From NCBI GenBank assembly GCA_003142935.1, contig PLOG01000095.1:62348-106880 (forward strand): a stretch of 44,533 nt of DNA. Direction: 5' to 3'. A program made the translations under genes and the position numbers. Origin of the DNA: Acidobacteriaceae bacterium (GTDB taxonomy: Bacteria; Acidobacteriota; Terriglobia; Terriglobales; Acidobacteriaceae). The notes beneath the pieces are model-generated. The model did not search any database and had not been told where the DNA came from. It saw only the letters and a program-made list of their open reading frames with translations. Shown piece by piece: positions 1-44,533 of the stretch (its first letter is position 1; each line of letters begins with the position of its first letter).

Positions 1-35
1 CCCGCTGAGCGGCTCGCAGGATCACGCTGCACCGA

Positions 36-1964
36 TCACGCCGCTCCAACTGAGATAAGGTGGCCGAATCCGGTCTGCAACAGTTCGCCGATCTTGTCCG
101 CCGAGGCAGGCTTGCTGAAGTAAAAGCCTTGAATCGTGTAGCACTGCTGCTTGCGAAGGAAGGCCAGCTGAGCTTCCTTTTCGACCCCTTCGGCCAGCAC
201 CGCCAGGTTCAGCGCCCGGGCCATCTCGATAATCGCGATCGCAATAGCCGCGCCGTCCGCATCGACCGGGACATCTTTGATAAACGAGCGGTCGATCTTG
301 AGGCGATTAACCTTGAATTGCTTGAGATAACCAAGGCTGGAATAGCCGGTTCCGAAATCATCGATAGCCAGTGTCACGCCCAGTTCCCGCAGGCCAGCCG
401 TGGTTGAAGACATCACATCGGCATTGGACAGCAGCAGGCTTTCCGTCAACTCCAACTCGAGCAGCTCCGGACTCAGGCCTGTCTCCCGCAGAACGTTGCC
501 GACAAGTTCGGAAAAGCCCTGCTGACGAAACTGGATTGCCGAGACATTCACCGAGACTGGCACCGCCGGCAGACCTTTTTCCTGCCATGCTCGTGCCTGG
601 GAGCAGGCCTTCCGCAACACCCACTCGCCGATGGGCACAATCAGGCCGCTGGTTTCGGCAATCTCAATAAAATTGTCCGGCGGAATCAGGCCCAGTTTGC
701 TATGTTTCCAGCGCAAGAGCGCCTCAAGACCGGTGATCGCTCCGGTGCGGATGTCTACTTGCGGCTGGTACTCGAGAAAAAGTTCGTTGCGGGCGAGCAC
801 CTGACGCAAACCGTTTTCCAGCGTCAACCGCTCCACGAGTCTGTCATTCATCTCTTCCGTGAAGACCGCAAAGCGGTTTGGACTGTCTTCGCGCGCGCGG
901 CACATGGCTACGTCGGACCGCTTCATCAGCGCTTCGCTATCCGCTCCGTTTTCCGGAAAAATGCTAATTCCCACATAGCAAAAAGCATTGAAAGTTTGGC
1001 CCAGGAAACAGTATTCAGCGTTCAACTTGACCATCAGGTATTTCGCTACCGCCCGCACCTGGCAAACATCGTCCACATCGGGCAGGATAATGGCAAACTC
1101 GGCGCCGCCGACCCGGGCGACAACGCAGTCTTTAACTGTTTCCGATCTGAGACGCGCCGCCAGTTCCTGTAGAAGCCGATCTCCGAACTCTTCCCCAAGC
1201 GAATCGTTGATGACTTTGAACCTATCGAGTTCCACAAGCAGAAGCGCAATTCTTCGGCCTCTCTCCCGGGCAGCGGCCAGAGTATCCACCAGGCGCTCGT
1301 GGAGAAGCGTTTGATTGGGCAGGCCGGTAAGCAAATCGTAATATGCCAGAAACTCGGTCTTGATTTCGGCCTGCTTTCGGTCCGTTACGTCCTCCGCTGT
1401 CCCATCGAATCGCACCAGGCGACCCTGATTCCAAACCTTGCGAATGTTAAATCGCACCCATTTCATTTCGCCGTTGCGGCAGCTCACCTTGAGCTCGATG
1501 CCGGATCGCACATCGGATTCCTTACCGGGCAATCGCTGTTGGTCCCATTCGTCTGGATTGAAAAATGCAGGCAGTTCTTCCCTCGCGGCCTGTTCCAGGA
1601 CTTCGTCTACCGATTCAAAGCCAAGGATGCGCGCCATTGCATAGTTAATCTCCAGGAGCTTTCCGGCCGGGTTCGTCTGAAACATCCCCAGCGGCGCGCC
1701 TTCGAAAAGATCCCGGAATTTCGTTTCCGATTCCTGGAGTGCCTTATTGGCAAGCTCCAATCCGACGAGGTGACGCTGGATTTTGTCGAGTGATTCTGGC
1801 CAGTAATCTTCGACCGGATTAGGACGCCGTCTTTCAACGAAAGGCCGCAGTTGCGCACCAGGCGCCGTTACGTCGGTCTCCGGGTTCAGGTCCGCGGGAT
1901 GGTCGCAGCGATCGTAAGAACCTTGCATGCGCAGAGCTAGTCCGGGAGCGCTTCGAAAGTGCAT
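36..1964 (-). CDS. PAS-GGDEF-EAL protein, c-di-GMP signalling (likely phosphodiesterase)
   Basis: This is a cytoplasmic cyclic-di-GMP protein of 642 residues with no membrane segment. A PAS/PAC domain spans about residues 78-200, a GGDEF domain about 205-375 and an EAL domain about 385-630. The GGDEF signature reads GGAEF at 286-290, so the acidic residue needed for cyclase activity is replaced by Ala. The EAL domain keeps EAL at 414-416, ELTES near 505-509, DDFGTGYSSL at 535-544 and KIDRSF near 556-561, all expected of an active phosphodiesterase. I infer that it hydrolyses c-di-GMP and that the GGDEF part is regulatory. The start is backed by an AGGGGG purine run three bases upstream. The gene is divergent from motAB, so a motility link is plausible but unproven. 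Confidence 0.92.
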   Translation of the reverse strand: MHFRSAPGLALRMQGSYDRCDHPADLNPETDVTAPGAQLRPFVERRRPNPVEDYWPESLDKIQRHLVGLELANKALQESETKFRDLFEGAPLGMFQTNPAGKLLEINYAMARILGFESVDEVLEQAAREELPAFFNPDEWDQQRLPGKESDVRSGIELKVSCRNGEMKWVRFNIRKVWNQGRLVRFDGTAEDVTDRKQAEIKTEFLAYYDLLTGLPNQTLLHERLVDTLAAARERGRRIALLLVELDRFKVINDSLGEEFGDRLLQELAARLRSETVKDCVVARVGGAEFAIILPDVDDVCQVRAVAKYLMVKLNAEYCFLGQTFNAFCYVGISIFPENGADSEALMKRSDVAMCRAREDSPNRFAVFTEEMNDRLVERLTLENGLRQVLARNELFLEYQPQVDIRTGAITGLEALLRWKHSKLGLIPPDNFIEIAETSGLIVPIGEWVLRKACSQARAWQEKGLPAVPVSVNVSAIQFRQQGFSELVGNVLRETGLSPELLELELTESLLLSNADVMSSTTAGLRELGVTLAIDDFGTGYSSLGYLKQFKVNRLKIDRSFIKDVPVDADGAAIAIAIIEMARALNLAVLAEGVEKEAQLAFLRKQQCYTIQGFYFSKPASADKIGELLQTGFGHLISVGAA

Positions 1965-2322
1965 TTCCCCCTATCGGCGCTTCGCAGGAAAAATTTCAAC
2001 GGACAATTTTTCGTTCGAGTCAAATCCCAGCAAGCCGCGCATTCATGTCCTGCTCCTCCACTTGAGATCCCACAAAAGTGTCACATCCATTCGGCGAGCT
2101 TAAGACTGCTCCGTGATGCGCCGCGCCCCGCACGTCTGGAAGATTTCAAGCCATATGCCGATAGAAGCTCACAATGTCGAGCGGGTGGTCGGCGGAAACT
2201 AACCAAGTTTCAAGCCAGGGCTCTCCTGTTGCGATAAAAAACAAAAGCCTGGGTTCGTCGATCCCGGGACATTGTGCCGAGCGAGGAATCTTCATCGGTC
2301 GACACAGCGGATGGGGAGAGCT
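1965..2322. other. Divergent intergenic region, GGDEF-EAL gene / motA
   Basis: These 358 bases hold the 5' flanks of both divergent genes. I found no convincing promoter pair, no strong palindrome and no small ORF with a ribosome site. The long minus-strand frame over 2146-2835 is a shadow of motA. Confidence 0.5.
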
Positions 2323-3102
2323 GTGGACAAGAGTACCTTTGGCGGCATATTGATTGCGCTCGTCGGAATCGGATGCGGTTTGATTCTTGAAGGAGGCAGG
2401 ATCTCCCAGGTGATCCAGCCGACGGCTGCTCTTATCGTGCTCGGCGGAACGATCGGCGCCGTGATGGTGCAGTTTCCCCTCAAAGTCGTCATCCAGGCCG
2501 CTATACATCTTAAGGATGTGTTCCTCAGTGCGGAGCCCGAATCCGACGAACTCGTAAAAAACCTCTTGCACTATGCCTACAAAGCCCGGAAAGAGGGCAT
2601 GCTTTCGCTGGATGCCGAGTTGGCCAAGATCCAGGATCCATTTCTGAAAGAAAGCCTGATGCTTGCCGTCGACGGAGTGAGCGCCCCCGACCTGCGCAAG
2701 ATGATGGAACTCCAGCTTGACTACCGGGGAGAAAAAGATGCCCGGATTCCGAAGGTATTCGAAGCCGCGGCCGGATTTGCTCCCACCATCGGCATCATCG
2801 GGGCGGTGCTTGGCCTTATCCAGGTAATGCAGCATCTGCAGGATATTAACGAAGTCGGAAAAGGGATCGCGGTAGCATTTGTCGCGACCATCTACGGCGT
2901 TGGTTCCGCGAACCTTCTTTTCCTGCCCTGGGCGGGAAAACTGAGAATCCGGATGCGCGAGAGGCAGGTTGTTCAGGAAATGACGCTGGAGGCCGTGCTC
3001 TCAATCATCGAAGGCGCCAATCCGCGCGCACTTGAGTTGCAATTGAAACGCTATCTCGGCGGCGTCCCTCGGCGTGGCCTGACGAAAGTGGCTAAACGAT
3101 GA
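2323..3102 (+). CDS. motA: Flagellar motor stator protein MotA
   Basis: This is the MotA/PomA proton-channel subunit of the flagellar stator, 259 residues from the chosen GTG start. The protein opens with VDKSTFGG, the usual MotA beginning, and GGGGAGAG lies just upstream at 2313-2320. An upstream ATG at 2311 would overlap that ribosome site, so GTG at 2323 is preferred. Four hydrophobic segments are visible, including the conserved proline-containing stretch GFAPTIGIIGAVLGL near residue 147-161. The stop codon overlaps the start of motB in an ATGA quartet, which indicates translational coupling. The pair may belong to a flagellar motor or a related MotAB-type stator. No other flagellar genes are in the window. 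Confidence 0.93.
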   Translation: MDKSTFGGILIALVGIGCGLILEGGRISQVIQPTAALIVLGGTIGAVMVQFPLKVVIQAAIHLKDVFLSAEPESDELVKNLLHYAYKARKEGMLSLDAELAKIQDPFLKESLMLAVDGVSAPDLRKMMELQLDYRGEKDARIPKVFEAAAGFAPTIGIIGAVLGLIQVMQHLQDINEVGKGIAVAFVATIYGVGSANLLFLPWAGKLRIRMRERQVVQEMTLEAVLSIIEGANPRALELQLKRYLGGVPRRGLTKVAKR

Positions 3103-3878
3103 GGCGAAAAAGGGTAAGCGAAGAACACGTCAACCAGGAACGCTGGCTGCTTTCCTACTCGGACTTCATCACCTTGTTATTCGCTTTCTTCGTGGTTCTG
3201 TTCTCATCCACCTATCGCGATAACCAGGCGATCAGAAAACTTTCTCGAGCAATCCACAACGGATTCCAGACCCTCGGTGCATTCTCCGCGGATGAGAGCG
3301 GAAGCGGCGGCCCGTATGCGAGCCTCGCCGAGGACCAGGAAATCAACTCCTCCCGTGTCCACAATAATGAGATCAACCATAACCCTGCTTCGGCAGGTTC
3401 AGCCGCGGACATGCTCAAGCTCGAGCAACAGCTTGAGGCAACAATGGGCAAAGAACTCGCCAATCATGAGATGGTTCTCAACGTCACCCCGGAGGGGTTT
3501 GTCATCAGCCTCAAAGAACTCGGCTTCTTTAACAGCGGGCAAGATGAACTGTTGCCGGGCGCCGGGGAAAAGATAGAGAGAATTGCGAAGATCCTCTCGC
3601 GTCCAGGGATTGAGATCCGTGTCGACGGGCACTCCGATGACCAGCCCATTCATAACGCGCAGTTCCGCTCAAATTGGGAGCTGTCTACGGCGCGCGCAAT
3701 GACCGTGCTGCGCCTCCTGGTAGACGACGGCGGTTTCGACCCAACCAAGATCTCCGCGTCGGGATTCGGGCAATACAGACCCGTCGCCGACAATTCAACT
3801 CCGGAAGGCCGCAGAATGAATCGACGCGTCGATCTGGTCGTTGTTCAATCCAGAGGCCCTCAGGCTCACGCGCAATAG
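3099..3878 (+). CDS. motB: Flagellar motor stator protein MotB (OmpA-like)
   Basis: MotB anchors the stator to peptidoglycan and supplies the proton-binding aspartate. The protein has 259 residues. A single membrane helix at about 17-38 contains SYSDF with the essential Asp at position 22. The periplasmic C-terminal half is an OmpA/MotB peptidoglycan-binding domain (about 130-250) with the signature GHSDDQP and later NRRVDLVV. The start overlaps the motA stop (ATGA, 3099-3102). The order and coupling with motA are canonical. The downstream hairpin at 3885-3910 probably ends this transcript. Confidence 0.94.
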   Translation: MRRKRVSEEHVNQERWLLSYSDFITLLFAFFVVLFSSTYRDNQAIRKLSRAIHNGFQTLGAFSADESGSGGPYASLAEDQEINSSRVHNNEINHNPASAGSAADMLKLEQQLEATMGKELANHEMVLNVTPEGFVISLKELGFFNSGQDELLPGAGEKIERIAKILSRPGIEIRVDGHSDDQPIHNAQFRSNWELSTARAMTVLRLLVDDGGFDPTKISASGFGQYRPVADNSTPEGRRMNRRVDLVVVQSRGPQAHAQ

Positions 3879-3884
3879 CCCGCG

Positions 3885-3923
3885 CATGCAGCCTGATTTC
3901 CGGCTGCGTGGGATGTCTTTTCT
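3885..3923 (+). terminator. Probable terminator of motAB (perhaps bidirectional)
   Basis: CATGCAGCC at 3885-3893 pairs with GGCTGCGTG at 3902-3910 (nine pairs, one G-U), with an eight-base loop and a TCTTTTCT tract at 3916-3923. It sits between the convergent motB and sugar permease genes. Confidence 0.6.
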
Positions 3924-3961
3924 GCAAAGTGTTTGCTATACGGACTTAGCTGTTCCGGCCG

Positions 3962-5254
3962 CTAAGAGAAGCGGGTCCGGCGCCAAAGCAAGGTCCCGCA
4001 TACTCCCAAGGGCACGAGGGTGCCGATCACGAGGACGATGGTCCAGGGCAAATTGATGGAGATGTTTTGGGCTCGCGTGCCCAAGGCCAGCCAGATAAAG
4101 ATGCCCACCGCGGTACACATCACAAGCACTTCCCACCAGCGCACGTCGTGTGCCTTGCCGGCATGAGGGTCATCGCCGGCGACAACGGCAGCCACTTGTT
4201 CAGTATCCAGACCGTAGCGGTCGCACTCGCGGTCCCTGGCGAACTTCCAGTTGACCAGTTCCGAAGCTCCGGGATCGGCCATGCTGATGGCGACTGCTCC
4301 GGCAATCATGATTCCCGATCCGACGAGGATCAGCAGTCTTCCGGAGGGGTTGAGGGCGGCCATTTCGCCGAAGACCAATGCGCCCCACGCCAATCCCCAA
4401 AGCTGGTTGGTGTTGGAGAGCGGGATGCCGCGGCCGAGGCCGATATACTTCGCCGCGTACTGTTGGAACAAGTCGCCGATAACCCAGCAGAAGCCGCCGA
4501 GGAACGGCCAGAAGAGCATGGGGCGCGTACGCTGGAGTTCCGCGACGAGGCTGCCGACACCGCCGAGATTGACGGCTGTGAGAAGAAAGACGGTGCCTAA
4601 CTCGCCGAAGGTAAAGATGGTGACGAAAGAGAGCGGATTCATGCCGCTGATGTATGCCTTGCGATAGGGGATGTACATGGTGCCGAGCAGAACGCCGGCG
4701 CCAAGCGCAGCAACGATGCCCACCACGGCCCTGCCCGGCGTGTCGGAGTGGCTGGCGGTGGCTACAGCAAGAATTGCCGCGCCGCCGACGATGGCTGTCG
4801 CTCCGCCCAAGACCTTCGACCAGCCTTTGAAGCCCGAGCCGCGCAGCTCTTTGAAGAGCAGCCAGCCCCAGAAAAGGCCCACCAAACTATTGGTGTTCCA
4901 GAGCGGAAAGGCGATGGCGAGACCTACATTGCGCACAGCGAAGATGGTGAGCGTATTGGCGACGGCCCAGAGCATTCCGCCCAGCAGCGCCCAAATAATC
5001 AGGTGCGGTTTGTCGCGTAGATCCTGGAAGACAAAGCCGGTGCCTTTCAGCAGTGTGGGAACGGTCCAGCGCGCTACAAAGGCTCCCATCACCATGCCCA
5101 TGGAGATGATGAAGGGAGAGAACCCCGCGTTCACGAGCTTGGTTGGCGCTTCAGCGCTGCCGAGCCAGACGGCAGCGGCCAGGCCGCAAAATACGCCGAG
5201 TTTGTGCAGGGAAAGGGTTGACCGCCCAGGGGCGCCCTTGGAGTTTTCGCTCAC
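3962..5254 (-). CDS. GRP-family (GlcU/RhaT-like) sugar permease
   Basis: This multi-pass inner-membrane permease has 430 residues. It resembles the glucose/ribose porter family of the drug/metabolite superfamily, with two repeated halves. Conserved-looking stretches include LWNTNSLVGLFWGW (about 120-135) and the matching LSNTNQLWGLAWG in the second half. Beyond the usual ten helices, a hydrophilic loop after about residue 330 is followed by two more hydrophobic segments, so the protein is longer than typical family members. The GTG start at 5254 has GAGGTG seven bases upstream. It is the last gene of the iolD-iolE-iolG-small ORF run and begins four bases after the small ORF stop. I infer inositol or a related polyol as substrate from the neighbours only. 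Confidence 0.82.
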   Translation of the reverse strand: MSENSKGAPGRSTLSLHKLGVFCGLAAAVWLGSAEAPTKLVNAGFSPFIISMGMVMGAFVARWTVPTLLKGTGFVFQDLRDKPHLIIWALLGGMLWAVANTLTIFAVRNVGLAIAFPLWNTNSLVGLFWGWLLFKELRGSGFKGWSKVLGGATAIVGGAAILAVATASHSDTPGRAVVGIVAALGAGVLLGTMYIPYRKAYISGMNPLSFVTIFTFGELGTVFLLTAVNLGGVGSLVAELQRTRPMLFWPFLGGFCWVIGDLFQQYAAKYIGLGRGIPLSNTNQLWGLAWGALVFGEMAALNPSGRLLILVGSGIMIAGAVAISMADPGASELVNWKFARDRECDRYGLDTEQVAAVVAGDDPHAGKAHDVRWWEVLVMCTAVGIFIWLALGTRAQNISINLPWTIVLVIGTLVPLGVCGTLLWRRTRFS

Positions 5255-5258
5255 GCAT

Positions 5259-5360
5259 TCACCTCAGGGTCATCAGGAGGATGGTTCCGAGAATCAATAT
5301 GACGACGGGCACCCAGAGATGCACGTCGCTGAGGATCGCGACGAGGGTTGAGCGTTTCAT
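5259..5360 (-). CDS. 33-residue single-pass membrane protein, coupled to iolG
   Basis: This is a tiny ORF in the gap between iolG and the permease. Its ATG (5360-5358) overlaps the iolG TGA in an ATGA quartet, and its stop (5261-5259) lies four bases before the permease GTG. It encodes 33 residues: a short basic N-terminus (MKRST), then a hydrophobic stretch VPVVILILGTILLM that could span the membrane, then a short basic end. The overlap geometry is the same as in the motAB pair here, which supports real translation. I do not recognise the family. It could be a small accessory subunit of the permease or a leader for coupled translation. Confidence 0.6.
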   Translation of the reverse strand: MKRSTLVAILSDVHLWVPVVILILGTILLMTLR

Positions 5361-6379
5361 GCTTCGACCTCTTCCGGACGAACCGGACGGTGCTCGTCGT
5401 AGGACTTTCGCGCCGCTATTGCCATGACCACGGGAATGCGTCCGTCGATTCCCGTCACTTCAGTTTGCCGATTCTCAAGCACGGCTTGAGTAAAGGACCG
5501 CAGCTCCGCGGCATAACTCTCGGTGTAACGCTCCATGAAGAAATTGAAAGGAAGATCTCTGTACATAGTTTTTCCGCTGCTGACGACGGCCTGATTGGGA
5601 TAGCAATTGCCAGTTTCGATCTTTCCTTCGCTGCCCAGGATCTCAACGCGCTGGTCATAACCATAAACAGCCTTGCGGCTGTTGTCGATGGTGGCGATGA
5701 CGCCATTGCGGAAGCGCATGAGAACCAGCGCGGTGTCGAGATCGCCGGCCTTACCGATCTCGGGATCAACCATGACGCCGCCGGCCGTATAGATTTCTTC
5801 GACTTCGTCTCCGATGAGGAAACGAGCCATATCGAAGTCGTGAATAGTCATGTCGATGAAGATGCCGCCGGAGACGCGGATGTAGCTGAGCGGCGGGGGC
5901 GCGGGGTCGCGGCTGACGATGTGCATGAGATGCGGAGCGCCGATTTCGCCACTCGCCACCGACTGGCGGACGCGAGCAAAGTTGGCATCGAAGCGGCGGT
6001 TGAATCCGACCTGCAATTTGACTCCGGCGGCTTTTACCGCGGCGAGGGCGCGGTCGATCTCGTCAAGGCTGTGAGCGATGGGCTTCTCGCAGAAGATATG
6101 CTTGCCGGCTTTGGCGGCCTCCACGATGAAATCGGCATGAGTCTCGGTGGGTGAGCAGATGAGCACGGCCTCGATGGCGGGGTCGGCGATTATCTCCGAG
6201 CCGGATTCGGCGACTCTGGGAATGCCGCAGTGGGCGGCCAGCGATTCCGCGGCCTCGCGATTCAGGTCGGCAATCGCTATTGTTTGCGCCTGCGGCAGAC
6301 GGAAAGCCAGTGTCTTAGCGTGCACGCGGCCGATGCGGCCCGCGCCTATGATTCCGAAATGAAGTTTCTTCTCGCTCAA
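5357..6379 (-). CDS. iolG: Inositol 2-dehydrogenase-like Gfo/Idh/MocA oxidoreductase
   Basis: IolG oxidises myo-inositol to 2-keto-myo-inositol (scyllo-inosose) with NAD+. The N-terminal Rossmann motif GIIGAGRIGRVHA is present, followed by CEKPIA with the catalytic Lys and DMTIHDFD with the catalytic Asp/His pair known in Bacillus inositol dehydrogenase. The chosen TTG start (6379) gives LSEKKLHFG and a normal N-terminus. An in-frame ATG at 6439 would add 20 residues of unfamiliar sequence, so the start is uncertain. The gene follows iolE and overlaps the next small ORF by four bases. The placement between iolE and the permease supports inositol rather than another sugar as substrate. Confidence 0.87.
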   Translation of the reverse strand: MSEKKLHFGIIGAGRIGRVHAKTLAFRLPQAQTIAIADLNREAAESLAAHCGIPRVAESGSEIIADPAIEAVLICSPTETHADFIVEAAKAGKHIFCEKPIAHSLDEIDRALAAVKAAGVKLQVGFNRRFDANFARVRQSVASGEIGAPHLMHIVSRDPAPPPLSYIRVSGGIFIDMTIHDFDMARFLIGDEVEEIYTAGGVMVDPEIGKAGDLDTALVLMRFRNGVIATIDNSRKAVYGYDQRVEILGSEGKIETGNCYPNQAVVSSGKTMYRDLPFNFFMERYTESYAAELRSFTQAVLENRQTEVTGIDGRIPVVMAIAARKSYDEHRPVRPEEVEA

Positions 6380-6495
6380 TGTGCGCTCACAGGAAATTGG
6401 TCGAACAGGGTTAGTTGCTGGATGGTCTGCCATGAACAAGCTCCGGCTGACTCCCGCTCGATGATACCGCGAGGGAGCCGGTCACAAACCATGGA

Positions 6496-7443
6496 TCAAA
6501 CGCGCGCAAGCGAGTCAGTGAAATTGAATTCGATGGAATGCAGATATTCGCGGCTTCGGCGCGCACTCTCCCTGGGCGTGCCCATGCCCGGCAAAATATC
6601 CTGCTCAACCAGGCAATAGCCCTTATAGGCCCGCGCACTTAACCAGCGCAACAGGGCGGGAAAGTCGACGCAGCCTTTTCCGAGTTCGCAATAGACGCCG
6701 TGACGCATGCCGGTGAAGTAGTCCCACTGCTCGATCCGTGAACGGCGCGCTATGTTTGGCTCGATATCCTTTAAATGGATGTACCAGATGCGGTCTTTGA
6801 AGCGATTGAGCGCCGCGGCCAGATCACAATTCTCTCCGCCGGCACCGTGATAATAGTGGCCAGTGTCAAAGACAAGGCCGAGCCGCTGCGGGTCGGTCAA
6901 CTCGAGCAAGGTTGCAATCTCTTCCGGCGTCTCGACGTAACCTGCGCAATGATGATGGAAGACCGTACGCAGGCCTGTTTCGTCAAAGACCGCGCGGGCA
7001 ATTTGGTTTGCGCCAGCGGCAAATGTCTTCCACTCCGTTTGGCTAAGCCCGTCCTTTGGCGTCACGCGTCCGGCGATTTTGGTTCGCACGGGATCGGTCC
7101 CGTTGTCGTCCGCGAGAACCAGGAACGGGGCAGGTGTTGAGGCCACCGCAGCCAGCAGCCGCGCGGTCTTTACGGCGGCATCTACGCCTTCCGCATGAGC
7201 CGAAGCAAACTTCATCGCCACCGGCACAAACGCGCCGAGCATCACCAGGTTGCGCTTGGTAATTTCGTTTTTCAGCGCGGCTGGATCGGTGGGCATATAG
7301 CCCCAGTCGCCCAACTCCGTGCCGGTGTAGCCAGTCTCTGCGAGTTCATCCAGCATGCGGTCAAACGGGACTTGCTGGCTTGTGTCCTGGTGTTCCAGCG
7401 TGCCCCACGAACAAGGTGCGTTGCCAACCAACAGTTCTTTCAT
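6496..7443 (-). CDS. iolE: Inosose dehydratase-like sugar isomerase/epimerase (TIM barrel)
   Basis: IolE dehydrates scyllo-inosose to the trihydroxycyclohexane-dione used by IolD. The 315-residue protein begins [14 protein letters not shown], typical of IolE, and is preceded by GGGAGAA at good spacing, so ATG 7443 is chosen over a longer frame. Xylose-isomerase-like TIM-barrel features follow: [10 protein letters not shown] near residue 40, HHHCAGYVE mid-protein, and the metal-site segments [10 protein letters not shown] and IHLKDI. The gene lies 76 bases downstream of iolD and upstream of iolG on the same strand, as in an inositol operon. Confidence 0.88.
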
Positions 7444-7519
7444 TCTTCTCCCTTGGAAATTGCGGCTCCAGGCGCTATCTGCGAAATTCTGCCGCCTGTC
7501 AATCACGTTTGCGTTCTGC

Positions 7520-9382
7520 TCAAAGGTGGTGGCGTTCTCGCTTGCGTGCCTCTTCGTAGCTTGCCCGGGCTTTGCGTACGCTGTCCGTTTCAGAAACTTC
7601 GGCAACCGCGACATCCCACCAGGATTCGTAGCCGGGCACACTTTTCGATGGATCTGTCTCCACGACAATGACCGTGGTGCGGTCGAGCTTTTTCGCTTCA
7701 TCGAGGGCTGCCTTCAACTCGGCGAGGGTGTTGGCCTTCAAGGCGTACGCGCCCAGGCTGCGGGCATTGGCGGCATAGTCCACCATCAGGCGTTCGCCGT
7801 CCAACTGGCCGGATTTCGCGGAGCGGGCGCGGTAGCTGGTGCCGAAACCTTCCTGGCCCAGCGAGCGGCTCAGGCTGCCGATACTGGCAAAGCCGTGATT
7901 GTCTACCAGCACAATAACGATCTTGATGCCCTCCTGCACCGACGTCACAATTTCGCTCGGCATCATCAGATAGGTGCCATCTCCCAGGAAGACGTAGATT
8001 TCGCGGCTGGGATCGGCGATCTTGGCGCCAATAGCTGCTGGAATTTCATAGCCCATGCAGGAGTAGCCATACTCCATGTGATAACCGTTGGGCGCGCGCG
8101 TGCGCCACAGCTTGTGCAGATCGCCGGGATGGCTGCCCGCGGCGGAGAGCAGCACGTCGCGCGGACCGGAGACCTCCCACATGGCGCCGATGACTTCGCT
8201 TTGCGCGGGTTTTCCAGGGTTGTTGAGGTGGAACAGGCGGTCAACTTCGGTCTCCCATTCGATCTTCAAACTGGCCACTTCGGCTGCATACTCGGCGCTG
8301 ACTTTTTTGCCGGGTAGCGCCGCGGCGAGTTGCTCAAGGGCCACGCGGGCATCTGCGACGACCGGAATGGCGCCCACCTTGTATGCGTCGAACTCCGCGG
8401 TGTTGATGTTGACGAAGCGCACTTCGGGGTTTTGAAATGCTGTCATTGAGGCCGACGTGAAGTCGGCGTAGCGGGTGCCGATGCCGATCACCAGATCTGC
8501 TGAGTGGGCCAGCCGATTGGCGGCCAGTGTGCCCGTTGCGCCGATCGCGCCTATCGATTGCGGATGGTCCCAGGCCAGGGAACCTTTGCCGGCTTGTGTT
8601 TCCGCCACGGGAATGCCGGTCTGCCTGACGAATTTGTCGAGCGCCTGCGAGGCCTCGCTCATAAGCACGCCGCCGCCGGCAACGATCAGAGGCTTTTGGG
8701 CGGCACGAATCGCTTCAACGGCACGAGTGAAGGACACTCGATCGGGCTGGCCGCGGCGAATGAGCCAGACGCGCTTGCGGAAGAGTTCTTCCGGATAGTC
8801 GTAGGCTTCGGTCTGCACATCCTGGGGCAGAGCGAGCGTAACGGCGCCACAATCGGAGGGTGAGGTGAGCACGCGCATCACCTCGGGCAACGCCGTGATG
8901 AGCTGCTCGGGGCGATAGATGCGATCCCAATAGCGAGAGACGGGCTTGAAGCAATCGTTGACACCGATATCCTGCGTAGTGGGCGACTCCACCTGTTGCA
9001 GCACGGGCGCCACGTTGCGGCGGGCGAAGATATCGCCGGGAAGCAGCAGCACGGGCAGGCGGTTGATGGTTGCCAGCGCAGCGCCGGTAATCATGTTGGT
9101 TGCGCCGGGGCCGATGGAGGAGGTGCAGGCAAAGGCGCGCATTCTGTTGCTGGCCTTGGCAAACCCCGCCGCCAGGTGCACGCCGGACTGCTCATTGCGC
9201 ACCAGGATGTATTTGAAATCGGGGTTCTGTTGCAGAGCCTGGCCTATGCCGGCCACGTTTCCGTGACCGAAGATGCCGAGCATTCCCGCGAAGAATGCAT
9301 TCTGCTTTCCATCGCGTTCGACATACTGGTTCTTCAGAAACTGAATCAGGGCCTGCGCCATTGTCATGCGACGCGTGTTCAT
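7520..9382 (-). CDS. iolD: 3D-(3,5/4)-trihydroxycyclohexane-1,2-dione hydrolase (ThDP enzyme)
   Basis: IolD opens the inositol-derived ring to give 5-deoxyglucuronate. The protein has 620 residues, normal for the family, and shows the thiamine-diphosphate enzyme plan: a PYR domain (about 10-200), a central domain with [10 protein letters not shown], and a PP domain with the GDGTYLMM...VDNHGF cofactor motif near residues 470-505. The segment [13 protein letters not shown] is typical of IolD. AAGGTG lies eight bases before ATG 9382; ATG 9388 is also possible. This is the first gene of the minus-strand inositol run. Confidence 0.92.
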
Positions 9383-9716
9383 CTCCATCACCTTTTCACC
9401 ATGGGGACTCTGGGGTCTTTTTCTTTCTATGTAGTCGCACCCAAGCATAGTCGGGGTCGTCGTAGGCCGCGAGCGAACGCGCCGAGCCGGCCAACGCATT
9501 CAGGTAATACACGCTGTAGTCATGATTGCACAAGAACTGAAGTCTCGTCGCTCAAGTGCCGAATCGCCAATTCGAGCGAGACTTCAGAATGCTCGGCTAC
9601 GGCATCCGATTGATTTTGTCAAGGATTGAGCGCCATCCCGTTGAAGGGCACACTTGACCCAGGGTTTTCCGCAGTGGTAGCGTTCTTCAGCACACGGTTG
9701 CATTTTCGGGGGAATC
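9383..9716. other. Divergent control region, iolD / transaldolase-like gene
   Basis: These 334 bases separate the two divergent inositol-cluster genes. Besides the stem-loop at 9537-9587, I see only a weak candidate iolD promoter on the minus strand (TTGTGC, 18-base spacer, TATTAC). There is no small gene. Confidence 0.5.
9537..9587. promoter_or_regulatory. Long inverted repeat between divergent iol genes
   Basis: CTGAAGTCTCG (9537-9547) is the exact reverse complement of CGAGACTTCAG (9577-9587). After a three-base bulge the stem resumes as CTC/GAG, and the inner part carries GAAT/ATTC. Because both flanking genes start away from it, a terminator is unlikely. An operator or an RNA hairpin in one leader fits better. 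Confidence 0.6.
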
Positions 9717-10817
9717 ATGGTCCAAACAGAATCGCAGGCCCAATATAGAAGCCCGCTCTTTCAAATGACGCAGACCACGCCCACTTGTCTGTGGAACGAT
9801 TCGGCCGCCATTGAAGAACTCACTTACTCGATTCAACATGGGGCCGTGGGAGCCACCTGCAATCCTTCGATCGCTGTTTCCGTACTCAAGCAGGAGATGC
9901 CGGTATGGAAGGGCCGCATTCTGGAACTGGCCGAGTCTTTTCCGGAAGCCACGGAAGATGAAATCGCGTGGATGATTGTGGAAGAAATGTCCGTGAAGGC
10001 AGCCAAGCTGCTCAAGCCAATCTTCGATCGGGAAAAGGGGCGCAACGGACGCCTCTCCATCCAGACCGATCCGAGAAACTATCGCAACTCCGGCGCGATG
10101 TTGACTCAAGCTATCCGATTCAGCCGGCTGGCGCCGAACATGATTGTCAAGATCGCGGCCACGCGCGCGGGCATTATCGCCATCGAAGAAGCCACCTATC
10201 GCGGCATCAGCATCAATGCCACCGTCAGCTTTACGCTGCCCCAGGCAATTGCCGTGGCGGAGGCCGTGGAGCGGGGTCTTAAGCACCGGGAAGCCGAAGG
10301 TCTCGATATCTCCACCATGGGTCCGGTGTGCACCATTATGGTGGGCCGGTTGGACGATTGGCTCAAGGTGCTGCTGGACAAGAAGAACCTCTCCGTCGAT
10401 CCAGGCTATCTGGAGTGGGCCGGAGTCGCGGTCTTCAAAAAGGCATACAAGATTTTCCGCGAGCGCGGCTACCGGCTGCGGCTTCTCTCTGCCGCATTCC
10501 GCAACCACATGCACTGGAGCGAATTTATCGGCGGCGATGTGGTGATCTCTCCGCCGTGCTCATGGCAGCGCCGGTACAACGCCAGCGATATCGAAGTGAT
10601 TTCCCGGATCGATACGCCGGTTGACGCTAAGATTGTGGATACACTGTTGAGCAAGTTTCCCGACTTCGAGTGCGCCTACACGGAGGGCGGGTTGACCCAC
10701 GAAGAATTCGATACGTTCGGGTCGACAGGAAGGACGTTGAGACAGTTCATCTCAGCCTGCGCGGAGATGAATGGGATGGTTCGAGATATTATTCTTCCCA
10801 ATCCTGATTTGGAATAG
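9717..10817 (+). CDS. Transaldolase-family aldolase with Glu-to-Gln active-site change
   Basis: This 366-residue protein has the transaldolase fold. The visible landmarks are Asp28 in LWNDS, Asn49 in TCNPSI, the Schiff-base Lys145 in IVKIAAT, Thr169 in INATVSF and Arg211 in MVGR. Aligned by eye to E. coli TalB, the catalytic Glu (TalB E96, in VSTEVD) is Gln116 here (LSIQTD). In fructose-6-phosphate aldolase (FSA) this position is also Gln. TalB Ser176 and Phe178 correspond to Thr206 and Met208. ATG 9717 has GGGGGA five bases upstream. It is divergent from iolD and followed by a LacI regulator, so an inositol role is likely. Direct aldol cleavage of a ketose acid is an inference; ordinary transaldolase activity remains possible. 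Confidence 0.85.
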   Translation: MVQTESQAQYRSPLFQMTQTTPTCLWNDSAAIEELTYSIQHGAVGATCNPSIAVSVLKQEMPVWKGRILELAESFPEATEDEIAWMIVEEMSVKAAKLLKPIFDREKGRNGRLSIQTDPRNYRNSGAMLTQAIRFSRLAPNMIVKIAATRAGIIAIEEATYRGISINATVSFTLPQAIAVAEAVERGLKHREAEGLDISTMGPVCTIMVGRLDDWLKVLLDKKNLSVDPGYLEWAGVAVFKKAYKIFRERGYRLRLLSAAFRNHMHWSEFIGGDVVISPPCSWQRRYNASDIEVISRIDTPVDAKIVDTLLSKFPDFECAYTEGGLTHEEFDTFGSTGRTLRQFISACAEMNGMVRDIILPNPDLE

Positions 10818-10830
10818 AAGCGCGTCAGCG

Positions 10831-10848
10831 AATCCGCATGAGCGGATT
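10831..10848. terminator. Hairpin between convergent transaldolase-like and lacI-type genes
   Basis: AATCCGC (10831-10837) pairs perfectly with GCGGATT (10842-10848) around a four-base loop, 13 bases after the upstream stop codon. There is no good T-tract, so intrinsic termination is only possible. Confidence 0.4.
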
Positions 10849-10922
10849 GCGGTCGTTCTCATCGGTTGCGAAAGAGGGCGCGACCCTCCGCTGCACTCTG
10901 CGGGCGCGTATGTTCGCGGAGG

Positions 10923-12017
10923 TCAACGTTTGGCGATTTGATGCTTGCTCTTTCTCGCCATCGCTGTCGACTCCCTGACGATCAGCTCTGCCTTGATTTT
11001 GATTTTGACAACCGATTTCTGTCCAGACATCAGCTTGATCAGGTTCTCCGTAGCAAGCTGTCCCATGCGCCGCATCGGCTGACGCACTGTCGTCAAAGGC
11101 GGATCTGTGTACGATGCGACGAAAAGATCGTCGAAGCCGGCTATGGAAATATCTTCCGGGATGCGCAGCCCGTGGATGCGAATCGAGCGCATCGCTCCCA
11201 GGGCGGTCATATCGTTGTAGCAGCAAACCGCGGTGGGAGGATCGCTTAGCGCCAGCAGTTGATCCATTGCGCGCATCGCCGCTTCCGGCTTGCCATTGCC
11301 GCGCACCACGAGTTCGGGATGAACCGGAATCTTCTCTGCATCGAGAGCCTCCCGGTAACCTGCGAAGCGCTCCGTATCCGATTGATAGCCGAATTGGTCA
11401 CCGATATAGGCAATCCGCCGATGACCCAAGCCGACCAGGTGTTCGGCTACAGCCCTGGTTCCCTCCCGATTGCATATCATGACGGAGTGAACAAACGCCC
11501 CCGGATGCTGATCGTTTACCAATACGATGGGCACCATCATCTCCGACAGCAAGGGGAGATACAGCGCGCCGACGCGCGAAGAGGTAACGATGATGCCATC
11601 CACTCGCTGCTCGGCAAACGATTGAACTATCTTCTTCTCGCGGTCGGGATCGGCATTCGAGTCGGCCAGAAACACGCAGTAGCCATGATCGTTGGCAGTT
11701 TGCTCGATTCCTGTCACAACTTCGCTTGTAAAGGGGTCTGAGACGGTGGTCACTACGAGTCCGATGGTTCGAGTCCGCCTGGTGACCAGACCGCGCGCAA
11801 CAGCGCTGGCGCGATAGCCCGACTCTTTTGCGATCTTCCGGATTCTCTCGGCGGTTTTGGCATTTACCAGCGGACTGTTCTGCAGCGCGCGGGAAACGGT
11901 GGGGTGCGAGACGCGGGCCAGGCGTGCAATGTCTTTGATCGAGGGCTGACGGAGAATTCGCTTCGAATCGTCCTGGGGGGCAGCTCCGTCAAGATTGCCT
12001 TTGTGCTTGTCAAACAC
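10923..12017 (-). CDS. LacI-family transcriptional regulator
   Basis: This DNA-binding regulator has 364 residues. The LacI helix-turn-helix and hinge lie at about 25-80 (PSIKDIARLARVSHPTVSRA, ending near AVARGL). A periplasmic-binding-protein-like effector domain follows with IGLVV, VDGIIVTSS and SIAGFDD. The GTG start at 12017 has GAAGAGA about eight bases upstream. It lies convergent to the transaldolase-like gene next to the inositol operon, so control of that cluster is a reasonable inference. The effector is unknown. No copy of a shared operator was found by eye. Confidence 0.88.
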   Translation of the reverse strand: MFDKHKGNLDGAAPQDDSKRILRQPSIKDIARLARVSHPTVSRALQNSPLVNAKTAERIRKIAKESGYRASAVARGLVTRRTRTIGLVVTTVSDPFTSEVVTGIEQTANDHGYCVFLADSNADPDREKKIVQSFAEQRVDGIIVTSSRVGALYLPLLSEMMVPIVLVNDQHPGAFVHSVMICNREGTRAVAEHLVGLGHRRIAYIGDQFGYQSDTERFAGYREALDAEKIPVHPELVVRGNGKPEAAMRAMDQLLALSDPPTAVCCYNDMTALGAMRSIRIHGLRIPEDISIAGFDDLFVASYTDPPLTTVRQPMRRMGQLATENLIKLMSGQKSVVKIKIKAELIVRESTAMARKSKHQIAKR

Positions 12018-12182
12018 TGCGCATTCTCTTCAACTCGGGCGTAGACTATCGACCTCAGTCTTTAACAGCGTCCAGGCTCTAGTCAATGCCCCCGCGATGG
12101 GAGAAATGGGGGCTTTCTGGATTGAATCGCCCTGGCGTTCATGAACGGCTGAGTTTTTCGCAACGAGTGCAGAGATGACGCT

Positions 12183-13763
12183 TCATGCGGCTTCGCCTTC
12201 CTGATAGAGATATCCTTTTGCAAGTTCAAGAAAGCCGGCGAGGTCGTTAGCTCTCCAGGCCTCACTCCTATTCAATTCCCTGGCCAGAAGAGTGGCGACG
12301 GCAGGAGCCGCTTCAATTGCCGCGCGCGCATCGAGGAAAAGGGCGCGGGTGCGGCGAGCCAGGACATCCTCAACGGTGCGCGCCATTTCATACCGCGCCG
12401 CCCAGATGACCTCGCGCGCGCGAAAGGGGAGACGCGGATGAAGCTGAGCGTCGAGTGCGGGATTCCCTGAAGAGAGCGCGCGAAGCTCCGGCAGCTCGGA
12501 GCCGTAGACGTATTCCCATTCAGAAGCCGTCGCCGTTGACTCCGAAGTCCAGCCGTGAATCTTCAACTCGAGCGTTCGCGAGGGCCGCTTGGGAAGTGAG
12601 GCAACCTGGCAGGCGCGATCGATCGTATCCTGTCCCATGCGTCTGTATGTTGTCCACTTTCCGCCGGTAACCGTAACGAGACCGGTTGGCGAGACGAGAA
12701 TGGTGTGATCTCTCGAAAGCTGGGATGTCTTTACGCCGCTTTTCTTCACCAGTGGGCGCAGGCCTGACCACACGCTCAGAATCTCCTCGGCGCGTGGTCT
12801 GCGGCCAAAGTAGCGCGCGATGTGGTCGAGGAGGAATTTCTTTTCGGAGATTAAAGCCCGCGGTTCTGTAGACGCGCTGTCAACGGGCTCATCCGTGGTT
12901 CCTACGATTGTGGCTCCGTGCCACGGGATGGCGAAGAGCACGCGGCCGTCCGCGGTTTTTGGAATCATGAGCGCTGTTGTGCCGGTGAGGAACGATTGCG
13001 GCAGCACAAAATGCGTGCCCTGGCTGACAGAGAGCAAGGATTCATGCTCGCCACGATCCATTGAAACTGTATCTTCGGCAAAGACGCCGCAGGCATTGAT
13101 CACGACCTTTGCCTGTAAATCGAAAACTGCGCCGTCTTCCCTGTCACGCACGTGAATGCCATCGGTTTTGCCATTACGATGCAGAATTCCTGTTGCCTCG
13201 ACATAATTGATGGCAGTGCCACCCAGGTCCTGAAAGGTGCGCAACAATGCAATCGCGTAGCGGGCATCGTCAAACTGCCCATCGTGATAGAGGATGCCGC
13301 CGCGAAGACCATCTCCGATAAGTCCAGGGAGCTTTTCCAGCGTGGTTTTGGCGGAGAGGATCTCGGAACGTCCCAATGACAACTTGCCGGACAGCAGTTC
13401 ATAGACCTTCAGGCCAAAACCGTAATAAGGAAGAGATGCAAGACTGTAGGCGGGGACAACGAACTGCCGATCGTGGACGAGGTGAGGCGCGTTCCGCAGC
13501 ATGTGGCCCCGCTCCCGCAAGGCATCCGTGACCAGGGTTAGATTAAGCTGCTGAAGGTAGCGAACGCCGCCGTGCACGAGCTTTGTGCTGCGGCTCGACG
13601 TTCCTTTAGCAAAGTCGAATCGCTCGACGAGCAGAGTGCGATAGCCCCGGCAGGCTGCTTCAACGGCAGTGCCCAGGCCGGTGGCGCCGCCTCCAACGAC
13701 CAAAACATCCCAAGGCGTGGCCGGCTGGCCCAATTCACGCAGAATTTCTGCTCTCGTTGTCAC
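12183..13763 (-). CDS. glpD: Glycerol-3-phosphate dehydrogenase, FAD-dependent (aerobic type)
   Basis: GlpD oxidises sn-glycerol 3-phosphate to dihydroxyacetone phosphate at the membrane and passes electrons to quinone. The protein has 526 residues. The N-terminal FAD-binding motif VLVVGGGATGLG is followed by ERFDFAKGTSSRSTKLVHGG, a GlpD signature. WSGLRPLVK and TVTGGKWTTYRRM occur further on, and the C-terminal DAO_C domain ends with a helical tail. The GTG start at 13763 has AAGGAG eight bases upstream; a longer frame to 13802 lacks support. It is divergent from a ROK regulator. No glpK or glpF is nearby. Confidence 0.93.
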   Translation of the reverse strand: MTTRAEILRELGQPATPWDVLVVGGGATGLGTAVEAACRGYRTLLVERFDFAKGTSSRSTKLVHGGVRYLQQLNLTLVTDALRERGHMLRNAPHLVHDRQFVVPAYSLASLPYYGFGLKVYELLSGKLSLGRSEILSAKTTLEKLPGLIGDGLRGGILYHDGQFDDARYAIALLRTFQDLGGTAINYVEATGILHRNGKTDGIHVRDREDGAVFDLQAKVVINACGVFAEDTVSMDRGEHESLLSVSQGTHFVLPQSFLTGTTALMIPKTADGRVLFAIPWHGATIVGTTDEPVDSASTEPRALISEKKFLLDHIARYFGRRPRAEEILSVWSGLRPLVKKSGVKTSQLSRDHTILVSPTGLVTVTGGKWTTYRRMGQDTIDRACQVASLPKRPSRTLELKIHGWTSESTATASEWEYVYGSELPELRALSSGNPALDAQLHPRLPFRAREVIWAARYEMARTVEDVLARRTRALFLDARAAIEAAPAVATLLARELNRSEAWRANDLAGFLELAKGYLYQEGEAA

Positions 13764-14118
13764 ACCCGTTTCTCCTTTCCTCGGGCGCGATAAAAAGCTC
13801 AATAGAAATCATGCTTCGTTCCGCGCAGAGATTCCAGGAATTGAACCGGAAGCGATTGCCGCCCCGGTCAGGCGCATAGAAAATGCTGTTCATCGGCCAT
13901 GTTACTCCGGGAACAAGCCGCCTGTTGCATATTTGTCGGATTGGAGAAGACTGCAGCCGATGGCGGGCGCATCGAGGGGATAGCAATTGCAGAGAGAACT
14001 CTCAGATTCCTATACGTTTGTAGATGCGCGCCATGTTATGCTACTGACGCTCAGATAAATACTGTATTTATAGGCACGTGAGAACCCAAGCAAGCCTGTA
14101 ATTGCGGAAGAGGATCGG
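13764..14118. other. Divergent intergenic region, glpD / ROK regulator
   Basis: These 355 bases hold both 5' flanks. The clear element is the 17-bp palindrome at 14055-14071, close to the ROK gene. The rest shows no ORF with a ribosome site and no strong promoter for glpD. Confidence 0.5.
14055..14071. promoter_or_regulatory. 17-bp palindromic operator candidate upstream of ROK regulator
   Basis: ATAAATAC-T-GTATTTAT is a perfect inverted repeat (eight-base arms, one central base), 47 bases before the ROK start. It lies in AT-rich DNA just downstream of CTGACG (14044-14049), a weak -35 match, so it would cover a promoter core. ROK repressors such as Mlc and NagC bind AT-rich palindromes, so autoregulation is the simplest reading. 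Confidence 0.7.
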
Positions 14119-15330
14119 GTGCAACCGCGGCAACATCCCAAGCCCATACGGCATGTCGACCTAACCGACGTTCAGCTGGCTTCCAGCGAAACTGCGCGCG
14201 GGATCAACAGAAACATTGTGCTGGAGTTGATTCGCGCCAACCAGCCGCTTTCGCGGGCGGATATATCGCGCCGTTCCGGACTGCAGAGAAGCACAGTTTC
14301 TCAAATCGTGGAACAGCTTATCCGCGAAAACTGGGTGCGCGAGGGTGCAGTTGCTTCTCTGGCGCGCGGCCGCCATCCGACGCTCCTGGGACTGAATGAA
14401 GATCTAATGGTAATTGCGGTCGATATTCACCCCAAACAAGCAACCGTTGCAATGGTAGATCTGAACGGCAGGCTTCTCTCCCGGTCGCTGGTGCCTTTAA
14501 GCTCCATTCCGGCAGCGTCGACACGGCTGATTACCAATTGCATTCAGCGGATGCGAGATGCATTTTCAAGCAAATCGATTGAAGGAATCGGCGTAAGTCT
14601 TCCCGGCAGATTCGATCCCGGCTCACAGCGTCTGATCTTCGCCCCGAATCTGCACTGGCTGGACTTCGATTTGAAGGGGGCAATCGAAAAAAAGACAGGC
14701 TTGCCGGTAAGCATGGAGAACGCTGCCACCGCATGCCTGTTGGCAGAGCTCTTGTTCGGACGTCTCAATGGGATCCGCGATGCCGTGCTGGTGACAGTCT
14801 CCGAAGGGATAGGAACCGGCGTTTTTGCAAATGGCCAGGTGATTACCGGCAACCATGGATTGGCGGGAGAATTTGGCCACATTTCTCTGGATCCGTCGGG
14901 GATCGCCTGTGCCTGCGGACGCAAGGGCTGTTGGGAAACATTTGCCTCGTGCCGCGCGGCGCTCCGCTATTACAAGGAACTTCAGCCAAAAGCGCAGGCA
15001 ATCGCTTTTCATGAGTTGCTCAACAAGGCGGAAGAAGGCGACGAATCTGCCATCGCAGCACTCGCAAAGCAGGCCTTTCACATCGGGCGCGGGCTTGGGC
15101 CAATTATTGCGGGGCTTTCTCCGAGTGTGATTCTTATTGCGGGAGACGTTACCTCAGCATGGCATCGTTTCGGCCCGATTATCGAGAAGGAAGCGGCAGA
15201 GCTCGCGTTGGCGGGATCGCCTCCGCGGGTATTGCCGACTCATGATGGGGAACTCGCGCGCCTTCGCGGAGCGGCGGCGCTTGTATTTCAACGCCGGTTT
15301 GTTCGCGAGCCCTCCCAGTCCATCATTTAG
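14119..15330 (+). CDS. ROK-family transcriptional regulator (NagC/Mlc type)
   Basis: This 403-residue protein has an N-terminal winged helix (about 28-85; LSRADISRRSGLQRSTVSQI) joined to a ROK sugar-kinase-like domain. The ROK zinc motif CACGRKGCWE is intact and is preceded by GEFGHIS. The kinase ATP loop is altered to VAVDIHPKQATVAMVDL, as in ROK regulators without kinase activity. The GTG start follows GGAAGAGGA. The 17-bp palindrome upstream suggests autoregulation, and divergent glpD is a candidate target. The sugar effector is unknown. Confidence 0.9.
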   Translation: MQPRQHPKPIRHVDLTDVQLASSETARGINRNIVLELIRANQPLSRADISRRSGLQRSTVSQIVEQLIRENWVREGAVASLARGRHPTLLGLNEDLMVIAVDIHPKQATVAMVDLNGRLLSRSLVPLSSIPAASTRLITNCIQRMRDAFSSKSIEGIGVSLPGRFDPGSQRLIFAPNLHWLDFDLKGAIEKKTGLPVSMENAATACLLAELLFGRLNGIRDAVLVTVSEGIGTGVFANGQVITGNHGLAGEFGHISLDPSGIACACGRKGCWETFASCRAALRYYKELQPKAQAIAFHELLNKAEEGDESAIAALAKQAFHIGRGLGPIIAGLSPSVILIAGDVTSAWHRFGPIIEKEAAELALAGSPPRVLPTHDGELARLRGAAALVFQRRFVREPSQSII

Positions 15331-15849
15331 TGTTCGCTGGCCCATACGGACCAGAACTGGCAAGAGTAACGCTCCTGAAAGCTTTGCTCTTGGCAGCCCA
15401 GCCTTCTCTGACATCTGGATTCGCAAAATAGACAAAACAAAAGCGATGCCGACAACCAATAACTTCTCTTCAAATGTCTGATTCAGATAATGGAGAGTCG
15501 GTTTTGGTTTTTTCTTGGTTCGAAACTGGTTGACGAACTCAGGAGGTGGCTCTTTCTTCGTCACATTTGGTGATACTCCCCATTTCCAATAAATTCCGGT
15601 AAGCTGACACTGATTTGGCAGAAGTTGCGGCTCGATGTTCTTCTTCCCGAGCGCGCTGATGCAGGAGTGTGCGCGTTTTTCGTTGTTTCCTGCCGCTTTT
15701 CACCAAATGTGCGGAAGAACCCAAGATTACTTGCCAAACTCATTTGGTTTCTTTTCTCCCACGTTTGGAGTCCAAATTGCACGTTGGCAGGTGCATGCCT
15801 CAAAGATCAAGGTTGTACCGGACAGTCACGTGCGTCGCTCTTGTGCCGT
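15331..15849. other. 519-base region without a recognised gene, AT-richer
   Basis: The sequence is visibly richer in A+T than the genes on either side. Frames on both strands stay open for 80-95 codons (for example minus 15561-15803) but lack a ribosome site or known motif, and they contradict each other. It could be a decayed gene, a noncoding repeat or a leader beyond the GH32 stop. I assign no function. Confidence 0.4.
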
Positions 15850-17583
15850 TCAATGATGCGTCCAAATAGACGACATTTTATAGACGCGAAGAGTATTAAG
15901 GATGCTCCCTGACCGTCCCATTTCAAGTTCTATGCCGTGATTATTTGTGGTCGCAGGTATCTCCTTGATGATGTACCGCCTTCCGCCATCGATAAATATT
16001 TCAGCAACAGACTTGTCGATCAATATCTCCACTGATCCCATGCCCTTGTCGAGACCGCCATACTGAAGAGTGGCCAGAGGGTCTCCCTGGTATCGAATGG
16101 TCAGCTCGTCATCTTTCTCTAAGGTCACCTGCATCTTCACATGGAGAAGTCCGGGAGGAATGAGATGAAGCCTCCGGGTAGCATCCGTGACAGTTAGCGA
16201 GGACCAAGCATACTCCTTTGAGTGCAACCCTTCGATTTCCCGAATAGGAGTTGCGAGCAATCTGAGACCGTCCGGTGTGGTAACCAACCTGAATTCCGTT
16301 GGGAAGAGCATCATCTGATTGAACGGCATGCCCTGTTCCGTGATTCTTCCCCACGCCATTTGGACACGCCGTCCGTCCGGCATATCGGCGAAGGACTGCG
16401 CCGCATAAAGAATGTCGTCTCCATTCGCATTTTTTCCCTCTGCGTAGCGAAGCGCTGATGTTTCAGGAGTGAATGTGCTGCCATCGAAGCTGCCGATAAA
16501 GTATGTGGACGAGCCGCCATGAAGTATCCACTTGCGATGACTGTTATCTCCGTCGACAGGTAGCTCAAAGAAATCCGGACATTCATGAAGACCCATGAAG
16601 TGACTCTGCCATGTCCATGATTTGAGGTCGGTCGAAGTGTAGAAAGACATACCGTCTTTCTCAAACAAGACCATTACCCAGCGCCTTGTCTGTTCATACC
16701 AGAAGACCTTTGGATCCCTGGTGTCGTTCGTGTTTGCCTCGCTGTTGCTGTCAAGGACAGGATTACCCGTAAAGCGGGTGAACGTAACTCCATTGTCGGT
16801 GCTGTAGGCAATGCACTGCACCTGCTTATGCGAGAAGCGGTCAAAGGCTGTGTACACCAGCACGAGCGCATCTCTCCCCCACCCGCCGTCATTGCTGCGA
16901 TCGACGAGGCTTGAACCGGACCAGGGCGAGCCCAGCTTATCGACCATGAGCGCGGGCGCCAACTCCCGCCAGTGAACCAAGTCCTTGCTCACTGCATGTC
17001 CCCAATACATAAACCCGGTATCCCACGTCACTCCAAATGGAAACGCCTGCCAGAACAGATGGTATTGGCCCTTGTAAAAGATCGGACCGTTGACGTCATT
17101 ACTCCATCCTCGCTTGACCGTAAAGTGAAACTGTGGTCGATTCGGTTCCTTATATAAACTGTCCTCTCCCTCAATCTTGCTCGACTGATAGATGCGATCC
17201 AATGCCAAATGAGTCGCACTGCCGGACAGTGTGATTGTCTGCCCCTGAAACTCACTCACATTGATGAATATCCAGTAGTCGATTGGGCCTTCCGCCAACT
17301 GCGCGGGGAATTCACGTTTCAGCTTGTCATCAACGCCGATCTGAAACACTCGCATTTTGGCTTCGCGGCCGATCGGGATATTCAAGTATTGCTGCGTGAT
17401 ATGCATTGCCCTAGTCTCCGCACAAAGGGAGATGGGCAGCCAGAGGTAAACACCTAAGAGGCAGACACAAAGACGAAAACACTTTAGAGCTAGCAAGCGT
17501 GAAGCAAACCACCTTTGATTGTCGTCAGAGTTGCCAGCCATGGATCCGGCTGCCGCCACGCGATTTACACTGAGCAGATGCAT
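15850..17583 (-). CDS. Secreted GH32 fructan hydrolase (levanase/inulinase/invertase type)
   Basis: GH32 enzymes hydrolyse beta-fructosides such as levan, inulin or sucrose. From ATG 17583 (GAGG five bases upstream) the protein has 577 residues. A hydrophobic export signal spans about 33-54, ending near LPISLCAETRA. A beta-rich N-terminal domain spans about 60-145, then the five-bladed propeller. The nucleophile motif is WSNDVNG with Asp163, in place of the usual WMNDPNG. RDP near residue 289 and HECPDF near 332 supply the stabiliser and acid/base. A C-terminal beta-sandwich follows, with KSVAEIFIDGG. All three acidic residues are kept, so activity is expected. It lies just downstream of a GntR/LacI-type regulator on the same strand. 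Confidence 0.9.
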   Translation of the reverse strand: MHLLSVNRVAAAGSMAGNSDDNQRWFASRLLALKCFRLCVCLLGVYLWLPISLCAETRAMHITQQYLNIPIGREAKMRVFQIGVDDKLKREFPAQLAEGPIDYWIFINVSEFQGQTITLSGSATHLALDRIYQSSKIEGEDSLYKEPNRPQFHFTVKRGWSNDVNGPIFYKGQYHLFWQAFPFGVTWDTGFMYWGHAVSKDLVHWRELAPALMVDKLGSPWSGSSLVDRSNDGGWGRDALVLVYTAFDRFSHKQVQCIAYSTDNGVTFTRFTGNPVLDSNSEANTNDTRDPKVFWYEQTRRWVMVLFEKDGMSFYTSTDLKSWTWQSHFMGLHECPDFFELPVDGDNSHRKWILHGGSSTYFIGSFDGSTFTPETSALRYAEGKNANGDDILYAAQSFADMPDGRRVQMAWGRITEQGMPFNQMMLFPTEFRLVTTPDGLRLLATPIREIEGLHSKEYAWSSLTVTDATRRLHLIPPGLLHVKMQVTLEKDDELTIRYQGDPLATLQYGGLDKGMGSVEILIDKSVAEIFIDGGRRYIIKEIPATTNNHGIELEMGRSGSILNTLRVYKMSSIWTHH

Positions 17584-17738
17584 ACCTACCTCGATATCAT
17601 GCACTTGTGAAAAGGTCGTCTTGGTGGGTCCGCCGCATGATTTGACACGGGACTAGAGCGAGTCTGTTGACGGAGTGTCTGCAAATCGCAGGCCTCAGCT
17701 AAGCGATAGAGCGTTCAATGAACGGGCTGCTTGCTAAA

Positions 17739-18899
17739 CTAGCCGAGTTGAGAACTCATTGAGTAATTCAAATTTGCGCCACACGAGGCCCGTACAATGA
17801 GTTCGCAATCAAGTGAAATGGTGCGCGGAACCATTGAACGATCTTCGAGTCGAGCCAGCATGGCCTTCATAGCTGCAATACCAATTTCGAGGCATGGCTG
17901 ACGTAGTGTTGTTAGAGGGACTGGAAGAATGCTTGCATATTTTACATCGTCGAAACCCACAAGCCGGATTGTTTGTGGCACGGCAATGCCAAGCTTTGCG
18001 AGTGTGTGCATAAGTTGACCTGCCGTGTAGTCGGTTGCGCAAAGTATGCCTTCAGGACGAACGGCCTGAACCCAGCGTTGGACGGTGTCGATATCGGTCG
18101 GATCCGCCAACAAGACACACTCAGGGGACATTCCAGACGCATATTGACGCAGTGCTTCACTTAAGCCGGCAATGCGCGCATTCACCGTCGGGGCCGAACC
18201 CGGACGTCCAACGAATCCAAGTCTCGTGCAGCCGAGGTCCAGCAGGTACTTTGCCATTCGGCAACCTTCTCGCCAATTGTCTATTCCAACGAGATCGTGC
18301 TGTGTAGGCTCTGGAAACGGCTGTGTGCTTCGATCCAGCAAGATGATTGGAATGCTTGCTTCATCCAAGCGATTAACAATCTGCTGATTAATCTCCTCCG
18401 TATGAGAAGTTAGTTCGAGTGGTGCAAAGAAGACTCCATCGACCCTTCTTGCAATAAATGAGTTACAAAGCTCAAGAGCTTGTGCCTCTTTGTTAACACT
18501 TGAGTTCGATATGTTTCCCCAGATAAGAGCCTGTTGCGACGAGTTACCGGCTCGTGCCAAGCCTGCACATACAGGTTCGAATATCTCACCCTCTCCTAAG
18601 TTTGGAAAAAGCAGTCCAAACGAGTGAGCAGCGTCATTGCGCTGGAGTCCTACGTAGGTCCCCGAACCAGCCTTGCGTTCTACCAACCCTTCCGACTCTA
18701 ATTGTCGGAGAGCACGAATTACCGTCAGTCGCGAACTGCTAAATTGCTTGCTCAGCTCGGAGTCACTGGGTAGTTTGTCTCCCGGTGAATATTCCAAAGA
18801 AGAGATCTTCGCGCGTAACATGTCGGCAATTTGCTTGTATTTTGGCGGCGCTTCTGAGGACTCATCAAGATCGTGCACGATATCCACTTTATGCTCCAT
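17739..18899 (-). CDS. GntR/LacI hybrid transcriptional regulator (AraR-like layout)
   Basis: The regulator has 386 residues from ATG 18899. A GntR-type winged helix spans about 18-85 (DKLPSDSELSKQFSSSRLTV, ending near GSGTYVG). It is fused to a LacI-type sugar-binding domain with VDGVFFAPLE, LVGIDNW, LGFVGRPGS and RLVGFDDVKYA. This is the domain order of AraR from Bacillus, which responds to arabinose. With a GH51 arabinofuranosidase and a GH32 enzyme on the same strand, arabinose or a fructo-sugar is a sensible effector, but that is inference. A TTG at 18911 is an alternative start. Confidence 0.88.
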   Translation of the reverse strand: MEHKVDIVHDLDESSEAPPKYKQIADMLRAKISSLEYSPGDKLPSDSELSKQFSSSRLTVIRALRQLESEGLVERKAGSGTYVGLQRNDAAHSFGLLFPNLGEGEIFEPVCAGLARAGNSSQQALIWGNISNSSVNKEAQALELCNSFIARRVDGVFFAPLELTSHTEEINQQIVNRLDEASIPIILLDRSTQPFPEPTQHDLVGIDNWREGCRMAKYLLDLGCTRLGFVGRPGSAPTVNARIAGLSEALRQYASGMSPECVLLADPTDIDTVQRWVQAVRPEGILCATDYTAGQLMHTLAKLGIAVPQTIRLVGFDDVKYASILPVPLTTLRQPCLEIGIAAMKAMLARLEDRSMVPRTISLDCELIVRASCGANLNYSMSSQLG

Positions 18900-19146
18900 G
18901 CGAAAACGCAAACAGCAGTCGATTCCTAGACATGTCGATATACTACATCACCTTTCAACCATGGACAAGTCTGTAGATTGATTGACGACATCGTGCTATT
19001 GCTAGAGGAAGCTCTTAGCAAGTAATTCATTTGTATGCTGACTGGCGGCCATGAGTTGGCTTGCATCACCGAGGTGTTGTTACACGGGTAGCGCAATTCC
19101 CGCATCCCTTAAGCAGAGGTATCACGGTGCCGATAAGACCGACTTT

Positions 19147-20277
19147 TCAGTGTGTTCCGCGCTCAGTAAGTTGGCGTATCAGATCGACCTCGTGCTGACG
19201 GTAGGGCGTGCCATCTTGCCGAAATACATCATGGAACCACAAGGTGGGCTGAATAAGCACATATGGCCTTTGTTTGGAATCCCATGGTAGGTAGGTTTGC
19301 GTCTTGCCTGCAACCAGGCCCCAGTTCATCGCTGCTACGTGATATTGTTTGGCGATTGGCAGTGAACCGTCAAAGGTGCTTCCGGCTCCGCGGGCCATGT
19401 ATTCGGTGCAAAGGATGGGCCTGCCCATCCTCTCCAGTTCCTGGATGCGACCCTCAAAGACCTCGGGCCACCCGTAATCGTGAAATGAGATGATATCGGA
19501 CTGCTCTAATTGAATCTTGGTCGTCACACTCTCCTTGTCGGGGTCCCTCCAGTTCCCTACCCAGACCGCGCTCGTGAGCGGCTGGCTGGGATGCACGCTG
19601 CGCGCCCAGGTGAATGCGCGCGGCAGAAGCTCATCCACTCTCTCAACCTTCGCTGCAACATCTTCCGCAACATCGCCTCCCGGATTGTCTGGCTCATTCC
19701 AGATATCCCAAGCGAGAATGCGCTGATCGTCCGCGAAGGCGCCCACCACACCTCGTACGTAAGCGGCCAGCTCCGGCTCTACCGCTTTATCCATGAGGCG
19801 CCGCTTGCCCGGACTTTGAACCCAACCTGAGTTATGCACCCCAGGGATCGGAGGCTGCTGTGGCCCAAGCTGTGGGTCTGGTCCCCAGCAGGAATCGAAC
19901 AACACCAGGATTGGCCGGATGTGGTGTCTGGCAGCGATGGAAAGGAATATATCCAGGCGAGCCTTGAATCCTTCAGGATCCTGTTTCCAGAGCTGATCCT
20001 GAAGAAACACACGGATCGTGTTCATCCCGATCGACTCCGCCATTCCCAACTCTCTGTCATTCAGTGCAGGGTTGAACGTCGTTGCCTGGAACATCTCCAG
20101 TTCGTTGATGGCGTCGGAAGGGATATAGTTTGCGCCAACGAGCCAGGGCTGCTGCGCATACCATTGGTTTGCACGTTCCGCGCTCCAACGTTCCGATTCC
20201 GCTGGCGTCGCGGCGCGCAAGGGCAGAGCCCCGAGCAGACAAATCAACACTGTACCTGCAAGAACTGAAATATTCAT
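19147..20277 (-). CDS. Secreted GH5-like glycoside hydrolase (TIM barrel)
   Basis: This 376-residue protein has a signal peptide at about 1-21 (hydrophobic ISVLAGTVLICLLGALPL, then RAA). A (beta/alpha)8 hydrolase follows with the acid/base Glu in AWDIWNEPDNPGG near residue 195 and the nucleophile Glu in ILCTEYMARG near residue 290. The pattern fits clan GH-A, probably GH5 or a relative. Such proteins are often annotated as cellulase or 1,4-beta-xylanase, but substrate cannot be read from sequence. ATG 20277 is chosen because the signal peptide begins there and AAAGAGAAAG precedes it. It lies 49 bases downstream of the GH51 gene. Confidence 0.85.
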   Translation of the reverse strand: MNISVLAGTVLICLLGALPLRAATPAESERWSAERANQWYAQQPWLVGANYIPSDAINELEMFQATTFNPALNDRELGMAESIGMNTIRVFLQDQLWKQDPEGFKARLDIFLSIAARHHIRPILVLFDSCWGPDPQLGPQQPPIPGVHNSGWVQSPGKRRLMDKAVEPELAAYVRGVVGAFADDQRILAWDIWNEPDNPGGDVAEDVAAKVERVDELLPRAFTWARSVHPSQPLTSAVWVGNWRDPDKESVTTKIQLEQSDIISFHDYGWPEVFEGRIQELERMGRPILCTEYMARGAGSTFDGSLPIAKQYHVAAMNWGLVAGKTQTYLPWDSKQRPYVLIQPTLWFHDVFRQDGTPYRQHEVDLIRQLTERGTH

Positions 20278-20326
20278 AACTTTCTCTTTTCCCGTTGCAT
20301 ACACGCTTAGCGAGCGCGGCATAGTT

Positions 20327-22393
20327 TTATTTCTTCAGTGGAATCTCTATCACCGTCACGCTGGCGTTCGGAAAGGTGTAGGAATGTTTGGCCGTGAATC
20401 TCTCGGTATGTGTCACAGCGATCACACGGTTCGGGCTGTATTCGTCGTTCTCAGCAAGCACACCGTCGCCGGCGATGGTCGTCACTTGAGCAGACCCAGT
20501 GTCTACTCGAAAGGAACTAAGATCGATGAGAGCGGTTTCAGGACGCGTAACATTGCGATTGACGCACAGTAGCAGCAACTTGCTTCCGTCCTCGGACTGG
20601 GCCGCAACGACATCGAGATAAGGAGCGCCCACGATCTCTGGTAGCTGAGTGACGCCCTTGGAGATGTTGTAAGTTGGTGAAGTGGAGTCGACCTTGAGCA
20701 AAGTGCCGGGTCTCGCATTTGCGTAGGTCCGCAGCACCCAATAGGCAGGCGAGGCATACACCTGTTCCCGCTTCTTCCAGATCCCGCCAAACTCGATGAT
20801 GCCCGTCATGTTGGCGATCGACACAACATCCGAGTTGCGCATCATCGCATTCAGGAATCCGCCGGCAAAGAGGGCGCCTCCCACATTGTTGTAACTCGGC
20901 ACCGTGTGCGAGTGGTCGGCGATCATCAGCCACTCGGTAAAGGCAAACTGCACATTGGGCCGGTGAGCTTCCACAGCCTGCTGCTTCATCGCACGGATCC
21001 GCTCCGACAGTCCCCAGGGGAGAGCAAGCATGGCCATGGTTCGAAATTCGTTTGTAGCATCGGGAAGAAGCACATCTTCGTTGAAGATGAAGTGACTGGA
21101 TAGGTAATCGAAGGTGCCGGCTGGGTCGGTAAGCTGCTGCGCGTTCCACTCCCGAAACAGGCCTGCGTCGCCTCCGGTCGCAATGAGGCGGGCACTCGGG
21201 TCGACCTTTCGGACGGCTTCACTATTCGCCAAGGTCACGGCCGCGGCAAGCGACGCCGCAGGATAGCCCACCTGGTAGTTTCCCCAAAGTTCATTCCCCA
21301 GTTCCCATGTAAGTCCCCCGCGATGATCGGCCCAGTGCGCGTTGACGAAGCTGACCCACTCGGCCGCATCGCGCGGAGTTCCGGTACCAAGATTCAGAGC
21401 AATCTGCGGCTTCGCCTGGATGAGCTCGCAGAAGCGGAGGAACTCGACAGTACCGAAAGTGTTGTACTCCGGTATGCCCCAGGCCAGGTTCAATTCGCTA
21501 ACGCGCGTGTCCTGCGGCCCCACGCCATGATGCCAGTCATACGCAGAGGTGAAGTTGCCCCCGAAGCGCACCGCCGGGGAATGGAGTTCGCGTGCCAACG
21601 TCAGCACTTCCGGGTCCATGCCATCTACCGCGTCGTCAGGATTCAAGACGACGTTGTCCACCAGCACACGAGCATCGCCTTCAAGAGAGATCACTAAGTC
21701 GACAGGCTCAAGCGTCGCAACCTGGCCGGAACTCAACTCGAGGTGAAATGTGTACTTCGTCCAAGCGGCTGATGTCGCCTGCACGACACTCGACGCCAGC
21801 ACTTCGGCCGGGTCCGCGTGGCGGCGCAGAGAGAGCTTTACCGTATCGTTCCCATCGACATGTTTTAGCCATAGGCTGCCGCTGTACTTGAGCTCGCGAT
21901 GAACAGGGAGATAGACCTGTTCGAGAATGCCCACCTCCTTGCCAGGGAGCGACATCAGGAGAATGGATTGTGCTGAATTCGCCGCGTCTCCACGCACTGG
22001 AGCATAACGGCCGCCTTCTGCCGGATAGAGCGGCTCCCACGGTGCCGGCAAACCGAGCGATGACGCGGCACGAAGTTCAGGACGGGAGTTCCATTGTGTC
22101 TCGAGATTCTCCGCAGACCAGAGTCCTTCTTCAAAGGAGGAGTTCTCGACAACGTTGGCCCAAAGCCCTCCGTAAGTAGAGTGGCCGATCGGCTCTAGAA
22201 AACTTCCAAAAAGCGTTGGCGCTATTTCTTGCCGCGTGTCGGGCTGGCTAACTCGAATCACGATGGGGTTGTTTTGAAGTTCTGGCGAAGACTCCGACAT
22301 CTGAGACCAGGCGAGGGGCACCGCCAATACCGCCAAACAAAGTAAGGTAAGAGACTTGATGATTTTTGCCACCGATTCGTCGAGGTCCTTCAT
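20327..22393 (-). CDS. Secreted GH51 alpha-L-arabinofuranosidase
   Basis: GH51 enzymes remove L-arabinofuranosyl side groups from arabinan and arabinoxylan. From ATG 22393 the protein has 688 residues. A signal peptide spans about 1-31 (LTLLCLAVLAVPLAWSQ), followed by the N-terminal segment TLFGSFLEPIGHSTYGGLWA. A carbohydrate-binding-like beta domain spans about 130-260, then the catalytic barrel with acid/base Glu in WELGNELWG (near 365) and nucleophile Glu in FTEW (near 486). The arabinofuranosidase C-terminal beta domain ends the protein. A longer frame to 22459 lacks a ribosome site. The gene lies directly downstream of the TonB receptor gene. Confidence 0.9.
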   Translation of the reverse strand: MKDLDESVAKIIKSLTLLCLAVLAVPLAWSQMSESSPELQNNPIVIRVSQPDTRQEIAPTLFGSFLEPIGHSTYGGLWANVVENSSFEEGLWSAENLETQWNSRPELRAASSLGLPAPWEPLYPAEGGRYAPVRGDAANSAQSILLMSLPGKEVGILEQVYLPVHRELKYSGSLWLKHVDGNDTVKLSLRRHADPAEVLASSVVQATSAAWTKYTFHLELSSGQVATLEPVDLVISLEGDARVLVDNVVLNPDDAVDGMDPEVLTLARELHSPAVRFGGNFTSAYDWHHGVGPQDTRVSELNLAWGIPEYNTFGTVEFLRFCELIQAKPQIALNLGTGTPRDAAEWVSFVNAHWADHRGGLTWELGNELWGNYQVGYPAASLAAAVTLANSEAVRKVDPSARLIATGGDAGLFREWNAQQLTDPAGTFDYLSSHFIFNEDVLLPDATNEFRTMAMLALPWGLSERIRAMKQQAVEAHRPNVQFAFTEWLMIADHSHTVPSYNNVGGALFAGGFLNAMMRNSDVVSIANMTGIIEFGGIWKKREQVYASPAYWVLRTYANARPGTLLKVDSTSPTYNISKGVTQLPEIVGAPYLDVVAAQSEDGSKLLLLCVNRNVTRPETALIDLSSFRVDTGSAQVTTIAGDGVLAENDEYSPNRVIAVTHTERFTAKHSYTFPNASVTVIEIPLKK

Positions 22394-22510
22394 GTTCAAT
22401 GACTTCTTCCTTCGCGCAAGGAAATGGGATTGATAAAACGTAAACCGACGCAGTCCCATCGGGGCAACGCCGGTCCACTCGGATCTTTGTATGACCGGAG
22501 GAGGGCCGTA

Positions 22511-22533
22511 CCAGGCGAACCTAAACTGCCTGG
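22511..22533. repeat. Hairpin between TonB-receptor and GH51 genes
   Basis: CCAGGC (22511-22516) and GCCTGG (22528-22533) form a six-pair stem with an 11-base loop, extendable by GT/AC after one mismatch. There is no T-tract on the coding strand. It may mark an RNA-processing or attenuation point between the two genes. Confidence 0.4.
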
Positions 22534-22551
22534 CACGGCACCCCAGAGCGA

Positions 22552-25500
22552 TCAGAAGTTTGCACGAAACGTGAATTGTATGTTTCTTGGGCTTGTAGTG
22601 GTTGAGTTTGGAATGCCAAAAGACGAGTCCGTCGGATTCGAGTCCGGGGCCGTGAATATGTGGCGGTTGAATGCGTTGAGCGCTTCTGCTTTGAATACAA
22701 AAGACACACCTTCGCGGATCGGCGTGGTCTTCATTAGGCTGATGTCTTCATCGTCGTAGTGCTGCAACCTCGCCTCTCCTGTGACCCTGGGTACGTCGCC
22801 AAAGGTATAGGCTCCCGTACCTCGGTTGGCGGTGCTGTTGGGATCGATAAAGGCCGCGGCATTGAAGAAGCTGTTCTGTCCAGCGATAAAGGGGTTTATC
22901 TTGCCCGAACGATAGGACGTGCTCTTCAGGGACTGCCCGGCAACACGGTTGTAGTAGATGTTGTTATCCCAGCCGGGAATTGGGGTTGCGCAACAGAATG
23001 AAATCGGCTGTCCGGACTCGTAGCGCAGAACCGTGCCGGCCTCCCATCCCCCGGCAACGTAGCTCGCCAGCCCATGGTTCAGGTACGCCTTTCCTTTCCC
23101 CAGGGGCAATTGATACATCGGCGCCACCACAAAAGTATCTGGCAAGTCTTGAATTGAGAGGGCCTTTTCCTGGTGTAGATCCGTAGGATTCTGAATAGTG
23201 CTAGGCTCCGGCTGCTCGGATTCGGCATCCGTCAGACTCTTCTCCCAAGTGTAGGAGGCCTGCAAAGATAAGCCATTCCGGAAGCGCCGGCTCAGAGACA
23301 CAAGCAGCGCGTTGTACGTCGACATGCCGTCGTTCTGGAGGCAGCAGCCTGCGTCGATCTGAGAATACTGCGGGAAAGGACGGAGAGCGCGGTTGATTGG
23401 CGCACCTGCGCCCCACAAGGAGTAGAAGCCCGCAAAGGGGGCAGTCACTCCCACAGTGTTTCCAGCCACGGCGGAATTCAACTGATTGCCCAGTTTGAAC
23501 GCACTGATAGGGATATTGTTTGGGTTCTCCAGAGACGAACGAAGGTTCTGGGCATGGTTGCCCGTATAGCCGACTTCGAGGATAAGGTCCTGTGCGAGCT
23601 GCTGCTGAAGCTGGAGGCCCCACTCATAGAGCATGTCCGGCTTGCCTTGCGAAGACTTGATCCAGGAGCTGCCCAGGGGCTGACCGTTGAAGATACCTGG
23701 GTCCAGATCGGGCGGTTGACCGTAGGCAGGGAAGCCTTTGTCGGACAAGAACGAAGGCGAAAAGCCATCGCTGCTTGTAAACACAGGCTGAATCTTGTAA
23801 CCGGCGTTCATTCCACCCCCGTCGTCGGCATAGATTAGCGGACCGGAGATCAAGCCCCCCCCGCCGCGAATCACGGTCTTTCCATTTGCAAACGGAGAAA
23901 ACGCGAATCCGAATCGAGGTTGAAAGTCTTTGTAGTAGGTGTCAGTCCAACTCGAATTACCTTTGTAGGTTGTACCGAAGACGAGAGCTCCGGGAATGTT
24001 GTACTCGGGATCGTTCGCGGTAGGACTGAAATTAGACGTGTAGTTATGAGCTGCCGTGCGGGGAACATCCACGTCCCAGCGGAAACCCAGGTTGAGGGTC
24101 AACTTGTCGCTCAACTTCAGGTCGTCCTGGGCAAACAACGCATAGTAGGACGACGCCCATCGCGGCAGTGAAATATTCAGCCCCGCCCCGAAGTTGCCGG
24201 AGGATGTCTGGCCGAGAAGAAGGCTCGCAAAGCTGTTACCGTCAAGCTCCGAGTTCGCGGGGTCCGATGCCGTCTGCGCGCGATCGAAGCCCAGGGTAGG
24301 TGTTGGATAGGACACCGGCGAAAACTGCTGAATGCGGTAGTCCGCCCCGAACTTGAAGCTGTTGCGCCCCTTCTCTATGCTTATGCTGTCATTAAAGCGC
24401 CAGCCGTTGTCGATCCAATCGTTGTTCAACCCACTGCCCAAGGCGACGTACTGATCCCGGCTGTCGAACCCGATATTGGTAAAGTTTTTTGAAGCAGGCG
24501 CATTGGAAATTCCAAGCTGCTGCGTGTAATCGATGCTCTGTAGGGCCGGAAAGGCAAAACAGGCGCTGTTGGTGCGGTTAAATCCGAAATTGAAGTGGTT
24601 CAACATGGTTGGCGTAATGATAAAGTCCCAGCCGGCGCGGGCAAAATGCGTCGTGAAGTTCTGGTTCCAGCCAATAGAAGCTTCAGGATAAGGAAGATTT
24701 GGAGTTGTGCAGCAGGTGCGGAGATTTTCGCGTGTCGAGTAGGACGCGAAAAATTTCTGCCGGGGCGAGGGACTGGCATCAATCCGGATCGTGTAAGTGG
24801 TGTTGTTAATCGGCTGCGTAAACGGATAATAGAAGTTGTTAATCAGCCCTGCCTGCGAGGGAGAGGGAACATAGGCGAGAACGTTCGTCGCCACCGTGCT
24901 GAAATTTTGCTTCGGAACCACGTTGCCCGCGAAAGGAAGCCGGCAAGGCGTTCCGTTCACAACAGTCTGTGTTGAAGGATCGAACACCTCACCGGGATAG
25001 ACAGGCTTCCCATCGCAAGGATTGATAGCCGTGCCGCCGGTTGCCGGTGGCGCCGCCGGATTGTAGAGATCCGTAAAATCGCCGCCCCGTTCGAGAGCGG
25101 TCGGCAAGGTGCTGATCTCCGTCCCCCCAACCGTATGCCGGATTTGCTCCCAGCCGAAGAAAAATTGCAGCTTATCGGCCCCGTTGAAGACGTGCGGAAT
25201 AGTTGCGGGTCCGCCCAGCGTGACTCCAAAATCGTTCTGCGTATCGGCGGGTTTCGCGTAAAGACTGGTGCACTGAGGAGTATTGTTCGCGCCCGAACAG
25301 TTCGCGGCTAAATCTCCATTATTGAACCAGGTGTTTCCGTCCAGCGCTTGATTCTTGACGATGTCGAAGGCGGTGCCGTGATAGTGGTTCGTGCCGCTCT
25401 TGGTCACAAAGCTTTCGATGCCGCCTTCTTCGCGCCCGTACTCCGCGGTGGGAATGCCCGTCGTAAGCTTGAATTCCTGAATCGCCTCTACGGATGGCGC

Positions 25501-26175
25501 CTCTTCATCGAACTCGGAGCCGTTTTCACTTCTCATCTGATCCGCGCCGTCGAGCATGTCGCTATTGGCCTGCATCTCTGAGCCCGAGATCCTCAAGTTA
25601 TAAATGTCGCCGGTCAAGCTGGACTCCGACCCTGGGCCCGTTGTCCCTGGGAGCAGAAATTCAAAAGATTCCGGTGAGCGAAAAGCGCCAACGCCGCCAA
25701 GCGCGAGCGGCAGTTCTTCGATCGCCCGGTCCTGGATTGTTCCACCAATGTCGGATGATTGCGTCTCCACGGTCGGCGAGGAAGCATCCACGTTAATCGT
25801 CGTTTCGGTGCTGCCGGCCTTTAGCGTCAGGTTCAGGGCCGACACATTCCCGATCGTGATCTGAACCCCATGCTGGATCTGCGTCGAAAAGCCGGACGCT
25901 GATGCCGTGACATCGTACGAGCCCAGATTCAGCTCCGGAATGCTATAGGCGCCTTCCGAGCTTGAAACCGTGGTCCGCGTCACTCCTGTATTGGGGTCGC
26001 GGACAGTGATCTTGGCTCCCGGAATGGCCGCTCCCGACTGGTCCAGAACGCTGCCTGACAGAGATCCGCGCACCGATTGTGCATACGCTACATGCGACTG
26101 AAAGAGGGTACCTGCTAAAAACAAGATCGCGCAGATGCCGACCAGTAACGTGATCATCCTGCTCAATTTCTTCAT
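22552..26175 (-). CDS. TonB-dependent outer-membrane receptor, Oar-like, with regulatory-like N-terminal domain
   Basis: This 1,207-residue receptor imports a bulky nutrient across the outer membrane using TonB energy. A signal peptide spans about 1-33 (to AYAQS). A carboxypeptidase-regulatory-like beta-sandwich follows at about 35-125 (GSVLDQSGAAIPGAKITV), then the plug (about 130-250) and a very long beta-barrel ending in aromatic FTFRANF, a typical outer-membrane C-terminus. No SusD partner is adjacent, as is usual for acidobacterial receptors of this kind. AGGAGG lies seven bases before the ATG. It heads the hydrolase gene run, so arabinan- or fructan-derived oligosaccharides are the likely cargo. 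Confidence 0.93.
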   Translation of the reverse strand: MKKLSRMITLLVGICAILFLAGTLFQSHVAYAQSVRGSLSGSVLDQSGAAIPGAKITVRDPNTGVTRTTVSSSEGAYSIPELNLGSYDVTASASGFSTQIQHGVQITIGNVSALNLTLKAGSTETTINVDASSPTVETQSSDIGGTIQDRAIEELPLALGGVGAFRSPESFEFLLPGTTGPGSESSLTGDIYNLRISGSEMQANSDMLDGADQMRSENGSEFDEEAPSVEAIQEFKLTTGIPTAEYGREEGGIESFVTKSGTNHYHGTAFDIVKNQALDGNTWFNNGDLAANCSGANNTPQCTSLYAKPADTQNDFGVTLGGPATIPHVFNGADKLQFFFGWEQIRHTVGGTEISTLPTALERGGDFTDLYNPAAPPATGGTAINPCDGKPVYPGEVFDPSTQTVVNGTPCRLPFAGNVVPKQNFSTVATNVLAYVPSPSQAGLINNFYYPFTQPINNTTYTIRIDASPSPRQKFFASYSTRENLRTCCTTPNLPYPEASIGWNQNFTTHFARAGWDFIITPTMLNHFNFGFNRTNSACFAFPALQSIDYTQQLGISNAPASKNFTNIGFDSRDQYVALGSGLNNDWIDNGWRFNDSISIEKGRNSFKFGADYRIQQFSPVSYPTPTLGFDRAQTASDPANSELDGNSFASLLLGQTSSGNFGAGLNISLPRWASSYYALFAQDDLKLSDKLTLNLGFRWDVDVPRTAAHNYTSNFSPTANDPEYNIPGALVFGTTYKGNSSWTDTYYKDFQPRFGFAFSPFANGKTVIRGGGGLISGPLIYADDGGGMNAGYKIQPVFTSSDGFSPSFLSDKGFPAYGQPPDLDPGIFNGQPLGSSWIKSSQGKPDMLYEWGLQLQQQLAQDLILEVGYTGNHAQNLRSSLENPNNIPISAFKLGNQLNSAVAGNTVGVTAPFAGFYSLWGAGAPINRALRPFPQYSQIDAGCCLQNDGMSTYNALLVSLSRRFRNGLSLQASYTWEKSLTDAESEQPEPSTIQNPTDLHQEKALSIQDLPDTFVVAPMYQLPLGKGKAYLNHGLASYVAGGWEAGTVLRYESGQPISFCCATPIPGWDNNIYYNRVAGQSLKSTSYRSGKINPFIAGQNSFFNAAAFIDPNSTANRGTGAYTFGDVPRVTGEARLQHYDDEDISLMKTTPIREGVSFVFKAEALNAFNRHIFTAPDSNPTDSSFGIPNSTTTSPRNIQFTFRANF

Positions 26176-26370
26176 TACGTTTCCTCCTGGTTCATTCTGT
26201 TACCTCCCAAAATGTTGCTCATCTATGGTTGGTCGAGCTCCATTGCGATGGCTATGCAGCCCCCGCTGGTTCAATAAAGCTTACGGTCTTCGGCGACACA
26301 GACCTCGCGATCTGCCAAAGCTCATCGGCGGAGACTGAAAGGTACGTTCGAGTTCATGTCGAAACTTCAT

Positions 26371-26385
26371 TGGTCTTTTTAACCA
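26371..26385. promoter_or_regulatory. TGGT-N7-ACCA dyad, candidate response-regulator site
   Basis: TGGT at 26371-26374 and ACCA at 26382-26385 are separated by seven bases. The same arrangement occurs upstream of the response regulator gene at 30679-30693. I infer a shared binding site. Confidence 0.45.
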
Positions 26386-26442
26386 ACATGGACGTTATCT
26401 GCTCCGATGTACTACCCGCAAGATGATAGGTGAACCAAAAAG

Positions 26443-26464
26443 CACTGGTGCAAATGAACCAGTG
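26443..26464. promoter_or_regulatory. Inverted repeat CACTGGT-N8-ACCAGTG
   Basis: This is a perfect seven-base dyad with an eight-base spacer. It contains the TGGT/ACCA half-sites of the neighbouring dyad with one extra spacer base, so it may be a variant of the same operator. Confidence 0.5.
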
Positions 26465-26492
26465 GGGCGCCCTTGTTGCGACAGGCTTTAAT

Positions 26493-26507
26493 TGGCACAT
26501 TTTGCCA
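26493..26507. promoter_or_regulatory. Inverted repeat TGGCA-N5-TGCCA
   Basis: This is a perfect five-base dyad with five-base spacer in the divergent control region. No binding protein can be named from sequence. Confidence 0.4.
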
Positions 26508-26520
26508 TTTGCTGAATTCT

Positions 26521-26534
26521 GCTATTTAAATAGC
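26521..26534. promoter_or_regulatory. 14-bp perfect palindrome GCTATTTAAATAGC
   Basis: The palindrome is uninterrupted and AT-rich in the centre, lying between the TonB-receptor and binding-protein genes. An operator is the simplest reading; the GntR/LacI-type regulator downstream is one candidate ligand. Confidence 0.5.
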
Positions 26535-26626
26535 TTCATTCCTCCAGGATGACCCACAGTTGGTGAAGCGAAGGCGGGCTCTCCCAACGAAATGCTTCCA
26601 CCGGGACTAATCGCAATCAATCGCAT

Positions 26627-26658
26627 TTGACTCGCGTTTCGCGGGGATTTGGTATAAA
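26627..26658 (+). promoter_or_regulatory. Candidate promoter of binding-protein/kinase operon
   Basis: TTGACT (26627-26632) and TATAAA (26653-26658) match sigma-70 boxes well, but the 20-base spacer is longer than ideal. The downstream gene starts about 70 bases later. Confidence 0.4.
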
Positions 26659-26728
26659 GTCGCGGTGTGCCATAATTCAAACATTGATAGTCTGAAATGT
26701 CGATTGCGCGCTTGCAGCTCGATCTCAG

Positions 26729-27733
26729 ATGCATGGACGAATGATGCTTATCACCGCCGTTCGACTCGGTAAGAGATTGGCAATATGCAGCCTGAGCGCT
26801 GGAACCTTGCTCCTCGCATCCGGGTGTGCCCGGGCTCACCCGCATACCGTCGCGGTAATTCCTGAGATGACGGCACAGGAGCTTTGGGAGGCTGAGCATG
26901 CAGGTGTAGCTTCTGCCGCGTTGGGTACAAACTGGGAAATCTACTGGAACGGGCCCGGCCGCAAAGATGATGTGGCGCGGCAGATCGAGCTAGTCGAGGC
27001 CGCGATCGCGCAACGGGATGGTGGCCTTATTCTTTCGCCAGACCACGCCCTCGCGCTGAATACGCTTGTCCGTCGCGCAGTCGCTCAAGGAATTCCTACC
27101 GTCATCGTGGGCTCACATTTATCGATTTCTCCGAATCCAAAACTTGCGTACATCCTGAACGATGATGAAGAAACCGGCAGGCTTGCGGCCGATCGGGCGG
27201 GAGAGACCCTTCATGGGATGGGCGACGTTGCATTGATCGGAAGCGAGCCTGGAATTGCATCCACTTTTCTAAGAACAACTGCTTTCAGGCATAGGCTCTC
27301 TGAGCGGTATCCGTCCATTCACATTGTAAATGAGCTTCCGGGTTCTGGCGCGTTCGATGAAGGTTTACTCGGTGCCCAGCAGATACTTGAACGCTATCCT
27401 AAGCTTGACGCAATTGTCGCCCTCGACACCGTTGCAACCCGAGCATCTTTCTCGGCGCTCAAAAGTCACCAAAGGAACAATGAAGTAAAACTCATTGCCT
27501 GCGACCAGGCATTGGACCTTCTGTACTATCTGCGCAAGGGAGAAATCGATTCAATTATCGTAGAGAACACTTTTGAGATGGGTTATCGCGCCATGAAACT
27601 AATAAACGCAGGCCAGCGCGGCGAGTCAATCTTAGGTAATCAGCTGTTACCGCCAACAATGGTAACGCGGGAGAATGTAGACCGGCCAGATGTGCAGCGA
27701 ATGCTTTCGATGGACTGGAGACCAACCCAGTGA
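26729..27733 (+). CDS. Periplasmic sugar-binding lipoprotein (sensor accessory)
   Basis: This 334-residue protein is a type 1 periplasmic-binding protein of the ribose/galactose class. The N-terminus has a hydrophobic signal and lipobox LASGC near residue 33, so it is probably a lipoprotein. Ligand-domain landmarks are TVAVIPEM, GGLILSPDH, IPTVIVGSH, VALIGSEPG and LDAIVALD. No ABC permease or ATPase follows. Instead its stop overlaps the start of a histidine kinase gene (GTGA, 27730-27733). That arrangement points to a sensor role, handing ligand-bound binding protein to the kinase, as known for LuxP/LuxQ and ChvE/VirA. ATGs at 26741 and 26744 are alternative starts. Confidence 0.85.
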   Translation: MHGRMMLITAVRLGKRLAICSLSAGTLLLASGCARAHPHTVAVIPEMTAQELWEAEHAGVASAALGTNWEIYWNGPGRKDDVARQIELVEAAIAQRDGGLILSPDHALALNTLVRRAVAQGIPTVIVGSHLSISPNPKLAYILNDDEETGRLAADRAGETLHGMGDVALIGSEPGIASTFLRTTAFRHRLSERYPSIHIVNELPGSGAFDEGLLGAQQILERYPKLDAIVALDTVATRASFSALKSHQRNNEVKLIACDQALDLLYYLRKGEIDSIIVENTFEMGYRAMKLINAGQRGESILGNQLLPPTMVTRENVDRPDVQRMLSMDWRPTQ

Positions 27734-29931
27734 AACTGTTTAAGCATTCATGGAACGCCGCCATCGCGGCCTTGATCGGGGCAGTTAGCGCTGCTGCTCT
27801 CCTTTTTTCTTTCATTCACTACATACGTCCTTTCCTCGGACTTCCCTTCCGCGACCCGTTCGCTGACGGCAAGTCGAACTTGTGGCAACCAATGGGAGGT
27901 GCCTGGGATCTTGCTAATGGAACAATGCAGAATCACTCCGACGAGTGGGGTGCGAAGCTACTGGCAGGATCGAAGTACTGGACGGATTACGTTGTCGAAG
28001 CGGACTTGGAGATCTTGAGAGATTATGGCGATGCTGGCCTGATCGTGCGTTCTAATCAGGAAGACAGGGGCGTCGATGCATATAACGGATACTACGTCGG
28101 CTTGCGCAGTATAGATGACTCCTTGGTGATCGGCCGGGCAGACTACGGTTGGATGGAAGGTCGACCGGTGCCCATGCCCGGCGGAGTCCGCAGGCTGACC
28201 TGGTACCACCTCAAAGTCGTCGTCCAGGGCTGTGAAATAGGTGTCGCTGCCAACGAAGTTGGAACGCAAAACAGGGCATGGACCGTGTTTCAGGAGTCAG
28301 GTTGCGTGGCCTCTGGCAGAATCGGGCTGCGCTCAGTGGCGACTGTCGCATCATGGCGGAATGTGAAGGTGTACTCGGTCGGTGTGCCCGCAGAGCTTGC
28401 CGCCATCCGCCGGCATGTGACCGAGGAGACCCATCCCGAATTTCCAAAAGGCGAGGCAGCCTATAACTCCTCTCATACCTTCCCAACCTATGATCCAAAG
28501 GACGCGAAGTTTACTCCGGAGAAGACCGCGGCAAAAGCCCACCCCCCGCAGCCAATTAGCAGCCTGAACAACCTTCCGGAGCCTGTATCGCACCCGGTCT
28601 CGGTGCGCGGAGTGGTAACGCTCACTTCACCGCAACTCTACGTCCAGGACGTCACTGGCGGAGTGGCTGTTGCTGAAGTGAATGTTTCTGCTCTTGGAAT
28701 TGGAGACGAAGTTGAGATTACCGGATGGCCCGACGCACAGCCATTTTCAACGATCCTGCGCAAAGCCGACGTCCGTCTGCTTTTGGGCCGGACGCCGCCC
28801 CCGCCGGTTTCGATTACCGCCGCCCAGGCTGCAACCGGTGTTTTCGAGGCCGACTTTGTGGAAACCCAGGGGTATTTGCAACATATACATTACGAATCGG
28901 GGAACACAATCATTCTGGACCTCGACGATGGTTCTCAATCCTTTAGAGCTATCGTGACGGGAGGACCCTCAGCGGCGTTGTATCGCAAATTTAGCGAGCA
29001 GAGCCTGTTGCGCGTCCGGGGTATTTGCGTTTTAGATCCGCGATTCACTCAAAACGAAGTTCCCTTTGCACTGCTTCTTCGCGCCGCGGACGATATAGAT
29101 GTGCTGGTTGGTCCGCCATGGTGGAGTGCCCGGCGCTTCATCGAGTTGACCTGCGTATTACTGCTACTCCTCCTGATGATTCTCTTTCTATATGTCCGAA
29201 TCGAAAACTGGAGAATGAAGGGGATTCTCGATGAGCGAGAACGACTGGCGCTCGAGATGCATGACACGTTGGCACAGAGTTTCGCTGGAGTCGGCTATCA
29301 GCTACAGGGGATTCGCAACGGCATGCGCAACGGTCCGGCAAATTGGCCAACCATCAACGAGCAGCTTGACCGCGCATGCGAGATGGTGCGGCAAACGCAC
29401 GAGGAATCCAGCCTGAGCATTGCGATGCTGAAACCGGGATCACCCGAGTTTGGAGACTTGACTATTGCCTTTGAGCGGTGCGCCTCACGGATTGCCGAGG
29501 GTGGGGACGTGAGAGTAACGGTGACACGCGAAGGTCCTATTCGGGCGCTCCCGTTACGAGTGACAGATACTCTCTTTCACATCGGCGCTGAGGCTATAAC
29601 CAACGCCATTCGTCATGCTCAAACGGAAACGGTTGAGGTTCACATGACGTATGAGACGAATGCCATCGTGCTACACGTGCAGGATCACGGCATCGGTTTC
29701 ACCGCGGGGGGACAGCTTCGAAGTCACGGTCTTCGCGACATGGAACATCGAGCCGCAAGTATTTCAGCAGATTTGCATGTCCATACTGCGCCAGGAGAAG
29801 GCACCTGTATCGAAGTCGTGGTTCCCTTGCACTCCAGAAAAGTATTAACTGAATTGGTGAGCCATGGCGAACGGTACATCACGCGCTTAGCCTTCAAGGC
29901 AGGACAGAAACTGGGGTTTCATCGTCGCTAA
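27730..29931 (+). CDS. Hybrid-ectodomain sensor histidine kinase (HisKA_3 type)
   Basis: This membrane sensor kinase has 733 residues. TM1 is at about 8-30. A concanavalin/LamG- or DUF1080-like beta domain spans about 36-225 (GDAGLIVRSNQEDRG, NGYYVGLRS). A proline-rich linker is followed by two OB-like beta repeats (about 285-455). TM2 is at about 468-488. The dimerisation/phosphoacceptor region carries His511 in LEMHDTLAQSF. The ATPase domain has the N-box IGAEAITNAIRHA near 620 and DHGIGF near 655. The large exported part resembles carbohydrate-binding folds, so direct or binding-protein-mediated sugar sensing is inferred. The GTG start overlaps the upstream lipoprotein gene. A NarL-type regulator lies convergent 32 bases away. 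Confidence 0.88.
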   Translation: MKLFKHSWNAAIAALIGAVSAAALLFSFIHYIRPFLGLPFRDPFADGKSNLWQPMGGAWDLANGTMQNHSDEWGAKLLAGSKYWTDYVVEADLEILRDYGDAGLIVRSNQEDRGVDAYNGYYVGLRSIDDSLVIGRADYGWMEGRPVPMPGGVRRLTWYHLKVVVQGCEIGVAANEVGTQNRAWTVFQESGCVASGRIGLRSVATVASWRNVKVYSVGVPAELAAIRRHVTEETHPEFPKGEAAYNSSHTFPTYDPKDAKFTPEKTAAKAHPPQPISSLNNLPEPVSHPVSVRGVVTLTSPQLYVQDVTGGVAVAEVNVSALGIGDEVEITGWPDAQPFSTILRKADVRLLLGRTPPPPVSITAAQAATGVFEADFVETQGYLQHIHYESGNTIILDLDDGSQSFRAIVTGGPSAALYRKFSEQSLLRVRGICVLDPRFTQNEVPFALLLRAADDIDVLVGPPWWSARRFIELTCVLLLLLLMILFLYVRIENWRMKGILDERERLALEMHDTLAQSFAGVGYQLQGIRNGMRNGPANWPTINEQLDRACEMVRQTHEESSLSIAMLKPGSPEFGDLTIAFERCASRIAEGGDVRVTVTREGPIRALPLRVTDTLFHIGAEAITNAIRHAQTETVEVHMTYETNAIVLHVQDHGIGFTAGGQLRSHGLRDMEHRAASISADLHVHTAPGEGTCIEVVVPLHSRKVLTELVSHGERYITRLAFKAGQKLGFHRR

Positions 29932-29963
29932 GCAGGCGGTGAACAGACAAACGCCCACAGCCG

Positions 29964-30605
29964 TCAACTGCTGCGGTCAAGACTTACCAGGCCGCGTTGA
30001 ACGGCGACGGCAGCAGCTTCGGTTCTATCTTTCACTTCCAGCTTATCCAGGCAATTTACGACATGATTTCGAACTGTCCGATGACTGAGATGCATTAGAT
30101 CCGCTATCTCGCGGTTTGTAAGCCCATGTGCCACAAACCCGAGCACCTCCTGTTCTCTGGGACTGAGTTGTATACGGCTCACGCGCCTGGCTAGCTGTGC
30201 AGCAATGGATTCTGAGATGAGCCGCCCTCCAGCCTGGACCTCGCGGATTGCGCTGAGCACCTCGTTAAGAGAGGCGCTCTTCAGCAAGTAGGCCATTGCG
30301 CCTCCTTGAAGCGCAGCGAAGACGTCTTCATCTGAGTGGTAATTTGTAAGTACGATGATCTTCAAGTGAGGGTTCTGAGCGCGAAGTGCCGAGATGGTCT
30401 GGAGTCCGTCCATTTCTGGCATGCGAAGATCCATCAGCACGATGTCGGGCGTGGCTGAAGGGATAGTCTTGATCGCCTCACTCCCCGATGCCGCCATTCC
30501 TACCACCGCGATGCCAGGTTCACTTTCCAGCATGGTCTTGAGCCCGAGACGCACCACGGGGTGATCTTCCACAACGAAAACCTTGATTGCAACGTTGTTC
30601 ACCAT
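29964..30605 (-). CDS. NarL/FixJ-family response regulator
   Basis: This 213-residue regulator has a receiver domain (about 6-120; VVEDHPVVR, phosphoacceptor Asp59 in IVLMDLRMPEMDG, Lys in LLKSAS) and a LuxR-type helix-turn-helix at about 145-205 (LSPREQEVLGFVAHGLTNRE). ATG 30605 is chosen because AAAGGA precedes it at good spacing and the receiver begins at once. It matches the HisKA_3 kinase class next door and is its likely partner, though the two genes face each other. A TGGT-N7-ACCA dyad lies 74-88 bases upstream and recurs in front of the TonB receptor. Confidence 0.92.
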   Translation of the reverse strand: MVNNVAIKVFVVEDHPVVRLGLKTMLESEPGIAVVGMAASGSEAIKTIPSATPDIVLMDLRMPEMDGLQTISALRAQNPHLKIIVLTNYHSDEDVFAALQGGAMAYLLKSASLNEVLSAIREVQAGGRLISESIAAQLARRVSRIQLSPREQEVLGFVAHGLTNREIADLMHLSHRTVRNHVVNCLDKLEVKDRTEAAAVAVQRGLVSLDRSS

Positions 30606-30678
30606 GCAAGGTCCTTTCTTTGCGATGCGTACTGCCGAACAGCGTGTCTCGCTGACCAACTAATACTGCTGCACTGGT

Positions 30679-30693
30679 TGGTCAGGGTAACCA
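30679..30693. promoter_or_regulatory. TGGT-N7-ACCA dyad upstream of response regulator
   Basis: This has the same half-sites and spacer as the dyad at 26371-26385. It lies about 75 bases before the regulator start on the opposite strand, a place suited to autoregulation. Confidence 0.45.
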
Positions 30694-31363
30694 TGTCCTA
30701 TTGAGGATACTTCAAGCGCACACTAAAGTTGTCGCATTAGTCTATGGGCCAATCATAATGGCTCTGAATAGAGATTGCAAAGTCAATTGGGAACGATAGC
30801 TGAACGTGTTCGCACATCGCAAGACGTGTAACCATCGCGTCAACTCGGCAACCAAAAGCATCGGAAGCATTTACCTGGGGAAGTTAATCTTGGGCACAGC
30901 ACAACCCTGGCAACAGCATCCATACAGGGATCTTCAGCCGCTTCTTTGCTTGATCGATGGCAGTGACCGCTCCGTCTCCACGGCTCCGTCCTGCAGAGAT
31001 TCCGAAGAGTAATACCATAATGCGGTTGGAGCGGGTAAAAGACCGGGACATCGGTGTTCTCCACGCTCAGGGTATTGTGGGCGTGGATGTCATCACCCGC
31101 ACCTGCATCGCGTGGTCCTCAGCCGCGGGCTCACCCCCAACCGCACCCGCTGGATCCCTTGCTGGCCTGGCTTCTTCTCGCCTGTCGGTGTGTTGTCACG
31201 AGTTATTCCGCTGCCCGTTTCGAGCGATCTCGAACAATTGTTTGCTGGACATCGAAGCCGGTTAAGAAAGCTTCCCGCTTCTTAATCTTCGCTTCAGTTC
31301 AGCCCATAATCATGCGGTGACTTGCGTTTTGCGATTGCAAGTTCAGTTCGCAGCAAAGTAATC

Positions 31364-31389
31364 CTATACACGTATGTAGATATGATATG
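31364..31389 (+). promoter_or_regulatory. Promoter/operator of ROK kinase gene
   Basis: CTATACACGTATGTAG (31364-31379) is a near-palindrome centred on ACGT whose only mismatches are transitions. TATGAT (31381-31386) follows as a good -10 box. The 10-mer ATACACGTAT and the 8-mer ATGATATG recur, in the opposite orientation, upstream of the MFS gene at 33889-33906. Confidence 0.6.
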
Positions 31390-31411
31390 GGTTGTGTGCT
31401 ATTGTTTAGCC

Positions 31412-32332
31412 ATGAAAAATACTCTCGCAATCGATATCGGTGGGACAAACTTCAGTATCGCCATCTTCGAGGGGGCATCGTTATTCGGAAAGCTCACGCA
31501 CTCGACTGATCGTAAGGCAGGTCCGACTGGAATATTGAATCAGATCGAGAAAATGCTCAGGGTCTTATGGCGCGATGGGGCCATTCACGGATGCGGAATT
31601 GGATTTGGCGGTCCCGTTGACTTTGCCGCCCAGAAGGTTGTCGCGTCTACACATGTGGACGGTTGGGAAGGTTTTGACTTGGTCAGAGAGGTTGAAACCA
31701 GGTTCTGCACGCCGGTCGTCATAGATCGCGACAGTATGGTGGGTGTTCTCGGGGAAGGGTATTTCGGGGCGGGTCGAGGCATCCGGCCACTTTTTTATAT
31801 CACGCTTTCAACGGGAATCGGTGGTGGGCTGCTTACCGCGAGCGGTCTGTATCGCGGAGCTGACTCATTTGCCTGTGAACTGGGCCACCATACGGTCGTC
31901 CCGGATGGACCAGCCTGCCTCTGCGGCTCCAATGGATGTCTGGAACGAATGTGTTCCGGACTGTGGCTTGAACGCGATTACGGACGTCCCGCACAGGAAC
32001 TGTTCATGGAGCCGGAGTTTGTTTCTCGTTATGTGATTCATCTTGCCCAAGGGATCAAGAGCTGCCTGATGTTCCTCAATCCCGCCCGCATAGTAATAGG
32101 GGGAGGAATCAGTCAGGCGGCGGATCTGCTCTTCATTCCGTTGCGAAAGGAACTGGATCGCCAGATGACGTCTTGGTGGAGAGCGAGCGTTGAGGTGGTT
32201 CCTGCTGCTCTCGTCGGAGAGAGCGTTCTTCGGGGGGCGTTGGCCTTAGCTACCGAACATATCTACCACCAGAACCCAGCGAGCCTGGATTGCGTTAGCG
32301 ATGCAGTTGCTCCTCCATTGCTTCAAGGCTAA
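31412..32332 (+). CDS. ROK-family sugar kinase (glucokinase/fructokinase type)
   Basis: This cytoplasmic kinase has 306 residues from ATG 31412. It opens MKNTLAIDIGGTNFS with the ATP-binding DIGGTN motif. The catalytic Asp lies in DRDSMVGVLGEGYFG, and ISTGIGGG-like LSTGIGGGL follows. The ROK zinc motif CLCGSNGCLE with upstream CELGHH is intact, so a metal-bound active fold is expected. There is no DNA-binding domain. A long upstream frame is rejected because promoter elements fall inside it. The gene overlaps the convergent MFS gene by 38 bases and shares promoter words with it, so it may phosphorylate the sugar which that porter imports. Glucose or fructose cannot be told apart here. Confidence 0.87.
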   Translation: MKNTLAIDIGGTNFSIAIFEGASLFGKLTHSTDRKAGPTGILNQIEKMLRVLWRDGAIHGCGIGFGGPVDFAAQKVVASTHVDGWEGFDLVREVETRFCTPVVIDRDSMVGVLGEGYFGAGRGIRPLFYITLSTGIGGGLLTASGLYRGADSFACELGHHTVVPDGPACLCGSNGCLERMCSGLWLERDYGRPAQELFMEPEFVSRYVIHLAQGIKSCLMFLNPARIVIGGGISQAADLLFIPLRKELDRQMTSWWRASVEVVPAALVGESVLRGALALATEHIYHQNPASLDCVSDAVAPPLLQG

Positions 32333-33635
32333 CCCCACGTGTCTCCGGATAGAAAAGGATTACCACGATGAATTGGAGCGCCGTAAATCCCGAAAAGAAA
32401 TAGAACGGTCCTGAATGCCACCTGGCGGCGGCAATTGGAAAGACGATCGATACCAGAGCATTCATAAACCAATGAGTGAAGCTACCGATGCTCTGCCCCT
32501 TGGCCCGCACCCGGTTCGGGAAAATTTCACTTATATAGACCCAGATTACAGCCCCTTGCGAAAAAGTGAAGAAACCGATAAAGCCCATCAGAAGCCAGAC
32601 CAGGGCTCCTTGATATTGTTCCAGCCGAAATATAGTACCGACCCCAAAAAGACACAGAGTTGTCCCTACTGATCCGATAAGCAGAAGCATCCTGCGGCCA
32701 ATCCGATCGATAACCAACATTGCCAAAGTGACGCCGATGAGGTTGGTAATGCCGATGAGCACAGCTTGAAAGTCACTCGACCCCTTGTCAAAGCCAGCTT
32801 TTTCAAAGATGTCGTTCAGGTAGTACATGATGGCGTTGATGCCCGAGAGTTGGTTGAACATTCCAATGGAAATGGCCAGAAAAATGGGAAAGCGATAGCG
32901 CCATTGGAAGACGTTTGTACCCTTCGATCCAATTGCATCTTCCAAAGACTTTGTGATTTCACGTAGTTCAAGTTCCGGGTCAGGATCGCCATTTCGCTGG
33001 AGTACCTCCAAGGCCTCCCGCGTCTTGCCTTTACCTGCGAGCCATCGTGGGCTTTCGGGAATGAAAAACAATGCCAGGTAGAAAACCAAAGCCGGGACGG
33101 CCGCAATGCTGAATTTCCAGCGCCAATCTGTGGCCCCAAGGTGCAACAGGCCCAGGCAGAAGTTAGAGAAGTACGCCAACAACATTCCAAAAACGACATT
33201 GAATTGAAACGCCATGACAAGGCGGCCACGAAGTTTTGGGGGAGCGATCTCTGCGATATAGGTTGGACTTATCACCGAGGAGCCCCCTACTGCCAGGCCT
33301 GCGAGTACGCGAAAGCACAGGAGGGGGTACCAGCCCCATGCCAATGCACACCCCAGGGCCGTGAGCACGTAGAGCAAGCCGAGGGCGCGTAGACAGGCGC
33401 GACGACCGGCAATATCTCCCATCTTGCCTGCAAAGGCAGCGCCCAATACGGTGCCCCAAAGGGCACTTGAGACCGTAAAGCCAAGAGCGAGGGGAGATAA
33501 ATGAAAGACACTCGTCAGGGAGCCCGTGGTTCCCGCGATGACCGCAGTATCGAAACCAAAAAGGAGGCCCCCGAGAGAAGCGATCACACAAGTCGCTAAC
33601 AAGCGTTTATTGAGGGTTTTGCGTACTTCAGACAT
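32295..33635 (-). CDS. MFS sugar:proton symporter (sugar porter family)
   Basis: This 446-residue inner-membrane porter has 12 predicted helices. Sugar-porter signatures are visible: LLFGFDTAVIAG in helix 1, GRRACLR in the first loop, PESPRWL before the central loop, FNQLSGINAIMYY in helix 7, DRIGRR in the second-half loop and PETRG near the C-terminus. QLSGINAI is typical of hexose and xylose symporters. ATG 33635 has GGAG six bases upstream. The 3' end overlaps the convergent ROK kinase gene by 38 bases. The likely promoter lies about 250 bases upstream (33889-33906), implying a long leader. Confidence 0.92.
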   Translation of the reverse strand: MSEVRKTLNKRLLATCVIASLGGLLFGFDTAVIAGTTGSLTSVFHLSPLALGFTVSSALWGTVLGAAFAGKMGDIAGRRACLRALGLLYVLTALGCALAWGWYPLLCFRVLAGLAVGGSSVISPTYIAEIAPPKLRGRLVMAFQFNVVFGMLLAYFSNFCLGLLHLGATDWRWKFSIAAVPALVFYLALFFIPESPRWLAGKGKTREALEVLQRNGDPDPELELREITKSLEDAIGSKGTNVFQWRYRFPIFLAISIGMFNQLSGINAIMYYLNDIFEKAGFDKGSSDFQAVLIGITNLIGVTLAMLVIDRIGRRMLLLIGSVGTTLCLFGVGTIFRLEQYQGALVWLLMGFIGFFTFSQGAVIWVYISEIFPNRVRAKGQSIGSFTHWFMNALVSIVFPIAAARWHSGPFYFFSGFTALQFIVVILFYPETRGVSLEAMEEQLHR

Positions 33636-33938
33636 CTGCAACTCCAAGGCCACATTCCAGTGGCGCTGTATGCAGGGCAGTCAATGACTTGACATGCCCC
33701 CGGAATTCGTAGCAGCTAACAGGCCTGTGCCGTAGCGCATATTGCTTGAAATCAACCGCATACCGTTCCGCATTGCCCTCTGTCATTTCTTCATCCGTTT
33801 CGCTCCGGAAGCAGCCTGATAAGGGATACCCCTCGATAGACTTGCCCAGATGGGTACTCTACCCCTCTCATTTCCACTGCGAGTTCAACATATCATATAC
33901 GTGTATGTCTTTTTACCGTTGACAGTTTCAAATCTAAC
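33636..33938. other. Leader of MFS gene and divergent promoter region
   Basis: The stretch has no ORF with a ribosome site. Its right end carries two facing promoter/operator elements (33889-33906 minus, 33919-33951 plus). The part from 33636 to about 33885 would be a 5' leader of the MFS mRNA; no riboswitch class was recognised in it. Confidence 0.5.
33889..33906 (-). promoter_or_regulatory. Promoter/operator of MFS gene, shared words with ROK kinase promoter
   Basis: Read on the minus strand this is ATACACGTAT directly followed by ATGATATG. The TATGAT inside it can serve as a -10 box. Both words occur in the same order, six bases apart, before the ROK kinase at 31366-31389. Confidence 0.55.
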
Positions 33939-33951
33939 ATGTATACATGTT
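33919..33951 (+). promoter_or_regulatory. Strong sigma-70 promoter with 16-bp palindromic operator
   Basis: TTGACA (33919-33924), a 17-base spacer and TATACA (33942-33947) form a near-consensus promoter. The perfect palindrome AACATGTATACATGTT (33936-33951) covers the -10 box, the classic position for a repressor. It points into the CRTAC1 relic and, 577 bases on, the PfkB-fusion operon. Confidence 0.7.
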
Positions 33952-34474
33952 TGCGTCGTCGATTGGATGATTTGCGCGGCGCAAGCCGGCACCGCCCCAT
34001 CATGGCCGGAGGCTTCGTGAAAAGCGGACTGATCGCCTTCCAGAACGTTGCTGAGCGACCAGGCCTTACCCACAGGCACCACATAGCGGAAACTCCGGCA
34101 AAGCGGTTCATTCTGGAGGCAAAGATCCAAGGTGTCTGCCTCTTGGAATATGAAAACGATGGCTGGCTGGACATTTACCTCGTCGACGGTTCCATTTACG
34201 AGGCGCTCGCCGGCAAAGCTGCGGTGCCGCATGTGGACCTCTTTCACAACAATCACCATGGCACGTTCACAGGCTTCGCCGGAGCGACTGGGTTGCTAAC
34301 GACCGGCGGAGGTACTGGTGCGCGGCCGCCGACTTCAACATTGACGGCTCGCCAAACCATGCATCATGGATTTTACCGATTGTCGCTAAGAATGCAGGGC
34401 AGCGCAATGCGGATATTCTCTTCGCATCCATGATGCCGGTTCAGCTCGTTACCGCTCTATGGCATTTCTCCTAA
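33939..34474 (+). pseudogene. Decayed CRTAC1-type (FG-GAP/VCBS, ASPIC/UnbV) protein remnant
   Basis: The first frame encodes IAFQNVAERPGLTHRHH, then IQGVCLLEYENDGWLDIYLV and LFHNNHHGTFT, the start of a CRTAC1 repeat protein. Around 34290 the homology jumps frame: the third frame continues VANDRRRYWCAAADFNIDG, the next VCBS repeat. It then ends at a stop near 34474. So there is a one-base shift plus a large 3' deletion, since such proteins are normally several times longer. No signal peptide is apparent at the 5' end either. It lies between a strong promoter and the PfkB-fusion operon. Confidence 0.8.
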
Positions 34475-34527
34475 ACCCGGCATGTGGCGTTGGAAGACTT
34501 CGATAAACAGATAGAAGGAACACGCGA

Positions 34528-37500
34528 ATGACTCGATGGCAAACAAACAGTTTTCGGACTTATTACACTCTCGGCCTGGAGGAAATATCTTCGATCTTAG
34601 ATAAGCTTTCCGGCGCTTCGGTGGCCGTAATAGGGGATTTTTGTCTAGATATTTACTGGGCAATCGATCGGTCGGCGTCGGAACTCTCAGTTGAGACAGG
34701 GCTCAAGACCGAACCAGTCAGTAAGCAGCGCTACTCGCCAGGCGGTGCAGGAAACGTTGTTATGAATTTATTATCCCTTGGAGTTGAGTCGGTCTATCCT
34801 GTGGGCGTTCTGGGAAACGATCCTTTTGGACGTGAGCTGCGGCTGCTACTGGACAATTCTCATGTGGATTGCAGTGGCTTGATTTCGCAAGATGAGGGGT
34901 GGTCGACACAGACTTATATTAAGCCATGCGTGGAAGGTCAGGAGTTGAGCCGTATCGACTTCGGTAATTTCAATCACTTATCGAACGTAGTTGAGTCGGA
35001 GTTATTTTCAAAACTTGAAGACATCCTGCACAAAGTCTCGGTCGTGTTGGTAAATCATCAAGTTACTGGGAGCATTCATGACTCCACAACCTTTCGACAA
35101 CGGCTGGCGGAGGCGATAGAGCGGTTTCCCCAACTGACTTTCATCATCGATTCGCGCGGATACCATGACTCTTATCCAAAGGCGATTCACAAGCTCAACG
35201 ACCATGAACTCATGAGGGCGAGTGGAAAGCCCACCGATGCAGACGAGGTTATTTCTCTTGATTGCCTTGTTCAGCAGACCCAGCGGCTTTACGAGCGCTG
35301 GAAGTCGCCGCTCATTGTTACTCGCGGGGAGCGGGGGTGCATCATCGCCTCAGGCAGTGAATTATCTCAGGTGAGTGGCCTGCAATTATCCGGCCCGACA
35401 GATTCAGTCGGAGCAGGCGACACATTTTGCTCTGCCCTTATGGCTTGTATCTCGATTGGCGCGGATTTAGCTTCTGCGGCCTTTATTGCCAACATAGCAG
35501 CTGCAGTTACAGTTCAGAAGCTCTTTCAGACAGGAACTGCCACTCGTCAGGAAATTCTGGAATTGGGAACAGTTGCAGATTTCCTTAAACATCCGGAACT
35601 TGCCGAGAGTCCCAATCGCGCGAGATATCTTGACGGATCTGAAATTGAGATCATCAATGAGTCCTTGCCGGCTCTTAATATCCGGCACGCCATTTTCGAC
35701 CATGATGGCACTATCTCCACTCTCCGCGAAGGGTGGGAGAAGATCATGGAGCCGATGATGATCAAGTCCATTTTGGGAACTCAACACCAGGTGGCTGATG
35801 AAGCGCTTTTCATGTGCATACGAGACCGTGTGCGGGGATTTATTGAGCGCACCACTGGCATTCAGACAATTGTGCAAATGCAGGGACTGGTGAAGTTGAT
35901 CCGAGAGTTTGGACTTATACCCGAAGAACAGATTCTCTCAGCTGCGAAATATAAGGAAATCTTCAATGAGCAACTCATGGAAGTTGTCGATCGGCGAATG
36001 GCCAGGCTGGATTGCGGAGAATTATGCATTAGCGATTTCACGCTTAGGGGCGTGGTGCCATTTCTTCGAGCGCTGAAGCAGGCAGGTGTGCTTCTCTATC
36101 TCGCGAGTGGAACGGATGTGGAGGATGTGAGAAGGGAGGCTGAACGATTGGGCTATTCAGATGTCTTCGAGGGTAGAATTTACGGTTCAATTGGCCAGGT
36201 TGCGAAAGATGCAAAGAAAGTCGTCATCGAAGGAATCCTCAGCGAAATTGATGGAGCCGCCGACCAAATTGTCACATTTGGTGATGGGCCCGTTGAGATA
36301 CGCGAAAGCGGCCGACGTGGTGCTTTCGCTATCGGCGTCGCCAGCGATGAACTACGCCGATTTGGGATGAATCCTGAGAAACGGACTCGCCTCATTCGTG
36401 CAGGAGCCGATGCTGTTGTTCCTGACTTCTCGCAATGGCAAAAGCTCTGGGAGTTTCTTCACCTTCCCCATCCCCGCTCACAAAACACGTCGCATCCCCA
36501 ATTTGACCGTTCCCGTGTACAGACTCACAGGCTCAGTGCTCGCATGAACAAGGTCAACATTGAACGGGACGCCGTTTCTCCGGATGCGGAACCAGGGCCG
36601 ATTCCCCCTGCTTCTACAAAAGCATTGATGGAGTGCGCGGAGAAAATCCGCGCTGCTCGAAGTGCAGGGCGGCCTGTCATTTTGGCTTTTGGCGCGCACA
36701 CCATAAAGAATGGCCTGGCGCCGGTTCTTATCCAACTTATGGAGGAGGGATTGGTCACCCTCCTTGCCACCAACGGAGCAGGTATCATTCACGACTGGGA
36801 ATTTGCTTTCCAAGGATTAAGTAGTGAGGATGTCCGGGCTAATGTGGATCTCGGTCAGTTTGGTATCTGGGAAGAGACAGGATTCAATCTGAACCTGGCG
36901 CTGATCGTAGGTGCCTACGAAGGGCTTGGTTACGGTGAAGCCATTGGCAAGATGATTGTGCGTGAAGGATTGGACATTCCCACTTCAGAGCAGTTATTAA
37001 GAACCGTTAGGAGCGATGCAGCACAGGATCCCAATGTTGCCGCGGCAGCTCTGGATCTTTTGGCTACGATTCAAATGTGTAACCTTGAACCTGGGTTTCG
37101 CTCTATCCCCCATCCCTTTAAGCAATACAGCGTACAAGCCGCAGCTTATCGATTGAACGTTCCCTTCACGGCGCATCCCATGTTCGGGCATGACGTCATA
37201 TACACTCACTCCGTAAACCACGGGGCAGCGATTGGGCGCGTCGCCCTGAGGGATTTTCTCACCTACGCGGAGCAGGTACATCAACTCGAGGGTGGCGTGT
37301 ATCTTTCGGTGGGTTCGGCTGTGATGTCGCCGATGGTTTTCGAGAAATCGTTCTCCATGTCTCAGAATCTTGAGTTACAGGAAGGGCGCAAGATCACGAA
37401 CCACCACATGGTTATTGTTGATTTGGCCGAGAGCTCCTGGGACTGGCAAAGAGACGGTGAGCCGCCCGCAGATAATCCTGCATACTATTTGCGCTATTGC

Positions 37501-37593
37501 AAGACATTCAGCCGAATGGGTGGGACGATGCGCTATGTCTGCGCCGATAACCGGGATTTCCTGCTCGCTCTACTGAAAGCTTTACGAGGGTAG
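34528..37593 (+). CDS. Three-domain fusion: PfkB sugar kinase, HAD phosphatase, unknown C-terminal domain
   Basis: This is a 1,021-residue cytoplasmic protein. Domain 1 (about 28-350) is a PfkB kinase resembling the heptose-kinase half of HldE: VAVIGDFCLDIYW, GGAGNVVMNLLSLG, and the catalytic DSVGAGDTF near 293-301. Domain 2 (about 388-670) is a capped HAD hydrolase with FDHDGT near 391, LASGTD near 528 and FGDGP near 585, all catalytic residues kept. Domain 3 (about 695-1021) is glycine- and histidine-rich (LAFGAHTIKNGLAPVLIQLM, ATNGAGIIHDWEFAFQG, HPMFGHDVIY). I do not recognise it firmly, though a deoxyhypusine-synthase-like fold is possible. AAGGAA precedes the ATG. The next gene starts three bases after the stop. 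A sugar-phosphate pathway is inferred; the substrate is unknown. Confidence 0.85.
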   Translation: MTRWQTNSFRTYYTLGLEEISSILDKLSGASVAVIGDFCLDIYWAIDRSASELSVETGLKTEPVSKQRYSPGGAGNVVMNLLSLGVESVYPVGVLGNDPFGRELRLLLDNSHVDCSGLISQDEGWSTQTYIKPCVEGQELSRIDFGNFNHLSNVVESELFSKLEDILHKVSVVLVNHQVTGSIHDSTTFRQRLAEAIERFPQLTFIIDSRGYHDSYPKAIHKLNDHELMRASGKPTDADEVISLDCLVQQTQRLYERWKSPLIVTRGERGCIIASGSELSQVSGLQLSGPTDSVGAGDTFCSALMACISIGADLASAAFIANIAAAVTVQKLFQTGTATRQEILELGTVADFLKHPELAESPNRARYLDGSEIEIINESLPALNIRHAIFDHDGTISTLREGWEKIMEPMMIKSILGTQHQVADEALFMCIRDRVRGFIERTTGIQTIVQMQGLVKLIREFGLIPEEQILSAAKYKEIFNEQLMEVVDRRMARLDCGELCISDFTLRGVVPFLRALKQAGVLLYLASGTDVEDVRREAERLGYSDVFEGRIYGSIGQVAKDAKKVVIEGILSEIDGAADQIVTFGDGPVEIRESGRRGAFAIGVASDELRRFGMNPEKRTRLIRAGADAVVPDFSQWQKLWEFLHLPHPRSQNTSHPQFDRSRVQTHRLSARMNKVNIERDAVSPDAEPGPIPPASTKALMECAEKIRAARSAGRPVILAFGAHTIKNGLAPVLIQLMEEGLVTLLATNGAGIIHDWEFAFQGLSSEDVRANVDLGQFGIWEETGFNLNLALIVGAYEGLGYGEAIGKMIVREGLDIPTSEQLLRTVRSDAAQDPNVAAAALDLLATIQMCNLEPGFRSIPHPFKQYSVQAAAYRLNVPFTAHPMFGHDVIYTHSVNHGAAIGRVALRDFLTYAEQVHQLEGGVYLSVGSAVMSPMVFEKSFSMSQNLELQEGRKITNHHMVIVDLAESSWDWQRDGEPPADNPAYYLRYCKTFSRMGGTMRYVCADNRDFLLALLKALRG

Positions 37594-37595
37594 TC

Positions 37596-38243
37596 ATGTC
37601 ACATCACATGAGAAATCTAGTCGAACGCTATTCTCCGCTAAGAGAATGCCAGTCTGATATTCAAGAAGCATTTGATCTGCTGGCTGCAACATTCAGAAAG
37701 GATGGAAAGCTTCTACTCTGCGGAAATGGTGGCAGCGCCGCAGATTCGGAGCATTGGGCCGGAGAACTGCTCAAGGGCTTTGCACTCCCCAGATCGCTCG
37801 CCGCTTCGATGCGCGAGGGATTGCCGCCGGAATTAGCTTCCCACTTGCAATGGGCATTTCCGGTCATTCCACTCACTGGCTTTCCCGCGTTTGCAACGGC
37901 ATTCGGAAATGACGTCGATCCCGAATACGTGTTCGCCCAACTCGTATTCGCATTAGGAAGAACTGGCGATGTGCTGGCAGCGTTGAGCACTTCCGGCAAC
38001 GCCTCCAATGTGTGCCGCGCTGCTGAGGTCGCTCGTGCGAAAGGTCTTCCAGTTCTGGCATTGACCGGAACAACGGGCGGAAAGCTCAAAGAACTCGCGG
38101 ATGTCTGTATTTGTGTGCCAGCCGCACAGACTCCACTCGTTCAGGAATTTCATCTTCCTATCTATCACTGTCTCTCGCTGATGCTGGAAGAACATTTCGC
38201 AAAGCTTTGGGAACAAAGACAGGATTGGAGCTATTTGTTATGA
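37596..38243 (+). CDS. SIS-domain phosphosugar isomerase, GmhA-like
   Basis: The protein has 215 residues and one sugar-isomerase (SIS) domain. GNGGSAADSEHWAGELLKGF near residues 43-62 and QEFHLPIYHCL near 185 match the phosphate loop, Glu and His of sedoheptulose-7-phosphate isomerase GmhA, so ketose/aldose phosphate isomerisation is plausible. SGNASNVCRAAEVAR holds the second SIS motif. GAGGG within the upstream coding end serves as ribosome site. It lies three bases after the fusion gene and overlaps the next gene by four bases. Without an HldE nucleotidyltransferase or a standard GmhB here, a heptose product is only one option. Confidence 0.87.
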   Translation: MSHHMRNLVERYSPLRECQSDIQEAFDLLAATFRKDGKLLLCGNGGSAADSEHWAGELLKGFALPRSLAASMREGLPPELASHLQWAFPVIPLTGFPAFATAFGNDVDPEYVFAQLVFALGRTGDVLAALSTSGNASNVCRAAEVARAKGLPVLALTGTTGGKLKELADVCICVPAAQTPLVQEFHLPIYHCLSLMLEEHFAKLWEQRQDWSYLL

Positions 38244-39295
38244 CGAATTCAAACTTGCAAAGCCCACTATTCTTTGAGCGTAACCGAGTCTTTCGGGTTT
38301 ACGAAGGAGGTAAGCTTTTTCATGATTTCTTTGGAGACGAAGCCGTCGACGGCAATTTACCTGAGGAGTGGATTGCATCGAAGGTGAAAGCCTTGAACAG
38401 GGAGATGCGAGCCCCCGATGAAGGGCTCTCAAAAGTCCGAGGCGAAAGAACAACCTTTGCCTCCCTGCTTGCTAACTATCCGGAGGAAATGACAGGTGGA
38501 AATGGATTCGACATGCTGGTAAAGATTCTCGACAGCGCCGTCCGATTGCCGGCCCAAACTCATCCTGATCCGGATTTCTCCAGGAAACATTTTGCTAGTG
38601 ACCATGGTAAGACCGAATCTTGGGTCATTCTTGCGACGAGACCTGGTGCAAAGCTCTTCTTCGGCTTTAAGGAGGGCGTGACTGAGACCGATCTGCAGCT
38701 AGCCGTGAAAAAGAGCGAGCAGCCGGGCGATGCCTTTTCCGGTCTGTTGCAAGAGGTCGAGGCCAAGGCAGGTGATGTTTGGCTGATTCCTGCTCGCATT
38801 GCACACGCCATCGGCGCCGGATGTCTGATTCTGGAAGTTCAGGAGCCAACCGATTTCACGATTCAACCTGAGCGCTGGTGTGATCGCTATCGTCTCTCCG
38901 ATCAAGAGATGTATCTTGGCCTCGACAAGGATGTTGCGCTCAGTTGTTTTGATTTGCAGCAATCCGGCCCTTCGGTTCTCACGCGAGGAAGCAAGAAAGC
39001 GAGAATCGACGAGGAAAACAATGACTATAGAAAGGAGGGTCTTATCTCGTTCAAAGATACGCCGTGCTTCGCTGTAAATCGGTACACCGTGAAGACGTCT
39101 TGCGCCTTGAGGAATCTAGCTGTCTATGTCGTGACAAGCGGAGAGGGAAAGTTGATGAGCTCGGCAGGAATAAGTAGTGTGAAGAAAGGAGCGTATTTCT
39201 TCGTCCCCTTTGCTGCCCACGGGGTTACGATTCACACCACAGTGGGGATGGAACTGATCGAGTGCATCCCTCCTGCTCAACCCGCGAAAATGTAA
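38240..39295 (+). CDS. ManA-like class I phosphomannose isomerase family protein
   Basis: This 351-residue cupin-fold protein is of the mannose-6-phosphate isomerase type. Zinc-ligand motifs are present: AQTHPDPDF near residue 105-113, HGKTESWVI near 120, and IPARIAHAIGAGCLILEVQE near 180-200. A second cupin-like half follows. The ATG overlaps the stop of the SIS gene (ATGA, 38240-38243); an upstream frame from 38111 is rejected. It could interconvert mannose and fructose 6-phosphates, or an analogue made by the two upstream enzymes. It is the last gene of the operon; decayed sequence follows. Confidence 0.87.
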   Translation: MTNSNLQSPLFFERNRVFRVYEGGKLFHDFFGDEAVDGNLPEEWIASKVKALNREMRAPDEGLSKVRGERTTFASLLANYPEEMTGGNGFDMLVKILDSAVRLPAQTHPDPDFSRKHFASDHGKTESWVILATRPGAKLFFGFKEGVTETDLQLAVKKSEQPGDAFSGLLQEVEAKAGDVWLIPARIAHAIGAGCLILEVQEPTDFTIQPERWCDRYRLSDQEMYLGLDKDVALSCFDLQQSGPSVLTRGSKKARIDEENNDYRKEGLISFKDTPCFAVNRYTVKTSCALRNLAVYVVTSGEGKLMSSAGISSVKKGAYFFVPFAAHGVTIHTTVGMELIECIPPAQPAKM

Positions 39296-39387
39296 TCAGC
39301 GAGGAACTCCGGCACTTTCCCAAACCCCAGCATGGCTTCTCCGTTCACACCGAATATTCCGGGCCGAAGATCTGACCGTACATCGCC

Positions 39388-40038
39388 TCAACACCTACGG
39401 GCATCGCCGGGATACCCGAGATGCTCGGCAAGTGCAGCCATGGCGAGGTACTCGCGCATCGCGAAGACGGATGCATCTACGGCGAGGATGGCGCTGCGGT
39501 CGCCGGGGGCGTTGGAGAGGGCGGCGTTGTTGTCGGCACCGGATTGCATGGCGTTGTCCCAGAACCAGAGGCCCCAGCGGGGATCGAACTGGGTGCGTCT
39601 GCGATAGGTTAGGATGCGCTGCATTGCGGGCCAAACGGGACGGAGCCAGGAATAGTCGTGAAGCCGCTGTGAAGCCAAAAGTGCGCCCTAAGCAAGAAAG
39701 GGTTTCATGGCGAACTTGCCGAAGAGCGGGCGCGGCCCCTGAGGAGTGATGCAGCCCGCGACGTATCCATTTAAGTCGGCGGAAAAGGCGAAGCTGAGCA
39801 CCCAGTCGCGGAGGAACTTTGCGTCGGCAGGGTTCTGATTGGCCCAATGGGCGCCAATAAAGAAGCCATCCCAGTCCCACATGTGCCCGTAGTACCCGGC
39901 AGGAATCAGGTAGGGATAGCGGATATATCACTGAGCCGGGCAGATGGTCCGGGGAGCGAGGTGGGCGAAGTCGGAGGTGAGGCCAGTAAGGAGGGCGGCA
40001 TCTGGGGACGATGCGGTTTCGGAAACCGTTGCGTTCAT
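39388..40038 (-). pseudogene. Broken GH63/MGH-like (alpha/alpha)6 glycoside hydrolase
   Basis: One minus-strand frame from ATG 40038 reads as a glucosidase/trehalase-like protein: YPYLIPAGYYGHMWDWDGFF, IGAHWANQNPADAKFL, MQSGADNN and DRSAILAVDASVF. Two in-frame nonsense codons interrupt it, TGA at 39930-39928 (after CPAQ) and TAG at 39690-39688 (after KPFLA, where CAG would fit). The frame ends at a TGA at 39388, well short of a full enzyme, so the 3' part is missing. Further reading frames at 39296-39387 (EAMLGFGKVPEFLADY) may be another remnant. The gene is dead unless stops are read through. Confidence 0.8.
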
Positions 40039-40231
40039 GAGCGCAGGAGAGCAGTAAGAATCCGGGAGCCGCGGCGAAGCATGGCGGTGCATTGAGTCGG
40101 CACGATGGTCATGATAACGCGCACAAGCTTTGTGAGGCTGAGGTGTCCGGGAACTGGAAGGATTTACTCGACTGATCTTTGCCGTCGAATGCAGTTACAT
40201 TCAAGGCTGCATGAAACCGGCAAAGCCAGCG

Positions 40232-41176
40232 CTATTTTATCGTCAAGCCACCGCTTGCCATGCCAACTCCCGCGAAAGCACTAACCATCCAGTCGTTCAT
40301 CGGATGCTGCTCCCCGCAGTCCAGACATCTCGTCATGGCAAACTGGGCCGCACAGTGCGGACAAACCCCTCGGGTTTGGAATGTGTCAAATGGCTGCCCG
40401 CACTGTCCGCATTGCCAGTAGGCTCCCAACGGTGGCGCTGTCCGGCAACTCGGGCAGGCAAACCCGCCCCGGCGCGGCAGCCTTGCAATTCGTAACAGCT
40501 CCTGCGCATGACGTAGTCCACCCCAACAATTCATCAGCATAAAAACGGAAATCGCACCGAACCAGAAGGAACGTAACCACAAAGCGAGGCCGAAGAATCC
40601 GACTATGCCCAACAAGCCGAGAATCGTGGTCACCATCAGGCTGCGGCCACGTCCCAGCACAAACCACAGCAGGGATCGGAGAATTTGGCCGCCGTCCAGC
40701 GGATAGATCGGCATCAAGTTAAAGACCAGCAAGGACACGTCAATCCACATGACCGCCCGCAACAACTGGTAGGCATCGGGAATCGCATGCGCCCATCCTA
40801 ACGAGCGGCTTAGCATGAACGCTGCAACAAAAACCGGCAGGAGCACCACGTTAACCAGAGGTCCCGCGGCGATGCTCCAGAGTGTAGCGCCCGGCCGTTG
40901 CGGAGGGTTCACGTACGCTACCCCGCCAAGGGGCCACAGCACGATCTGATTCGCCGTTCCTCCCACCTGCCGGCAAGCCAGGGCGTGACCAAATTCATGC
41001 ATAAGCACAATTGAGAATAGTGCCAGGTACTCCAATGCGTTCCAGGCGACCGAGGAGTATCTGCCCTTTCGGCTCTCGATTTCATATGCTGCCACGAGAA
41101 ACCAGGACCAATGCAGGTACAGGTCAACTCCGGCGAGGCGAAACAGATGGATAGACCCTTGGCGAACACTCTGCAT
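40232..41176 (-). CDS. M50 site-2-type intramembrane protease with four-knuckle zinc tail
   Basis: This inner-membrane metalloprotease has 314 residues. HEFGH (near residue 60) and NLMPIYPLDGGQI (near 158) give the zinc ligands and active-site Asp of the S2P/SpoIVFB family. About five hydrophobic segments are visible. The C-terminal 75 residues carry four CxxC pairs (CPSC, CGQC, CPHC, CLDC), i.e. two zinc-ribbon units, an extension not part of the core family. ATG 41176 is preferred over the TTG at 41182. The gene stands alone between a relic and a divergent reductase gene, so the substrate is unknown. Confidence 0.88.
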   Translation of the reverse strand: MQSVRQGSIHLFRLAGVDLYLHWSWFLVAAYEIESRKGRYSSVAWNALEYLALFSIVLMHEFGHALACRQVGGTANQIVLWPLGGVAYVNPPQRPGATLWSIAAGPLVNVVLLPVFVAAFMLSRSLGWAHAIPDAYQLLRAVMWIDVSLLVFNLMPIYPLDGGQILRSLLWFVLGRGRSLMVTTILGLLGIVGFFGLALWLRSFWFGAISVFMLMNCWGGLRHAQELLRIARLPRRGGFACPSCRTAPPLGAYWQCGQCGQPFDTFQTRGVCPHCAAQFAMTRCLDCGEQHPMNDWMVSAFAGVGMASGGLTIK

Positions 41177-41338
41177 TTTCAAAGCTTACTCCACTCAGAT
41201 TGTTCCGGGTCGGCTACCGAGTGCAACCCTCAATGGAGGAGCCTCCCTTGCACGGACCAAGTAATCGCATGGCGCCAGCGCCTACAATGAAAGGCGCTTG
41301 ATCCTCTCGGAGAACTGAGCGGAGGAGTACCCATCGCC

Positions 41339-41869
41339 ATGAAAGACCTGCATCTTTCGAAGGTCTACCAACTGCTTGAACCGGGTCCGGTGGTTCTGCT
41401 TACAACCGCCCATAAGGGTCGCGCCAACGTGATGACGATGTCCTGGCACATGATGGTCGAGTTTGAGCCGCCTCTGGTTGCCTGTGTCGTTAGCGATGCT
41501 AATCACAGCTTTAAAGCTCTGCGGGCGACGAAGGAATGCGTGATAGCCATTCCGGCGGTGGAACTGGCAACCAAGGTTGTGAGTATAGGCAACTGCACTG
41601 GTCGGGAAGTGGACAAGTTCGAGAGATTTAGCCTGACACCGGCACCAGCCGAGCGTGTGGCGCCACCCCTGATTGCCGAATGTTTCGCCAACCTCGAATG
41701 CAAGGTGGTCGATACCCGTCTCGTCAGCAAGTTCAACCTCTTCGTCTTGGAAGTGGTCAAGGCTTGGACGGACCCGGCACAGAGGCATCCGAAGACTATC
41801 CACCATCGCGGGAATGGCAAGTTCGCGGTGGATGGGGAGTTTATCAAGCTGAAGTCGAAAATGCCGTAG
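41339..41869 (+). CDS. Flavin reductase-like (FMN-binding split-barrel) protein
   Basis: This cytoplasmic protein of 176 residues is of the flavin reductase/DIM6 family. The pattern PGPVVLLTTAHKGRANVMTM near the start, then PPLVACVVSDANHSF, fits the FMN-binding split barrel. It continues with LECKVVDTRLVSKFNLFVLEV, typical of the group. It probably binds FMN and acts as an NAD(P)H:flavin oxidoreductase; a partner monooxygenase is not in view. GGAGGAG lies 11 bases before the ATG, which is rather long spacing, and no better start is visible. Confidence 0.85.
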   Translation: MKDLHLSKVYQLLEPGPVVLLTTAHKGRANVMTMSWHMMVEFEPPLVACVVSDANHSFKALRATKECVIAIPAVELATKVVSIGNCTGREVDKFERFSLTPAPAERVAPPLIAECFANLECKVVDTRLVSKFNLFVLEVVKAWTDPAQRHPKTIHHRGNGKFAVDGEFIKLKSKMP

Positions 41870-41911
41870 GAGAACTCGTCAAAAAACCCATGAACGATCC
41901 AAAAACGAGGA

Positions 41912-42115
41912 TCACGCCCGCGGCTGCTTGGCCACCAAATGGCTCGGTCGCCCCAGGAACACCTCAGAAGGCAGGTACAGGCGCTGCTCTTTGCACAACG
42001 GGCAGGTTACAGCTATTGACTTGAACGGGAAGTCTTCTCTCTCGAGCAAGCCGCTCTCAGAGACGACAAAGCCTACACACCGGTCCTCGTAAACTACCGC
42101 TAGGTCTGCAATCAT
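41912..42115 (-). CDS. 67-residue hypothetical protein with CxxC motif
   Basis: A short minus-strand ORF begins MIADLAVVYEDRCVGFVVSE, has CPLC at about 39-42, and continues EQRLYLPSEVFLGRPSH. The composition is protein-like, with alternating hydrophobic and charged residues and a zinc-knuckle-like cysteine pair, unlike the arginine- and proline-rich shadow frames nearby. A longer in-frame extension to 42874 runs antisense through the serine hydrolase gene and is a shadow. No clear ribosome site precedes ATG 42115. I do not recognise the family; a metal-binding helper is conceivable. Confidence 0.5.
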   Translation of the reverse strand: MIADLAVVYEDRCVGFVVSESGLLEREDFPFKSIAVTCPLCKEQRLYLPSEVFLGRPSHLVAKQPRA

Positions 42116-42325
42116 CGCGACACTGACATCCGCGTCATTCTCGGGCGCTACGCACTGTGCGGCACCAATGGAGCATCGAAAAATTGAGCAGTAGCCAAGT
42201 ACCGGTTGCGCGAAGCCATCCGTAGCGGATCCAAACCCGCACAGAAATTGCTGGACACGCGCGAGCAACCGCCGCAAGCCTGAACCTGACTCTTCCGTTC
42301 GATCCTGTGTGGTATAAACATCCCC

Positions 42326-43753
42326 ATGATGCCAAACCATCGTTTGCCGGGCCTGCGTAGCGCCGCGCTCTCGGCTATCTTTCTCCTGCTCTCCCTCCAC
42401 CTTCCTGCCCAGGACAACCTGCCCCCCGCCGAGCAGGCCAAGATCGCCTCTGATGTGAATGGCATCCTCGAGAAGACCGCCGCACCCAGTGCTGTCGTCG
42501 CAGTGGTCAAGCATGGACACGTCGCCTATACCGCGGCCTTCGGCTTTGCCCAGCTTGAACCGCGCATCCCCGCTACTGTCGATATGCCATACGGCATCGG
42601 CTCCGTCTCGAAGCAGTTCACCGCAGTCGCCGCCATGGTCCTCGTTGAACAAGGCAAGCTGCGCCTCGACGATCCGGTCTCCACCTGGTTTCCTGAACTG
42701 GCCCATTCCCATGACGTTACCCTCCGCCAGTTGCTCAACCAGACCAGCGGCTATTCCGACTACTACACCGAGGACTACCTGACTCCCGAGCTCGCCACCG
42801 TCACCGAGCCTTACGCCCTGGTCAAGCGCTGGACTGACAAGCCGCTCGACTTCCCGCCCGGCACCCAGTGGCAATACAGCAATACCAACTACGTCCTTTC
42901 CTCACTCATCGTCGAGAAAGTTGCAGGCCAGCCCTTTTTTCAGTTCCTTTCGAAACACGTACTCGCCCCCGCCGGCCTCACAGGCGTCGTCAATCTCGAC
43001 GGACCCAACGTTCCCGATCTGCCCCGAAACTATATCCACTTCGCCCTGGGGCCACCTCGGGAAACACCGCGCGAGGCCAAGGGCACCCTCACCGGAGCCG
43101 GCCAGCTCTCCATGCCTGTCGGCCAGCTTGCTCTCTGGGACACCGTGGTTCTCCACCGCGACAAAGTCATCAAGCCATCCAGCTGGCAGATGCTGCAATC
43201 GGAGGCAAGCCTTCCCGACGGCACTGGCACCGGCTACGGCATGGGCTACTTCCTCGCCGCGCAGGATAGCCGCCGAATTGTCGGGCATAGTGGCGAACTC
43301 AACGGCTTCACCACTCTCAATGAGTTGTTCCCTGCCCAGGACGCGGCCATTATCGTCATCGTCAACAGCGATCGCGGCACCGGCGAAATCTTCAGTGCCA
43401 TTGAGCAGGTCGTATTCGCGCCCGCTCCGCCCACCCTGCCCGCCGCAAACCCCGAGGCCGAACACCTGGTCCGTAGCGCCCTTGAAGAACTGCGCAAAGG
43501 CGCCATTGACCGCAGCCAGATCAACGACAATCTCGCCTACTTCTTCACTCCGCGCGTTCTTGAGGACTTCAAAACCAGCCTCGAAACCATCGGCTCTATC
43601 ACCAAGATAGAGCTAATAGGCGGAAGCGACCGCGGCGGTATGAACGGCCTCTCATACCGCATCACCGGCTCGTCCGGAATCACCGCGAGGGTCTCCGTCT
43701 ACATCACCAAGGATGGCAAACTCGACCAGCTGCTAATCACGCGCATCCAGTAG
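42326..43753 (+). CDS. Secreted class C beta-lactamase-family serine hydrolase
   Basis: This exported serine hydrolase has 475 residues. The signal peptide spans about 1-28 (LSAIFLLLSLHLPAQ). The class C beta-lactamase/DD-peptidase fold is clear: SVSK near residue 93-96 gives the nucleophile Ser and Lys, YSN near 186 the tyrosine, and GHSGELNGF near 325 the third motif. A C-terminal extension of about 110 residues after the hydrolase domain looks like the small beta domain often attached to such proteins. Role could be peptide, ester or D-amino-acid hydrolysis; resistance cannot be inferred. ATG 42329 is an equal start. Confidence 0.88.
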   Translation: MMPNHRLPGLRSAALSAIFLLLSLHLPAQDNLPPAEQAKIASDVNGILEKTAAPSAVVAVVKHGHVAYTAAFGFAQLEPRIPATVDMPYGIGSVSKQFTAVAAMVLVEQGKLRLDDPVSTWFPELAHSHDVTLRQLLNQTSGYSDYYTEDYLTPELATVTEPYALVKRWTDKPLDFPPGTQWQYSNTNYVLSSLIVEKVAGQPFFQFLSKHVLAPAGLTGVVNLDGPNVPDLPRNYIHFALGPPRETPREAKGTLTGAGQLSMPVGQLALWDTVVLHRDKVIKPSSWQMLQSEASLPDGTGTGYGMGYFLAAQDSRRIVGHSGELNGFTTLNELFPAQDAAIIVIVNSDRGTGEIFSAIEQVVFAPAPPTLPAANPEAEHLVRSALEELRKGAIDRSQINDNLAYFFTPRVLEDFKTSLETIGSITKIELIGGSDRGGMNGLSYRITGSSGITARVSVYITKDGKLDQLLITRIQ

Positions 43754-44015
43754 CCCGAGGCCCCGCGTCTCGCTGCCGGGAATTTGGCCGGGTTGCCTGG
43801 GGCGATAAGCACCCTAACCACCGGCCCACCTGATAACGCTGCAGTATTCGTTCTGTTTGCACTTGACGGCATTACGCCACTAGCAAACACATCGGAACTG
43901 GTGTCTCAGGATGAGGGGCTGCGGGCGCGATTGCGGGACATTCTGGACGCGAATCCCCCGACGACCAAACCGCATTTATACTTGATCTGATAGGCGGCAG
44001 CCGAAAGGATCAAAG

Positions 44016-44477
44016 ATGAAGCCAGAAATTGCAAAGGCATTATCGGACCACTTGGATAGACACAATCAAGAGAAGCAGCAAGCTGTGGTGCGTGCGTCCG
44101 AACGAGAAAAGCAAATCGCACAGAACGTTGCCGATTTTGAAGCAGCAAAGAACGCGGTCATCGAGCCCGCACTTCAGGAAATAGTCGATTTATACCAAAT
44201 AAAGGGCATTGCAGTCCGTGTGACGGAACAGGATGAAATCGTTAATCGCAACGGGGGCATTCAGCCGGCAAGCATTGGTATAGATATGGCCGCCGTCTAC
44301 CCGCATAGCGACATGAAACCTCACTTCATGCTCTCGTTTGATAAAGGAAACAGAATGCTGTCGCTTCACACTTCCACAGCGTCACAGGCGGGTCCCGCCG
44401 GTAGCGTCACTCCGCCCACCTTCGTTAGCGATCACTGGTCAGATGTAGATTCGGTTAGTCAGCTATCGAATAGATGA
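44016..44477 (+). CDS. Hypothetical protein, 153 residues, helical N-terminal half
   Basis: I do not recognise this protein. AAAGGA lies at good spacing before the ATG. The first 60 residues are charged and probably coiled-coil (KALSDHLDRHNQEKQQAVVR). The middle part (IVDLYQIKGIAVRV, GIDMAAVYPHSDMKPHFMLS) looks like a small globular domain, and the tail is polar. No signal or membrane segment is visible. Its stop overlaps the start of a further ORF (ATGA, 44474-44477), so the two are probably co-translated. Confidence 0.65.
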   Translation: MKPEIAKALSDHLDRHNQEKQQAVVRASEREKQIAQNVADFEAAKNAVIEPALQEIVDLYQIKGIAVRVTEQDEIVNRNGGIQPASIGIDMAAVYPHSDMKPHFMLSFDKGNRMLSLHTSTASQAGPAGSVTPPTFVSDHWSDVDSVSQLSNR

Positions 44478-44533
44478 AGGGGCTTTTCCTTCTTGTTCTT
44501 TGGCTTCTTGGGAACTGCGGGAACTTCCAAAGC
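44474..44533 (+). CDS. Start of an exported protein, cut by window end
   Basis: An ATG overlapping the previous stop opens a frame of at least 20 codons: MKGLFLLVLWLLGNCGNF, a typical signal sequence with a possible lipobox-like LGNC. The rest lies outside the window. The frame and the ATGA overlap argue that it is real. Confidence 0.5.
   Translation, partial: MKGLFLLVLWLLGNCGNFQS

Follow-up and report, generated by a model that had tools for sequence, protein, structure and literature searches.

The window (the whole stretch of DNA analysed, 44,533 nt) contains three confirmed open reading frames on the + strand at 34528-39295. The first (34528..37593), recognized from its ORF and domain matches, encodes a 1021-aa fusion of a kinase domain (K), a phosphatase domain (P) and a GSU2086-family domain (G), and is the sole K, P and G fusion among the tagged loci. 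After a gap of 2 nt it is followed by S, a GmhA-type SIS isomerase (37596..38243, + strand, 215 aa), and then by M, a ManA-like cupin isomerase (38240..39295, + strand, 351 aa). The stop of S and the start of M overlap in ATGA; judged from the sequence, M most likely starts at this ATG (38240) rather than at the TTG at 38111. The tight coupling of three genes claimed in the initial annotation was therefore confirmed.

The GC3 values of the fusion, S and M are 0.53, 0.49 and 0.55, respectively, compared with 0.59-0.76 in ten other measured window genes. This agrees with the lower G+C and different origin suggested earlier, and horizontal acquisition of the window copy is probable. Neighbouring genes encode a ROK sugar kinase (31322..32332, + strand; PF00480, E-value 6.3e-49; GC3 0.55) and a sugar-porter MFS transporter (32295..33653, - strand; TIGR00879, 353.4 bits) with a low GC3 (0.59) and an uncertain link to the set. 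The ROK kinase is a possible partner because ROK genes are repeatedly found next to the set in other loci. A ROK cluster (d4) is present in 19 loci, a count that includes ROK-type regulators and loci chosen for K or P hits, and in which the window is represented by a second ROK gene at 14119.

Domains of the fusion protein and the two isomerases

Domain K (34600..35553, + strand; residues 25-342) is an HldE/HldA-like PfkB kinase. The chain matches PF00294 with an E-value of 3.5e-30, and K matches the HldE kinase model TIGR02198 with 137.1 bits (below the equivalog cut-off of 345) and the heptose 7-phosphate kinase 4e84 in the PDB with an E-value of 9.7e-13. A GAGD motif is found at 295. When a tree was drawn for 37 chosen sequences, K fell in a clade of 12 rows (100/100) separate from eight canonical HldE rows.

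Domain P (35680..36336, + strand; residues 385-603) was assigned from PF00702 (E-value 3e-11 in the chain), HAD_2 stretches and a structure model (pLDDT 92.3). Residues D21, D23, K193 and D216 are invariant in the P alignment (A6 numbering). GmhB is a small HAD protein that has no cap. The modelled P has a helical cap (C1), and neither a GmhB model nor an adenylyltransferase was found among the NCBIfam matches of the 1021-aa chain (E-value up to 0.01). The surroundings of the window's set and the fetched stretches of its own genome likewise yielded no adenylyltransferase. Both the missing nucleotidyltransferase and the HAD domain unlike GmhB had been pointed out in the initial annotation. The closest folds to the model include YniC, beta-phosphoglucomutase and the MtlD phosphatase domain (Z 17-19), so that beta-phosphoglucomutase and phosphatases alike are among its fold neighbours. 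On the basis of the model, P might also be a beta-phosphomutase supplied by the bisphosphate made by K.

S was identified by profiles, PDB matches and motifs. It matches the phosphoheptose isomerase model TIGR00441 (E-value 2e-39; 135.1 bits, below the equivalog cut-off of 209), and its best PDB matches are phosphoheptose isomerases (2xbl, E-value 2.5e-31). It carries the motifs GNGGSAADSEHWAGE and QEFHLPIYH, which we take to be candidate GmhA metal-site and catalytic residues. The earlier reading of K, P and S as an HldE-like kinase, a capped phosphatase and an SIS isomerase is thus supported by the PfkB, HAD and phosphoheptose isomerase matches.

M is weakly similar to ManA (class I model TIGR00218; 54.3 bits, below the equivalog cut-off of 116.2), as had been proposed, and contains QTHPD, TESW and AHAIG, presumably candidate metal-site motifs. 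M was rejected as a core member of the set: the ManA-like gene is present at the window, but the M profile tagged elsewhere only one Brockarchaeota locus, weakly (25 % identity over 220 columns). This profile is thin, and distant ManA relatives may therefore be missed.

Domain G (36499..37578, + strand; residues 658-1017) had been described as unassigned. It scores 329.5 bits against the NCBIfam model NF052581 (cut-off 250), named 'GSU2086 family protein', and is therefore not an unassigned domain, although the family name gives no function or reaction. The G model (pLDDT 95.7, pTM 0.93) adopts the fold shared by deoxyhypusine synthase and the C-terminal domain of AgrE/ArgZ, with Z-scores of 18.6 to 6lrf_A and 18.4 to 7cmc_A (247 residues, rmsd 3.5).

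Since G has this predicted fold and a weak similarity to the deoxyhypusine synthase profile PF01916 (15.4 bits, gathering score 27), it could have kept amine chemistry and attach an amino group to a sugar or polyamine, or remove one. We regard this as very improbable. The identity of G to its fold relatives is 10-22 % over the aligned part, the score lies below the profile cut-off, and the linked genes encode sugar-phosphate enzymes with no polyamine gene among the annotated neighbours. In addition, the apparent region of the catalytic lysine, located by eye, reads GSAVMSP in G, and the synthase motif was not recognized in it. PMC7226451 gives Lys329 as the catalytic lysine of deoxyhypusine synthase and describes an NAD-dependent oxidation in which NAD is regenerated in the last step.

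In the G tree (78 of 123 domains), the window domain falls in clade A, with a Verrucomicrobia homologue as its nearest neighbour (78 %, 100/100). A Bryobacterales sequence nests within the window's class in this tree, in line with Acidobacteriota as the window's phylum. Archaea and Bacillota, which as a rule have no LPS, are among the carriers of G. Few genomes (8/301) carry the family in the phylum to which an Anaerolineae locus belongs.

The name GSU2086 was found in one paper only among the literature searched, an electrode-growth transposon screen (PMC5585712), and neighbouring locus tags in three. In the screen, GSU2085-2087 are listed as hldE, GSU2086 and gmhA with similar electrode-growth values (-3.1, -3.2 and -3.7), and GSU2086 is called a hypothetical protein, so this relative did not provide an already characterized pathway. 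No reaction for GSU2086 was found in the titles and abstract openings searched (HldD alternatives, Geobacter with heptose), and no literature linking heptose with deoxyhypusine synthase was found. GSU2086 and the window domain both belong to NF052581 and the Geobacter neighbours have the same functions as those in the window, whereas the window G belongs to clade A and is fused to K and P.

Recurrence and gene neighbourhoods

The combination of K, P, G and S is met again in different bacterial phyla and in two archaeal groups, whereas M is not part of this recurrence. Elsewhere they are found as separate genes, K-P fusions and G-S fusions. Among the loci closest to the window (L073-L122, grouped by identity and not by tree), 11 of 49 have all four modules within 6 kb, as do 4 of 26 further loci (L123-L152); the remaining five of the 80 loci lacked a G tag and do not enter these counts. 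K-P fusions number 18 and G-S fusions three. Module counts for L183-L210 are biased, as these loci were chosen for having K, P or G hits. A putative K-G fusion in L108 was rejected: the first 416 residues of the 784-aa frame have no K match, and the frame is therefore probably spurious.

The window's own genome has a second, unfused set (P-G-K-S) on contig C210. In another genome of the genus (G345), a K-P fusion that is 48 % identical over residues 24-646, with its K in the window's K clade, is followed by an HldE adenylyltransferase (TIGR02199, 182.9 bits, over cut-off) and HldD (407.2 bits), and a genome profile search gave no G match. In genome G297, a lone K of the same clade and a truncated HldD-like ORF are about 0.9 kb apart. 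A Geobacter sp. locus (L254) has the order gmhA-G-hldE with two heptosyltransferase-like genes nearby.

The loci of the window's subfamily and those with the order P-G-K-ROK-S often contain GH38 and GH92 alpha-mannosidases, ROK kinases, sodium symporters, AGE epimerases or sugar ABC importers. Other neighbours are GH18, fucosidase, rhamnosidase and GH98-like genes, alanyl-tRNA synthetase and mismatch-repair genes. The first group of neighbours looks catabolic and raises an alternative for at least the window's subfamily and the P-G-K-ROK-S operons, namely the use of a glycan-derived sugar, which could be mannose, a rare hexose or a scavenged heptose. This sugar would be phosphorylated by ROK or K and epimerised by G, and S (or M) would pass a ketose phosphate on to central metabolism. 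The GH38/GH92, AGE, SSF and ROK neighbours fit such a route, as do the ABC importer genes of ribose/xylose type that precede P-G-K-S in L174 (none over the equivalog cut-off), a transketolase that follows P-G-K-S in a locus from Clostridia, the ROK, MFS and M genes adjoining the window's set, and the archaeal and Bacillota carriers. Nevertheless, we consider it rather unlikely. The neighbours are mixed and no common sugar emerged across the annotated loci: the commonest family occurs in 6 of 110 tallied neighbours (of 122 ORFs; 12, long ones and some short ones, were left out). The phosphatase has no obvious place in this scheme. In the window's genus the genes that come after K-P encode an adenylyltransferase and HldD, and in L192 the gene ahead of P resembles a lipid A acyltransferase.

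Distribution of G and HldD in two phyla

When 396 genomes of the window's phylum were searched, G was over cut-off in 129 and HldD in 91, with both in 3 (29.6 expected; P = 2.5e-14, ignoring kinship). At the genus level, 3 were shared compared with 10.4 expected (P = 6.5e-4). Avoidance was also observed in 297 genomes of Geobacter's phylum (G in 180, HldD in 64, both in 12 with 38.8 expected; P = 1.2e-14, ignoring kinship). Neither was found in 179 and 65 genomes of the two phyla, respectively. The window's genus itself is divided: the window's genome (G000) has G without HldD, G171 and G345 have HldD without G, and G007 and G388 have neither. HldD (TIGR02197) gave no match in the window's genome, which is 97 % complete, at E-values up to 1e-50. 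Among named G-carrying genomes (50 of 80 loci checked), HldD matched at 1e-50 in seven and was over cut-off in six; five of these six belong to the 24 genomes closest to the window, including that of its nearest relative L073.

In Geobacter's phylum, 16 of 20 sampled G loci have gmhA as the next gene upstream, in the same orientation, and two of the four loci without it are at contig ends (L257 and L258). The sample was every 6th of the first 120 rows, counted by eye; rows were ordered by score and the weaker third therefore lies outside it. By comparison, gmhA was within 8 kb of hldD in none of 20 hldD loci (every 3rd row of the HldD matches), five of which come from genomes with both genes. 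In the window's family (L240 and L241), the same S profile does find gmhA next to hldD. HldE parts were near only 2 of the 20 G loci, and in the window's phylum gmhA was within 6 kb in only 4 of the 15 G loci with full flanks among L054-L071.

An in-place exchange of hldD for G was looked for in family f22 and not seen, as the flanks of G and HldD had no detectable genes in common. Because of this, and because many genomes have neither gene, the avoidance could reflect lineages with another heptose instead of replacement. G would then act in heptose metabolism without being a C6 epimerase, and a different activated heptose (an epimer, or an oxidised or deoxy form) would make HldD unneeded. This would account for both the avoidance and the gmhA coupling, but it requires an unusual product in two phyla, and we hold it to be improbable, somewhat more so than the catabolic route. 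No LPS structure for a G-carrying organism was found in the literature on Geobacter and heptose.

A possible heptose-phosphate route

Our preferred reading, to which we give a probability of about 0.45, is a heptose-phosphate route that has G, as an epimerase recycling its NAD, in place of HldD. S would convert sedoheptulose 7-phosphate to manno-heptose 7-phosphate (as GmhA), K would make the 1,7-bisphosphate (as HldA) and P would remove the 7-phosphate (the role of GmhB). G, with tightly bound NAD, would act on a heptose phosphate adjacent to the S step, oxidising one of its carbons (most likely C6) and reducing it again. It would thus be an epimerase that does the work of HldD, to which it is unrelated, but before nucleotide activation. 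The substrates, carbon, order of steps and use of NAD are all inferred.

As in the ADP-heptose pathway, a GmhA-type isomerase, an HldE-like kinase and a phosphatase are encoded together, and a K-P relative in the window's genus precedes HldE-C and HldD genes. The differences are that the window's cluster has no adenylyltransferase, its HAD domain is C1-capped and not of the GmhB type, its genome has no HldD match, and a GSU2086-type domain is added and fused. The parallel with heptose activation and the logic of a kinase plus a phosphatase, both proposed in the initial annotation, are supported. Its new sugar-phosphate pathway gives way to a narrower reading, a heptose-type set with G as a possible substitute for HldD. 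For S, K and P alone, a heptose-type role is probable. The window copy may have been retuned, because its subfamily often sits among sugar-use genes.

For the family as a whole, we tentatively propose, at somewhat less than even odds, that GSU2086 proteins are a second, unrelated class of heptose epimerase with the fold of deoxyhypusine synthase. Such an NAD-recycling enzyme would set C6 at the heptose-phosphate stage beside GmhA, replacing HldD in many bacteria of the window's and Geobacter's phyla, and would also be present in archaea that lack LPS. Heptose phosphates are described as signals of bacterial presence to animal cells, which makes this branch point of wider interest. If the proposal is true, a widespread family with no stated function would gain one, and two phyla would no longer lack a step in the synthesis of surface sugars; one example is Geobacter, whose gene the transposon screen lists among those that affect electrode growth. 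It would also mean that the fold of an enzyme modifying a translation factor performs sugar epimerisation, and that heptose-type chemistry exists in archaea without LPS.

Gene cluster around a three-domain chain

Three tandem genes were found in the window. The first (34528-37593, forward strand) is an open reading frame for a 1021-aa chain that combines a PfkB kinase near the HldE/HldA kinase (K) with a HAD phosphatase (P) and, at its C terminus, a domain (G) scoring above the NCBIfam NF052581 cut-off ('GSU2086 family protein'). After a 2-nt gap follows the gene of an SIS protein of the GmhA kind (S; 37596-38243, forward), whose stop is overlapped as ATGA by the ATG of a ManA-like protein gene (M; 38240-39295, forward). 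None of the cluster proteins reached the equivalog cut-offs of HldE, GmhA or ManA, and K, S and M were therefore considered as relatives and not as certified members.

Family membership and gene context are most simply explained by a heptose-phosphate route, where S, K and P would do the jobs of GmhA, HldA and GmhB. G would stand in for the epimerase HldD, acting next to S at the sugar-phosphate stage. Genome G345, from the window's genus, has a K-P fusion (48 % identical) followed by HldE adenylyltransferase and HldD, both above cut-offs; G was looked for in this genome and not found. In the K tree, this kinase joins the window K, apart from canonical HldE. A Geobacter sp. locus has the order gmhA-G-hldE with two heptosyltransferase-like genes nearby, and a G. 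sulfurreducens transposon screen gives similar electrode-growth values for GSU2085 (hldE), GSU2086 and GSU2087 (gmhA) (PMC5585712). Locus L206:7656-10196, from another genome of the window's family, has a solitary K at a distance of about 0.9 kb from a truncated HldD-like ORF of 179 aa; a further, full HldD is present in that genome.

Next to the window set lie genes for an MFS sugar porter and a ROK kinase as well as M, and the set may have a catabolic or retuned role instead. Loci of the window subfamily and those ordered P-G-K-ROK-S also often have alpha-mannosidase, ROK kinase, symporter and ABC importer genes as neighbours. Elsewhere in the window, a periplasmic sugar-binding protein gene (26729-27733) directly precedes a sensor histidine kinase gene (27730-29931, forward) whose product has a domain resembling 3-keto-disaccharide hydrolases at its N terminus (PF06439, residues 46-214), an unusual-looking sugar-sensing pair. 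Past the cluster (39395-44533) are numerous overlapping mid-length ORFs on both strands, mostly of higher G+C and with uncertain gene calls.

Distribution of G and HldD

Among 396 genomes of the window's phylum, G was over the cut-off in 129 and HldD in 91, with both in 3 (29.6 expected), all of one genus. At the genus level, both labels occurred in 3 of 210 genera (10.4 expected; P = 6.5e-4), two of them without any single genome having both. For the 297 genomes of Geobacter's phylum, the counts were 180 (G), 64 (HldD over cut-off) and 12 (both; 38.8 expected). Genome-level P values for this avoidance were about 1e-14 with kinship ignored. HldD was found in 6 of 50 named G-positive genomes of other groups, a figure with no base rate for comparison.

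In a sample from Geobacter's phylum, 16 of the 20 G loci had gmhA as the gene directly upstream of G, none of the 20 hldD loci had it within 8 kb, and HldE parts were nearby in 2/20 of each. Several observations count against the replacement of HldD by G: in the window's phylum gmhA is a less frequent neighbour of G (found at 4 of the 15 loci with full flanks in L054-L071), no gene-order swap between G and HldD was seen within family f22, many genomes have neither (65/297 in Geobacter's phylum; 179/396, derived, in the window's), and the window-subfamily and P-G-K-ROK-S loci often have the sugar-use neighbours named above.

Recurrence and origin of the modules

Recurrence was assessed from 80 named loci retrieved with a G alignment, with five lacking a G tag dropped. 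In L073-L122 (n = 49), K was present within 6 kb in 24, P in 25 and all four modules in 11; the corresponding numbers for L123-L152 (n = 26) were 13, 6 and 4. Fusions among named G loci comprised K+P (18) and G+S (3), the latter single chains with the GmhA-type isomerase being two archaeal (Bathyarchaeota, Brockarchaeota) and one Anaerolineae locus (L128, L136 and L151). A Clostridia locus (L138:165-5990) has P-G-K-S and then a gene for transketolase, an enzyme that could provide sedoheptulose 7-phosphate. At locus L120:9986-11978, a K-P fusion and two genes of GH92 cluster d69 are followed by a tandem pair of G genes, the second of which is strongly diverged (branch length 1.5).

The window's own genome also has P-G-K-S as four separate adjoining genes on contig C210. 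In a tree of 78 of the 123 G domains, three groups were observed. The window G has a Verrucomicrobia sequence as its sister (78 % identity, 100/100), in a clade of 28 sequences mainly from Bacteroidota, Lentisphaerota and Planctomycetota; an adjoining branch of the same larger clade holds seven sequences from the window's class, and the C210 G groups with other sequences of that class (100/99). Because of this placement, the lower GC3 of the window cluster and the absence of G over the cut-off from every other sampled genome of the family, the window copy is likely to have arrived horizontally.

Predicted fold and significance of G

A model of G built with the window copy and 51 further sequences taken from named loci (52 in all) had a pLDDT of 95.7. 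Its top fold matches were deoxyhypusine synthases and the AgrE/ArgZ C-terminal domain (Foldseek best E-value 1.5e-7; Z up to 18.6); the G-family profile matched ArgZ (E-value 0.001) and AgrE (0.0013) marginally by sequence. According to PMC7226451, deoxyhypusine synthase oxidises its substrate with NAD, which is regenerated in the last step. Given the shared predicted fold, a redox-neutral, NAD-recycling reaction would be a natural guess for G.

The component families and the pathway logic are already known. Two things are new, so far as the literature was searched: the fusion of K, P and G, and the evidence that the place of a missing HldD is taken by a family with a deoxyhypusine-synthase fold that bears a name but no stated function. 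There is a fair chance that the GSU2086 family represents a new class of heptose epimerase.
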